Source: Pyrus communis (taxonomy: Eukaryota; Streptophyta; Magnoliopsida; Rosales; Rosaceae). Taken from it: 64,000 bases of DNA. The stretch covers positions 11,710,827 to 11,774,826 of the forward strand of contig NC_084805.1 in the NCBI RefSeq assembly GCF_963583255.1, in the 5' to 3' direction. The notes under the pieces are model-generated. The model did no database searches. It was not told the origin of the DNA and saw only the letters and a program-made list of their open reading frames with translations. How positions within the stretch are numbered: the first letter of the stretch is position 1; each line of letters starts with the position of its first letter. The position numbers were made by a program, and so were the translations under genes. Of this stretch, positions 1-64,000 are shown one piece after another.

Positions 1-678
1 AACGGTGAAGACCCGGCCTGGTTCCCGGCTTTTTTTTTTACTCTTTTTAATTTTTTGGACTTCTTTATTTTTTTTAGGGCCAATAACAATGATACTCTAA
101 TTTTCACGTGATTGTGTTTCATGTAAATCTAAATATTACATAGATTTGAAACTATCAACACAAACATGAGTATTGACAAAAGAAAGCAAACACAACATGA
201 GTCCACAAGCGAGAGGCTTGTCTAATTTGAGACCGTTTATGTGGGAGACACTTGCATGTCAATACACATTTTTGATGAAATAAATTTTATTAAAAGCACA
301 ATAATTTTTACAAAAAATTCAAGTGCTTGCCAGAAAATACACTTCTTATTTTTGTAAACTATAAGCATTTTGAAGGTTTATGGTTATTTGAAAATACTTT
401 TTCTCCTTATACAAGATTTGTTTGTAGCTCAATTAGTTAAAATTCACCCAAGTTAGAGGTGTTGTGATCAATTCCCTCGTCTTTAAATATCACAAATAAT
501 TTTTTTTTTAAAGTAAACAATTGTTTTTAGCGAATTGTACTATGAGGGAAGGGGATATTCCATGTGAGTTGAATCGAAAATCTCTCACTTACAAATGAAG
601 ATACCACTATATCGCAGTACTAATTGGTAAAAAGAAAGTAAATAGTTGTTGCAAATTGGGGTGGTCAGGAACGAATTA
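1..678. other. AT-rich intergenic sequence
   Basis: No coding region can be supported here. The stretch is AT-rich with short homopolymers. The only structured piece is a possible tRNA-like SINE head near 420-510, listed separately. The last five bases (674-678, AATTA) are the left target-site copy of the solo LTR that follows. Confidence 0.5.
420..510 (+). repeat. Possible tRNA-derived SINE fragment
   Basis: The segment TAGCTCAATTAGTTA (about 426-440) resembles a tRNA A box. GTTGTGATCAATTCCC follows at about 460-475, at B-box spacing and resembling GGTTCRANTCC. A T-rich run follows. This is the arrangement of a SINE head, but no clear target duplication or poly(A) end was found, so it may be coincidence or a decayed fragment. 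Confidence 0.22.
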
Positions 679-3244
679 TGACATGCCCCGACACCAATAT
701 CCTCGTATACCAGGATGGGCACGTGCTGGGCGACAACCGAGGGTGACGAAGCCATTTCAAACATGCATACTAATAAAATATGTAATTAGCAAGAAATATG
801 TCAATGTAGAAACGTGTTCAGAGTATACAACTTATCAAGAATAATGTGAAAGAACTATTATAAAAAGGTACAAACAAATGAATGGGTCCTACACTGAGAA
901 GACTTGAAGGTACCTATGCAGAAGTGCCCTGACACCGGGATCGAATGCCTCAATTCTAACTCCTAAAGGGGGCGCAAAACAAAGGGTGAGTCGACCAAAG
1001 TTTATAATAATAATACTAATAATATGAAAACTATTTCCTTTCTGAACATACTAACAGCCTGTTTTGAAAACACATATAGAGTACTACATAATAGGTTTTC
1101 TGAAAAACTTTAGCATGCCATGAAAAACATTCGTAAAACATGTACATGTAAACCAGTGCTCAATAATGGTAATATAGTCGCCCGAAGGCAAATCCATAAA
1201 ATATCTATAAATCACATTAATGATGCACTCAACTAGGGGTATTATGGTCGCCTGAAGGCATAACCTGTCCATCATCCGAAGGTGAAGCTGTACGACACTA
1301 GGTTATGCCAGTAAAGAAACATGGTAGGCCCCATCACCCGAATATGAAGTTGTATGACTCTAGGTTAAGCCAGAGAAGAAACATATACATAACACATCGA
1401 CACTAACCATGGCTAGTGAAGCTGTTCGACACTAGTTTCGCCAGTGAAGCTGGGGGTATGACATAAATATCCTCAACTGTGTCATATGGCCATAGACGTC
1501 TACATACTCGTGTGTGTGTGTATGTGATGTATGATGACCCATTAGATAAGCACCGAAAACATATCTCAAAATCTCGTATTAAATCACTGGAGCTCAAAAG
1601 CTCAAAGCCTCATCTCATAAATCCATGATAAATCATTTTCATAAATCCATAGAATTTCATATACAAAAATCCAATAACTCGTAACCTTTCGTAAAGCGTA
1701 AATTTGATAAATCATAAATAATGCATAAAACATAAAATCATGAAATCATGCTTTTCATGAATACAAGCCTAATATTTTGTAAAAACATGCAATTTAAGAA
1801 GGGGTCCACTCACAAATATTCCATTGTTGGGCAGCTGCTCGAACTAGAGAAGATGGTATCATTTCTAACCGACGCACCTAAACACAAATAGAGACCATTT
1901 AATAAAACTCTACTAAAACAATAGAATTTAGGAAAATAGATTGCGGATTCGGATTCGGCATGTCGAGAAACCTAAGAAAAGACCTCGGATTCCCCTACGC
2001 GCCAAAATGGTTTGCAAGAAAATTCATCAGCGCCGCCATCCACAATGGTGGAGCACCGTACAGAGGCGCGTGTGCTTCATGTACCAGCCATGACAGCCCT
2101 CCACGCACACCCACGTGCGGGCCACGCGCTAATCTTGGAAACTAGGATTACGTCTGGGTCGAGTTGGATGTTGGTTTTGGGTTGGGCCTGGTTTTGGGTT
2201 GAGGTTAATAGGTCATGGATTTGGCTCGAAACTCGAATCAGGTTTAGGTCGGGTTATTGAATTGGGTCCGATTATTGGATTGGGCCCAGTTATGGGTTGC
2301 TGGTCGAGTTTGACTTGTTTAGGCTCATGGGTCGCCGAATTTTGGAAAAATTGTTGGGAAATTCCCAAGCTCCGTTTAACTTCAAATCTCAACTTAAATT
2401 CTCCATTTGAAACCCAAAATGAAGCTAGGAGGGTAGGAATTCGAGTTATACCATTTTGGTTCTTAGTCATGGCCGGAAAGTGGTTGGAAAAAAGTGTACA
2501 AGGTCGCGGGTCCATCACCGGAAAGCTAATTTAAGCTCCATGGGTGTTTTCTGCATCCATTTTCCTCTAAACCAAGTACAAGTGTCAAATCCAGGACTAG
2601 ATTGTCTTTAAAAGAAGCATTTGGATTGTCCTGAGGCTTACCTTAACTGGGATCATGGAGAACTTACCAGATTCCATGGCAACTCGTCAGGAAGAAGAAG
2701 TACATAGTGATGTCTAAAGAGATAGTGAGGTTGCAGAAGGGTGAGAAAGGGAGGAACGAGGGTCCACAGATGGTGGTGGTACTCGCTGGAGATGCGGTGG
2801 TGAGTGGTGGTGTGCATCTGTGCTTGAAGAGAGGGAGAGAATGATGAGAGTGAGAGTTTGAGATAAGAGAGGTAGAGGAGAAGGTTCTAGAGAGAGAGGA
2901 GTCACGAGAGGAGAGAAAAAGGACACCCCAGAAATGAGGAGAAAATCTACCACGTGTCGCCACCCTAATTGTCCATGATGGAGAAATATCTCTAAATGAA
3001 AAATTACCAAAATACCCTTATTGTTCTGAATCCTGTAAAATCTTCGTTTTAGCTCCAAATTCAATTTCGCTTGCGTCGACACATCCATAAAACTGAGTAC
3101 TACAAGGACACACCAAGGAAAATAGCCTTACGCGACACAACACAGGAGTCAACAAAAGTCAACGTTTTTATCCTCGAAGGGCTTTTTTGTAATTTCACGT
3201 TTGAAAATGATAAAAACCGAAATATTTGGGGATGTGTCGTTACA
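679..3244 (-). mobile_element. Solo LTR (family F/H), 2566 bp, TSD AATTA
   Basis: Read on the minus strand this starts TGTAACGACACATCC and ends TCGGGGCATGTCA, so it has TG...CA ends. It is flanked by a perfect 5-bp duplication AATTA (674-678 and 3245-3249). No long ORF, primer site or second LTR is present, so a solo LTR left by LTR-LTR recombination is the best reading. A relative with similar ends and similar length lies at 54638-57272. An alternative is a non-autonomous element whose internal region I cannot see. Short ORFs inside (for example 2199-2534) look fortuitous. Confidence 0.7.
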
Positions 3245-3249
3245 AATTA

Positions 3250-4559
3250 GGCTAATATTTGTGTTTGACTTTTCTTGTCAAGATTGTAAATGTACCACAC
3301 CTGCTTTAATTAGTTTTTAGGTTACTATGCCATTAAGGCGTGTTGCTGCTAAAAATCTAGTCAAGGAATCGATTCTCTCACTTCAAAGGTTTGCTCATGC
3401 ATATGCATTTCACATTTAATTTACTGTTGCATTTCGACTAGTGACCTTGTCTTGTCAGAATTGCTTGTTGTTTTCCAGCAAGGTAAGCACACAATTTAAG
3501 ACAGACTACATAGGCTGACTGACACCTTTTATACGGGATTAAGTTTTTCACCATTGGTCTTTCAGATTGCTTTTACATTTTAAAAGTATCTTTTTGTACT
3601 TTGTTTGCAGCAATCAAAGGTTTTGTTTAATAGGGTTGGCGGAATTCATTTCTTTTTGGTTGAGATCAATTAATTTTATATAGAGTCTTTATCTCCATCT
3701 CAGATCCCCTAATAGCATCAAGCATTTTTCTGGGTAATGTTCTTCATTAAATATTTATAAAACTTCCATGAAAATACTTGCGTAAATCTTCTTAAAAGCT
3801 CATTTGTTTTGGGCTAGAAAGTTTTTGATTTTTAAGAGTGCATTAAAAAGCTTTGACCTTTCTCTTGTGTTTTTCACTTGAAACCCTAGCTGCATAACAT
3901 TTTCTCATGCATTGAACTTGTGGCAACTCTGCACATGTTTTCTGAGTTAAGGTTTGCTTTGTACATGGTCTAGTATTATAAGTTTCAAATCTTCAAATAG
4001 ACCTAGTTTGGATTCACATTGGTGTTCTTCTTTCAATTGTTTGACTGGAGAAACTAACTGGTCATTAATCCACATTTCATATCATATACACCACAATATC
4101 ATTTGCATTGGATGTGTTACTCTCGGTGCCACAAGGAGAAGAGTTCAAGGGTGGAGTTGCCTCATTATGAAGATCGAAAAGGTCTCCATCTCGTGCAAAG
4201 TAACATTGCACAAAGGTAAAGCTGCTCCATAGATTAAATCTAGGATTGAGCTTGATGTGGTACTTTGTATGAACCTTATTTGCACTAGTCGATTGGACTA
4301 TATGGAGTCTTCAGTTTTTTAACCTAGATGTGGGTTTTTTTCCGATAAGAAACTTCTTTTGTTCTTTGTTACTTAAATTTGTCCACATATCTTATTTATT
4401 AGCATATGTTACATGCATCCTATGAGTTGTTATTTGATATGTGTTTGTGACAAAGTTTACACCGCATATTATGAGTAAAAAAATGAATTGTTGTTGACTA
4501 GGATAACTTGTAGTAAACTAAGTTTGAGTAATAGATTTGTGTTTAGTTAACTAACGAAT
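3250..4559. other. Intergenic, no gene supported
   Basis: AT-rich sequence with scattered short ORFs and no recognised domain. An exon-like stretch around 3330-3390 (ATG after a TTTTAG, then a GTTTGC) was seen but has no recognisable protein and no partner exons. Confidence 0.4.
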
Positions 4560-6985
4560 ATGTACTAAGCTAGAGTTCAAGGCTAGTAACAACGAGGCAA
4601 AATAGAAGACATTACTAGTCAGGCTACAGATCGCGGCGAGATTACAAGTCAATAAGCCATCAGTTCATTGCGACTTCATGCTGATAGTATATCAAGTCAA
4701 TGGTGATTACGCTATTTATCATCTGACGATGGGACTCTACCTTACCAAAGCCAAGGCATTACTCAAAGGCTTTAGCAAGTACAAAATTTCAACAGATCCC
4801 CAGAAGTGAGAATGGACACGCCGATGCTTTAGCAAAGATCGCGTCAATCGTCGATTATGCATTGTGGTCAACGATTGATAACTCATATATTTCATATATT
4901 ATACAACCCATTTCTAGTCTCTTTGTGATGTTTTAGAGTTAAAACTAGTTATGTTTTACCCTATTTTGTGTTAGTGTGCAATTTCATGTGCTTTAGGATC
5001 AATTTGAAGTCAAAAGAAGTGAAAAAATGCCATTTTTGGAGCCAACCCTTATTCAACTGTGGAAAGAAGTTTGGTGGCCTATTTTGAAGCCCAAATAAAG
5101 AATCCAAAGTGAATCTGGCTTATTAGAAGACCAAGTGCATAATGGGAAAGGAATTGGAATCCCTAGCCTAATTTTGAGGAGCCAAATAAAGAAAAACGTT
5201 CAAAACCTTAGCTTAATGGTTAGGACCACCTTGCAATCTACTACAGCCTCATTTAACATATAAATACTAAGGTTTCACATCACTTTTACACAAGGGGGGA
5301 CACTTGGAGCTCTCTCTCTTCTCTTTCTTTGGCCTTTCTTCTAGAAACAAAACCCTATTCCTGTTCACCTTCCGCTACCACCAAAGAAACCGTGCAAACA
5401 CGCTATTCTTGAAGGAGTTTCATATTAGAATTACTTTAGGGGGTTTCTTTTATGGATATAATTTCACTCATGTTTCTCTTCATATCTATATATTATGTGA
5501 TCATGTTGTGTAATTAAGTTCATAGCTGGGGATTTTGATGTAGCTTCGCAAAACTACTCTGTTATTAAATTAAAGTTTTCAAATTACCAATCTGTTTTCT
5601 TGTTTTATTCATTGATTTTATTATTTAATTTATTTGTTAATCTTAATGTTTGATCACCATTAGGGCTACTTATGAATTATTTGATCAAGGTTATAGTACA
5701 CATCATGATTAATCTTGGTGGACATGTGAATGAATGAAGAAACTACTATGCAAACATCTTGCCATGTGATTTCTTTGTTTCTTTGAAGTTTTCTTGTTCT
5801 TAATGGATTCTTAATTGTCAATCTAAGTTGAACATCACAACTAGGTTGCATATTAGGAGTACTTGATCACAACCACACATCAAATGGATGATCATAAATA
5901 AGTAAAACGAACCCTAGTTGCAAATTAGAGAGTTGTATGTATTTTGACTTAATAAACATGGAATTGGCTTGTAATGTGAAATCGATATCCCTAGTTCCAT
6001 TCCCATTGTTTCTTAATCAACCTATCATTCATCTTTATCTTTTTGCCATTTTTATTTTATTTTAGTTTCCAATTCAAAAATCAAATTCAACTTGTTATTT
6101 GCATTGTTTAGTTAGGGTTCACACAAAGTTAGTAATTTGTAAAGGTTTAATCAGTCATTGTGGTTTGACACCCTTACTTATGCTATTATATCATCCTTAT
6201 ATTTGCACATGAAAGAAACACAACAACGATCTGATTCAAGTACCTTGCGACCCCAAGCATTCATCAGCTTAAACCAAAGGTAGTAGCCGCTATCGACACT
6301 AAGGAGAACTGGATGGACGAGATCATCGACTACTGCCACTTGACTAGGAAACTTGTCCAAAAAGCCTCGAGGTATAAGGTCATATGTGGAAGACTCTACC
6401 TACACTCCTACTCCGGACCTCACACATTATTTGTTACTCCGAAGAAGGCTCTACCAATTCTGAATGACATCTACTCTAGCATATGTGGGAACCATACTGG
6501 CAGAAGATCACTCCCATAGAAGGCGTTGACAACTGGATACTTATTGGCCCACCATGTGGTAGAATGTCACTGGTTGCACTAAGATTTGTGACAAATACCA
6601 AATGTACGCCCTTATGAAAAGTCAACATGCCGAATAACTTAATACTCTAACATGGGCATGGTTTTTCATGCAATGGGGCATCGATCTCGTTGGACCACTA
6701 AAGAAAGCCCAAAAAAATAAGGAATACTTGATAATAACCACATATTACTTCTCTAAGCGGATCGAAGCAGAGCCTTTATACATAATCCTTGGGGCAGTAG
6801 TAAAGTCCTTTGTCTGAAAGAACATTATTGGTCATTTCGGTATTCCCCTTATAATACTTACAAGTAACGGGCTACAGTTCACTCGTTTCAAAGTCACAGA
6901 CACCAATAAGGAATTTGGTTTTCCTCTGCCATCTTACCTTCACCCTACGCTACATGCAAGGTAATGGGTAAGTGGAAGCTTTAAA

Positions 6986-7018
<33 letters not shown>

Positions 7019-7340
7019 TCCTACAATGCTTGAACATAAGGTTGGAGAAAAAGAGCAAATGGCCAAAGGAACTGCCTGGAGTCTTATGAGCATATTGAAC
7101 AACCACTAGGCAAGCACGGAGCAAATTAGGAAAGCCCCTACAAGATTGTAGGAGTAGAAGGCAAAGGAACTTACAACTTGGAATGTATGGATGGAACTCT
7201 GACCACCAAACAATGGAACACCGCCGAGCTCAAACGATACTATGCTAAAATGCCTCCAACTACATGTAGACAAGTCCTTGGAGAACTAATCTCCTTCTCG
7301 CCTCACCATGAGCTACTTGTCAAAGTTGATCCCCAATGAC
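4560..7340 (+). pseudogene. Decayed Ty3/Gypsy pol (RNase H, integrase)
   Basis: This is a broken polyprotein of the Tat-like Ty3/Gypsy type. About 4680-4860 reads as a second RNase H domain (QVNGDYAIYH, then GHADALAKIAS), the usual Tat-lineage end of that domain. From about 6226 an integrase N-terminal region follows (WMDEIIDYC, YSSICGNHTG), then a core (DLVGPLKKAQ, FGIPLIILTSNG). Around 7160-7250 comes the typical pol C-terminus (TYNLECMDG, ELKRYY). Stops and frameshifts interrupt it throughout. A solo LTR splits it at 4876-6225 and a poly(A) run interrupts it near 6985-7015. RT, protease and flanking LTRs were not found. It is a dead fragment, older than the LTR inside it. Confidence 0.75.
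4876..6225 (+). mobile_element. Solo Athila-type LTR, TSD ACGAT
   Basis: The sequence runs from TGATAACTCATATATTTC to CACAACA and is flanked by the 5-bp duplication ACGAT (4871-4875 and 6226-6230). The start, the CTTTGTGATGTTTTAGAG block and the CACCCTTACTTATGC block near the end match the layout of the 2024-bp LTRs at 19263 and 48138, so it belongs to the same broad Athila group but is a shorter, divergent subfamily. It interrupts the decayed pol, whose coding sense resumes on the other side. No internal region remains. Confidence 0.75.
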
Positions 7341-9565
7341 AATTATTACATTATATTATCTTTCTTGAACTACATCAGTGATTTGATTCATCTTTTTGGA
7401 GATATGTAGGTAGTCATTTTCAGATTTATCACACTCCCTTTGTCAATCTATTTTTCTTCAATTCAACTTGATATAATATTCAGATAAATTTGGATGATTA
7501 AATTATTTTGTTTAATTGGAATATTACTACTGGCTATTTATGATTCAAAATCTATTAAACCAACTAGTTATTTATCTAATTTACTAATTTCTTTCAAAGC
7601 TTGAATGTATTTCTATTGTTTTGGGAATCGGTCATCAAACTAGTAGTCTATTTATTTTAATATGCAATTTATCTACTTGCTCAGTTGCTATTTTTTTTAC
7701 TATTAATTTTCTTTATCAATTAATTTTTTTTATCTTCTAATTTTAGTTGCTTAATTTTCTCTAGTGATCTAATTTCTACTTGTTTGGCTTACTATCTATA
7801 ATATTAAAGAGCTCTTTTATTTCTTACTAGGAAATCTTTGAATATTTACAAATTTTTTTTGAAAATAATCTAATAACTAGTTTAATAAATTATTATGCTT
7901 ATTATTTTCTAATTATATATTTTCAACTTGACTAATAATAAGATTTATAATAGTATTTGCTTGAGAATTTTCTTAACTATGCAAAATATGGTTATACTTT
8001 CTTAATGGAAAATAACAAACTAAACTATATTGGTCTAGCGTAATTTTTCTCTTTTGTTGTTCACTAATTTCTAAATTAAGGTAATCTATCATAAATTAAA
8101 GTCTTACCTTTGTTTAAAGTTATTGCTAACTGATTTCTTAGATACTCTCTTTCTTCTTTCTTCTCTCAAATTCTCTAAAGTATTATTACTTGCTGCTAAT
8201 ATATTATGCCAAACTTCTTTATCATTTCTAGTAAATGTGGGGTGTTTAATAACACTAAGAAAAAGCTTTTACTTCTTCACAGTCTTGTTAATTCTCGTAT
8301 AAATTTATACTAATCTTCTCTTTGAGAATTGTTTGAATATGTACACTTGCTCTTTTGTTGATATACAAAAGATCAAAGGATGTTGAAAAGGATAAAAGTT
8401 CACAAAGGATGTTTAAAAGGATAAAAGTTCACAAAGGATGTTTAAAAGGATAAAAGTTTACAAATGATGTAAGAAAAGCTTTGGATGTTTTCTCTATGAG
8501 TTGGGGAGTTAGTTTCGTGTAGGTATGTGTGTTGTGATGGAAAGAAAACCCATACGTGTATATACATATTGATGTCAAATTTGACTCTAAAGACTAAATC
8601 TCTAAAGAAAATGTCAAATTACAATTGATGATTGATATAGCAATCTGAAATTTTATGTCAAATTTGTACTTCTCTAACCGAATTGTCAAATGTTATTTTA
8701 TTATTTAAATAGAACTTTTTAATGGTTGAAACTATTAAAAAAAATGTTGAAACAAAATTTTTATTGGTTGAAATGTTAGTGGAATAAGGGACTCACTATT
8801 AAAATGAATTAAAAATAAATTTGACATTGATGTCAAAGTTTGACTCCAAATCATAAAGTCTTCAAATACAGTCAGAAAATAACACTTCGATTGAAGAGAC
8901 TTTGATGTCAAATATGTACAGTGACATTCCACCTAAGAGTTTGACATCTCATTTTGAAGATGCTTTAATCACAAAGCTTTCAAATTTAGTTAGCTGGTTG
9001 GATAAACTTTTAATGTCAAACATACACAATGTCAGTTCACCTAAGATCTTGACATCTAAAGAGATGCTCTAATTTGTTATTTGTGTCTGAAAAAGCAATC
9101 AACAACTGCGAAAAGAAATCTACACAAGATAGCATTGGTGATTACTAATTGGTAAACCCAAGGATATTTACAGGTGTAAGACATGCCATAAACTAGCCAC
9201 ATTTTCCTCCTGTTTCCACTTTCTTTTCTTTTCCACGATTCCACAATTCCGAAAAAACAAAAACCCTTCTCACACCTACAACTCTTAACTTTCCTCCCTA
9301 AACTCTAAAAAGCCACTACCATCCAGAATCCATGTGATTTTTCAATTTCCCTGCTTCCCCCCTTTTCCTCTTCTTCCTGTGTCTTTCTCCTTTTCTCCTT
9401 TCTACTCAAAACTTAACATGTCATATCATAGGCCTGTAAAATACCAAAACGAGCACTCTCACTCTCACTAGGCCACCGACCATGTACAAAAGACAAGTTA
9501 CCAACTAGCTTAACTAGCATAAGCTATACATACTTGTTTCTTTCTAGTTTCGACTAGTCTTCCAT
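7341..9565. other. AT-rich intergenic sequence
   Basis: No gene is supported. It contains a short tandem repeat at 8371-8470 and, from about 8570 to 9060, several dispersed copies of a motif like GATGTCAAATTTGACT, which suggests an old degenerate repeat. The right end is the 3' flank of the bHLH gene on the minus strand, which should contain its 3' UTR and polyadenylation signal; I could not pin down the signal. Confidence 0.4.
8371..8470. repeat. 29-bp tandem repeat, about 3.5 copies
   Basis: A unit reading roughly TTCACAAAGGATG followed by TTTAAAAGGATAAAAG is repeated head to tail with one or two changes per copy. It lies in intergenic DNA, with no coding significance seen. Confidence 0.75.
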
Positions 9566-12136
9566 TCAATATTTGGTTGATGGAGATGACACATCATAAA
9601 TGTTGGCCATGGCCGGTGACCAAAAGTCCGCACCGTTGCTGTTCCCCGCATGCGTTGTGTACTCCATTGGGACCAGGCATAGTCCTCGGCTCCTCAGCTC
9701 GCTTCTTCTTCCTTCTTGTTTCACCTCTCCACCCTAAACATTTCAAACACGCAAACAAGTGACCAACATGGAAGGGCCACAATTCACAAATGGTCAATGC
9801 AATTTTCAATTTTATCTATATTTCATTTTACCCTTGCCATTTACTTCTAGTTCCAATTTTGGTCCAATATTCAATTTTCGTCCAGAGCTTACCCTACCCA
9901 TGAGTAAATGCTTCGTACTAGCCTCATTAGACCCTACATCTTTCTTGGTATTCGAAGAAATGATTCTCTAAAATGATGAGTTACCATTGATATCGACACA
10001 TCTGAGGTCACCAAACGTTCAAGAGTTCCTTTATTCAATCCTTATTTGTATAACTCGATATCCGCATGGGATTCATGTGCACGAGTGTCAGTCTTTAGAA
10101 CACGATTCTTCGAGCGAGATTAGGTACTTGAAATTAAGTTGCAACAGAGTTATGTCAAGTTTTAATGGTTATAGTTGTTGATAGTTAAATTATTATTTAA
10201 ATATTAACATGTTAATTTTTTTATTAAAATCACATCATATAATTTGTAAATTTAATTAAAAAAATTTAGTCTTCTGACTTAGATCATCTCCAATCGAAGG
10301 CTGGTCAAATGACTCATTTTGACCCTCTAGACCTCCAAGAAATTAATATTTTAGTGAACAATGCGAGACCATATTTCTTACCAATTTCAACAAAGGGCCA
10401 AAGGCCATAGAACTTGTTCTAACCCTGTCACAAAAAATCATTTCCAATCGAGAGCTAAAAGATCATAGGATAAAACATAATTTATTATTTTAAAACTACA
10501 ACTTAAATTCAAATCTTTGGGACAAAAGAAGCATGGAGTAGGTATTTAAGTTTTATGTTGTTAGATGTTTTTAAAATGCTGTTTAAATTTTATGTTGTTA
10601 AATATTTTATTTTTATGGTGTATAATTTTTATGTTGTTTAATGTTGTTTCATGTTACTTAATGTTATGTAATGTTTATGGTGAATTCTGGTCCAGCTGGC
10701 TGGCTCATTTGGGCTGTCCCGTTAGCCATTTGGCCCTTTTTTGTCCAGTTGGACTCATTAGTCCTTTGGCATGGCTCTTGATTGGAGATGATTTTTGAAC
10801 TATTTTCGACCTTCTGATTATCTGAATCATTCGATTGGAGATGACCTTACCCATTCTAAAATGAGAAAAATTGAAAGAATTATGGCAATTTTGGCAGTCA
10901 CTCCTTTGACTAAAATTTACCATGACTTGACCAAAGTCAGTGAAGTCACTATCACTGTGGGTCCCACACTAAGACTACCGTCCAAGTACACGTCCGTCAA
11001 AAGATGACGTGGAAATACACATAATATAAAATAAAAATGAAAACGTGAAAGTGAGATGTGCGTTTGGTTGGTACTTACATGGACAGGTAAAGGAGGCAGG
11101 CGTTGAAGGTAAGGCGAGTACAGCACCTGAACCTGCTCCTGCAGAAATCTGATGTATCCCATCGCTTCGTGAAGCACCGATGCCGTGTCCGTCTGCAGAC
11201 ACTCAATTGTCCAATTTCCCAGAAGAGCGAAAAAAAAAAAAAAAAAATTCAGATTTTTAGGTGAATTTTACAAAAATATGGTTGAAAAAAATGTAACTGG
11301 GGTTGGTTGATTTGGGGTTTTGCAATTTCACCTTGCCGTATGGTGAAACGAGCTGCTGCAGCGCTGTGATTCGTTCTCCAAGCTTCTCTTTCCTCTGTAA
11401 ATTTGCAGAAAATCAGAACCCATGTGTAAAATGACAGAGGGAGTTGTTCTGCTTTGCAGAAACAGAAGAGAGAGAGAGAGAGAGAGAGAGAGCAGAGCAT
11501 GCAGAGAGTGGGTTTTGAGGGGAGAGAGAGAGAGTGAGAGAGAGAGAGATGTAGATGACTTTTTGGAGTTCTGTTTTTGTTGAAGGGTTGGACCTTTCCG
11601 TTGCCGGCCGATGTGGGATTCTCGGATTTCGCCTTTTTAGCGGCTCTCTGGGTTGGAGGAGTAGCTGTGCTGCTGATCGGAGCCGAACCCCTTTGCCTTT
11701 TCTGCCAAGAAACAAAAAAAAATAAAAAAAGTCAGAAAATTTGGAAAACAAATTCGAATTAAATTATAAAAAAAAAAAAAAAAAAAGAGGATTAATAACT
11801 GACATTGTTGGACTTGGGCAAGGCGTTGATGCTGGCGGTGCCGGTGGAAGAAACGGATGAGGACTCGCTGCATGCAGCGGCCGATTTCTTGGCGGTTTCC
11901 AAAAACCCAATTTCCACGCCGTTTCCGTGGGTTTGGTCGTAGTTTCCGAAGCAGAGGATTTTGGGTGGCTTAATCTGGGTGGGATAAGTAGACGGGCGGG
12001 TGTAGTTAAAGGTCTGGTCGGAGTCCACGGCAAGGTTCACGACTTCGTCAGCCGGGAAGAGTAGCTGAGAGAAACCGGGGCCCTCTGTTACCGCCAAATG
12101 ATCCCCCTCGAACCCACCATTTTCCGCCATTTTCAT
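9566..12136 (-). CDS. Atypical bHLH transcription factor (bHLH113/112-like), 5 exons
   Basis: Predicted nuclear bHLH regulator of 261 aa. Exons on the minus strand are 12136-11804, 11701-11594, 11394-11332, 11192-11079 and 9733-9566. All internal junctions have GT/AG borders and keep phase 0. Exon 1 carries an acidic N-terminus with KILCFGNY. Exon 2 is basic and Ser/Thr/Pro rich with [12 protein letters not shown]. Exons 3-4 form the helix-loop-helix ([18 protein letters not shown], then [20 protein letters not shown]). Exon 5 holds the family tail [11 protein letters not shown] and a TGA stop at 9566-9568. The basic region lacks the His-Glu-Arg DNA-contact set of canonical bHLHs, which is usual for the clade of bHLH112/113/123-type proteins. 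A second in-frame Met lies at 12130. Intron 4 (1345 bp) holds a MITE. Its neighbour is a LYR gene upstream on the same strand. Exon 2's donor (AAG/GTCCAA) is the least certain junction. Confidence 0.9.
10282..10846. mobile_element. Tourist-like MITE in last bHLH intron
   Basis: Terminal inverted repeats GATCATCTCCAATCGAA and, on the other strand, GGTCATCTCCAATCGAA bound 565 bp of AT-rich non-coding sequence. A 3-bp TTA duplication flanks it (10279-10281 and 10847-10849), the target size of PIF/Harbinger-Tourist elements. Further copies of the terminal motif occur inside (about 10443 and 10779). It lies wholly within intron 4 of the bHLH gene, so it need not affect the coding sequence. Confidence 0.62.
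11468..11549. repeat. GA/CT microsatellite in bHLH intron 2
   Basis: Two purine runs of (AG)n are separated by about 25 bases. On the gene strand they are CT tracts within intron 2. A similar (GA)n run lies at 12324-12350, in the presumed 5' UTR, where CT-rich tracts are common in plants. Confidence 0.8.
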
Positions 12137-12574
12137 TTCAGCCCCACGGAACCCAAAAGCTTTGAGCTTTTTAGTGAGAGAAAGTTAGAGAGGGAGAGAG
12201 TGACAAAGGGGGTTTTAGGAGAAAACAACGGAAGCTTCTTGGTGATAAGAGAGAGGCAGAGAGAGAGGGTGCTCTGTTTTTGTTCTATTGCTTTATGGTT
12301 GTGAGTGAGAGTGTCTACACTGTAGAGAGAGAGAGAGAGAGAGAGAGGGGATGGGTGGGCTAAGAGGAAGAGAGGGCAGTTGCTTTGGTTTTCGGGGACT
12401 CTTGGTCAAACCCACCGGGCCCGAGAAAACCGTGGTTTCGAGCTCCAACGCGGTGTTGCCTGACCCCAAAACTCTCAAACGTTTCGTCTTTCGTCACCTT
12501 TGTCAGAACTTCAGGTCAGAGACTCAGAGAGCATTACAAGCCAATGGACCAGCTTCGCCTATGACTCCCCTCCA

Positions 12575-12582
12575 TATATATA
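12575..12582 (-). promoter_or_regulatory. Candidate TATA box of the bHLH gene
   Basis: TATATATA on the minus strand lies about 440 bases upstream of the bHLH start codon. A CT-rich leader with a (GA)n tract lies between. A start roughly 30 bases downstream would give a leader of about 400 nt. It is the best TATA match in the interval, but transcription start was not verified. Confidence 0.45.
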
Positions 12583-12598
12583 CATAACCGATGTCATC

Positions 12599-13200
12599 TA
12601 AGAGAACTTCCAGTGGTGGAAGGCCTCAGGCAACTGCTTATTAAATTTCCTTGTGATTATCTTTAATAAACAGTAATTATTTTTTTGCATCTTTACTTCT
12701 AAATTGAATAGTCATGGTAATAGATAATAAAATATTAATAATTTTATTTTATAAAATAATAAAATATAATTTTATTTGTAATTTTAGATAGAATTTTTAA
12801 TCTGTTTCATTGTGCCACGTGTCATTAAATAAGAAATTACAACCCAAAGTATTTGAGAAAATATAAAATTTGGTGTAAGGTGGAAGAAAATGATAAGATG
12901 TTTATAGAAAAATTAAATCATTTTTTTTTTAATTTTGGATTAATATTTTTACATTTTTTTTTATTAATTCTATACATTTTTTTAATTAATTTTTTTACAT
13001 TTTTTTTATTAATTTTTTAATGTGGCTGACGTCAGGATGCATCAGCGCCCTCAGACACTCGGGCCGTTGATTCCTGCCTCCCCTCTCTCACGGGCCCACC
13101 CCTAGCCCAATTGCCCGCATGGGCTGGAGCAAGAAAGGCTAGCCATTGGGTTTTTTTGGTCCCTTGTCCACCGGGCTATACCCTCTGGTGGACTTGCTCT
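12599..13200. mobile_element. MITE-like inverted-repeat element upstream of bHLH
   Basis: The left edge reads TAAGAGAACTTCCAGTGGTGG. The right edge on the opposite strand reads TAAGAGCAAGTCCACCAGAGG. These are imperfect terminal inverted repeats about 600 bp apart around AT-rich filler and a GC-rich block (13020-13140). A clear target duplication was not identified, so the superfamily is unassigned. It sits immediately beyond the candidate TATA box of the bHLH gene. Confidence 0.38.
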
Positions 13201-13896
13201 TAGATTTACATATACGTACAAATGTTGAATATTGGAGTGCATGTATGTCATGTACATATGAGTTCAACGGTTGATTGTCCATTAAAATTTTTAGAGTTAT
13301 TGTGCATTGAAATTTTAAAAGAGTTTAACGGTTGAATCTGAATCACTTACTTAATTCAAATTCTGAACATATTCTCGTACGTACAAAGTATGGTATTGTT
13401 GCACTAAGAGTTGGTTAGAGTCACATGTGTGATTACAGAAGCATTTCTTTACCTTGTGACATAGCTACTTACATAAGGCAACTCTAATTAGATAAAGAAA
13501 TACTTAAACTAGTGTTTCCATGATGCCAAAATTAGCAACCATAGATAGGTTTTCAACAAATGCATTATATTGTATGTTAAAATTGCATAGAGCATCTCTA
13601 ATGGTTAAATACTCTCCAACAATTTGCATAGAGCATCTGTGCAATTACTTGATGAACAAGCCTAGCCATTTTAACTAAAGGTTCGTTTAGAAATGCTTTT
13701 AAAATGACTGAAAATGTTTTTCGAGAAAATATTTTTGAGTTTCAAAAGCACTTCAAAAATTAGCCTAGGTGGTCACCTAGGCCCTAAGCAGTGGAGCCCC
13801 ATCCTGATTTTGGGCAATGCGTTTGGAAAAATCGACTGGAAGCTAGGGCCTCCTAGGCGGCTCCTAGGCGGAGAGTTAGGCGTCACTTAGGCGGTT

Positions 13897-13949
<53 letters not shown>

Positions 13950-14739
13950 TTTTATTAATTGTGTGCTTTTTTCTTTTTTGGTTTCATGGTGGTATACTTA
14001 TGGAAATGGTGTACCTAATTTGCAAAATATGGATTTACTACTAATTCATCCAGTAGTGAAACGAATTGGAGCACTTTTGAGGGGATACATACAAGGAAAA
14101 GAAATAAACTTGATACAATAAGGTTAAATAATTTAGTCTATGTCTAATCCAATACAAAGATCATGATTCATGAACAAGAAGAATTCAGGCTATCATCCAA
14201 ATCCTCCTCATCATGATTATGCTTACTGTTTTTTAAATATTGAACGTTTTGGATGTATATAATTTGTGTATTCTTCTACTTCTATTTTTGCATTTTATCA
14301 TTATTTTATTATCTATACAAGTATAGTTTTTTTTTAGGTATAAATAGACACTTATTTATAAGATATATAATAAATTTACATAAATCCGTACCTAGCATAT
14401 AATGATTTTTAGAACCTTACTTTTTGCAATGTGCTTCTTCCAAGATTTACTTGCATTTTTATTAGAAATTGGTTCCAAAAACATTTTCACCAAACATTCT
14501 TTTAGTTTTAAAAGTATATCCAAATGATCTCTAAAGTAATAGACTTTTTTATTGTCAAACACCCAACTTTTTTATTGTTGGTATAATTATTATCATTTTG
14601 TTACAAAACTCAGTTCAAACTGTAAATTAAAACATCATCAGGACATAACTTGCATGTCAAACAACCAAAACGAGAAACCCAAACTTCAAATGAAGTGGTT
14701 AAAAACCCTTTCGAGCATTACATCGTACATGCAGGCGCG
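13201..14739. other. Intergenic between bHLH and LYR genes
   Basis: No gene is supported. It holds a repeat-like piece at about 13760-13898 with several copies of CCTAGGCGG-like motifs, which are common in dispersed plant repeats, followed by a (TA)n microsatellite. The right end is the 3' flank of the LYR gene. Confidence 0.45.
13899..13953. repeat. (TA)n microsatellite followed by poly(T)
   Basis: About 42 bases of alternating TA are followed by a run of T. It directly abuts the CCTAGGCGG-rich repeat fragment. Confidence 0.9.
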
Positions 14740-15090
14740 CTAAACGAAGCATATTTTCTTCAACTTATCGGTTGCAGATTCGTCCACTGAGTATTGCAAT
14801 CGAAAGAAACCCCAATTGGGTTCACCAGAAACACACATGAAAGCGTTGAAAACACAAAAAAAAAAAAAAAAAAAAAATCACGAAAGACAAATGTGTGTAC
14901 CTTGTTGAGGACCCAGGTGATTGTAGGCCTTGAGGAAGAGCTCGTGGAGGGCTTGGTCGTCGTTCGCCTCGACCTCTCTGTAATTGACGAAGTTCTTGCG
15001 GGCGTACTTGGCGTAGTAAGGTTGAGAGTCCTTTGGCAACCTCATCACCAATCTTAGAACTTCCGCGTAGATTTTCAATGCTTTCTCCAT
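14740..15090 (-). CDS. LYR-motif (LYRM9-type) small protein, altered exon junction
   Basis: LYR-family proteins are small mitochondrial accessory proteins for Fe-S or respiratory-complex assembly. Exon 1 is 15090-14901 (MEKALKIYAEVLRLV, PKDSQPYYAKYARKNFVN). The donor is AAG/GTACAC. Exon 2 carries DESATDKLKKICFV and a stop at 14740-14742. Compared with the family as I remember it, the codons after AYNH appear shifted. A WVLNK-like reading exists only in the neighbouring frame, as if 5 nt were lost, and the expected acceptor just before the Tyr-Ser codons reads GCAA instead of GCAG. The next AG (ACTCAG, exon 2 = 14786-14740) restores the exon 2 frame exactly and predicts 78 aa. The gene is therefore either still expressed with a short altered segment, or is a recent pseudogene, or the sequence has an error. 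A poly(A) run (14853-14876) lies in the intron. Confidence 0.72.
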
Positions 15091-15907
15091 TTCTCAACTT
15101 CCGACCCGCCAATCAGTGATCATCGTCTCAAAACCTTCCACAAAAACAAAAAGAGCTCTTGCTTGTCTGAATAAACGGGCCCTTGTTGATTGCCTAACAA
15201 ATATAATGGGCTAGGCTAAGTAGGGCCGCATCAAATAGTTATTTTTATGGGGCAACCAACCTAGAGCCTTTTTCAAGTACCGGTTATTCAAGCGGTATTC
15301 CACATGTCATAATACAAGAGATGAAATGATATATTTTTTTCGTGTCCCTCCATTTATTTTATGACACATGAAGTACTCCTTGAACACCGGGCAGTTTTTG
15401 GAAAAAGAATTCTCCAACCAACGAGCTGCTCCAACGAAAAAACTGTACAAGACAAAAATGACTAAGAAATTTAAGTGATATCAGTTGTTTACAACTACAT
15501 GCCTATAGCACACATCATGTATTTAGCAATTTCTTCTCAGCCCTTTTCCAGAGCTAGGGTCAGACAAACTAATCGATCCTTCCTGCCTGGAAGCTAATCT
15601 TCATCTGCTAAAGTAAATGGCAGATACCTCCTTTATTTCATGAACTTGGATTAACCAATCTTATATTGGTCCTCACGTGAAGTGTGCAAAAGCCAAAGAT
15701 TAATAGCATGGCCTTATTTTTGCCCAGGCAACTTCTTTACCCGTTTAATTTGATTTTTATTTTATCCTTTTTACAAATACTGGCAGTACTGGTCTCCGTG
15801 ATCGAATATATGAATCGACCAAGTTATATATATCCTTTCCTCAGAGCAACCAGCTGTCCATGCATAGAAAGTGTTGGATAGATAGTGCTATCGGATAGAT
15901 AGTGCCG
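15091..15907. other. Upstream region of LYR gene, no further gene
   Basis: No ORF with a recognisable product. It should include the LYR promoter; no convincing TATA box was picked out. A short imperfect duplication of GATAGATAGTGC occurs near 15876-15906. Confidence 0.4.
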
Positions 15908-17343
15908 TGATACGATTTTTACCAACTATAAAAATAGGGATAAAAATACTTGCAAAAGAATAAAGTAATTGTTAATGACTCAAGTAAGGTCATTCTCGAC
16001 ATGAATTGGTTGAATAATTTGTGTAAAAACCAAATCTTAATTAATTATTTGAAAACAAAGTTTGAAAAATGTTGATTATATGACTTAAAATAATAAAAAC
16101 GAATTTAAATAAAAACAATATAAATAAATCAGAAATGTAAAGAAAACAAAAGAAAAAGGTTTTAGAAAGCAATTTAAACACTAGAGTTCCGCCATCGCCA
16201 CTAACAATCCCATGCAATTTTATCAATTACTTATGAGTTTCCACAGTACATGCTTTGAAGGTTAGGTATTTCTAATACATATTTTCCTCGCGATGTTCAA
16301 GTGAAAACATATATCTAACATGGAATTCGTCTGTGATGTTCAAATCAAAGATAAACATGCAAAACCATGCAACCTTTTGAAAAACCATGCAACCCTTAAG
16401 AGCGTGATGTTCGCCTCAAGTGAACTTACAATTATTAATCACAAGAGGCCCTCCTCAATTTTAAGGTGATGTTCCAACATAAATTGCATTAAATTACTTG
16501 TCTAAATATCCTAATGGTCATGAATCACTAAGACAACTAGATAGTTTAAACATGGTGATCAATAATTCAAAGCAAGCATGCATCCATTCATAACCAAATT
16601 AATAAAATCACATTTCGTGCTAAGGCACATCGCCTCGTCCTAGCAAAAGGACTAGTTACACATAATCATAATGAAAACAAAAGAAAAATATCATTAATTA
16701 GAAAAAGGATTGAAAACACCTTGTAGGTAAAAAGTCTGAAATTCTCCAAAGCTTTGCTAAGTTCTCTCAATTATGTTGCATCGAGAACCCTAATGACTAA
16801 ATAACCTTATTTATACTACTACAATTAAAATCCTTGCTAAAAAGGGTCTTCTAAAAATAGGAAATATAATAGCAAATGGATAACTTAAAACACAATCTAA
16901 ATTTGATAAGTAAATCTATCTAGCAGAGAAATAGCCATGTTTCTAGACCTTCAAGGCTAGAAAAAAGGCCCAAAACGACTTGAATTAAAGATTAGGACCT
17001 CATCTTCAAGTTCCAAGAAGAGCCCAAGTCCAAAATCCATCATATTCCAGCCCAAAAGTCGTGAATAAGCTTTGTAGCCCAATCTGCTGGGCATAAATTA
17101 ATTCACCATGATCAGATGCTTCGGGCTAAAATTATGAAATTTTGATACAACCTTCTTGACAGACTCACGAACCCGCTCCAATTTGAATCACTAAAAAATT
17201 CCACCACTTGATTACTTTATGCCCAAAATGGATTCGCATGTCCTACATTGAAAATACATAACAATGCATCAAAATCTCATCAAAATAATTACTAAAATAT
17301 ACCAAGAATAGGGGAAAATATATAGTATAAAAGCGACTCATTA
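15908..17343 (-). mobile_element. Probable old solo LTR, Athila-like
   Basis: On the minus strand the segment begins near TAATGAGTCGCTTTTATACT and ends GTAAAAATCGTATCA. These edges resemble those of the Athila-type LTRs elsewhere in the window (one ends AAATCTCGCATCA). Possible decayed 5-bp flanks are TGCCG (15903-15907) and TGCCA (17344-17348). The start lacks the canonical TG, so boundaries and identity are tentative. No coding sequence is present. Confidence 0.4.
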
Positions 17344-17359
17344 TGCCATATAGTATTGT

Positions 17360-18379
17360 CGGCTTTTTAGCCAAAATTGTCCTTGAGATTTGCATAACAT
17401 TTCACTTTGGTCCCTAAGATTGAAAATCAATAGAAATGGTCCCTAAGATTGTCCACCACCCATTATTTTGGTTTTTCCGTTAAAAACTCCGTTAAGTGTC
17501 TCGGAGCTTTTAGCTGGAAGTTTGGGCAATTTTCAAAGCTGCATAACTCAATCATTTCTTAACCAAATTCAACCCATAATATATCAAAATGAAGATAGGA
17601 AAGTGTAGAACAAGATTATACCTATTTGGAGGCCTAATGGTTGCCAGAGATGGCTGAAAAATAGCCTGAAAGGTGACTGGTCCGCATGAAAACTGGAAAA
17701 CTCACCAGAAACTGGGTAAACTTTAAACGTTCATAACTTCTTCAATACTCAACAAAATCAAGTGATTCAAAAACGAAAATCATACTTCTTGATGAGAAAA
17801 AAAGATTGGTATCTTTCTCAATGGCTAACTCACTATGGTTTGGGCGAAAAATGGCTCGAAAATGGCTGTCTTGGTCTCGAGTTAGCCACTGTTGAGCTGT
17901 TGTCTGACCAAACCAAGGCGAATTAGCCATCGAGAAAGGTACTCTTTGTCTTGTCGAGAAGTATGATTTGTGTTTTTGAATCACTCAATTTTGTTGAGTA
18001 TTGAAGAAGTTTGAACAAGTTTACCCAGTTTTCGGCGAGTTTTCCAGTTTTCCTGCAAACCAGTCACCTTTCAGGCTATTTTCTGGCCATCTCCGGCAAC
18101 CATTAGTCTTCCAAATAGGTATAATCTTTTTTTACACTTTCTTATCTTCATTTTGATATATTATGGGTTGAATTTGGTTAAGAAACGATTGAGCTACGAA
18201 GCTTTGAAAATTGCCTAAACTTTCGGCAAAGAGTTCAGAGACACTTAACGGAGTTTTTAATGGAATAACCAAAATAATGAATGGTGGATAATCTCAGGGA
18301 CCATTTCTATTGATTTTCAATCTCAGGGACCAAAGTAATGTATTATGCAAATCTTAGGGACCATTTTGGTTAAAAAGCC
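17360..18379. mobile_element. Fold-back Mutator-like element with ~430-bp arms
   Basis: Left arm (about 17361-17790) and right arm (about 17930-18379) are inverted copies. The left starts GGCTTTTTAGCCAAAATTG and the right, read on the other strand, starts GGCTTTTTAACCAAAATGG. Homology continues through the repeated GGTCCCTAAGATT motifs and the paired segments near 17570 and 18180. It is flanked by 9-bp duplications TAGTATTGT (17351-17359) and TAGTACTGT (18380-18388) with one mismatch, the target size of Mutator-like transposons. No transposase is present, so it is non-autonomous. Confidence 0.7.
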
Positions 18380-18388
18380 TAGTACTGT

Positions 18389-19049
18389 TTAAAGTTTTTG
18401 GCTCCACAAGATATAATTGTAGTAAATAGAATAGAAAAATGATGTGAAATTTTGGCTTTACCATTGTCAAACATTGTGGTACCAACCTCCAATGAAGAAG
18501 CCAATTTCGGTAAACCATCAAGCATAATGATGAAGTAATTAACTGCAGTTGTGAAGCAAATAGGTCAAATGATATACTTGCACACATCCTAATTTAAATA
18601 GAGGAGCCAAAATAGGTTCCAAAACAAGGTCTCCATCACACAGCTCGTAAGGTGCATAAATTTTTCTCTTTAGGAATTATTTTTTGAAATCTTTCAGTAG
18701 ATCTATAATAACTAGTGTTTGAAATTTCTTCACCGTTGTCGACATTTCTGTGGAAATATCTAAAAAATCAGAAAAGATATGGAAATGGGAGTGAAGTCTC
18801 TTAAGATTAGACTAAAATCGACAGATTTCGTTGATATTTTCGACATATTGGTTAAATATCCAAGAAACTTTTATATTTCGTCCAAACCAGTGTTTCACAT
18901 TCCCTAAAGTTTCAATTTTAAGTTTCCACAATTTCCACCAAAAGCAACCGATATCGATATTCAATATAGTAGTCGATATTTCCATAAATTTGTGCATCGA
19001 TATTTTCACGGATATCGATGTCGATGCAAATTTCTGCCATCTTCAGTCT
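18389..19049. other. Intergenic with CGATATTT-rich stretch
   Basis: No gene is supported. From about 18720 to 19030 the sequence repeats short motifs such as TCGATATTT and GATATCGAT on both strands, which looks like a degenerate dispersed plant repeat. Its right edge is the start of element E. Confidence 0.4.
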
Positions 19050-19262
19050 TGACGAAAATGCACCTACAAAACAATCAACACCTTTGACCGAAAGCCTAAG
19101 CCTCATGTGTCCATGAGGTGAGGGATTAGGGGGGGGGGGTTAGGCCTATGGATCTCTGACGCTTAAGTTAGTTTCTCTGAAAAAAGTAAGTGTTTAGGGG
19201 TTTTAGGGGTAGCGAAAGCTTACTGAAATTTGGTACAAATGAAGGTATTTATAGGAGGAGGG

Positions 19263-21286
19263 TGATAAGTCACATTTTGCATGCATCTATATCTCGCTTA
19301 TTTGGCGTCTTTGTGATGTTTTGGATTAAACTAGTTGCGTTTTACATTGTTTTGTGTTAGTATGCAGCCAAGTGTGTAATAAGATCAATTGGAAGGCAAA
19401 TGAAGGAATGTGGTGCAATTCGACCACATTGGATGGTTCTAAACAGAAAGTGGTGCAATTCGACCACATTGGGTGTTTCTAAACAAGGCAAAAACATGCA
19501 TTCACATGCATGTCACAACCTTGGCCGTGTGTTCCCATATCATCCCATCATTTGATGCAATTCTTGCACCAAATCAGATTCCTCACAATCCCATTTCCAT
19601 CACTTAATTCATTTCAGCCATTTTGACACCAACAAACACAAACATCCATTCCGTGCACTCCATTACATTTCTACACATCACCTTTGCATTTCCATCTCTT
19701 TCATGTCCATTCCGTGCACTTCCATACCCAATTCCAGATTATTCTAACAGTTTCAGATTGTCCACTCCCTTGTGGCAGACTTTGCACATGTATCTTGGAT
19801 TAAATATCCATATACCTGCAGATTATGTCCATTCCTTGCATCCTTTATTCCAGAAATTCACTCATCCCTTTATCCATGCCGTGTGCCCATTTCACATTTC
19901 CAGAATTTGTACAAACAATTCACTTTTGGCAGATTCCACTCACTTGTTGCAGCAAAGACACATGCATTTTGATTAAACAAAACACATACTTGCAGATCTT
20001 GTCCATGCCATGCTTCCACTACCTCAGAAACCCATCATCCCATCACTTATGCACTGCCATCTGAGTTAAACAAATGGTAGATCCAATCTGATTGTCTCTC
20101 CATCATTAACCTTATTCAAAAATTCACCAAGGGACTCACTCACTCTCCATCTCTCTCGGATTTTCATTCCATTACACACATACATTCTCTCCATTTTACC
20201 ATTGCATTCTACATTCTTTTCCTTTCACAGAAACTGTCCATATTCTCTCCCTTTCCCATCCGCAAGTCTTATTCATCATCCAGTCCATTACACACCCAAA
20301 AACCTCTCCCATTTCACTCCATTCTCTGTCCAATTTCTGTCCAAGGGCAGAAACCACCCAACCAAGCCACTCTACCTTCATCCGCACCACATTTTGGAGA
20401 AGCAACACCAAGGAACTCTTCAAGGACTTCAACATCAGTTTTGCTTCAAGGGTTTCTCCTTCTTAATCTTATGTTCACTCATGTTATTTACTTTGATGTT
20501 AAACCTTTGTAAACATGAAGTATAACTAATCCTCCTCTAGGGATTCGATGTAACCTTGCAAAGTTTGCCATGTAATTAAGTTAGAATGCTCATTTTGTCC
20601 ATCTATTTCTTGTTTCATTTTCTGTTTTAATGGTGACTTTGTGTGTTGATTTTAATGTTTGATCATCATTTGAATTAATCACAAAGTTGTGTAGCCAAGA
20701 TTAGAACACACATCATGTATAATCTTGGTAGATATGTGAATGAATGAAGGGAGTGTTTAGCACACATCCTGCCGAGTTAACCCCTTTGGTTTTATGAAAG
20801 TTTCTTGTACATTACATAATCTTGATTATGAACCAAAGTTGCACATCACAATTAGGTTCATGATTAGAGACATTTGATCAAATCCACACATCATATGGTT
20901 GATCATATCCAAGTGAAACAAACTCAAGGAATAGGTAGATGAATGAGTACAAGCTAACTTGACAAACATGGACTTAGTTAAGCAATGGTGAAAACGAATC
21001 CCTAGCTTCATTTCCATTGATACTATCCTATTACATTAGTTGTTGATTCATTTACTTGTGTTTACTTCATTTTCTCATGCTTTCAAGTTACAACAACAAA
21101 TCTGTCTATTTAGACTAGTTTGATTCATTTCCAAATCTGCCTAGTTTGTTTAGTTTGATTCATTTTATAGAGTTCTTGCAAACAAGTAGTTACATAGGTC
21201 CAATTAGTCCCTGTGGATTCGACACCCTTACTTATGCCATTATACTAAATATATTCTAGCATTAAGAAGGGAATATTACATCAACA
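19263..21286 (+). repeat. Composite A 5' LTR (2024 bp)
   Basis: It starts TGATAAGTCACATTTTGC and ends ACATCAACA. It has the same length as the copy at 48138-50161, and only about three substitutions were noticed (near 20130, 20144 and 20995). ORFs within it are fortuitous and reappear in the second copy. The near-identity indicates a recent insertion. Confidence 0.92.
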
Positions 21287-21290
21287 AAAA

Positions 21291-21308
21291 TGGCGCCGTT
21301 GCCGGGGA
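21291..21308 (+). other. Primer-binding site, tRNA-Asp type
   Basis: TGGCGCCGTTGCCGGGGA lies four bases after the 5' LTR. It is complementary to the 3' end of plant tRNA-Asp, the usual Athila primer. Confidence 0.9.
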
Positions 21309-21404
21309 TTAGAAAATTTGCTAATCCCTTGGATTGTTTTATTTTTGTTTGTTTTTATTCCAGATTCTTAATCTTGTTTTGTTTCTTGTTTTAGGTACTA
21401 GTTT

Positions 21405-21479
21405 ATGACTCGGAGTTCTCATCCGATTCGTGAACATATTCTGGAGAGATTGGGTTCTTCGTTCGGCTGCAAGACGTAA
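21405..21479 (+). pseudogene. Residual gag start of the pol-deleted Athila sub-unit
   Basis: A 24-codon ORF (MTRSSHPIREHILERLG...) begins shortly after TTTTAGGTACTAG. This is the same position relative to the primer site and AGGTA motif as the gag start at 41092 in the intact copy. It stops at 21477-21479 and is followed at once by GCGCTACTTGGGAGGCAACC, a motif that elsewhere in this window lies just after pol (46505, and 60768 on the minus strand). The rest of gag and all of pol are therefore missing between these points. Confidence 0.6.
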
Positions 21480-21578
21480 AAGAAAGCGCTACTTGGGAGG
21501 CAACCCAATGCACTGAAAAAAAAAAAAAGAGATGTTCATTTATTAAATAAAATACTAAACATGGAGAAAGGTGGTGCT

Positions 21579-22280
21579 TCACAAAGGTTGTTTACGTGAA
21601 GCCCCACTACGAGGCGTCGAAGCAGAAGGCTTTGAAGCAGAAGGCTTTGAAGCAGAAGGAATCGGAGCGGAAGGCATCGAAGCGGAAGGCATCGGAGCGG
21701 GAGGCATCGGAGCGGGAGGCATCGGAGCTAAAGCATTCCAGGCCTCAATACTTGGCCAAGCGCTGGATGAGCCAGGAAAAAGGTGCCTCTGGAGGAAAGA
21801 CGAAAACCTTTGACGGTCACTGTGAATCTGACCTTCAGACTCTTGCAGCTCATCAAGCTTCCTCTTCATGCCCGTCGAATAGTTGTTGGCAAGCACGTGC
21901 AAACTTCTATTCTTGTACTTAAGCTGCTGGATCTCCTGCTTGAGACTTTCCACCTCTGCCATCAATGATTCCACATGACGGGAGCGGGCAAGCAGGCGTT
22001 GGCCCATGTTGGACACAGAACTCGCACACTGAACACTAAGTGCGAGGGACTCTTGAACGGCCAACTCATCGGACCGTCCTGACAGCAGCCTACTATCTTT
22101 TGGAGTGAGGAGGTTCCTAGCTACTATTGTAGCTGTTGTGGCGTCCTGCATCACGGAGTCTTCACCTGTGAGAGGACCGTTAGAAGATAAGAAAGAAGGG
22201 CGCCATACGTTACCTTGACGCGGCGCGCCCGTATCACTGCTAAGGCTCAATTCCAAGCTAAGGTTCGATGAATTTGCCAT
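21579..22280 (-). CDS. Antisense coiled-coil ORF (aORF), copy a
   Basis: An intact 233-codon ORF runs opposite to the surrounding element. It starts MANSSNLSLELSLSSD, includes VWRPSFLSSNGPLTGEDSV, then a coiled-coil (residues roughly 120-165: ESLMAEVESLKQEIQQLKYK, then MKRKLDELQESEGQI). It ends in a Pro/Ala/Ser-rich tail encoded by a 15-bp minisatellite (about 21615-21735). Additional antisense ORFs between pol and the 3' LTR are known in several plant Ty3/Gypsy lineages such as Retand and Grande. The function is unknown. A second copy with near-identical core but a shorter tail lies at 30055-30687. Both staying open suggests recent origin or selection. Confidence 0.6.
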   Translation of the reverse strand: MANSSNLSLELSLSSDTGAPRQGNVWRPSFLSSNGPLTGEDSVMQDATTATIVARNLLTPKDSRLLSGRSDELAVQESLALSVQCASSVSNMGQRLLARSRHVESLMAEVESLKQEIQQLKYKNRSLHVLANNYSTGMKRKLDELQESEGQIHSDRQRFSSFLQRHLFPGSSSAWPSIEAWNALAPMPPAPMPPAPMPSASMPSAPIPSASKPSASKPSASTPRSGASRKQPL

Positions 22281-22371
22281 TTTTCAAAAGTGTTCAAAGA
22301 GAAGGGATGGAGTTAAATTTCAAAGGCCCGGAGTCGATTTTCAAGAATGGGAAATCTTCAGAGTGTGTTTG

Positions 22372-23376
22372 TGTAGACATCGAAATTTCGGTGAAATGAA
22401 TGTTAACCAATAATTAAAATTTCAACGCTTACGTGTCACATAAATTTTACATGTAGCGTGTGACTCAACGAAAAATCGAAATAAATTGGAAAGGTCATCA
22501 AATAGGACACGTGTCAATATCTGGCAGAAATGATTTATTTCATCTGATTATTTAAATCCAAAAATCAAGTTTTGGAATTCTATAAATAGGAGGCCAAGGC
22601 ATTCATTTAAGAAGGGAGGAAAGAAAGGAAGAAAGAGAGAAAGAAAGGAAGAAAGAAAGAAAGAAAGGAAGAAAGAAAGAAAGAAGGGAATTTACATCAC
22701 ACCAAAACCTTGAAGCCTTGAAACTCTAAAGCTCTCAAGCAAATCCCGAAGGATCAAGAAAACACTCTTCGTTCTTCGTCAAACCCTCATTCAAGGTCAA
22801 GCCCCAACGGCCCTTGAAGAACTTCCGCCGACTCAAGATCAAGCCCCGACGGCCCCTTGAAGAAAGTGTTCATCATCCGTTCGTCCTAAGATCAAGCCCC
22901 AACGGCCCTTTGGATCAACAACCTCAACAAATCCACACATCCAATCAGTCTTCAAGATTAGGCCCAAAAGCCCTTGAAGATCCGCTCATCCATCAACCCT
23001 CAAGATCAAGCCCCGACGGCCTCTTGAAGAAATCCATACACTCAGTCTTCAAGATTAGGCCCAAAAGCCCTTGAAGATCCGCTCATCCATCAACCCTCAA
23101 GATCAAGCTCCGACGGCCCCCTTGAAGAAATCCATACACCCAGTATTCAAGATCAAGCTCAAAAGCCCTCGAAGATCCGTTCATCAACTGTTCATCCCTA
23201 GATCAAGCCCCGACGGCCCTTTGGATCAACAGCTCATCCACAAACCTACACCCTACGAAGATAGAATCAGAGGATCAAATTACAAAGAGATTGTAACCCC
23301 AAAATCATTAAACACAAAAATATATTTTGTACGCGTATTCTTGTTTCTTGTTTTCAGGAACTTTTTCGTGTTTACA
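22372..23376 (+). repeat. Compound element 5' LTR (1005 bp)
   Basis: It starts TGTAGACATCGAAATTTCGG and ends TTTTTCGTGTTTACA. It contains a (GAAA)-rich run (about 22612-22690) and imperfect repeats of GATCAAGCCCCGACGGCCC (about 22795-23245). Its first 958 bp appear identical to 32535-33492 and to the reverse of 34001-34958. Confidence 0.9.
22581..22588 (+). promoter_or_regulatory. LTR TATA box
   Basis: TATAAATAGG lies about 210 bases into the LTR, just before a purine-rich stretch. It is the best candidate for the retroelement promoter. The same motif occurs at 32744 in the second LTR. Confidence 0.7.
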
Positions 23377-23380
23377 AATT

Positions 23381-23398
23381 TGGCACGCCCAGTGGGAC
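23381..23398 (+). other. Primer-binding site of compound element
   Basis: TGGCACGCCCAGTGGGAC follows the LTR end by four bases and begins with the expected TGG. I could not assign the tRNA with confidence; an Arg tRNA is one possibility. The inverted copy at 33934-33951 reads TGGCACGCCCGGTGGGAT. Confidence 0.7.
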
Positions 23399-23448
23399 AA
23401 TCTCTACCTCTCATCTCTGTCTCCGTTCAAGATATTCAAGCACAGTCC

Positions 23449-26166
23449 ATGGCTTCAAACAAAGAACAAGTCATGACTATCGGCACTACCTCCATTGAAA
23501 GACAGCTGGTTCAGATGAAGGAAACAATTGCAAGGCTGATAAAGACTGCAGAGGAGAAAAACTTGCAAACCGCCGGACTCATCAACCGTCTGGAGGCACA
23601 GCATGGCGTCAAAGTGAAACCAAGCTCTCTTCCAACTAAGAGGACCGAAGAAGGCTTCAACCCAAATGCCTACGAACTCATGTCAAAGGCTAGGCATGAC
23701 TTTGCTTCCTCTTCAAATCTTGGAAAGAAGGTTTCAAACACCGTCAACGACAAAGATCGCGACCTCACCGAGACTCAAAAGAAGTTGAAAGAGCATGATT
23801 ATGGAGTTGACAACAACAAGGCTGAACTTGGCTTCACACCAAATGCACCCGTGAAGATTTCAAGCAAAGTGAAGAAAGCTAGCGCTCAACACATCAGCGT
23901 GAGCATTGAACAAAACCAAGAAGAGCCTAAACCCTCCCCTCGGATGTCGGTCTTCAATAGGATGAGCCATTCAAGCTCCAGAACTTCAGTGCTTAATCGC
24001 ATTGGTGGTCAAGACCGAACCTCTGTCTTCAAGAGGCTTAACGCGCCGACATCCCAAAGCTCTGTTTTTGAAAGGTTGTTAAAGCCTAAGAAACAAAGCA
24101 ACACAGCTATCTCTCCTCTGCAACGATCAGCTTCAGAAATATTTGAAGATAATGGTAAGCCTTTTGGAAAGAGGAAGACAACCCCAAAGGGAGAAAAGCT
24201 CGATGGGTTAGGAGAAAAAGACGACGCTCGAAGCTTGATTCCTTCAAGGATGGAGCGCCAAGCAATCCTAGAGGTTGACACAAAAGGACCACTGAAGGTA
24301 AGGAGGCGCATCATCGTCCACACTGGCAAATCTTCATGCCAACAAACTCAAGAGAACGGCACTGAAGAGGAGATCCAAGATGTTTTCTACATCACGGTTC
24401 AAGAAGGTAAAGAAGACGAAAGCCCGAAGAAATACTCAGAGTCCCTACTCTTCGACCCTGATCCAAGCGGCAGTACAACCATGCAAGTCATGACCACTGG
24501 AGCAACTTCAATCGAGGAGCAGCTAGCTCAGATGAATGAAGTAATCGCAAAGCTCACACGGACTGTGGAAGAGAAGGACTTGCAGATTGCCGCACTTGTC
24601 AACCAACTAGATGCGCTGCCCGACGTGAAAGTCGACCCAAATATTGGCCTATTAAAGAAAGAAGACGACGAAGAAGAGGAGCCACCAGTGGAGAAAGTTG
24701 AAGAGAAGCCGAAGCTAGACCAAACAATGACATCCATGGGATCTCTCTCTATCCAGCAGCTACAGGAGATGATTGCAAGCACTATCAAGACACAGTACGA
24801 AGGAAGCTCGCACGACTCCGTACTGTACTCAAAGCCTTACTCCAAGAAGATTGATGCTTTGAAGATGCCAAGGGGTTATCAACCCCCAAAATTCATGCAG
24901 TTCGATGGAAAAGGCAACCCGAAGCAACATGTCGCCCATTTCATTGAAACTTGCAACAATGCTGGGACAGAGGGAGACTACCTCGTCAAACAGTTCGTGC
25001 GTTCGCTGAAGAGTAACGCTTTTGACTGGTACACCGACCTCGAACCCGAGTCTATCAACAGTTGGGACCAGCTAGAAAGGGAATTCCTCAACCGTTTCTA
25101 CAGCACTCGTCGTACTGTAAGCATGCTAGAGCTGACCAGTACGAAACAGTGGAGAGATGAACCTGTCATCGACTACATAAATAGATGGCGTTCATTAAGC
25201 CTGGATTGCAAAGATCGGCTTTCTGAAACCTCCGCCATCGAGATGTGCGTTCAAGGCATGCAGTGGGGACTACACTACATCCTTCAAGGCATCAAACCAC
25301 GAACATTTGAGGAGTTAGCCACCCGCGCCCATGATATGGAGTTAAGCATCACCCGTCATGGGAAGAAAGAACAGATCACCGACTACAAGAATGACAAAGT
25401 TTTGGGGCCCAAGGTGGATAAGGCTGCGTGGAAACCCACCAAGGAAGCAATGACGGTCAACACAACTCCAGTCAAAACCCATACACGAGGCAAGGCGATT
25501 CAAACCGAAGCTTTTCGTGATCAAGAGATACGTAGACGCACTTTGAAGGAGCTTGAGGAGAAGACTTATCCATTCCCCGACTCTGACGTGGTTGCCATGT
25601 TAGATGACTTGCTTGACAAAAAGGTGATCGACCTACCTGAGTGCAAACGGCCGGAAGAGATGAACCGTACTGACAGTCCAAGGTATTGTAAATTCCACCG
25701 CTTCATTGGTCATCCGACGGAAAAGTGCTTTGTGCTAAAAGATCTCATCATGAAGTTGGCTCAGAAAGGGATCATCGAGCTAGATCTTAATGATGTGGTG
25801 AAATCAAACTACACCTCCGTCACTTCTGGCTCTTTGAACTCAAAATCTTCACCTCAACCGCTGGGGGCATGCTCCAAAACCATGTCAGTCAAGTCAAGTG
25901 AAGTTGAAGGATGGACTTATGTCACTCCAAAGAAAATGCACAAGAAACATAGGTTTCCTCCACAAGTTCACCAAACGGAAAGGGGGCAAATCAGCTACCG
26001 TCAACCTTCAAAGCTACATGAAAATGTTGAGGATGACGAAATTATGACACAAAGATCGTCTGTTGCCATTACGATGCGCGATTTCTTCCCAAAAGACTTC
26101 TTCAATCACTCAGTCAAGACTCCTTGCTATGAAGATCGCAAGGAATGCCTCTCTAAGATCGTTTGA
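23449..26166 (+). CDS. Gag polyprotein, no pol
   Basis: The structural gag of the compound element, 905 codons from the ATG at 23449 ([15 protein letters not shown]). The N-terminus carries a coiled-coil module (residues about 7-60, [20 protein letters not shown]) that recurs near residues 345-400 ([20 protein letters not shown]), so it was duplicated internally. Between them lie Ser/Arg-rich short repeats ([17 protein letters not shown]). The retrotransposon gag domain spans about residues 480-640 ([35 protein letters not shown]). A zinc-binding-like motif [14 protein letters not shown] is near residue 747. The frame is open upstream through the primer site to 23071 within the LTR, but 23449 is preferred because it follows the primer site and matches the inverted copy. 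No protease or RT follows. Confidence 0.85.
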
Positions 26167-26187
26167 CAAATTCAAAAAAAAAAAAAG

Positions 26188-26415
26188 CTCCTCGTTCGCA
26201 CGAGCCTAAAAGGCGACAACAAACGCTCCTTGCCTGCATGAGCTGAAAATGCAAACGGCACCAAGACGCTCCTCGTTCGCACGAGCCTAAAAGGCGACAA
26301 CCAAAGCTCCTTGTCCGCACGAGCATAAAAGGCGACACCAAAAGCTCATTGTCTGCATGAGCTGAAACTGCAAACGGCACCAAACGCTCCTGGCCCGCAA
26401 GAGCATAAACTGTGT
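26188..26415 (+). repeat. Imperfect ~40-bp tandem repeats after gag
   Basis: About six units built around GCTCCTCGTTCGCACGAGC and AAAGGCGACA follow the gag stop. Alternate units carry TGCATGAGCTGAAAATGC and AAACGGCACC. Each unit contains a short palindrome (GCTC...GAGC), so the RNA could form serial hairpins. No coding role is evident. Confidence 0.75.
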
Positions 26416-26857
26416 ACGGCAAAATCATCATCAAAACCATCACTCATTTGAACTACGTCATGACTTGATCCCTCCTCAACCAAGGGTACGTAGGCAACTT
26501 GAAACTTCAAAACTTCAAGTACAGTCACATCATCAAAAAAAAAATTTGGAGAATAAAGAGCAAATTCAGGAATGCAAACACTTTATTTCTTTAAAGGAAT
26601 GATTTGGTTACAAAGCCGTATTACAAGGGTGAGCATCACACCAACGTCACCACCGAGGGAAAACCGTGACCAAAAGGCACTACACAACGAAATCCCGCTA
26701 CAGTCTTCTGCACAGCACCACACGGTAAGAAGTGACGTACTGCAACAAGTGTCGGCAAAGAACACGGTTGTACCCACGTCCTGCTCACTCCGTCACCAAT
26801 TGTGAACATGGGTAATCCGTCAAAACATCAAAGAAATCCATGAATGCAGTGAGCACC

Positions 26858-26860
<3 letters not shown>

Positions 26861-26914
<54 letters not shown>

Positions 26915-27117
26915 AAAAGGGTTTTATTAAATGTTTGACTATTGAAAGTCAATTTCATTACATTAAAAAATAATAATAAAAAATAAATAAGGGTTTTTAT
27001 TAAAGACTTACAAATAAAAGTCAATTTTATTACAAGGAAAAAAAAATATTACTTTGTATTAAAAAAAAAATAAAAAAATAAAAAAATAAAAAAAGAAGAT
27101 AAAATAAAATAAAAAAT
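26861..27117. repeat. Poly(A) run and A-rich low-complexity stretch
   Basis: A run of about 50 A (26861-26912) is followed by AT-rich sequence full of AAATAAAA-type motifs. It borders the left side of the captured-gene block; a similar run borders the right side. Confidence 0.85.
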
Positions 27118-27248
27118 GTGTATATGTGTTATGTATGTGTCCCTCGCATGAGGCCCATCCGCACACAAGCCCCAGCTAAGGAACACGACCCAATAGCTAG
27201 GCCCACATGTTGCACACCAAGTTCCAAATCCCTGCTCCCCTCCTGTAA

Positions 27249-27436
27249 TGGCGAAAAAGAGAAAGCTCAGCTCTATCGACCCCTGGCGACCTTTCCCTGC
27301 CCCTGCTCAAAAGCAAGACAATTCCAAATCGAAGAGCTATGTGGTAGAGGAGAATGACGGCGACATGACGGATACTGAAGCTGCTCAAGTCCATGTCGAA
27401 AAATGAGATAATTGAATCTGATATCGAGCTCTCGGA
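27249..27436 (+). pseudogene. Captured fragment resembling Hsp70-interacting protein (HIP/FAM10)
   Basis: One frame reads SKSKSYVVEENDGDMTDTEA followed by an in-frame stop. A neighbouring frame then reads EIIESDIELSD. The order (VVEE acidic stretch, then E-I-V/I-E-S-D-I/V-E-L) is that of the acidic linker of plant HIP/FAM10 co-chaperones. The piece is short, shifted in frame once and lacks TPR repeats, so the assignment is moderate. It lies at the left of the captured block in plus orientation. Confidence 0.45.
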
Positions 27437-27639
27437 TCTCCAATGACTTCCAAGGACACGCTGAAATCGAGGGAGGTCTCCACCATGATCAAAATGGGCT
27501 TCATCTTCAATCGAACTTTCTCTTTCTTGCCGTCAAGATTTCTCTCCAAGCACTCATTCCCCTGCTCGCTGATCCTCTACTTCAACAACTCCATCTTCTT
27601 CGTCTCTGCTGTTGACGTCGACAAGCTTCTCCAGCGCGG
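27437..27639 (+). other. Captured block, unidentified segment
   Basis: GC-richer coding-like sequence (SKDTLKSREVSTMIKMGF and following) is joined between the HIP-like and EXO70 fragments. I do not recognise the source. It differs in composition from the AT-rich retroelement around it, which suggests it is also captured. Confidence 0.3.
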
Positions 27640-27985
27640 CGATTCGTCGAACACTAGCAGCTACCGATTCGATATCTGGCATCAAGCCCATCAGAGCATC
27701 GTGCAAGTCGAGAATCTTGAAGAGCTTCTCGGGCGACCTCCGGCTGATGCTGATGGCCTCGGCGAAGTTGAAGAGCTAAATCGCGGGGCCCTTGACTGTC
27801 TCCATAAAGCAAGCGTCGTCAATGGTGGTGCCGATGCCATTGAAGATTTGCTCGCAGAGCTTCTTCTCGGAGGCGAAGACGGTCCTCACGCAGGCCTTGG
27901 CGGCGCGTATCCACCGTCGGATCTTGGTTTCCAGCTGCTCCCACTGCAGCCTCTGAACGTCTCCGATGCTCAGCTTCTCAATCCC
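27640..27985 (-). pseudogene. Captured EXO70 exocyst fragment, antisense, broken
   Basis: On the minus strand the sequence reads IEKLSIGDVQRLQWEQLETK, IRRWIRAAKACVRTVFASEK, KLCEQIFNGIGTTIDDACFM and ETVKGPAI. A TAG follows at 27776-27778, then the reading continues as [20 protein letters not shown] and [18 protein letters not shown]. This is the central region of plant EXO70, a subunit of the exocyst tether for secretory vesicles. The stop fits a single CAG-to-TAG change. The fragment lacks both ends of EXO70 and is inverted relative to gag. Confidence 0.85.
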
Positions 27986-28080
27986 CAGCGAGGACCTCGA
28001 CTCCTTAATCTCCCTCACCACCGACGAGGACCTCGACAACATGATCGACGAGTACGACCGCACGGCCAATCACAGCGACG
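27966..28080 (+). pseudogene. Captured PB1-domain fragment
   Basis: The plus strand reads SEDLDSLISLTTDEDLDNMI then DEYDR, the acidic OPCA-type segment of plant PB1 domains (D/E-D-L-x-x-L-I-x-V-x-x-x-E-D-L). It abuts the EXO70 fragment in the opposite orientation at about 27975-27990. Only the C-terminal half of a PB1 domain is present. Confidence 0.75.
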
Positions 28081-28107
28081 TCCTCTGTCCTAAAACCCTA
28101 ACCCCCT

Positions 28108-28563
28108 TTGATTCGAAGCAAATCGTCGTCGCTGCCAAATTCTTCAATAAAGAACAACGAAGATCTCCAATCGCAATCGACGAAGAAAACCAGAGAGTTG
28201 CCGAATCTGTCAGAGTGTCATTGTTGCCACCTGAGAGTCGACATTGCCAACGCCAGCGCCAAGAGCAAGCTTCAGATCCTCTACAGCGAGTGGCGCGTCG
28301 TCCTCCTCTGCAAGAAATGCCTCACGCGCGTCGAGTCCTCGGAGCTCTGCTCCTACTGCTTCGCCGCCACCTCGCCGTCGCAGGAGGACTCCTTCACTTG
28401 CTGCCAGTGTAATCGGAGAGTGCACAGGCGTTGCGATTCCGAGTATCGAGGGATTGCGCTGTTGTCTCAGAATTCTTGCTTGGCGGTGGAGGCTGAGGTT
28501 TGTGCCGATTGCTGGCTGCCGGAGTCGCTTGCCGCGGTGCTCCAATTGCAGGCTCCGCACTAG
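28108..28563 (+). pseudogene. Captured Cys-rich zinc-binding protein fragment
   Basis: The 151-codon ORF reads RSKSSSLPNSSIKNNEDLQS, then ECHCCHLRVDI, LYSEWRVVLLCKKCLTRVES, SELCSYCF and FTCCQCNRRVHRRC. Four CxxC pairs and the C-x2-C...H-x3-C spacing suggest a RING/PHD-like zinc fold of an uncharacterised plant protein. The beginning may be the authentic start of the source gene. The end is cut at about 28555 where it joins the next fragment. It could be translated as a small chimeric protein, but there is no evidence that it is. Confidence 0.6.
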
Positions 28564-28621
28564 ATCAGATAGAACAAGTCGTGGTACCAGATCGAACGGT
28601 GGTGCAGGCGGCGGATTTTCA

Positions 28622-28975
28622 CCGGGAACTGTTCCTGGGAAGATCTTGTCCTTCGCTGGCTGTCACATGGACGTCGTCACTGCTAATCCCGATGACTGGG
28701 AATTTGATCCATTCTCATTGAGCATTGATGGAGATAAACTTCGTGGCCGTGGAACTACTGATTGCTTGGGTCATGTTGCACTTGTAACGGAGCTCATGAG
28801 AAGGCTGGCAGAGACCAAGCCAAAATTGAAGACAACTGTGGTTGCAGTCTTTATAGCAAATGAAGAGAATTTTGCCATTTCAGGAGTTGGTGTGGATGCG
28901 CTCGTAAAGGATGGGCTACTCAGTAGGCTAAAGGATTGTCCTCTGTTTTGGATTGACACAGCATCATCAACAACC
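28622..28975 (+). pseudogene. Captured acetylornithine deacetylase (M20) fragment
   Basis: The sequence reads VPGKILSFAGCHMDVVTANP, DDWEFDPFSLSIDGDKLRGR, GTTDCLGHVALVTELMRRL, VVAVFIANEENFAISGVGVD and GPLFWIDTA-like CPLFWIDTA. It covers the HxD metal ligand pair (His codon at 28664), the following Asp in GTTDCLGH, and the Glu-Glu pair of the M20 active site. The family makes ornithine from N-acetylornithine in plastids. About 118 codons are present with no intron; both ends are missing. After DTA the sequence diverges and stops at 29017. Confidence 0.88.
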
Positions 28976-29043
28976 GCATCGTGCACTCTCATCTCGACCG
29001 ACAACAATAGGGAGTAGCAAACTAATGTCCTCGGAGTCTTCAC

Positions 29044-29280
29044 CACCCTGCATTAAAAAGCAATGGTAGAGTCCTCAGCTTCGGAGTGGATGCACCTATT
29101 TGTGATTCCATGGCTTCTTCTCTAAATCCTGCAGATAAAAAGGTTCCGAATGGTACTCGAAATGGTTTACATAAAAGCGAAGAACCGAATGTCAATGGCT
29201 TCTCTTCGCAAATTCCTTGTCTTCCCGGTGTTCCCTGGCCTTATCCATGGAATGCAGCAATTCCTCCACTTCAGGCTTGA
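29044..29280 (+). pseudogene. Captured cycling DOF factor (CDF) C-terminal fragment
   Basis: The frame reads HPALKSNGRVLSFGVDAP, ICDSMASSLNPADKK and SSQIPCLPGVPWPYPWNAA, then stops. The GVPWPYPWN block and the preceding LxFGxDAPxCxSMAS block are conserved C-terminal motifs of plant CDF-type Dof transcription factors that act in photoperiodic flowering. The Dof zinc finger is absent. The fragment starts in the middle of the frame after an unrelated junction near 29040. Confidence 0.85.
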
Positions 29281-29620
29281 CGCCTTGCACTACCTCGAGC
29301 TCGTCATTCTGGCCACCATGATCAAAATCAACGAAGAGCTTCATTGACCGCTGTCAAACGACTAGCCGGTCTTCAAGCTCGACGCTTTGCACTGCCTCAA
29401 GATCTGGCTGCTTCTGCACCTTCGCCATGGCTGCTGCCTTTGAATGTGATCAACAAAAACAAAGTTTGTCAACTCACATCTGCTTGCCTCTGCTGCTGCC
29501 TTTGAATGTGATTGACAAAATCAAAGTTTGTCAACTCACACCCAAAGATCTCCTCCGTCTTCTCTCGGACTCGGCCTGGGTTTTCACCCACGAACTCAGC
29601 CTTGCAGATGGCCATATAAA
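29281..29620. other. Captured block, unidentified right end with 66-bp duplication
   Basis: The minus strand has coding-like pieces (MAICKAEFVGENPGRVREK and MAKVQKQPDLEAVQS) that I do not recognise. A segment around TGCTGCCTTTGAATGTGAT and CAAAGTTTGTCAACTCAC occurs twice, at about 29431-29481 and 29494-29542. The GC content remains higher than in the retroelement around it, so this is probably more captured sequence. Confidence 0.35.
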
Positions 29621-29623
29621 GAG

Positions 29624-29654
<31 letters not shown>

Positions 29655-29776
29655 GCAATGATGATGCTGGGAAGCATCTTTCAAAAGAATAATAAAAAAA
29701 TTTAAAAGAAAAAAATATATATATATAATAAAAAGAAAGAAAAAAAAAAAACAACAGGTGCTTCTGGCACCATCTG

Positions 29777-29816
<40 letters not shown>

Positions 29817-29995
29817 GGTGGATCAGTGCCACCGAAAGCAAAGAAAAGTAAAAAAAAAAAAAATAAATAAATAAAATAAAATAAAATAAAATAAAAAAGG
29901 AATGATGATGGACGGTGATGTATATGTTTTATCTGTATTTAGCACAATACACTGAATACAATAAAGCATTTCCATTAATCTTCAAGAAATTACAA

Positions 29996-30044
<49 letters not shown>
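29621..30044. repeat. Poly(A), (TA)n and A-rich low-complexity stretch
   Basis: Runs of A occur at about 29620-29651 and 30002-30044, with (TA)n near 29779-29807 and AAATAAAAT repeats between. It closes the captured block on the right. Confidence 0.85.
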
Positions 30045-30046
<2 letters not shown>

Positions 30047-30054
30047 TGGAGCTT

Positions 30055-30687
30055 TCACAAAGGATGTTCACGTGAAGCCCCATTACTTGGCAAAACTCTA
30101 GAAGCGGAAGGCATCGAAGCGGGAGGCGTTGAAGCTAGAGCATTCCAGGCCTCAATACTTGGCCAAACGCTGGAAGACCCAGGAAAAAGGTGCCTCTGGA
30201 GGAAAGACGAAAACCTTTGACGGTCACTTTGAATCCGACCTTCAGACTCTTGCAGCTCATCAAGCTTCCTCTTCATGCCCGTCGAATAGTTGTTTGCAAG
30301 TACGTGCAAACTTCTATTCTCATACTTCAGCTGCTTGATCTCTTGCTTGAGACTTTCCACCTCTGCCATCAACGATTCAACCTGACGGGAGCGAGCAAGT
30401 AGGCGTTGGCCCATGTTGGACACAGAGCCTGCACACTGAACGCTGAGAGCGAGGGACTCTTGAACGGCCAACTCATCGGACCGTCCTGAAAGCAGTCGAC
30501 TATCTTCAGGAGTGAGGAGGTTCCTAGCTACTATCGTAGCTGTTGTTGCGTCCTTCATCACAGAGTCTTCACCTGTAAGAGGACCGTTAGAAGATAAAAA
30601 AGAAGGGCGCCATACATTACCTTGACGGGGCACAACCGGATCGCTGCTGAGACTCAAATCTAAGCAAAGGTTCGATGAGTTAGTCAT
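30055..30687 (-). CDS. Antisense coiled-coil ORF (aORF), copy b
   Basis: An intact ORF of 210 aa from MTNSSNLCLDLSLSSD; a Met further upstream at 30756 is in frame but not conserved in copy a. The core (VWRPSFLSSNGPLTGEDSV, ESLMAEVESLKQEIKQLKYE, MKRKLDELQESEGRI) matches copy a at 21579-22280 closely. The Pro/Ala/Ser tail is much shorter, so the minisatellite expanded or contracted between copies. It lies opposite to gag between the captured block and the 3' LTR, where antisense ORFs are known in some plant Ty3/Gypsy elements. The function is unknown. Confidence 0.6.
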   Translation of the reverse strand: MTNSSNLCLDLSLSSDPVVPRQGNVWRPSFLSSNGPLTGEDSVMKDATTATIVARNLLTPEDSRLLSGRSDELAVQESLALSVQCAGSVSNMGQRLLARSRQVESLMAEVESLKQEIKQLKYENRSLHVLANNYSTGMKRKLDELQESEGRIQSDRQRFSSFLQRHLFPGSSSVWPSIEAWNALASTPPASMPSASRVLPSNGASREHPL

Positions 30688-30756
30688 TTTTTCAAAGGTG
30701 TTCAAAGAGAAGGGATATAAAAAAAAAATTTCAAAGGGTCGGAGACAATTTTTCAA

Positions 30757-32518
30757 GAATGGGCAATCTTCAGAGTGTGAATGTTGGGGTGATCAATACC
30801 GCTATAAAAAGCCAAGGCGACACGACCACCGATTCAAAAAATCCGGATTTTCCTGCGTGAAGTTTGGCGACGCGTTCGCTGCTTTTCAGAAAACGCGTTC
30901 AACTTTGTCAAAAGATATCTGACAAAGTCGAGAACACGTGGAGGCCATCATCGCAACTACACGTCTTTAGCCGACAAGCGCAAAGTTCGGCGACGCTTTC
31001 TCTGCTTTTCAGAAAACGCGTGCAACTTTGTCAAAAGTGGCGCTCGTTCAGAAATCGAAGAGGCGTCGTTCAGAAATCGAAGAGGCGTCGTTCAGATATC
31101 GAAGAGACGTTTGTCGACAAAGGTAAAAGAACAAGACCACCACTTGCTATTAAGAAATCCCTATATGTGTCGACCTTCGTCTCTTATGGCAAGGCAGACT
31201 TGAAGAAAATGCCCAACTTTTCCTCACCTCTGAAGGCGCACTCCCAGCAAAGCCTCTCGAAATACTCAATTCTTCTTCTTCCCTTGAGAAAACCTATTCA
31301 ACCTTTGAAGATACCAGATGCCTGGAGTACAGATGACCCAGGAGGAAACAATAGATTGAAGCATGTGTTGATTCATTCACCGCTTCTTCAAAAGCAAAGG
31401 TATCTCATATCATCAAGGGCGAAAGCATAGGTATCTCATATCATGCTTTTTCCCTATCTTTTCCTTTGCCCTTGTTCTCACCTGCCAAGACAAGGACAGA
31501 GGAAGCAATATGTCGGAACCTCCACTCAAACCAGTTGCCACCAAGGAGTGAAGCACCATTTAAATGCAAAGGTTGCATTCAACTCCTGCATCGGAGGACA
31601 AATACTACAAGAGAAGATGCTAAACCTGCATAAGGAAATACCACTTCTGCAAAGGGGAGCAAGTAAGGCAAGTGAAAATGATACATCGAAGCATGTGGAG
31701 ACAAGCACAACAAATATATGTGTTGATTCATTCGCTGCTTCTTCGAAAGTAAAGGTATCTCATATCATGCTTTTTCCCTGTCTTTTCCTTTGTCCTTGTT
31801 CTTACTCGCATGGCAAAGTGAAAGAAGCAATCAGCCGGCACTTGGAGTCAGTCTTCCGATCTGGAACCGACTACCTGGAACCTATTCCTGATTGCTTACC
31901 TAGTATTGCTCTCGAGTAGTCATCTTCAACGGTTGATACACTGCCAGAGAAGGGACAAGGAAACTTCAATCTTTCCGATTCGTATTCAATACGATTTGGA
32001 AAGATTGAACAAAGAAACAGGTCAGCACCTCCACTTCGTACTTGCCTGCCATATCCTGAAACCGCTCGTAGACCTTCGGGGGGAGACCAAAAGAATCCTG
32101 CTGCCCAGTTCAAGAGTAGCACAAAGGAAAATCAACGATGGGAGGAAACCAGAAAATCTTCCAGTCGAACTCAAGATCAAGCCTCAATGGCCCTTGAAGA
32201 AATCACAAGTCCGATTCAAAATCAAGTGTTCACCACCCTTGAATCAAATTCAACTCCTGATAAAAGGAGTAAGTTCAAACCTTCGGAGGAGACCAAAAGA
32301 ATCTTCCAGCCCAGTTCAAGATTAAGCTTGTGGAAAATCAACGATAGGAGGAAACCAGAAAATCTTCCAGTCGAACTCAAGATCAAGCCTCAATGGCCCT
32401 TGAAGAAATTTCCAGCTCAATTCAAGATCAAGCCTCGACGGCCCTTGGGTTGACATCTACATTAAGGGACTTCAAAACGCATCTTCTACACGTGACAAGC
32501 ACATGTCTACGACGCGCC
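30757..32518 (+). other. Non-coding 3' region of compound element with internal duplications
   Basis: It contains paired repeats. CTGCTTTTCAGAAAACGCGT recurs at about 30878 and 31001. A segment with GATTCATTC..CTTCTTC.AAAG and TCATATCATGCTTTTTCCCT recurs about 350 bases apart (31370-31480 and 31722-31800). From 32160 repeats of GATCAAGCCTCAATGGCCC continue the motif found inside the LTR. Short ORFs here are not recognised. The same region appears in block C0 at 34964-36121. Confidence 0.6.
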
Positions 32519-32534
32519 TTGAAGTGGGGGCATT
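32519..32534 (+). other. Polypurine tract of compound element
   Basis: TTGAAGTGGGGGCATT directly precedes the second LTR. It has the form and position of a plus-strand priming tract. Confidence 0.75.
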
Positions 32535-33492
32535 TGTAGACATCGAAATTTCGGTGAAATGAATGTTAACCAATAATTAAAATTTCAACGCTTACGTGTC
32601 ACATAAATTTTACATGTAGCGTGTGACTCAACGAAAAATCGAAATAAATTGGAAAGGTCATCAAATAGGACACGTGTCAATATCTGGCAGAAATGATTTA
32701 TTTCATCTGATTATTTAAATCCAAAAATCAAGTTTTGGAATTCTATAAATAGGAGGCCAAGGCATTCATTTAAGAAGGGAGGAAAGAAAGGAAGAAAGAG
32801 AGAAAGAAAGGAAGAAAGAAAGAAAGAAAGGAAGAAAGAAAGAAAGAAGGGAATTTACATCACACCAAAACCTTGAAGCCTTGAAACTCTAAAGCTCTCA
32901 AGCAAATCCCGAAGGATCAAGAAAACACTCTTCGTTCTTCGTCAAACCCTCATTCAAGGTCAAGCCCCAACGGCCCTTGAAGAACTTCCGCCGACTCAAG
33001 ATCAAGCCCCGACGGCCCCTTGAAGAAAGTGTTCATCATCCGTTCGTCCTAAGATCAAGCCCCAACGGCCCTTTGGATCAACAACCTCAACAAATCCACA
33101 CATCCAATCAGTCTTCAAGATTAGGCCCAAAAGCCCTTGAAGATCCGCTCATCCATCAACCCTCAAGATCAAGCCCCGACGGCCTCTTGAAGAAATCCAT
33201 ACACTCAGTCTTCAAGATTAGGCCCAAAAGCCCTTGAAGATCCGCTCATCCATCAACCCTCAAGATCAAGCTCCGACGGCCCCCTTGAAGAAATCCATAC
33301 ACCCAGTATTCAAGATCAAGCTCAAAAGCCCTCGAAGATCCGTTCATCAACTGTTCATCCCTAGATCAAGCCCCGACGGCCCTTTGGATCAACAGCTCAT
33401 CCACAAACCTACACCCTACGAAGATAGAATCAGAGGATCAAATTACAAAGAGATTGTAACCCCAAAATCATTAAACACAAAAATATATTTTG
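32535..33492 (+). repeat. Second LTR of compound element, truncated
   Basis: It is identical as far as I can see to the first 958 bp of the 5' LTR, then breaks at ATATATTTTG. The final 47 bp of the LTR are missing. The next bases (GTGTGAAGCC) belong to gag in reverse. TTTG is shared by both sides of the junction. Confidence 0.88.
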
Positions 33493-33883
33493 GTGTGAAG
33501 CCAAGTTCAGCCTTGTTGTTGTCAACTCCATAATCATGCTCTTTCAACTTCTTTTGAGTCTCGGTGAGGTCGCGATCTTTGTCGTTGACGGTGTTTGAAA
33601 CCTTCTTTCCAAGATTTGAAGAGGAAGCAAAGTCATGCCTAGCCTTTGACATGAGTTCGTAGGCATTTGGGTTGAAGCCTTCTTCGGTCCTCTTAGTTGG
33701 AAGAGAGCTTGGTTTCACTTTGACGCCATGCTGTGCCTCCAGACGGTTGATGAGTCCGGCGGTTTGCAAGTTTTTCTCCTCTGCAGTCTTTATCAGCCTT
33801 GCAATTGTTTCCTTCATCTGAACCAGCTGTCTTTCAATGGAGGTAGTGCCGATAGTCATGACTTGTTCTTTGTTTGAAGCCAT
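33493..33883 (-). pseudogene. Inverted 5' fragment of gag
   Basis: On the minus strand this is the first ~130 codons of gag, from [15 protein letters not shown] to KAELGFTP, with the same protein sequence as 23449 onward. It is truncated where it joins the second LTR. It shows that a second copy of the element's 5' end was joined in opposite orientation. Confidence 0.88.
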
Positions 33884-33933
33884 GGACTGTGCTTGAATAT
33901 CTTGAACGGAGACAGAGATGAGAGGTAGAGATT

Positions 33934-33951
33934 ATCCCACCGGGCGTGCCA
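33934..33951 (-). other. Inverted primer-binding site
   Basis: TGGCACGCCCGGTGGGAT on the minus strand differs at two positions from the site at 23381-23398. Confidence 0.7.
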
Positions 33952-33955
33952 AATT

Positions 33956-34958
33956 TGTAAACACGGAAAATTCCTGAAACAAGAGACAAGAATACGCGTA
34001 CAAAATATATTTTTGTGTTTAATGATTTTGGGGTTACAATCTCTTTGTAATTTGATCCTCTGATTCTATCTTCGTAGGGTGTAGGTTTGTGGATGAGCTG
34101 TTGATCCAAAGGGCCGTCGGGGCTTGATCTAGGGATGAACAGTTGATGAACGGATCTTCGAGGGCTTTTGAGCTTGATCTTGAATACTGGGTGTATGGAT
34201 TTCTTCAAGGGGGCCGTCGGAGCTTGATCTTGAGGGTTGATGGATGAGCGGATCTTCAAGGGCTTTTGGGCCTAATCTTGAAGACTGAGTGTATGGATTT
34301 CTTCAAGAGGCCGTCGGGGCTTGATCTTGAGGGTTGATGGATGAGCGGATCTTCAAGGGCTTTTGGGCCTAATCTTGAAGACTGATTGGATGTGTGGATT
34401 TGTTGAGGTTGTTGATCCAAAGGGCCGTTGGGGCTTGATCTTAGGACGAACGGATGATGAACACTTTCTTCAAGGGGCCGTCGGGGCTTGATCTTGAGTC
34501 GGCGGAAGTTCTTCAAGGGCCGTTGGGGCTTGACCTTGAATGAGGGTTTGACGAAGAACGAAGAGTGTTTTCTTGATCCTTCGGGATTTGCTTGAGAGCT
34601 TTAGAGTTTCAAGGCTTCAAGGTTTTGGTGTGATGTAAATTCCCTTCTTTCTTTCTTTCTTCCTTTCTTTCTTTCTTTCTTCCTTTCTTTCTCTCTTTCT
34701 TCCTTTCTTTCCTCCCTTCTTAAATGAATGCCTTGGCCTCCTATTTATAGAATTCCAAAACTTGATTTTTGGATTTAAATAATCAGATGAAATAAATCAT
34801 TTCTGCCAGATATTGACACGTGTCCTATTTGATGACCTTTCCAATTTATTTCGATTTTTCGTTGAGTCACACGCTACATGTAAAATTTATGTGACACGTA
34901 AGCGTTGAAATTTTAATTATTGGTTAACATTCATTTCACCGAAATTTCGATGTCTACA
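33956..34958 (-). repeat. Inverted full LTR forming the right end of the compound element
   Basis: On the minus strand it starts TGTAGACATCGAAATTTCGG at 34958 and ends GTGTTTACA at 33956, 1003 bp. Its first 958 bp mirror 32535-33492. Differences from the 5' LTR cluster in the last ~45 bp. The target copy GTTTG follows at 34959. Confidence 0.88.
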
Positions 34959-34963
34959 GTTTG

Positions 34964-36121
34964 TTGTGGTGATCGATAGCTCAATAAAAAAGCCAAGGCG
35001 ACGCGTCCACCAATTCAAAAAGCCGGAATTTCCGGCGTAATTTAGGCAACGCTTTCTCGGCTTTTCAGAAGACGCGTCCAACTTTGTCAAAAGATTTCTT
35101 CTTTTCAGACAACACGTGGAGGCCATCACCGCAACTACATATCTTTAGCCGACAAGCGCAAAAGTTCAGCGACGCTTTCTCTGCTTTTCAGAAAACGCGT
35201 GCAGCTTTGTCAAAAGAAGCCGCATCTGCACTACCACGTGTCGTTCAGAAAAAGAAAGGGCGTCGTTCAGAAATCGAAGGGGCGCCTGCTCAGAAATCGA
35301 AGAGACGTCTTCAAAGATCGAACAGGCGCCACTATTTCAAAAAGCCGGATTTGCGGGATCAAAACGTTTGTCGACAAGGGTAAAAGAAGAGTACCACCAC
35401 TTGATATTATCTCTATATATGTCGACTTTCGTCTTTTATGGCAAGGCAAACCTGAAGAAAATGGCCAACTCTCCCTCACCTCTGAGGGCGCACTCCCAGC
35501 AAAGCCTTTCGAAATACTCAATTATTTCTTCTTCCCCAAAGATGATACCAGATGCCTGGAGTACATATGACCCAGGAGGAAACGGCGGATTGAAGTGTGC
35601 TGATTCATTCACCGCTTCTTCAAAAGCAAAGGTATCTCATATCATCAAGGTCAAAAGCAAAAATATCTCATATCATGCTCTTTCCCTGTCTTTTTCTTTG
35701 TCCTTGTTCTTACTCGCATGGCAAAGTAAAAGAAGCAATCAGCCGGCACTTGGAGTCAGTCTTCCAATCTGGAGCCAACTGCCTGGAATCTATTCCTGAT
35801 TGCTTACCTAGCGTTGCTCTCGAGTAGTCATCTTCAACGGTTGATACATTTCCGGAGAAGGGACCACTTCTGCAAAGGGGAGCGAGTAAGGCAAGTGAAA
35901 ATGATACATTGAAGCATGTGGAGACAAACATAGGCTGAGTTATCCTCCAACCCTTTTCAATACGAATTGGAAAGATTGAACAAAGAAACAGACCAAAGGG
36001 GTATGCTCAGACCTTCGGGGAAGACCAAAAGAATTCTCCAGCCCAGTAGCACAAAGGAAAATCAATGATGGGCTGAAACCAGTTCAAGAGTAAGCATGTG
36101 GAGTCACTATGATCAAAGCCT
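34964..36121 (+). other. Right part of block C0 (non-coding 3' region)
   Basis: It matches 30786 to about 32190 with many substitutions and indels, starting at GGTGATC..TA..GCT.. AAAAAGCCAAGGCGAC and ending near GCCTCAATG. It lacks one of the ~350-bp duplications of the other copy. It continues copy a of the antisense-ORF region across the compound insertion. Short ORFs are not recognised. Confidence 0.55.
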
Positions 36122-36128
36122 CAATGCA

Positions 36129-37943
36129 ATTACCAAGAAGAAGAGGGTTTACACTCCATAACCAGATTTGCGTCCCTAAACTCTTCTCTTTGTTAATTAC
36201 ATTCTGCTATGTTTAGTATGTTTAAATTGTTTTTTGTGTGTTTTCTTATGTTTTGTGTGAACCATATGCTTAAAACATTGAGGATAATGTTTGGTTTAAG
36301 TGTGGGGGGGTAACTAAGGATATTTAATGCAAATTCGTGGGATTTTATCACCCACAACTTCAAATGTTGTTCCTTGCTGTTTTAAGGTGTTTTTAAGTTG
36401 TTTTAGAGTGTTTTAGTATGTTTTGTTTTTATAACTCCGAAAATCACATAAAAATTTGAAAAACATGTTTTAAAAAGCCTAAAAAAGAGTGTTGTGAGTC
36501 GTTTTTGTGTGTTTGTGTCTTAGGGTACCTTCCAACACAATGATAAGGATTTGGTTTGTAATTGCATGACTGTTAAAAAGAGTTATAAACATGGAGAAAA
36601 GTTTGATTTACTCTTGGTATATGCTTGGTTATGGTTATAATATATGACTTCACATGCAATCCTAAAAGAAAAATTCGTTTTTGTAACATGCTTGAAGGAA
36701 GAAACTCATAATAACACTACATCCCTGTGAGACTCGAGCCATTACTTTCTTTGGAGAGTTATTTTCTGTGATTCTTTGTTTTCTAAAGTTGTTGTATGAT
36801 CTCATTATTCCTTGCTTGGTTGCTACTTACAATGCAATTGTATCATGATAGAACTAAATGCTAGAACTTATATCCGTTTCATTCAAAGCATGATATTGAT
36901 TGCATAACATACAATAAGATGAAGTTGTTAGTCAAGCCAAAGCCAAAAAGCCTATCCCTTTTCACATGTATTGTAGGATTACCCCTTTTGAGCCTTTTCA
37001 AGCTTATTTTCTTTGTTAACCCCCTTGTTCTTAAAGGATAGTGAAGCATGACTTAGAATGAACTCCTTTTGATCAATATACTGCAGAAAATAAGTGTGGG
37101 GGAAGATAATAGGGCACGACCAAAGAATGAAATAAAGAAAAGAAAAAAAAAAAAAAAAAAGGAGTTGAAAAATAAGTGAGAATGATCTTACAAGCATTGG
37201 TTATTGAAGGAAGGGTCCAAAAGAGTGAATTTGACCCTAGTTGTTGCATGAATCTTCCCTTGTGTTTAAAAGTTGATTTTTGCCATTAAAAGTGAGTTTA
37301 AGTGTCAATTTCAATACTTCGCTTCCTATTACTTTAAGAACCTTTGTTTTACTTTACCTTTCTTTGTTAAACCATTACCCTTAGCCCCGTTACAACCCTC
37401 AACTTCTATCTTGATGTTTATGTATTCAATATGTGGAGTTTGGAATTGATATGAGCTTATGGAATCACTGGTTCTCATTCTAAGTAGTAGCATTCCATTC
37501 ATGAGATCATATTCATGTCATTATCGTAAATCTAGAAAATGCTTTCTTTGATATAACATATGTGAGTGTTAGAATTCATATTTACATCAATCTTCTCACA
37601 TATAACTAGTATCGGGTGTGTAGTCAGAAAATCTGTGCGAAAAACGAGTGCATATCTTGTAAGGAATTGAGCAAATTCTCTAAGGCATGTTACTACATTC
37701 AAAACATGGTTTTAAATGCTTAATTGTGAAATAGTATGTGGTGACTATGATTAAGAATGTACTCAAGTGTGAAGATGACTAAAATCTATGGGACTAATGA
37801 TTTTTAACTTGTCATGTGCATTGGAAATCCGTGAGACGATTGTTGGAAGGTGTAGGTTGTGTTTTGTTCGTTTTGTCTAGTTTCGTGTTCTCTTGTTGTT
37901 TTGTTTTGCTCGAGGACTAGCAAAAGATAAGTGTGGGGGTATT
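36129..37943 (+). other. Athila 3' untranslated region and polypurine tract (left sub-unit)
   Basis: It contains AAAACATTGAGGATAATGTTT followed by a G-run (36276-36310), a motif also present after the intact pol (46611-46650) and, reversed, at 60450-60480. Near its end it has GCTCGAGGACTAGCAAAAG and then the polypurine tract AGTGTGGGGGTATT (37930-37943). No env-like or other ORF is present. Confidence 0.65.
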
Positions 37944-40340
37944 TGATAGGAGCATATTCATGCGACTTAAATGGCTTGGTCTCGTGCATTTACGTTATGT
38001 TTCTTTAGTTATTTTAGTCCTTTAAGCTATTTTCGTGTGTTTGTAGGTCCAAAGGGCTAAAGGAGCAAAAAGATGCATTTTGGAGACTTTTGGAGCACTT
38101 TTGGGCTAAGGATGGATAACTTATGCTTGGCGCCAAAGTGTTGGACGAAATTGAAGACCAAAGTGTTGGAACCTTGTTCCCTTTAGTTTTAGGACATTTA
38201 AACCTTTCCTAATCTCATTCATCCACCACACATTCTAGCCCATTCCTACACATGTGCCATACATCTCCACAATCCCATTCATCAACACATGCATTTACAT
38301 GCTTTCACATGCATTTTTCACATGCATTCCCTTGCACACTCCAACCATTGTCGTCCACATTCACATCAACACATGCACCACAGAAAACTCCTTTTGTGCC
38401 GTGCCTAATTCCATGCATTCCATCCATATTTCAGCCATGCACATTTAATCATTTCACTCCACTTAATGCCATGAGTTTCCATCAGAATTTTCAACCTAAT
38501 TCACATGCATTTCCAACCTAATCACTCACCCACACAATCTGAAATCATTCAAACAATCACCATCATTGCCGTGCATTCCATTATCTTTCTCCACTTCATC
38601 TTTGCAAAAATCCACATGCATCTCAATTAAATAAACCCCATGCTTGCACATTTCCCTTTTGCCATGCACCCATTATTCCAGAAAACCATTCATCCCATCA
38701 TTCCATGTGATTCCAGCTCATCTTTGTCTATGCCGTGCACTTTAATACCCTTTCCAGATTGTCATTTCAGCCTTTGCAGCCAATACACATGCATGATTCA
38801 ACCAAAATAGCCAAATGCATGCATACTTCCCTAGTGCTGTGAGTCCACTACCTCAGAAACCCATCAATTCCAGCTCATTTATGCACTTCCATCTCACATG
38901 TGCAGATCCAAGATCCAATCTGAATGTTGGCAGCCACATTCCTTCCTATAAAACTAGGCACACTTCACACATCAACATGGACAATTCATTCACAACAGAA
39001 ATTTGTCCCTTGGGGCCGTGCCCTTCACAAAGTCCATCCATTCCATTCATACACTTCATCCATTGCAGAAATGTAGACCATAAACCCCCCTTTGTGCCGT
39101 GACTCTCCCTTACAATCCAAACATCATCCTTCCATTTCCATAATTCCCCAATCCATTCAACACACCAACAACATCCCTTAGACCTTGTGCTACGACGAAG
39201 AGGAAGATAAGAGGGCCTAAACGTTCATACAATTCAAGTTTGAGTTGTTGGAATGTTTAGGTGTTTCTTTGATTCTACATCAGTTTTGCTTCAAGGGTTC
39301 TTTCTTCTTATTAATTCTATGTTCATTCATGTTTTTATGTTAAATCCTTTGCAAACATGAATTGTAACTAATCCTCCTCTATGGATTTGATGTAGCCTTG
39401 CAAAGTTTGCCATGTAGTTAATTCGGAATTCTCATTTAATCTATCTATTTCTTGCTTCATTCTCCGATTTAATTGTGACTTAGTATGTTGATTTTAATGC
39501 TTGATCACCATTTGAATTAACCACAGGTTGTTTAGCCAAGATTAAAGCACACATCATGCATAATCTTGGTAGATATGTGAATGAATGAAGGGAATGTTTT
39601 GCAAACATCCTGCCGAGTGTTCCCTTTGGTTTTGTGAAAGTTTCTTGTGCACTACATAGTCTTGATTAGGAACCAAAGTTGCACATCACAATTAGGCTCA
39701 TAATTAGAGACATTTGATCAAATCCACACATCATATGGCTGATCATATCTAAGTGAAACAAACCCAAGAAATAAGTAGAGGGATGAGTATAATCTGACTT
39801 AACAAGCATGGACTTGGCTTAGCAATGGTAAAATCGAATCTCTAGCTTCATCTTCATTAGTACTATCTTATTTTATTAGTTGTTGATTCATTTCCTTATG
39901 CTTTAATTTACAATCTGTTTGTTTCCAAGTTTCTGTTTTTATTTCAAGTTTCATTCAAAACCAATCCCCCGTTTCTTTTAAAGTGTTAGATTAGTTAGAA
40001 ATACATTTAGTTTGTGTTTGTAAGTGTTTTGATTCATTTTGTTTCTCAAATTCGTCCAAAGTACTCAAGGTGCTCAAAACTGCCCAGAAAGTGATTTTAA
40101 GGCAGTTTTGAGTGTTTTGGTGCTGTTTTGAGTCTTTTGGTTTGTTTTAGTGTTTTAAAGTTTAGTTTTGCATTCTTTGAGTCTAGTATAGTGTTTCATA
40201 TTGTTAGTTTACGTTTTTGAGTCAAATTCAAGTGGTTAACAATCCCTCCTAATCCCCGGTCTAGAACGATCCCTACTTATACATATACTACAATTTGACG
40301 AAAAGAGGGTTTAATTTGTGTGCGGATAAATCTCGCATCA
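37944..40340 (+). repeat. Middle LTR (type B, 2397 bp)
   Basis: It starts TGATAGGAGCATATTCATGC and ends AAATCTCGCATCA. Its right half is clearly related to the outer LTRs (TCAGTTTTGCTTCAAGGG, CTTGCAAAGTTTGCCATGTA, AGATATGTGAATGAATGAAGG) but the left half (U3) is different. A polypurine tract abuts it on the left and a tRNA-Asp primer site follows five bases to the right, so both edges are genuine LTR-internal borders. No second copy of this LTR type is in the window. Confidence 0.85.
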
Positions 40341-40345
40341 AATTT

Positions 40346-40363
40346 TGGCGCCGTTGCCGGGGA
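40346..40363 (+). other. Primer-binding site, tRNA-Asp type (right sub-unit)
   Basis: TGGCGCCGTTGCCGGGGA lies five bases after the middle LTR and is identical to the site at 21291. A 728-nt leader with several TTTTGAGT-type repeats follows before gag. Confidence 0.9.
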
Positions 40364-41091
40364 CTGATTTCAGTCCCTTGTAATTGCTTGTTTGCTTGTT
40401 TGCTATTTTGATTAGTGTCAAGGTTCATAACTTGTCGATTTGATAATTGGAAGTTGATTTAAGTTACATACATTTCAGGTGTGGAAAAGAATCCCTTAGC
40501 CATTCCATTATCCATTGGTTTACATCAACTTGCTTTACAATCTGCTTTTGTTATAATCTGACCATTTAATTGCATTTCGTCCAAATACAATTTCCCCCAT
40601 ATTTTGTTAGGTTTTAGGCTTAGAATCTGTCTTATCTTGTGTTTTGAAGCATTTTGAGTCAAGCTCAAACCTAATTTTCGTCCAAAATTGAGTTTAGTGT
40701 CAAAACTGCCCAATTTGTGTTTTTAGGCAGTTTTGAGAGTTTTTAGCTTGTTTTGAGTCTTGTGAATCTGTTTTGAGTCCTTTGAGTCTTTGTTTTGTCC
40801 AAATTAGTTAGAAAGTGTTTTGATTTGTGTTTATAAGTGTTTTGATTCAAGTTTCCATCCAATTTCGTCCAAATTAGTGTAGGTGCTCAAAACTGCCCAG
40901 AAAGTGGTTTTTAGGCAATTTTGAGTCTTCTAGTTGCTGTTTTGGGTTTTAGGATTGTTTAAGTGTTCTAAGAGTTTAGTTCCATATCCCTTGAGTCTTT
41001 TCAAACGTTTTTAAGTTTATTTTTGTTCTTTTCATTGTTGTTTGCTTCTTGATTTTCATTCACACTTGTGTTACTTTGTTTCAGGTAGTAT

Positions 41092-44000
41092 ATGTCAAAT
41101 AAACTTGTTGAGTTAGGCCAAAGAATTGAAAGATTAAAGGGCCACACTTTGGACAACTTTGTGCCATCACGTTCATCCTTTAACCGTGAGGAAGAGGAAG
41201 GGAATTCACCTAGTTCAACAAGTAAAGAATCTGAGCAATTTGATTGGGCAAGAGAGGAAGAGATGGCGGGCAACGAAGATGAACTTCGAGCTTTGGAGGA
41301 CTTTGCTCAACCAATCATACCAAATTCACCTTCATGCATCTTGCTGCCCACAGAAGCTAGAAACTATGATCTCAAATCTTCACATTTCCATATGTTTCCT
41401 TCATTTTATGGCTTACCCAATGAAGACCCTTTAGCTCATATTAAAGAATTTTACAATGTTGTGAGTGGTTTACCTTTGCAGGGAGTGAGTGAAGCGAACT
41501 TGAGGATGAGAGTGTTTCCTTACACCTTGAAAGATAAGGCCAAGAGTTGGTTGATGACTCTAACACCAGGTTCCCTCACTACATGGGATGCCGTGGCTAA
41601 GAAGTTCTTGGAGAAGTTCTTTTCCACTCAAAAGACAGCCACATTAAGGGGACAAATCTTCAACTTCAAACAAGATGATGGTGAACCTTTCAATGAGTGT
41701 TGGGAGCGTTTTAAAGGCCTCTTGATACAATGTCCACACCATGGGTTACCTTTTCATTTACAAATGCAAATTTTCTATGATGGACTAACCCAAAATTGTC
41801 AATCAACTGTGGATAATGCAGCAGGTGGAGCATTGAAGAAAAAGAATGCTCAAGAGTCATATAACATTTATGAGATGTTGGGGTCTAATGCTCAACACAA
41901 AGATTTAAGGGGTAAGAAAGTTGGAGTTTATGAAACAAGTTCTAACCATGAGCTTTTGTTGCAGGTAGCTAACCTAGAAAGGAAGCTTGAATCTGTGCTC
42001 AACATGGTGCCAAAAGCTAATGAAGTGTGTGCCATTTGCAACATACCAAGCCATCCTACTCACCAATGTCCATCTAGGGAAGCTTACCCCGAGTATGTTC
42101 AAGAACAAGTGAACCTCATGAATTCTTACAACCAAAGGCCAAGGAATGATATGTATTCCAATACATATAACCCGAGTTGGAGAGATCATCCCAACTTTTC
42201 ATGGAAGAACAACAATCCAATCCAAAATTTCCAACCAAAACCTGCCACTACCCTTGAGGACACGGTTAAATTGTTAGCCCAAAACACCTTGCAATTCCAA
42301 CATTCCACCAATAGCGCACTCCAACAACATTCAGCCGCCCTAACCAAAATGGAGACACAATTGGGGCAGATTGTAGATGCCTTGAACCAAAGAGAGGTTG
42401 GGAAGTTTCCAAGCCAACCCGTGATACTCCAAAGGAACCAAGAGCAAGCCAAAGCAATCACTACACTTAGAAGTGGTAAGGTTATTGATAATAGAGTTGG
42501 CAATGAAGTTACTAATGAATATGATCATGTGAATGCAGGTGTCACTCAAGGAGACAATGAGAAATCAATTGAGGAACCAAGCCATGCCACTTCCTCACTA
42601 GAAGCACCAAATCTTCACAAGGCCGAGAAACCATACACTCCACCAATACCATTCCCTGGAAGACTTGCCAAGAGCAAGCAGGATAAGTCATTCAAAGAAA
42701 TTTTTGATATACTAAGCAAAGTGAATGTTAACTTACCTTTGCTTGATGTCATTAGGAACATGCCGGCATATGGGAAGTTCTTCAAGGAGTTAAACAGTTA
42801 CAAAAGGAAGTATGGACCACATGAGAAGGTTGTGGTGTCTGAAAATGTGAGTGCAGTTGTGCAAAGAAAACTTCCACCAAAGCTCAAGGATCCAGGAAGT
42901 TTCTCTATCAACATCACCATAGGGGATAAGAAAGTAGAGAAGGCAATGCTTGATTTGGGTGCTAGCATCAACTTAATGCCTTATTCAGTGTACCTTCAAC
43001 TAGGTTTGGGAGATTTGAAAGCCACCACCATTTCATTACAACTTGCAGACAGATCCGTGAAATATCCAAGAGGTATAGTAGAAGATATTCTAGTTCAAGT
43101 TGATAAACTAATCTTGCCTGCAGATTTTGTAGTGTTGGACATGGAAGAAGCTCCTATACATGATCGTGAGTTGCCAATATTGCTTGGGAGACCTTTCATG
43201 GCCACGGCCAAGACCATCATTGATGTGCAAAATGGACTCCTCACTATGACAGTGTTAGGAGAGACAATTCAATTCAAAGTGTTTGAATCTCTTTCTCATC
43301 ATTCGTCATCTCTTGATTGTTATGCCATTGATGTGCTTGATTCACTTGTATTCTCTAAGTTCTTGCAGACACAATCGAATGAACCATTGCAAACTGTTTT
43401 GAGTCAATCTCAAGATGAGTTTGATGAGGAAGATGCACTCATGGAAGAAGTAGCTGCTTTGGAAGCATTAGCATTGTATCCTTTCAATGCTTCACCTCGT
43501 TTTGAGCCTTTAGAATCATCAATGTCACATCTAACTCCTTCTACTGTTAAAGCACCAAAACTTGAACTTAAACCACTTCCACCACATCTAAAATATGCAT
43601 ATCTAGCTGAATTTGAAACTCTTCCAATTATCATCGCTTCTGATCTCAGCCCAAATGAAGAAGATAAACTAATTAGGGTGTTAAAAGAGTTCAAATCTGT
43701 TTTTGGTTGGTCTATTGCAGATATCAAGGGAATAAGCCCTACCATGTGCATGCATAGGATCCTTTTGGAGGAAGGAGCAAAAACAAGCCGTGAGCCACAA
43801 AGAAGACTCAATCCACACATGAAGGAAGTTGTTAGGAATGAGGTGTTGAAATTGTTAGATGTGGGGATCATATATCCCATTTCTGATAGCAAATGGGTGA
43901 GTGCTATTCAGGTGGTGCCTAAGAAGGTGGGAATCACTGTGATAAGGAATGAAAACAATGAGCTTGTGCCCACAAAGCCCACGACCAGTTGGCGTGTTTG

Positions 44001-46470
44001 CACCGATTACAGGAAGTTGAATTCTAGCACTAGAAAAGATTACTTTCCTATGCCTTTCATAGATCAAATGCTTGAGAGATTGGTGGGTTACTCACACTAT
44101 TGTTTTCTTGATGGTTACTCAGGTTACAATCAAATTGCAATCGCTCCGGAGGATCAAGAGAAAACAACCTTTATTTGCCCCTTTGGCACATTTGCATACA
44201 GGAGAATGCCTTTTGGACTATGCAATGCTCCAACAACATTCCAAAGATGTATGTTGGCCATCTTCTCTGACATGGTAGAAAGGTTCATTGAGGTATTTAT
44301 GGATGACTTCTCAGTGTTTGGTTCCTCTTTTGATGAATGTCTTAACCATCTATCGTTAGTACTTCAAAGATGTCAGGAAACAAATTTGGTTCTCAATTGG
44401 GAAAAGTGCCAATTTATGGTGAAACAAGGAATTGTGTTGGGGCATGTAATCTCTAGCAAAGGAATGGAGGTAGACAAAGCCAAAATTGACGTCATCACCA
44501 ATATGGTAGCCCCCACCACTGTGAAGGGAGTAAGAAGTTTTTTGGGCCATGCAGGTTTTTATCGTCGTTTCATTAAGAACTTTTCAATGATCACTCGTCC
44601 ATTATGCAATCTGCTAGCTAAAGATGTTGTATTTCATTTTGATAAGGCTTGTATGGATGCATTCAATACTTTGAAAAATGAACTAACCTCGGCCCCTATT
44701 ATTATGGCACCTGATTGGTCATTACCTTTTGAATTAATGTGTGATGCCTCTGACTATGCTATTGGTGCAGTTTTAGGGCAAAGGGTGAACAAGCTTCCAC
44801 ATGTGATCTACTATGCAAGCCGGACTCTGCATGATGCTCAACTTAACTATTCCACAACTGAAAAGGAGTTGCTTGCTGTTGTTTTTGCCTTAGAAAAGTT
44901 TAGGTCATATCTTGTGGGATCTAAAGTTATTGTGTTTTCTGATCATGCAGCCATTAGGTATTTGATGACAAAGAAAGATGCTAAACCACGCTTGATTAGA
45001 TGGATACTCTTACTACAAGAGTTTGACTTGGAAATTCGAGATAAGAAGGGCAGTGATAATGTTGTGGCTGACCATTTGTCCAGGCTTAATGAAAACCATG
45101 GAGTTGGACAACCTTTGCCCCTAAATGAATCATTTCCAGATGAACAACTCTTTGTTGTTCAAGAAAAAGAACCATGGTATGCAGATTTTGTTAATTATCT
45201 TGCTTGTGGTATAATGAGAAATGACCTTTCTTTTCAGGAAAGAAAGAAGTTCCTTGCCATGGTAAAGCACTACGTTTGGGACGAACCATATTTGTTTAAA
45301 TACTGCCCTGATCAAATCATTAGGAGATGTGTCCCAGAGAGTGAGCAACAAAGCATCCTAACATTTAGCCACACATTGGCATGTGGAGGCCATTTTGGTG
45401 CCAAAAAGACGTCTCTAAAGGTTTTACAATCTGGTTTCTTTTGGCCTACTTTATTCAAAGATGTTTTTAATTTTTGTTCTAAGTGTGATAGGTGCCAGAA
45501 AATGGGGAACATTAGCCGAAGAAATGAGATGCCATTGAACAACATTTTGGTGGTGGAGCTCTTTGATGTTTGGGGAATTGACTTCATGGGACCATTTCCA
45601 TCCTCCTTTGGCTACTTATACATATTAGTGGCAGTGGATTACGTATCCAAATGGGTTGAAGCCATTGCTACAAGAACTAATGATCATAAGGTTGTGTTGA
45701 ATTTTCTTAAAGATGTGATTTTTTGTAGGTTTGGAACCCCAAGAGCTATTATTAGTGATGGTGGCAGCCATTTCTGCAACAAACCCTTTGAATCCTTGAT
45801 GAAGAAGTACAATATCAACCATAAAGTGGCAACCCCGTACCATCCTCAAACCTCAGGACAAGTGGAGATTAGCAATAGGGAGATCAAGAACATCTTGATG
45901 AAGACCGTGAGCCCTACAAGGAAGGATTGGTCATTGAGGTTGAATGATGCACTATGGGCATATAGAACAGCATACAAGACCCCCATTGGCATGAGTCCTT
46001 ATCGCCTTGTGTTTGGGAAAGCTTGTCATTTGCCAATGGAGCTTGAACACCGTGCATATTGGGCCATCAAGAAGTTCAACTTTGATTACAAGGATGCTGG
46101 AATAGCAAGGAAGCTCCAACTTAATGAGTTGGAAGAGCTTAGAAATGAAGCATATGAGAATGCCAAAATCTACATGGAACGGACTAAGCTCTATCATGAC
46201 AAGGCCATCCTAAGGAAGGAGTTTCACCAAGGTATGAAAGTACTTTTGTTCGACTCACGTTTGAGACTTTTTCCAGGAAAATTGAAGTCTAGGTGGGTGG
46301 GACCATTCAACGTGCTGCAAACATTTCCCCACGGAGCTGTGGAGATAGAGAACATGAAGAATGGCACCTCTTTTAAAGTCAACGGGCAGCGATTGAAACC
46401 ATATTTGGATAAAGTGGATGAAGAGCAAGTGTATCAAGTCGTGGATGTTCTTGAATTTTCACCACCATGA
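41092..46470 (+). CDS. Intact Athila-type gag-pol polyprotein (1792 aa)
   Basis: A single uninterrupted frame. Gag lies in about residues 100-290 ([49 protein letters not shown], the Athila signature). The zinc knuckle [14 protein letters not shown] starts at residue 313. Protease: [12 protein letters not shown], Asp 621; D-L-G-A instead of D-T/S-G-A is usual in this lineage. RT spans about 930-1130 with catalytic FMDDF (Asp 1071/1072). RNase H starts near [17 protein letters not shown] (Asp 1218). Integrase has a His/Cys zinc region ([19 protein letters not shown]) and a D-D-35-E core ([18 protein letters not shown], then Glu in GQVEISNRE, exactly 35 residues on). All catalytic residues I checked are present. 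The start follows TTTCAGGTAGTAT and matches the gag remnant at 21405. No env-like ORF follows. It could be functional and act in trans. Confidence 0.95.
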
Positions 46471-47300
46471 ACAAGCTACCATGTCTTGCCTAGACATTAA
46501 ATAAAGCGCTTACTAGGAGGCAACCTAGTGTGGTTTGTGTTCTTTCTTTATGTTGTGTTTTTGTTGTTACCATTCCATATTCTTTGCTTACTTACATTGC
46601 ATACAATTTTAAAACATCGAGGACAATGTTTAGGATAGGTTTGGGGGTGTGGGATGGAAGTTTTGTTTTGTGTTTGTGTTTGTTTGAGGTGTTAGTTTTG
46701 GTTAAGAGTGTTTTTGCATGCTAATATGAATGTATATGAGGACTATGTTTGAAAACAAACGATTGGGTTGCTATGGAAAAGAGTTGCATCTTATTGTCAT
46801 TTATAAAGTTATAACTCTTGAAATTATGATCATGGAGGTACCATACTCAAATTCTGGAAGAAGAATGTGGAGACTACCCTAGTGAGTTATTTTGAGCCTA
46901 TTTGCTTCTTTGAGAGGGTTTAAAGTGTTTCTACTCCTATCTCTTTCTTTCAATTTCACTTTAAATGATCTCATTACTTCTATTTTGATTGGATACTAAG
47001 AATTACTCTCTTTGCAGATACCATGTGTTTAGTATCATTCGTGAATGAACTCAATGAGATGATGTTTGGCTATGCATGTTTAACTACTAAAAGGCTTAAA
47101 TCCTACCCATTTGTGTGCTCCATTCACCCTCGTTGCAGCCAAACACTTTAGCCCAATTCTTTCATCACCCACACCACATTCTAGCCCATTACAAGCCATA
47201 CCTTATAGTTTGGGGAATACCAATGTGATGAAGACTAAGGGCAGATTGAGTTATAAAGCAAGATTGTGGCGTGTACCGAAGGCACCTATGTTGAAAATGT

Positions 47301-47337
<37 letters not shown>

Positions 47338-48137
47338 TCAAAGTGGATACAAACTCCAAATAGCCTAATTATAAAGCATAGGGCCTGGACGCCAAAAACA
47401 AAAGAAGACAAATGCCAGTGAAGAGCCTCAAAGACACCTTGGTAGGCCCCAAGCTCTAGTTTTTCATATCACTTCATTCGTAACCTATACCCTAAGCCTT
47501 GCATTACGACCTTGAGAAAGACCTAGCTGATCATTGGGGATGTATTCATGGGTGATAGTAAGTGTGTGTGTTATCTATATTCTTAGCATTTGATTCATTT
47601 CATGAGATTTACTCAGAAACTGTGCTTCCATTTCAGATTTCATATGTGAGAATTTTGATTCCTTTTACATAATTTCACTCATATATGGTTGTGGAGGGAT
47701 TAAACCTTAGGGTCTGAGTGAAAATTTTGAGTGAAATCTGTGAGGAGTAGAGTTGAGGCGAATTCTATCTTAAGCATTTGGGTATGGTGACTTTGAAGTC
47801 GTAAGACATGGAGAAATATCTTTACACGTTACAATTGATACGATTCTTTGAAGTGGAAAACTTTTGAGTTTGAATATATGACAAAATCTTCATTGGTTCT
47901 TATTAGTTTGTTTAAAGCATGTTTTGCAGTTTTTGTAAATGTTTGTGGGTGTCATCACTGTAAACCCTCAGGAGACACAACTCCTCCAACTAGGGACACC
48001 TAGGGGTTCAAAGGCTTGTTGCACATGCTCAGTGCAATCGTTTGGCCAGCGAAAGTGGTTTAGTTAGATGTTTGTGTTTTGTGTGTTTTAGTTTTAAGTT
48101 TGCTCGAGGACTAGCAAAAACCAGGTTTGGGGGTATT
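46471..48137 (+). other. Athila 3' untranslated region and polypurine tract (right sub-unit)
   Basis: It begins with the post-pol motif GCGCTTACTAGGAGGCAACC (46505), then AAAACATCGAGGACAATGTTT, a poly(A) run at 47306-47331, and ends GCTCGAGGACTAGCAAAAAC plus the tract GGTTTGGGGGTATT just before the LTR at 48138. No env-like ORF is visible. Confidence 0.75.
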
Positions 48138-50161
48138 TGATAAGTCACATTTTGCATGCATCTATATCTCGCTTATTTGGCGTCTTTGTGATGTTTTGGA
48201 TTAAACTAGTTGCGTTTTACATTGTTTTGTGTTAGTATGCAGCCAAGTGTGTAATAAGATCAATTGGAAGGCAAATGAAGGAATGTGGTGCAATTCGACC
48301 ACATTGGATGGTTCTAAACAGAAAGTGGTGCAATTCGACCACATTGGGTGTTTCTAAACAAGGCAAAAACATGCATTCACATGCATGTCACAACCTTGGC
48401 CGTGTGTTCCCATATCATCCCATCATTTGATGCAATTCTTGCACCAAATCAGATTCCTCACAATCCCATTTCCATCACTTAATTCATTTCAGCCATTTTG
48501 ACACCAACAAACACAAACATCCATTCCGTGCACTCCATTACATTTCTACACATCACCTTTGCATTTCCATCTCTTTCATGTCCATTCCGTGCACTTCCAT
48601 ACCCAATTCCAGATTATTCTAACAGTTTCAGATTGTCCACTCCCTTGTGGCAGACTTTGCACATGTATCTTGGATTAAATATCCATATACCTGCAGATTA
48701 TGTCCATTCCTTGCATCCTTTATTCCAGAAATTCACTCATCCCTTTATCCATGCCGTGTGCCCATTTCACATTTCCAGAATTTGTACAAACAATTCACTT
48801 TTGGCAGATTCCACTCACTTGTTGCAGCAAAGACACATGCATTTTGATTAAACAAAACACATACTTGCAGATCTTGTCCATGCCATGCTTCCACTACCTC
48901 AGAAACCCATCATCCCATCACTTATGCACTGCCATCTGAGTTAAACAAATGGTAGATCCAATCTGATTGTCTCTCCATCATTAACCTTATTCAGAAATTC
49001 ACCAAGGGACTCACTCACTCTCCCTCTCTCTCGGATTTTCATTCCATTACACACATACATTCTCTCCATTTTACCATTGCATTCTACATTCTTTTCCTTT
49101 CACAGAAACTGTCCATATTCTCTCCCTTTCCCATCCGCAAGTCTTATTCATCATCCAGTCCATTACACACCCAAAAACCTCTCCCATTTCACTCCATTCT
49201 CTGTCCAATTTCTGTCCAAGGGCAGAAACCACCCAACCAAGCCACTCTACCTTCATCCGCACCACATTTTGGAGAAGCAACACCAAGGAACTCTTCAAGG
49301 ACTTCAACATCAGTTTTGCTTCAAGGGTTTCTCCTTCTTAATCTTATGTTCACTCATGTTATTTACTTTGATGTTAAACCTTTGTAAACATGAAGTATAA
49401 CTAATCCTCCTCTAGGGATTCGATGTAACCTTGCAAAGTTTGCCATGTAATTAAGTTAGAATGCTCATTTTGTCCATCTATTTCTTGTTTCATTTTCTGT
49501 TTTAATGGTGACTTTGTGTGTTGATTTTAATGTTTGATCATCATTTGAATTAATCACAAAGTTGTGTAGCCAAGATTAGAACACACATCATGTATAATCT
49601 TGGTAGATATGTGAATGAATGAAGGGAGTGTTTAGCACACATCCTGCCGAGTTAACCCCTTTGGTTTTATGAAAGTTTCTTGTACATTACATAATCTTGA
49701 TTATGAACCAAAGTTGCACATCACAATTAGGTTCATGATTAGAGACATTTGATCAAATCCACACATCATATGGTTGATCATATCCAAGTGAAACAAACTC
49801 AAGGAATAGGTAGATGAATGAGTACAAGCTAACTTGACAAACATGGACTTAGTTAAGCAATGGTGAAACCGAATCCCTAGCTTCATTTCCATTGATACTA
49901 TCCTATTACATTAGTTGTTGATTCATTTACTTGTGTTTACTTCATTTTCTCATGCTTTCAAGTTACAACAACAAATCTGTCTATTTAGACTAGTTTGATT
50001 CATTTCCAAATCTGCCTAGTTTGTTTAGTTTGATTCATTTTATAGAGTTCTTGCAAACAAGTAGTTACATAGGTCCAATTAGTCCCTGTGGATTCGACAC
50101 CCTTACTTATGCCATTATACTAAATATATTCTAGCATTAAGAAGGGAATATTACATCAACA
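48138..50161 (+). repeat. Composite A 3' LTR (2024 bp)
   Basis: It matches 19263-21286 over its full length with about three substitutions. The target copy GAGGG follows (50162-50166), then element E resumes with GGCCGACCATGGTGTTA, as in 53346 onward. Confidence 0.92.
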
Positions 50162-51689
50162 GAGGGGCCGACCATGGTGTTAGGGTTTTACTCTACACAT
50201 GGCGGCATCCTATTAGCCAAGGTTTATGGAGATAATATTCTCAAGATATTAAATAGGAAATGATATCTTGAGATAATCATGTAAATATCCCTAATTGATT
50301 CAAATAGACATTACTTACTTGAATGAAGTTAATCTTTGGGAATGTATTAAAGATAGGATTTGGTAATTAATCCTTATCTTTAATGCCTTGACTTTTCCTT
50401 GCCATGGGCAAGTGAGCTGTGGGCAATCGTATTTAGCTGTTTAAATCTTCAAGGGTGCTGAGCTGCTCGTGGGAGTATATGAGAAGCCTGCACATTTAAT
50501 GAGGGCAATCTTGTCTTTCTTGGGCAAAAGTCTACATGTCACATCTAGGATATTTGGGATTATTTTAGGCTTCACAAATGCCCCCACACCTGCTGGGCTA
50601 TATGTAGGAAAAAATGGCAGTAGGTGTAGAAGTCCCAAGCTGTATAGGTGTGCAAGTTGTTTCCCAATTGGATGTAGATCTCATTTTTTGACTTGGAGAT
50701 AGACTCTTCGAGGAAAAGGAAACCAATTGCCCGCAATACCTATTTAATTTTACCTTAAGCAGATGATTAAATAAATTTGGAGAACAATCTTCATTCCAAC
50801 AAGGAAGAAAGATACTAGAGGAAATTTGTTCCCTCTCCCCTAGCTCTCTTCTTTTCTTGCCCTTGCAAAGAGTCATTTCTCATTGTTGTTATTCTTCTTT
50901 GTGCTGCATCAAGGTATGAAAAAGGTAATTTTCTTTGTCTTCTTGGGTGATGCTGTTGTAGGGCAACCGTTGGGATGGTGTGGCACGTCGGCTAGCAAGG
51001 GTCCGGGGGCGAGCAAGTAGTGTGACATGGGCCACGGCTTGGACTGCTCAGCTTGACTAGAGCTAAAGGTAACTGTGTAGCTTGGGCTGCAACTTGAGGT
51101 GATAGGGCACAGTGCAGAGTGAACCATGAGGCTCAAGATCCTTTTAGGGGCTTGAATCTGACATAGGCCAGTCAGGCATGCTGAGTGGTCTGGAGCAACT
51201 AAGCTCTTGTCATAGGTTGCTTAATGCCTCAAGCAAAGGTAATCATGAATAGGTGAGGTGAATGACGCGTAAGGCGAGGAGTTAGGCGAGCCGCGAGGCT
51301 CTAGCCTTTCTAGATTTGGGCTTAGTGTGGGCCAAGTGTGATAAGGCATGCTAGGGCCTAAGGGAGAGAGAGAAAGAGACGCGAGGTGCCATTTTTCTTG
51401 CTCATGACTTGGGGCGCATGCTGGGTTTCTTAGGTTAAGAATTGCGTAGTTGGGGCCACAGTTTGGGCCCTAGGCGCTGTGTTTAGCAGACTGAGCATGT
51501 GTTTGTGCCGTTAAGGAGAAAGAGATGTGGGCTGATGCCCATATGGGTCTGGCATCAGTTGGAGAGAAAAGAGGACCAGGTCATAAGGCATGTTGTATAT
51601 TGCTGAAAAAGCTTGTCGTTGATCCGACTTCTCCCAAGGGGAAGAAAAAACTATTGAGTTTGAGCATGTGAAACCTGCTACTTCGAAGA

Positions 51690-52830
51690 TGGCCACAACC
51701 ATTGTTGAGAAAATTGCGTAACGAAAGGGTTCGGTGGTGCTTTAGCGTCTAGGTTTGATCGAAGCGCGCGTCTAGAGCTAAGTCCGGTTCAGCTTCTAAA
51801 AAGTTCACCGCTATGAAGATCAGATAGGTCGAATCTGATGCTAAAGTGACGCCTGGGCTTATTCCTCATTCTGCTGTGACTAATTCATTTGATGAGAAGG
51901 GGAAATATACTCACATGGGCAGTAGAGAGAAGTCCGTCGAGTTAGGCTCTGAGGAATTTCTCGAGGTTTATGCAATGCTAAAAGTTGACCTGCTTGAGGA
52001 CATTGATGCATGCGCCAATTTTGTTGATAGTGTCAGGAGTATGATCCTCTCATACTCTTTTGTGAAGCGTCCTGCCTACTTAAGGAGGTTCTCCTTGCTT
52101 GTGACTATGCAGAAAAATTTGATCTTGGTAGTCGAGTATATGTGCATTGATCAAGATGCTGTCAAGGATGCTAAGGAGGTTGAAGGGGTTTGATGTCTCT
52201 GCCCTCACTTCTGTGCAGTTGGAGACCATTCATTTAGAGGTCGTCGATTTGAAAGCTAAGCATAGTACGACTCAGCCGATATAGAAAGCTGCAGAGAAAG
52301 AAGTCAGTCATGTTACACTGTGGCCCATGACCTTGAGTGTGTAAATTCGGAGCTACGATCTGCTTGTTTTTATAAGAGTGATGAGCTTATCTTCATGCAT
52401 GGTGAAATGCTCGTGTCAAGGATGTTGCCAGTAAGCTTGAGTCCAAGGAAGTGGATCTACAAGGTTCGTTGTTTGCTAGTGAGAACCTAAAGAATGAACT
52501 GGATAAGCTACAGGATGCTCACACTAGGCTTGCTGGGGAGAATGTGTAGCTGAAGAATGAGACGGTTGGTCACGAAGTGGCGCTTGCTCCTTATTAGGTC
52601 GATTTCTCCAAGCTTGGCTATATAGACCATCTACAGGGTAGGCCGTTACATTATGAGTTTCATGAAAAGAACTTCGAGACTTATTCAATTTCTCCAGTTG
52701 ATTTGCTTAACTTCTCGTTTGAGGCTACCTTTGGTGGAGCAACTGAGGGTCATGATGGAAGCTTTGGCTAATGAGAGTGGTGTAGCTACTGAAGGCGTGG
52801 TAGTTGAGGAACCAGTTGTTGCGTAGACTG
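51690..52830 (+). pseudogene. Decayed coiled-coil protein of element E
   Basis: An open piece at 51846-52193 (KSVELGSEEFLEVYAMLK, then VDSVRSMILSYSFVKRPAY) continues in shifted frames as a Lys/Glu-rich heptad-like stretch (KAAEKEVSHVT, LFASENLKNELDKLQ, LAGENVQLKNE with stops) and ends near VDLLNFSFEATFGG. Plant non-autonomous LTR elements often carry such coiled-coil proteins of unknown role. Several in-frame stops and frameshifts make this a pseudogene. No catalytic motif is visible. Confidence 0.5.
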
Positions 52831-53165
52831 CCGATGAGTATTCTTTTTTCTTAGACTTAAAAATTTTCTTCTTTTCCTTTTCGTTTTGCTTTATTTGAAC
52901 TTTGTTGGCCATCGAGCCAGTTTATCAATTTGCTAGAAATTTAATAAACTGATTTCTTTGTTTTGCTTCATCCTCGCTATTTCGCCATGTCTTTTGCAAA
53001 ACTTTATCGTAGGGCGACTAGGTAAGCTGTTTCGGCAAAGCAGTCGATCACATGTGGTCACTTTCGGTTTTAGTTTTGGCTTTGGGGCTTCGGGACTTCG
53101 AGAGCCTTGCCTACTCGAGGCGCTTGCAAAACTTTGTCGTAGGATGGGTGCTGGGTTGGCTACTT

Positions 53166-53748
53166 TGATGAAAATGTACCTGCAAAACAATCAATACCTT
53201 TGATAAAAGTTGAGGGGGGTGTTAGGCCTATGGATTTTTGATGCCTAAGTTAGTTTCTCTGAAAAGGGGAAGTGTTTAGGGCTTTTGAGGGTAGCAAAAG
53301 CTTACTGAAATTTGGTAGAGATAGAGGTATTTATAGGAGAAGGGGTCGGCCATGGTGTTACGGTTTAACCCTACACATGGAGGCATCCTATTGGCCAAGG
53401 TGTATGGAGGGAATATTCTTAAGATATTAAATATGAAATAATATCTTGAGATAATGGTGTAAATATCCCTAATTGATTTAAATAGGGATTACTTACTTAA
53501 ATAGAGTCAATCTTCAATTAGGAATGTATTAAAGATAGGATTTGTGTAATTAATCCTTATCTTTAATGTTTTGACTTTTCCTTGTCATGGGTAGATAAGC
53601 TGTGGGCAGTCGTATATAGTTGTTTTGACCTTTAGGGGTGCTAAACTGCGCGTGGGAGTATATGAGAAGTCTGCCTATTTAATGAGTCTTTCTTGAGCAA
53701 AAATCCATGTGTCACTTCCAAGATTTTTGGGATTATATAGGCTTCACA
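53166..53748 (+). repeat. Element E right LTR-like repeat
   Basis: Starts TGATGAAAATGTACC and ends GGCTTCACA. It contains TATTTATAGGAG and corresponds to the LTR split by composite A (19050-19262 and 50167-50576). It acts as an empty-site reference for the A insertion. Confidence 0.65.
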
Positions 53749-54446
53749 ACCGATATTTTAAACACTGATGGTAATTGGTTCAGATGCACCCAGATAGACA
53801 CCAATCATTTTTACAATTGAACCTATGTTTTAACTTATCATTTAGTGATTCACTAAGGGACATCAAATTTTGTCTCCCACATACCATGCGTAAGCCATCA
53901 CACCCCATAAACCACACCAAGATTCTACATCCTTACTTGTTTGTGTAGCATGCAAACATTTCAAAATGAAGAACAATTGAACCAAAGAAAATGAAGCTCA
54001 TCTGAAACGTTCTTTGGGCCCAAAATACAAGTTGGGCCAAGAGAAAGTAAAGTACAGTGGAAGGCCTGATATTTGCTCCAAGGTAAGTACAACATGCTCT
54101 AGTCAAAGATAATAGTAGCCCAGTTGAGTCCTTATACTAAAGGATTGTAAAGAGCTTACATTTTGAGCACGGTTCAACCGAGTCCCAAAAAGACTAAAAC
54201 TGTTATAGATTGGCAATCGATTTGATAAGTTGGGGTTGTTCAAAGGATCAGAATTCATGCTTAATCAGATGAGAAGAACTTAAGTCTATGTTTAGAATCC
54301 TTATTCAAATGGGAAGCCGAGACTAGATCAGGGTTAAATTTCAATTAAGAAAAGATAGATTGGAATGTTTTTGGACTTGCCGAGGAGGCTCAGTCCTATC
54401 AAGACTCTGCCTCGGCAAACCTCTTCATTCTTAAGGCCTTGCCTAT
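53749..54446. other. Intergenic between E and G
   Basis: No gene or repeat family is recognised in this ~700-bp stretch. Confidence 0.4.
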
Positions 54447-54637
54447 TGTTGCCAAAATTAGATTAACCGAAATCAACACAATTAAGTTCAAATTTTAATG
54501 CTTGCGAGTGTATGAATCGTAGTATAATGTAATAGGCAAGCACAAGATTGTTCCAACTAAGATTGATATAATTCTAATTATCTAACTTAATTTAAATTGC
54601 ACTTGAATTTCACATTGAAATTGATTGAACGATTGAT

Positions 54638-57272
54638 TGTGACAACCCGTCCATAATTTTACCTTTTTATTAATTTTAAAAGCGTGAATTTACGAAAATG
54701 CTCTAGAGGCAAGAACTTTGACTTCCGTTGGCCATTGGTTTGAGAGATATGAGACTTATTGTTTTAGCATATCCTCGTAGTACTCGTTGGTACGAACACA
54801 TAGGCAAAAGCCATTTGCGAGTCTGAATTATAACGGTATAGTTATGGACGTTCGAAATTTGGTTATTCAAGGTTTAGTTTTAATTAACTTAAATCCCCAC
54901 CTTACGGGGTGAAGCCCAATTAGATTTTAGGCACATTAAAGGGGACCAATTAGCTACAAGGTCAAGGGGACCAATCAAAAAAAAAAAAAAAAAAAAATTA
55001 AGAATGGAGAAAGCTCTCAGCTTTCCCGTGCACCACCCACCGTGACATCCGGTTTTCCAAGGCCGATTCCGGGCAACTCTGGTGGAGTTTTGCGACGCCA
55101 CCACCACCATCTTGAAGCTCTCATTCCCCTCTACAAAACCCAACTAATAACCATCTTGATTAACCACTGTATGAGATGGTTTGAGGCCATAAAAATCAAT
55201 GGTTCTCGAAGTGCTCCGATCACCTTTTTCAATTTTCCGGCGAATCGGCAAAGCGATGGCCGATGCCACCACTTGGGCTTTATAGCCCATCATCTCAGGA
55301 GAAAATCTCAAGCAACCTTGACCCCGTTGGATCACTATAGACGACGAATCGACGCCGGGAATGTTTAGAAACCCGCCGGCTTCATGGGCAAAATTGACCA
55401 TTTTTCGTCCACTTTTGGACTTCGTGGCAGGTGAGGATCGTTCGTGATGTCTCGATATTCATGCTTAGGAGTTGTAGCGCGGACCTAAGGTGAGTGGGTG
55501 TTTTCCTTTCTATCGTGTATCCATATATATATATATAAGATTGACATCTCCACAAACGTTTATAAATTGAATATTTCATATAATTTCTGTGAATGCTTTG
55601 GAGGACTAGTACGAACTACGAATGACTTGATCTTTGTTTAGGGTATGTAGGCAGTCTAACGAGACGTTAGATTCATCCATATAATAATTGAGACAATAGC
55701 CTTGTTTGGGGAATTGAGCAATGTGAAGGACATTGGTGGAAAATGTGAGATTTAACCTTATGATTTGGTGGTTAAATGTTGGTCATAAATCAATGTGAAG
55801 AATCAAGAAATTAAAGTAAGGAAACGTAAGTAATGATAGTTAATTAAACTAGTGTCTAGTTAGGCTTATCACCGACAATTATTCCCGAAAATAAATAGTT
55901 TGGAAGTGGGGCGTTATAGATTATGCATTTCACGCCATTTTGTATATGTATATATATATGTATATATATATTTATTTATATTTGGAAACACTATGTTATG
56001 GTTGAGTATTAGATTGCATCATGGCATATCCATATGTATATTATCTGCACATAATTATTATGAATGCTTTGAAGTGCAAAGGTGAACACAAGACACACAT
56101 GTAAGTTTAGGTGAGTTTATGGTATTAGTTGCAATGATGGACTTATGGCATGACTACATTTATGTTTTAGGCAACTCTGACCTTGTCATACAGGTTGCCC
56201 AAGAGTCTTACATGTTATATTAGATGCAGTTAGAGCTCATAAACCTGCACCCTGATGTTAGTCCTCCCGCTCGTGGCCAGGGCACAATCCTTCACGTGAT
56301 GTTCACCTCTCGCACCTTACGCTCACCTTGGATCCAAGGTAGGTGCACAGTTCTGTCGTACATACCACAATAGGTGGTTCCGACTCGTAGGTGACCCGCG
56401 ATTATTCGCACAGTCTTCACGTGATTGTAGCACTTGAGCGCATTTATTTACACCTAGTTCTGTCGTACAGACCACTTTAGGTGGTTCCGACTTGTGTGAA
56501 AGTATACTTATTGAGCTATTGGCTAGCATGTTATTGAGTTATTGGCTAGCATGTTGATGAGTTATTGGCTAACATGTTATTGAGCTATTGGCTAGCATGT
56601 TATTGAGCTATTGGATTGGCTAGCATGTTGATGAGCTATTGGCTAGCATGTTGATGAGTTATTGATTTAGCCATACAGGTCACGTGAGGTGACTTCGGCT
56701 AGCATGTTGATGAGCTATTGGTTCAGCTGTACAGGCCACAATAGGTAGATCCGGCTAACATACCATTTCATATTGATTTATTTCACCTAGGTTACTTATT
56801 ATTGTTGAGATATTTGACACGGCATAACTGTGAGACTATTATTTTGGTTATGGTTTTGAGTGATAGTCACGCCTGTTATTTTCTGGGAAATTATATAGGT
56901 GTTACGACCTTTGGTAATTGAAATTGATTTGAAAAGTTTTGTTTTGCTCACTCACATTTTCTATTTTTGCACCCCTCCAGGTTCTAGCAGCAGAGTTGTG
57001 TATCGACGAGGATTCGTGGCACTTTTCAATACAGATGTCTTCTTATGATTGTATAATCATTATCTTACTTTACTGTACTATACGTATACTCTGTATCACG
57101 CGTGAAATGGGTCCAGACTCGCTCATCGCGCACTCGTGTACTTAAGCACTTTTAGGTTTTAATTTATTCATATTTTATACACTATCACACTTTATGGCTT
57201 CGTCACCTTCCAGGTGTTGGCTAGTATAGCTCGATTCGAGGTCCTATGGACATTCCGGGTCGGGGTGTGTCA
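54638..57272 (+). mobile_element. Solo LTR (family F/H), 2635 bp, TSD TTGAT
   Basis: It starts TGTGACAACCCGTCC and ends GGGTCGGGGTGTGTCA, flanked by TTGAT (54633-54637, 57273-57277). The paralogous empty site GAACGATTGATGATT occurs in the other G LTR at about 63267-63282. Ends and early sequence resemble the element at 679-3244. There is no primer site, second LTR or long ORF, so it is read as a solo LTR. A poly(A) run lies at about 54976-54997. Confidence 0.78.
56506..56680 (+). repeat. ~22-bp tandem repeats in solo LTR F
   Basis: About seven units of GAGCTATTGGCTAGCATGTT with slight changes occur head to tail. Flanking sequence has longer spaced repeats around AGGTGGTTCCGACT (56370 and 56480). 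Confidence 0.8.
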
Positions 57273-58034
57273 TTGATGATTAGAGAAACATTTATGAAAT
57301 TGTAATTGTAAATAAAACATAAATGAGATTAACAAGTGATTGAGAATGACGAACAACTAGAAAAAAAAAATTATAATTCGATTCTGAAGGACACTAGAGC
57401 ATTTGATTCACCATAACCAATCAAACTCAATTCCACAATTTATTATTAATGAATAAACATCCAACTTGACGGTTTAGTTCCTCTAATTCATATAGTATCT
57501 ATGATATCTAGACTACTTCGTATACTCATATAGGCTAACAATCTATGACATCTAGATTACTAAACACATACGAGTTCATTAACAATTTAGGAACATACAA
57601 GTTCATTAACGATTTAGGAACTAAGGGGCCGCATGAAACCTAGTGTATGACATCTAAATCAAGGAATTCACTGTATCATTTGCAGGACACTAAAACCGAA
57701 TTAACAACATGACATCTGTGATAATTCGCATCAAATACACTCAATTTCAATCAAAGTGATGGCCAATCACCAAGATCAAAACTAAGCTCATAAGCATAGC
57801 AAAATGATACTCAAAGTGAATGAAAATTCAGTAATAAATAAACTGAGAAATTAAGCACTCATGGCTAGGAAACTTCCTAGCCCTAACCAAAAGAAATTAG
57901 CTCCGAAACATAAGCGGAAATATTATTGAATTCATAAAATTAAGAAGAAAATTAAATTTAGAAAAACTCCTGAAAAGTCCCCTTGCTCGCTGCCGCACCA
58001 AGTTTGTTGTAACCTTGTGGATGTTGCGCGTCTG

Positions 58035-58060
58035 TTTTTTTTTTTTTTTTTGGTGAACAG
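58035..58060 (-). mobile_element. Tiny truncated retroposon end with poly(A)
   Basis: On the minus strand, CTGTTCACC followed by about 17 A is inserted in the G LTR. TTGCGCGTCTG (58024-58034) and TTGTGCGTCTG (58061-58071) flank it as an 11-bp duplication. The other LTR copy has one uninterrupted TTGTGCGTCTG (about 63976). This looks like a 5'-truncated SINE or LINE insertion of only a few bases plus tail. Confidence 0.55.
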
Positions 58061-59502
58061 TTGTGCGTCTGTTTGGTGGCTTTTGTATTCTCTAATAAAT
58101 GATCATCTTCCTTCTTCTTATTTGTCTTCTGTTTCATTTCTTCAGCAGCCTAATTATTGATAGAATAATGCCAAAGCAAACTCCAGCTGTTTCTTTTTGT
58201 TTCTTTGTCTTCCCCCTTTGTTCTTCCTTGTATCCTTCTCCCTAACCGACGAAAACTTAACGCAAATTTATTACTAACAGCAAAAATAAAGAGGACAATT
58301 GAATTCCTTGATAGCCACTTTGTGCATTTACACACCATCATTGATTTCTCAATCAAGAAATGCATACTCTTGTGCCTCTTGGGTTTACTCGCTGCAGCCA
58401 TATCCTCCCAATTAACTTCTTCGACTCTCCATTTCATTTGCAGCGGACTCTGGAAATGATTAATCTCCACTGAAATTAATAAAATAAAAGCCACAGATGC
58501 CTGATTCATGCTCTTGGTGAAAACCCATGAATTGAAGATGAGATTGGAAAGTTGATTCTCCATCCTTCTCTTTGACAAAGTATGTCGGCTGTGGCTGGGA
58601 AATGGGAGAGCGAAAAGCAAGACTTTGGTTTCTTTGTCTGTTCACATGCATATTGCATAGTCTACACTTCAGTCGAAAGCCATATGCAATTAAACATAAG
58701 ACCTGATTATAATAAAATTAAGAAATTGACATGGTTTTTCCAAACTCATTAGTCCAACTGTAAAAACACAAATCATGTAATTTATTTCATTTAAATTCAA
58801 CATATCACAAAAAAATATAGCTTTCGGGTCAAAATAATAGCTAAATATACGTTCTACAAATACCCCCAAATTTATATTTTGTTAGTCCCTGAGTAAAAGA
58901 AATAAAAACATGAAAAGTAATAGCATGGAGAGCGTTAGTTTCCTCCTTGATAACCCTCAAAGAATCTCAATCAAGAGTACATAGTAACCAAGAAGTTCGG
59001 TAAGCGAAAAGCAAGTGAATCAACCATATTCCAAGTGTTAGCAAAAACCTTTCAATCATCCGTGAAATGTAGTGTGTGTAATAGCCATGCCAATGCAATT
59101 CCAAGATTCTAGAAATCATGCATGCAAACAAATGACATTCTCACCAAGCATGCACTCATTCACCCATATTTTTGGGTTAACATGTTTCACTCAAATGATC
59201 TCATTAAACATGCCGCCATATACTTGCTTGTCAACCTAGCTCAGTATCAATTTCAAGTAATTCTTTGGATCAAAAGGTCTTTTGTTAGGTTATAACGGGG
59301 CTAAGGTTAATTGGCTAATGAAAATAATTTTTTTTGAGAAAGTACTTAACAAACCAAAAACAGTTGCACCCCATCTTCACTTCGGTTGGAAATATACGTT
59401 TTGCATCATAAGCTAACCACCCCAAGGATATACAATTTCATACTCAAACGTCTCCCTTATGATAATAGTGATTATACAACATTTCCACATTTCAGAACTC
59501 TC

Positions 59503-59546
<44 letters not shown>

Positions 59547-60869
59547 CAATTCTTCTTTAATGAAATGATTGAAATTCATACTACCCACATAGAATCAACG
59601 AACAACATGTAGCTTTTTAATCCCTTCTCTCTTTTTAAACATGCTCAAATCTACAAAGCTACAACGTCCCTCATTTTCATGTTTCAATGTAGTACAAATT
59701 CTCCATTCATTTTTCTATATAAACAAAACCCCAAAGCACAACCTTTGTAATACTTTCTCAAAACAAGAATGGATAGGTATATTCATAAAAGCTCAACTCC
59801 AATCAGAGCATGGTAGGGAGATATAACTAACAAAGAAAAGGCTTAATTTAAGGCTCAAGGGGGCTGCTGTGGATAAAATTATCATACAAGGTAGGTATGA
59901 AATACTCAAACGACTCAAAAATGGCCTATAACCTTTTCAAGTTATTACATGAATTGATGAATGAATCGAGAGGTATAAAGAAACTTCTAGAGATACATGT
60001 AAGAAAAAAAAAAAAAAAAGATCATATGCACAAGAATAAATATGATTGATGCATGATAGTTCAATCATAATAGGCTCAAAAGCTCACAAGAGTTGCATTT
60101 GGTCACTATATTCATATATGAAACGTTGAACCACGAGGCTATGTGCATTTGTGTCTTTCAAGGATGATAAAAAATATACAAGCTAACAAGGGAATAAAGA
60201 AATTAAACTAAAGCATGCTTACTACTTTCCCAATCACCATGGTTTGAATTCAATTCAATCATATCATTGAGTCGGAAAACTAACAAAAAAAAAAAAAACA
60301 AAAAACAAAAAACAAAGAAAACAAATTCAAAACAAGACAATGTTTTTGGATTTTCAAAATTTATGAATTTTTTTTTCTTTTTAAAATTTCATATATTTTT
60401 TTTTCTTTTTAAAATTTCATATATTTTTTTTATTTTTATTTTTTTACACCCCAACTTAAAATGAACATTGTCCCCAATGTTTTTTTTTTTTTTTTTTTAA
60501 TTTTTTTATACAAAGGAAATAAAGAAAAGAAAGTTGAAATGAACTAGTAAAAGCATTTGGACAGAGACACTTCCCTGGTTTATGCACCACTTGGTAGTCA
60601 TTGTGTTCTCTGAGAGCAACCCCCAGCCTTCAATTCCACAATCAGCTCCAAGGATGGACAACATCAAGTTCTCCTACAATGAAAAATAAAATAATACAGT
60701 TTATCAGGCAAGAAATTTAGGGCAAAATTAAAACAAAAAATAAGAGAAAGCAATAATAGATATAATGGGTTGCCTCCCAACTAGCGCTAAATTTATAGTC
60801 TAGTTGTAGTCTTTAGCCATATTATGGAATGGATTAAGTAGGATTGGTGAGAAGAGGTGCATAATTGAT

Positions 60870-62990
60870 GGCGTCGAAATTGTCATCCACATTCACCTCT
60901 TTGTTCAAAACATCGACTCCAAAACATTCTGCCTCACTTGAGTATATAATATCTTAAAATCCTTTAAACGCCACATGCACTCCTTGTACTCTCAATGCGA
61001 CTAGGCCCTTTTGAACTTCAATTAGAGTATCCGTAGTGGCCAAGAATGGTCCGCCAAGAATGATCAGGATTCATGATCTTCTTCCATATCAAGAAGCACA
61101 AAATCTACAAGGAGAATTAGCTTGTCAACCTAAACTAATATATCTTCCATAATTCCTCTGGGTATTTGACAGATCGATCTGCAAGCTGCAAACAAACCCA
61201 TGTTGGTTTCATCTCTCCCAAACCTAATTGTTGAAAGATAGAGAAAGGCATTATATTAATACTGGCACTCAAATCACATAAAGATTTATCAAAATAAGTA
61301 TTTCCAATTGTGTAAGGACTAGTGAAAATTCCAAGATCATTCAACTTAGGTGTTAATATGTCTTTCAAAAAATTTTCATAGCTCGGGATTTGTTTCACTG
61401 CATCAAGCAAAAGATGTTAATATGCACTTTTTTTAAAACAAATAAAAAAATATCAGAAAAGTGTTGATCTTTCTTAACCTTTTGTAACTGTTGAGGATAT
61501 GGAAGAGGTAGAGACAAGTTTTTCTCATGTACGTTCTTCCTCTTGCAGTTCACTAATATAATTCTCATACTTTTCAAACCGGTCCACTTTTCCTTCACCA
61601 TTTGTCTTTACAACTTTCCCACTCCGGAGTGTGATGGCCTTGAGTTGTTCTTGTTTCTTGGGATTGATCTCAGTTTGACTTGGAAACTTCCCCTCTTCTC
61701 CTCAACCATCGCATTGGGAATCTGACCAACCTGATCCTCTAACTTGTGTGTGGATGCCTCCTGATTTTGTAGAGAAATTTGCGTTGCTTGCATTAAATTG
61801 TTGGTGTTTTAAGTGAGAGTGTTGGTAGTTGAGCGAATTAAGCCATGATATCTTCCGTTGAACTCTTTTTGGCTTCATTGTTCTAGAACGGTAGTGGTGG
61901 TTTCACTTGATTTTATTGATTATTCTTCCAAGAAAAATTTGGATGATAACGCCAACCAGGATTATATTTATTTGAGAATAGATCAAACTGTTGGCGGCTG
62001 AAGTTGTTCACTTGATTGGCTTGTTCTTGAATAAACTCTGGAAAAGAACTACTCATGGGACACTCGATAGTTAAATGTATACCTGCACAAATTTCACCAA
62101 ATGACATCACATGATTTCACAAATTTGATGGTCATTAAATTATCAAACTTTTTAATTAAACAAAATTTTTTGCAGCCATAGTTGACATAGCGTCAATCTC
62201 ATGTACTCTGGCCTTCTTTTGTAATTCTCTATCGGTACCCCAACTTTGAGAATTAGCAGCCAATGTATTGAATAGTGTTGAAGCTTCATCAACGGTCTTT
62301 GTCATTAGAGCACCCCCACTAGCAGGGCTTATCACCTGCTTCTTGTTAGAGCTTAAACCTTGATAGAAATTATGAAGTTGCAGCCATTCCGATAGAACAT
62401 GACGTGGGCACTTCAACAAGAAATCTTAGAATCGCTCCCAACTCTCATAAAAGGGCTCGTCATGGAATTGAGTAAAAGTTATTATGTCATTACTCAACTT
62501 AGTAGTCTTGGAAAGAGGGAAACTTTTTTGCAAAAGTTTCCTTGCCAAATTATTCCAAGTTGTAATCGAGTTAGGTGAAATAAATTAGAGCCAAGTCTTT
62601 GCCTTCTCTTTCAATGAGAATGGGAATATCTGCAATATGATGGCTTCCTCCATCACATAATGGATATTGAGAGTGTCACAAATCTCAAGAATGCAAATTA
62701 GGATCTTCGGTTGACAAGCCATAGAATGACAACATCATTTGAATGAAAGATGGCTTTAACTAGAAATTGTTGGCAACAATTTGCAGACGAATGACAAATG
62801 AAGGAGAGGTTGTCATAGGGTCACATGAGGAACATAATACTCCATCAGTGTTTAGTTCTCGTTCGGATCAAGGAGAGCCATTTCGTTATTCAATTCTTGT
62901 GGCTTAGTGTGTCCTCTTCATAGGTGTCAGAAGGTTATCTTAAGATTTGAATCGTACGGTACAAGCTCTAGACTCTGAGAATGGCGACCA
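60870..62990 (-). pseudogene. Degenerate Athila gag-protease of element G
   Basis: The gag remnant (62419-62156) reads CPRHVLSEWLQLHNFYQGL and SGGALMTKTVDEA, matching the gag block of the intact copy at 41740-41860. A piece at 62110-61913 has GIHLTIECP and [14 protein letters not shown], the degraded zinc-knuckle region. A protease piece (61410-61135) reads SLCDLSASINIMPFSIFQQL, with Ser replacing the Gly of the D-L-G-A motif. It continues with stops (VDKLILLVDFVLLDMEED) toward about 60870. Frameshifts and stops separate these parts. The coding sequence then ends abruptly before the post-pol motif, so RT to integrase is deleted. Confidence 0.8.
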
Positions 62991-63089
62991 TGCATGAACA
63001 AAAAGTACCTAAAAACAAAGAAAGAAAAACTAAATACTAAAATCAACACAAATAATAGTGAAAATAAGCTAAAGATAGAATTAATTCAA

Positions 63090-63107
63090 TCCTCAGCAAC
63101 GGCGCCA
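63090..63107 (-). other. Primer-binding site of element G, tRNA-Asp type
   Basis: TGGCGCCGTTGCTGAGGA on the minus strand lies just inside the LTR and differs at three positions from the sites at 21291 and 40346. Confidence 0.8.
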
Positions 63108-63113
63108 AAAACT

Positions 63114-64000
63114 TGTTGCTAAAATTAGATTAACCGAAATCAACTCGATTAAGTTCAATTTTTAAGTGTACGAATCGTAGTATAATATAGCAGGCAAGCA
63201 CAAGATCTTCCCAACTAAGATTGATATAATTCTAATTATCTAACTTAATTTAAATTACACTTGCATTGAAATTGAACGATTGATGATTTGAAAAGCAATT
63301 ATGAAATTGTAATTGTAAATAAAAAGGAAATGAGATTAACAAGTGATTGAGAATGATGAACAACTAGAAAAAAAAATTATAATTCTATTGTGAAGGACAC
63401 TAGAGCATCCGATTCACCATAACTAATCCAACTCAATTCCATAGTTAATTATTAATGAATGCACATGCAACTTGACGGTCTAGTTCCTCTAATTCATATA
63501 GTATCTATGACATCTAGACTACTACGTATACTCATATGCGCTAACAATCTATGGCATCTAGATTACTAAGCACATACGAGTCATTAACAATTTAGGAACT
63601 AACTAAGGGATTGCATTAAACCTAGTGTATGACATCTACGTCAATGAATTCATGGCATCATTTGCAGGACGCTAAAATAGAGTTAACAACATGACATCTG
63701 TGATAATTTGCATAAAATACACTCAATTTCAACCAAAGTGATGGCCAATCACCAAGAATTAAAGTAAAAGGAAAGTTAGAAATAATTAAACTAAGAAATT
63801 AAGCAATCAATGATGGGTAGGCTACATCGTAGTCCTAATGAAAAGAAATTAGTTCCAATATATAAATGGAAATATTATTGAATTCATAAAATTAAGAAGA
63901 AAGGTAAATTCAGAAAACCCCTTAAAAAGTCCCCTTGCTCTCTGCCACGCCAAGCTTGCTGTAGCCTTGTGAAAATTGTGCGTCTGTTTGGTGGCTTTTT
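63114..64000 (-). repeat. Element G 5' LTR (partial, runs off window)
   Basis: It matches 54447-54637, then 57273 to about 58090, without the 2.6-kb insertion, and ends at the window edge. Roughly 0.8-0.9 kb more is expected beyond 64000. Confidence 0.78.

What the first reader, a model, noticed from the sequence alone, without database searches (positions are those of the whole stretch)
22372..34958. Retroelement integrated with two U3 ends (inverted terminal LTR) and a single TSD
The insertion starts with the LTR edge TGTAGACATCG and ends with the same edge inverted. Perfect GTTTG copies flank it (22367-22371, 34959-34963), and removing it rejoins an otherwise continuous C0 sequence. Inside, the second LTR breaks at 33492 and fuses through a TTTG microhomology to an inverted gag-PBS-LTR segment. 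A normal cDNA has one U3 and one U5 end. This suggests a cDNA made by a strand switch onto an opposite-sense 5' segment, whose two U3 termini were both used by integrase. Template-switch complex LTR insertions are known in plants, but a U3/U3 product carrying one TSD pair is unusual.
Basis: partly seen in the sequence, partly recalled or inferred. Interest (0 to 1): 0.9.

Follow-up and report, generated by a model that had tools for sequence, protein, structure and literature searches.

The report
Retrotransposon inserted by two left ends
A young retrotransposon copy in what looks like an apple- or pear-related genome ends in two "left" ends instead of a left and a right end, apparently because two DNA copies were fused tail to tail before the integrase pasted the product in.

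Summary
A 12,587-bp insertion (22372-34958) starts and ends with the U3 edge of the same LTR. It has perfect 5-bp duplications (GTTTG), and a related sequence inside the element itself shows the site unoccupied, with one 5-mer. The 3' LTR is 47 bp short and joined through TTTG to an inverted gag-leader-PBS-LTR arm of 1,466 bp.
New here: the two U3-bearing arms are identical over 973 + 441 bp, and all six differences lie in the 54 bp between. Four are in the last 32 bp of U5 and two in the 18-nt primer-binding site, the stretch laid down when a tRNA primes a strong-stop DNA. So the inverted arm is not a plain copy of this element's own 5' end; two separately primed cDNA ends probably contributed.
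Best reading: two cDNAs were joined by strand switch or microhomology end-joining, and integrase then used two U3 ends in one integration (0.68). The main rival is a later templated replacement of the 3' LTR tail, because both LTR termini end in TACA. The genome-wide search did not complete, so recurrence is untested. Novelty: a new variant of template-switch complex insertions.

The parts
22367..22371 (+). left target-site duplication GTTTG
   Evidence: sequence; single copy at the paralogous site
22372..23376 (+). 5' LTR (TGTAGACATCG...TTTACA, 1005 bp)
   Evidence: the 3' limit is my assignment from TGTA...TACA and the following PBS
23381..23398 (+). primer-binding site TGGCACGCCCAGTGGGAC
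   Evidence: sequence; assignment by position and TGG start, 18 nt assumed (inference)
23345..23398 (+). 54-bp patch holding all six differences between the two U3-bearing arms (counterpart 33934-33985)
   Evidence: clustering control
23449..26166 (+). gag ORF (open frame 23071-26166)
   Evidence: Retrotrans_gag 1.3e-13; Malus/Pyrus relatives
27443..29280 (+). patchwork with plant gene fragments where pol would be (PB1 piece, M20 deacetylase piece, others)
   Evidence: no match to the RT-to-integrase part of relatives inside the element
30055..30756 (-). antisense ORF; adjoins the paralogue of the insertion site (30779-30783)
32521..32532 (+). polypurine-tract-like GAAGTGGGGGCA before the 3' LTR
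   Evidence: assignment by position (inference)
32535..33492 (+). 3' LTR, truncated: lacks the last 47 bp of U5; identical to the 5' LTR over 958 bp
33480..33491 (+). AAAATATATTTT, the only perfect palindrome of 12 bp or more in the LTR, ending 1 nt before the break
33489..33492 (+). TTTG microhomology at the junction
   Evidence: null 1.8%
33493..33933 (-). inverted gag/leader segment, identical to 23399-23839
33934..33951 (-). inverted PBS, variant with two changes
33956..34958 (-). inverted LTR, ending with its U3 edge at the host junction
34959..34963 (+). right target-site duplication GTTTG

Best explanation
A non-autonomous, gag-only Ty3/gypsy-type element was reverse-transcribed with enzymes supplied by another element. 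Within one particle or pre-integration complex, one nearly complete cDNA lost or never finished the last 47 bp of its downstream U5. It was joined through TTTG, tail to tail, to the U3-R-U5-PBS-gag end of a second, separately primed cDNA strand. The chimera had a U3 terminus at each end, and integrase inserted it in one concerted reaction with a 5-bp stagger. Shown: the anatomy, the TSD, the single-copy paralogous site, the identical LTRs, and differences limited to U5 tail plus PBS. Inferred: joining before integration, two primed ends, and use of two U3 ends by integrase. Undecided: strand switch during plus-strand synthesis (favoured, as a judgement) or end-joining of two cDNAs.
For: Matched 5-bp TSD, and flanks that rejoin without a gap on a paralogue holding one copy. 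The outer right edge is exactly the U3 terminus. The inverted arm contains U3 (TATA at 22581), which genomic RNA lacks at its 5' end, so the arm came from a cDNA (inference from the standard scheme). The LTR copies are identical outside the patch. The six differences fall within 54 bp, P about 5e-7 for uniform scatter, and stop at the last PBS base. Most of the inverted arm's variants also occur in relatives. 4-bp microhomology, null 1.8%, next to the LTR's only 12-bp palindrome (noticed post hoc). Concerted integration with U3-only oligonucleotides is an assay used with RSV integrase (PMC10209032, passages). Recombination between co-packaged RNAs is documented for Onsen (PMC5668417, passages).
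Against: No second copy of the junction and no orthologous empty site could be checked. The U3 and U5 termini share TACA, so the right end could be the original U5 end after a second switch. Outside the patch the two arms are identical, which also fits copying from the element itself followed by a local change. None of the four relatives compared carries all six inverted-arm variants (best, P0121, five of six), and none carries the forward arm's U5 indel states. The two single-base indels lie in or beside T runs and could be assembly or polishing errors. A review states that integration during infection needs integrase action on both U3 and U5 ends (PMC11054761, passages).
Confidence: 0.68

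Rival explanations
1. Post-integration templated replacement: a normal insertion was later broken in its 3' LTR tail, and repair (microhomology-mediated replication or capture of a cDNA fragment) replaced about 43 bp of U5 with the inverted arm, rejoining at the TACA common to both LTR termini. The TSD would then be the ordinary one.
For: U3 end reversed (CGATGTCTACA) and U5 end (CGTGTTTACA) share TACA; both junctions then have 4 bp of microhomology. Needs no unusual integration.
Against: Needs a second event after an insertion with no detectable LTR divergence (0 of 958), nested in a host element whose own LTRs differ at 3 of 2024 sites. The second switch must fall within 4 bp of the LTR edge, and the donor must end exactly at its U3 terminus. 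Copying this element's own 5' end does not explain the six differences.
Confidence: 0.2
2. Two independent insertions in opposite orientation, fused by deletion or recombination.
For: Most complex elements reported in plants are of recombinational origin (PMC1950507, whole text).
Against: Such products do not carry matching TSDs (same paper). Here the TSD matches, and the outer flanks are adjacent on the paralogue.
Confidence: 0.04
3. Assembly artefact (fold-back chimera or mis-polished repeat).
For: Long perfect inverted repeats are an assembly hazard (general knowledge); two of the six differences are single-base indels in or beside T runs.
Against: An artefact would not be expected to place the U3 edge exactly next to a matched TSD followed by the proper host flank. 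Most of the inverted arm's variants also occur in other sequences.
Confidence: 0.08

Closest known systems
Template-switch complex LTR insertions (Sabot and Schulman 2007, PMC1950507, whole text)
   Same: Three near-identical LTRs, one TSD pair, explained by template switching between co-packaged RNAs and a single integration
   Different: Those are direct LTR-internal-LTR-internal-LTR arrays with a U3 and a U5 end; here the third LTR is inverted, the extra segment is only about 1.5 kb and both ends are U3
Complex TRIM/Cassandra elements of pear (PMC4668562, passages)
   Same: Multi-LTR elements from the plant group suggested here, some with TSDs
   Different: LTR-internal-LTR-internal-LTR arrays of TRIM elements; the term 'inverted' does not occur in that paper's main text
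Recombinant Onsen insertions (PMC5668417, passages)
   Same: New copies as mosaics of co-packaged RNAs, with many switch points in the LTR
   Different: No inverted arm or two-U3 structure in the passages seen
DIRS-1-type elements with inverted LTRs (PMC5633606, passages)
   Same: Inverted terminal LTRs
   Different: There the inverted LTRs are the normal architecture, with tyrosine recombinase and circular intermediates; here one rearranged copy of a direct-LTR element with a 5-bp TSD
Natural inverted-repeat silencers such as maize Mu killer (recalled, not read)
   Same: Inverted duplicate of a transposon end beside a promoter could yield hairpin RNA
   Different: No transcript or small-RNA evidence here; different transposon class

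Membership tests
Canonical LTR retrotransposon insertion | Two direct LTRs, U3 edge at one end and U5 edge at the other | tested here: not met
   both outer edges are U3
Canonical LTR retrotransposon insertion | PBS and PPT next to the LTRs, 5-bp TSD | tested here: met
   PBS and PPT assigned by position
Template-switch complex LTR insertion (PMC1950507) | Flanking TSD pair | tested here: met
Template-switch complex LTR insertion (PMC1950507) | Outer LTRs highly similar | tested here: met
   outer LTRs identical except four sites in the U5 tail
Template-switch complex LTR insertion (PMC1950507) | Third LTR internal, two complete cores, all in one direction | tested here: not met
   third LTR inverted; one core plus a 441-bp gag/leader piece
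Retand lineage (PMC11963269, passages) | Antisense ORF between pol and 3' LTR | tested here: inconclusive
   antisense ORF present before the 3' LTR, but no RT/integrase match in the element
Retand lineage (PMC11963269, passages) | TRP28 domain (PF04195) in the antisense ORF (97% of clusters in that paper) | tested here: not met
   PF04195 not among the matches listed at E up to 10 (HMMER filters drop most weak matches)
Retand lineage (PMC11963269, passages) | Placement by reverse-transcriptase phylogeny | not testable with these tools
   no reverse-transcriptase match in the element
DIRS-like elements | Inverted LTRs as the normal architecture | tested here: not met
   direct LTR pair plus an added inverted LTR, with a 5-bp TSD
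DIRS-like elements | Tyrosine recombinase gene | not tested
   no dedicated search was run

The most novel reading that the evidence does not exclude
Two-U3 integrations are a recurrent, overlooked outcome of retrotransposition: co-packaged cDNAs fuse tail to tail and integrase accepts any two U3 ends. Because the inverted LTR is a second promoter firing back into an antisense LTR, such copies are born as hairpin-RNA sources (about 718 bp of perfect stem here) that could silence their own family.
Probability: 0.2. Interest if true: 0.78.

Novelty: new variant of a known kind. Interest (0 to 1): 0.55.

Why it matters
If right, it is natural evidence that a plant retrotransposon integrase can complete an insertion with two U3 ends, and that two separately primed cDNAs can be joined before integration. 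LTR finders generally look for direct LTR pairs (recalled), and one cucumber survey removed its LTR pairs in opposite directions by hand (two instances, PMC4600303, passage), so the class may be under-counted. Each such copy would also be a ready-made inverted repeat with its own promoter, hence a possible trigger of family silencing.

Tried and rejected
Self-copy of the 5' end after integration: rejected in its simple form by the six clustered differences. Ageing after insertion as the source of the differences: rejected, since the rest of the arms and the LTR pair are identical. Two separate insertions fused: rejected by the TSD and the paralogous site. Inverted arm copied directly from genomic RNA: rejected because it contains U3 (inference from the TATA position). 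A foreign haplotype for the whole patch in one arm only: not supported. Of the four relatives compared, the three informative ones share the U5 indel states with the inverted arm, but three of four share the first PBS site with the forward arm, so each arm carries something unusual. Identifying the primer tRNA: left open. A tRNA-Arg 3' end was recalled as a possible fit, but no call tested it.

Protein search of residues 1-150 of the read-through frame: 99 candidates, none at the threshold. A PBS pattern in viral contigs and megablast of the LTR in plasmids gave nothing, as expected for a plant. Paper searches for inverted-LTR or two-U3 insertions listed no report that I recognised as a two-U3 plant insertion with a TSD. 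I judged most entries by title and abstract start, opened only those cited here, and the library lacks most subscription journals.
Full report
WHAT IS THERE. The window is plant DNA. The gag part of the element (residues 560-960 of the open frame) has 309 relatives at the threshold, 120 of them listed. Of the ten best, nine are named Pyrus or Malus and one is unnamed, at 84-89% identity, so the source is probably an apple/pear relative. The insertion runs from 22372 to 34958. It begins with the LTR edge TGTAGACATCG, ends with the same edge inverted, and is flanked by GTTTG on both sides. I place the LTR at 22372-23376 (TGTA...TACA). A 4-bp spacer and a primer-binding site (23381-23398) follow, then a gag ORF (Retrotrans_gag 1.3e-13). 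Eight relatives, several with reverse-transcriptase and integrase domains, were compared with the window. Their RT-to-integrase parts match 43540-46347 and, weakly, 4772-4912 and 6692-6844, but nothing inside the element, so the element looks non-autonomous. A stretch that lies behind gag in some relatives matches 23614-24618, ahead of gag here. A polypurine-like tract precedes the second LTR at 32535. That LTR is identical to the first over 958 of 958 bp and stops at 33492, 47 bp short. After a TTTG microhomology comes an inverted arm of 1,466 bp: gag, leader, PBS, LTR.

IS THE TSD REAL. The finding asked for an empty site. Part of the answer is in the window itself: the insertion lies in sequence related to 30103-32358 of the element's own interior. 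With the flanks joined and one GTTTG kept, they align to that paralogue without a gap for about 50 bp around the site, and the paralogue holds one 5-mer, GAATG, at 30779-30783. This is a diverged paralogue, not the orthologue, but it shows that the two flanks were adjacent and that the 5 bp were duplicated. Random pairs of 5-mers in this window match in 0.15% of draws.

The two arms that end in U3 differ at six places, all between 23345 and 23398. Four lie in the last 32 bp of U5 (two substitutions, two single-base indels). Two lie inside the PBS, the last one at its final base if the PBS is 18 nt. Nothing differs in the 973 bp before or in the 441 bp after. Uniform scatter would give so tight a cluster with probability about 5e-7 (0 of a million draws). 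The unit U5 tail plus PBS is what a tRNA-primed strong-stop DNA contributes: U5 from the RNA, and the plus-strand PBS copied from the tRNA itself (established reverse-transcription scheme). I therefore infer that the two U3 ends came from two separately primed products. The variants do not look like random errors only. Of the 120 listed gag relatives, a motif search found two that read through this region (P0005, P0104), and a second protein search gave two more (P0121, P0122). These four were compared with all 64 combinations of the two arms' variants. At the two U5 indels, three of four fit the inverted arm and one (P0005) is uninformative. At the first PBS site, three of four fit the forward arm (P0104, P0122, P0005) and one the inverted arm (P0121). 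At the first U5 site one fits the inverted arm (P0104), one the forward arm (P0121), and two are tied. The list of tied combinations for P0005 was cut at 12. No relative carries all six inverted-arm variants; the closest, P0121, fits five. So each arm has something uncommon. The sample is small, translated, and of unnamed source in three of four cases.

HOW IT MOST LIKELY AROSE. The inverted arm contains U3 (a TATA box at 22581, puts the start of R near 22612 by inference), which genomic RNA does not have at its 5' end. So the arm was copied from, or is, a cDNA that had already completed its 5' LTR. The simplest order has one abnormal step: during final plus-strand synthesis through the downstream U5, the growing strand left its template 47 bp before the end. 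It paired by TTTG with a co-packaged plus-strand DNA in gag and copied it to its U3 end. The break lies 1 nt past AAAATATATTTT, the only perfect palindrome of 12 bp or more in the LTR (the rest of the element has others). Microhomology end-joining of two cDNAs would give the same sequence. Four or more shared bases occur in 1.8% of random joins, which suits both. Integrase then joined two U3 ends. Concerted integration with gain-of-function or wild-type U3 oligonucleotides is used as an assay for RSV integrase (PMC10209032, passages), so the chemistry is not exotic; the substrate is. On the other side, a review says that integration during infection needs integrase action on both U3 and U5 ends (PMC11054761, passages).

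THE SERIOUS RIVAL. The reversed U3 end (CGATGTCTACA) and the normal U5 end (CGTGTTTACA) share TACA. A normal insertion could therefore have lost about 43 bp of U5 and gained the inverted arm by two microhomology switches, keeping its ordinary right edge and TSD. Against this: the insertion has no LTR divergence. Its host is an LTR element (19263-50161, TSD GAGGG) whose LTRs differ at 3 of 2024 sites. The second switch must fall exactly at the LTR edge. I give this 0.2. If the host arrived first, as nesting suggests, the insertion is very young; a host transcript carrying the insert along seems unlikely at this length, but was not tested.

CONSEQUENCE. The 3' LTR and the inverted LTR form a perfect 958-bp inverted repeat with a 508-bp spacer. 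A transcript from the inverted promoter would pair R-U5 with the antisense 3' LTR over about 718 bp (start site estimated as TATA + 31). Part of it folds as one long hairpin (-925.8 kcal/mol over 1,294 nt, no shuffle control). Whether it is transcribed is unknown.

KNOWN KINDS. Sabot and Schulman (PMC1950507, whole text) described complex insertions with three LTRs and one TSD pair and explained them by template switching between co-packaged RNAs. Theirs are direct arrays with normal ends. Sanchez et al. (PMC5668417, passages) report that only 5 of 32 new Onsen insertions had a single parent; all but one of the recombinants came from two parents. The pear survey (PMC4668562, passages) counts 257 multi-LTR elements, and the word inverted does not occur in its main text. 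My paper searches (listings, with passages of the papers cited) showed no report that I recognised as a plant insertion with two U3 ends and a TSD; many subscription papers are not held. I file this as a new variant of template-switch complex insertions by likeness of mechanism, not as a member, because orientation and core number were tested and not met.

LIMITS. The genome search did not complete (23 tries), so recurrence, the donor copy and the orthologous empty site are open. One locus cannot show a class.

Noticed in passing
27170-29280: The element carries pieces of plant genes where pol would be: part of a PB1 domain (1.8e-5) and an M20/acetylornithine-deacetylase-like piece (5e-15). 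A Cys-rich, zinc-finger-like piece at 28108-28560 is by eye only (no Pfam or NCBIfam match); a stretch near 29040-29280 resembles a cycling DOF factor C-terminus (recalled, untested).
   Followed up: partly
26861-26913, 29624-29651, 30002-30044: Long A runs (53, 28 and 43) inside the element; the last follows an AATAAAG-containing 3'-UTR-like stretch, as if a polyadenylated mRNA had been captured by template switching.
   Followed up: partly
23614-24618 and 24415-26130: In relatives P0043 and P0053 the stretch matching 23614-24618 lies behind the gag part; here it lies ahead of it, so the ORF seems rearranged.
   Followed up: no
19258-50166: Host LTR element: 2,024-bp LTRs (19263-21286, 48138-50161) with 3 mismatches, TSD GAGGG, a PBS-like TGGCGCCGTT, and flanks contiguous in a paralogue at 53214-53749.
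   Followed up: partly
38774-39908: Third, older LTR-like copy (86% over 39273-39908) inside that host element, so the host may itself be a three-LTR complex.
   Followed up: no
17361-18379: About 1 kb imperfect palindrome, 84% self-complementary, fold-back or MITE-like.
   Followed up: no
21579-22280 and 30055-30756, minus strand: Two related antisense ORFs (233 aa each) with only weak, sub-threshold matches to coiled-coil families; no TRP28 domain listed.
   Followed up: partly
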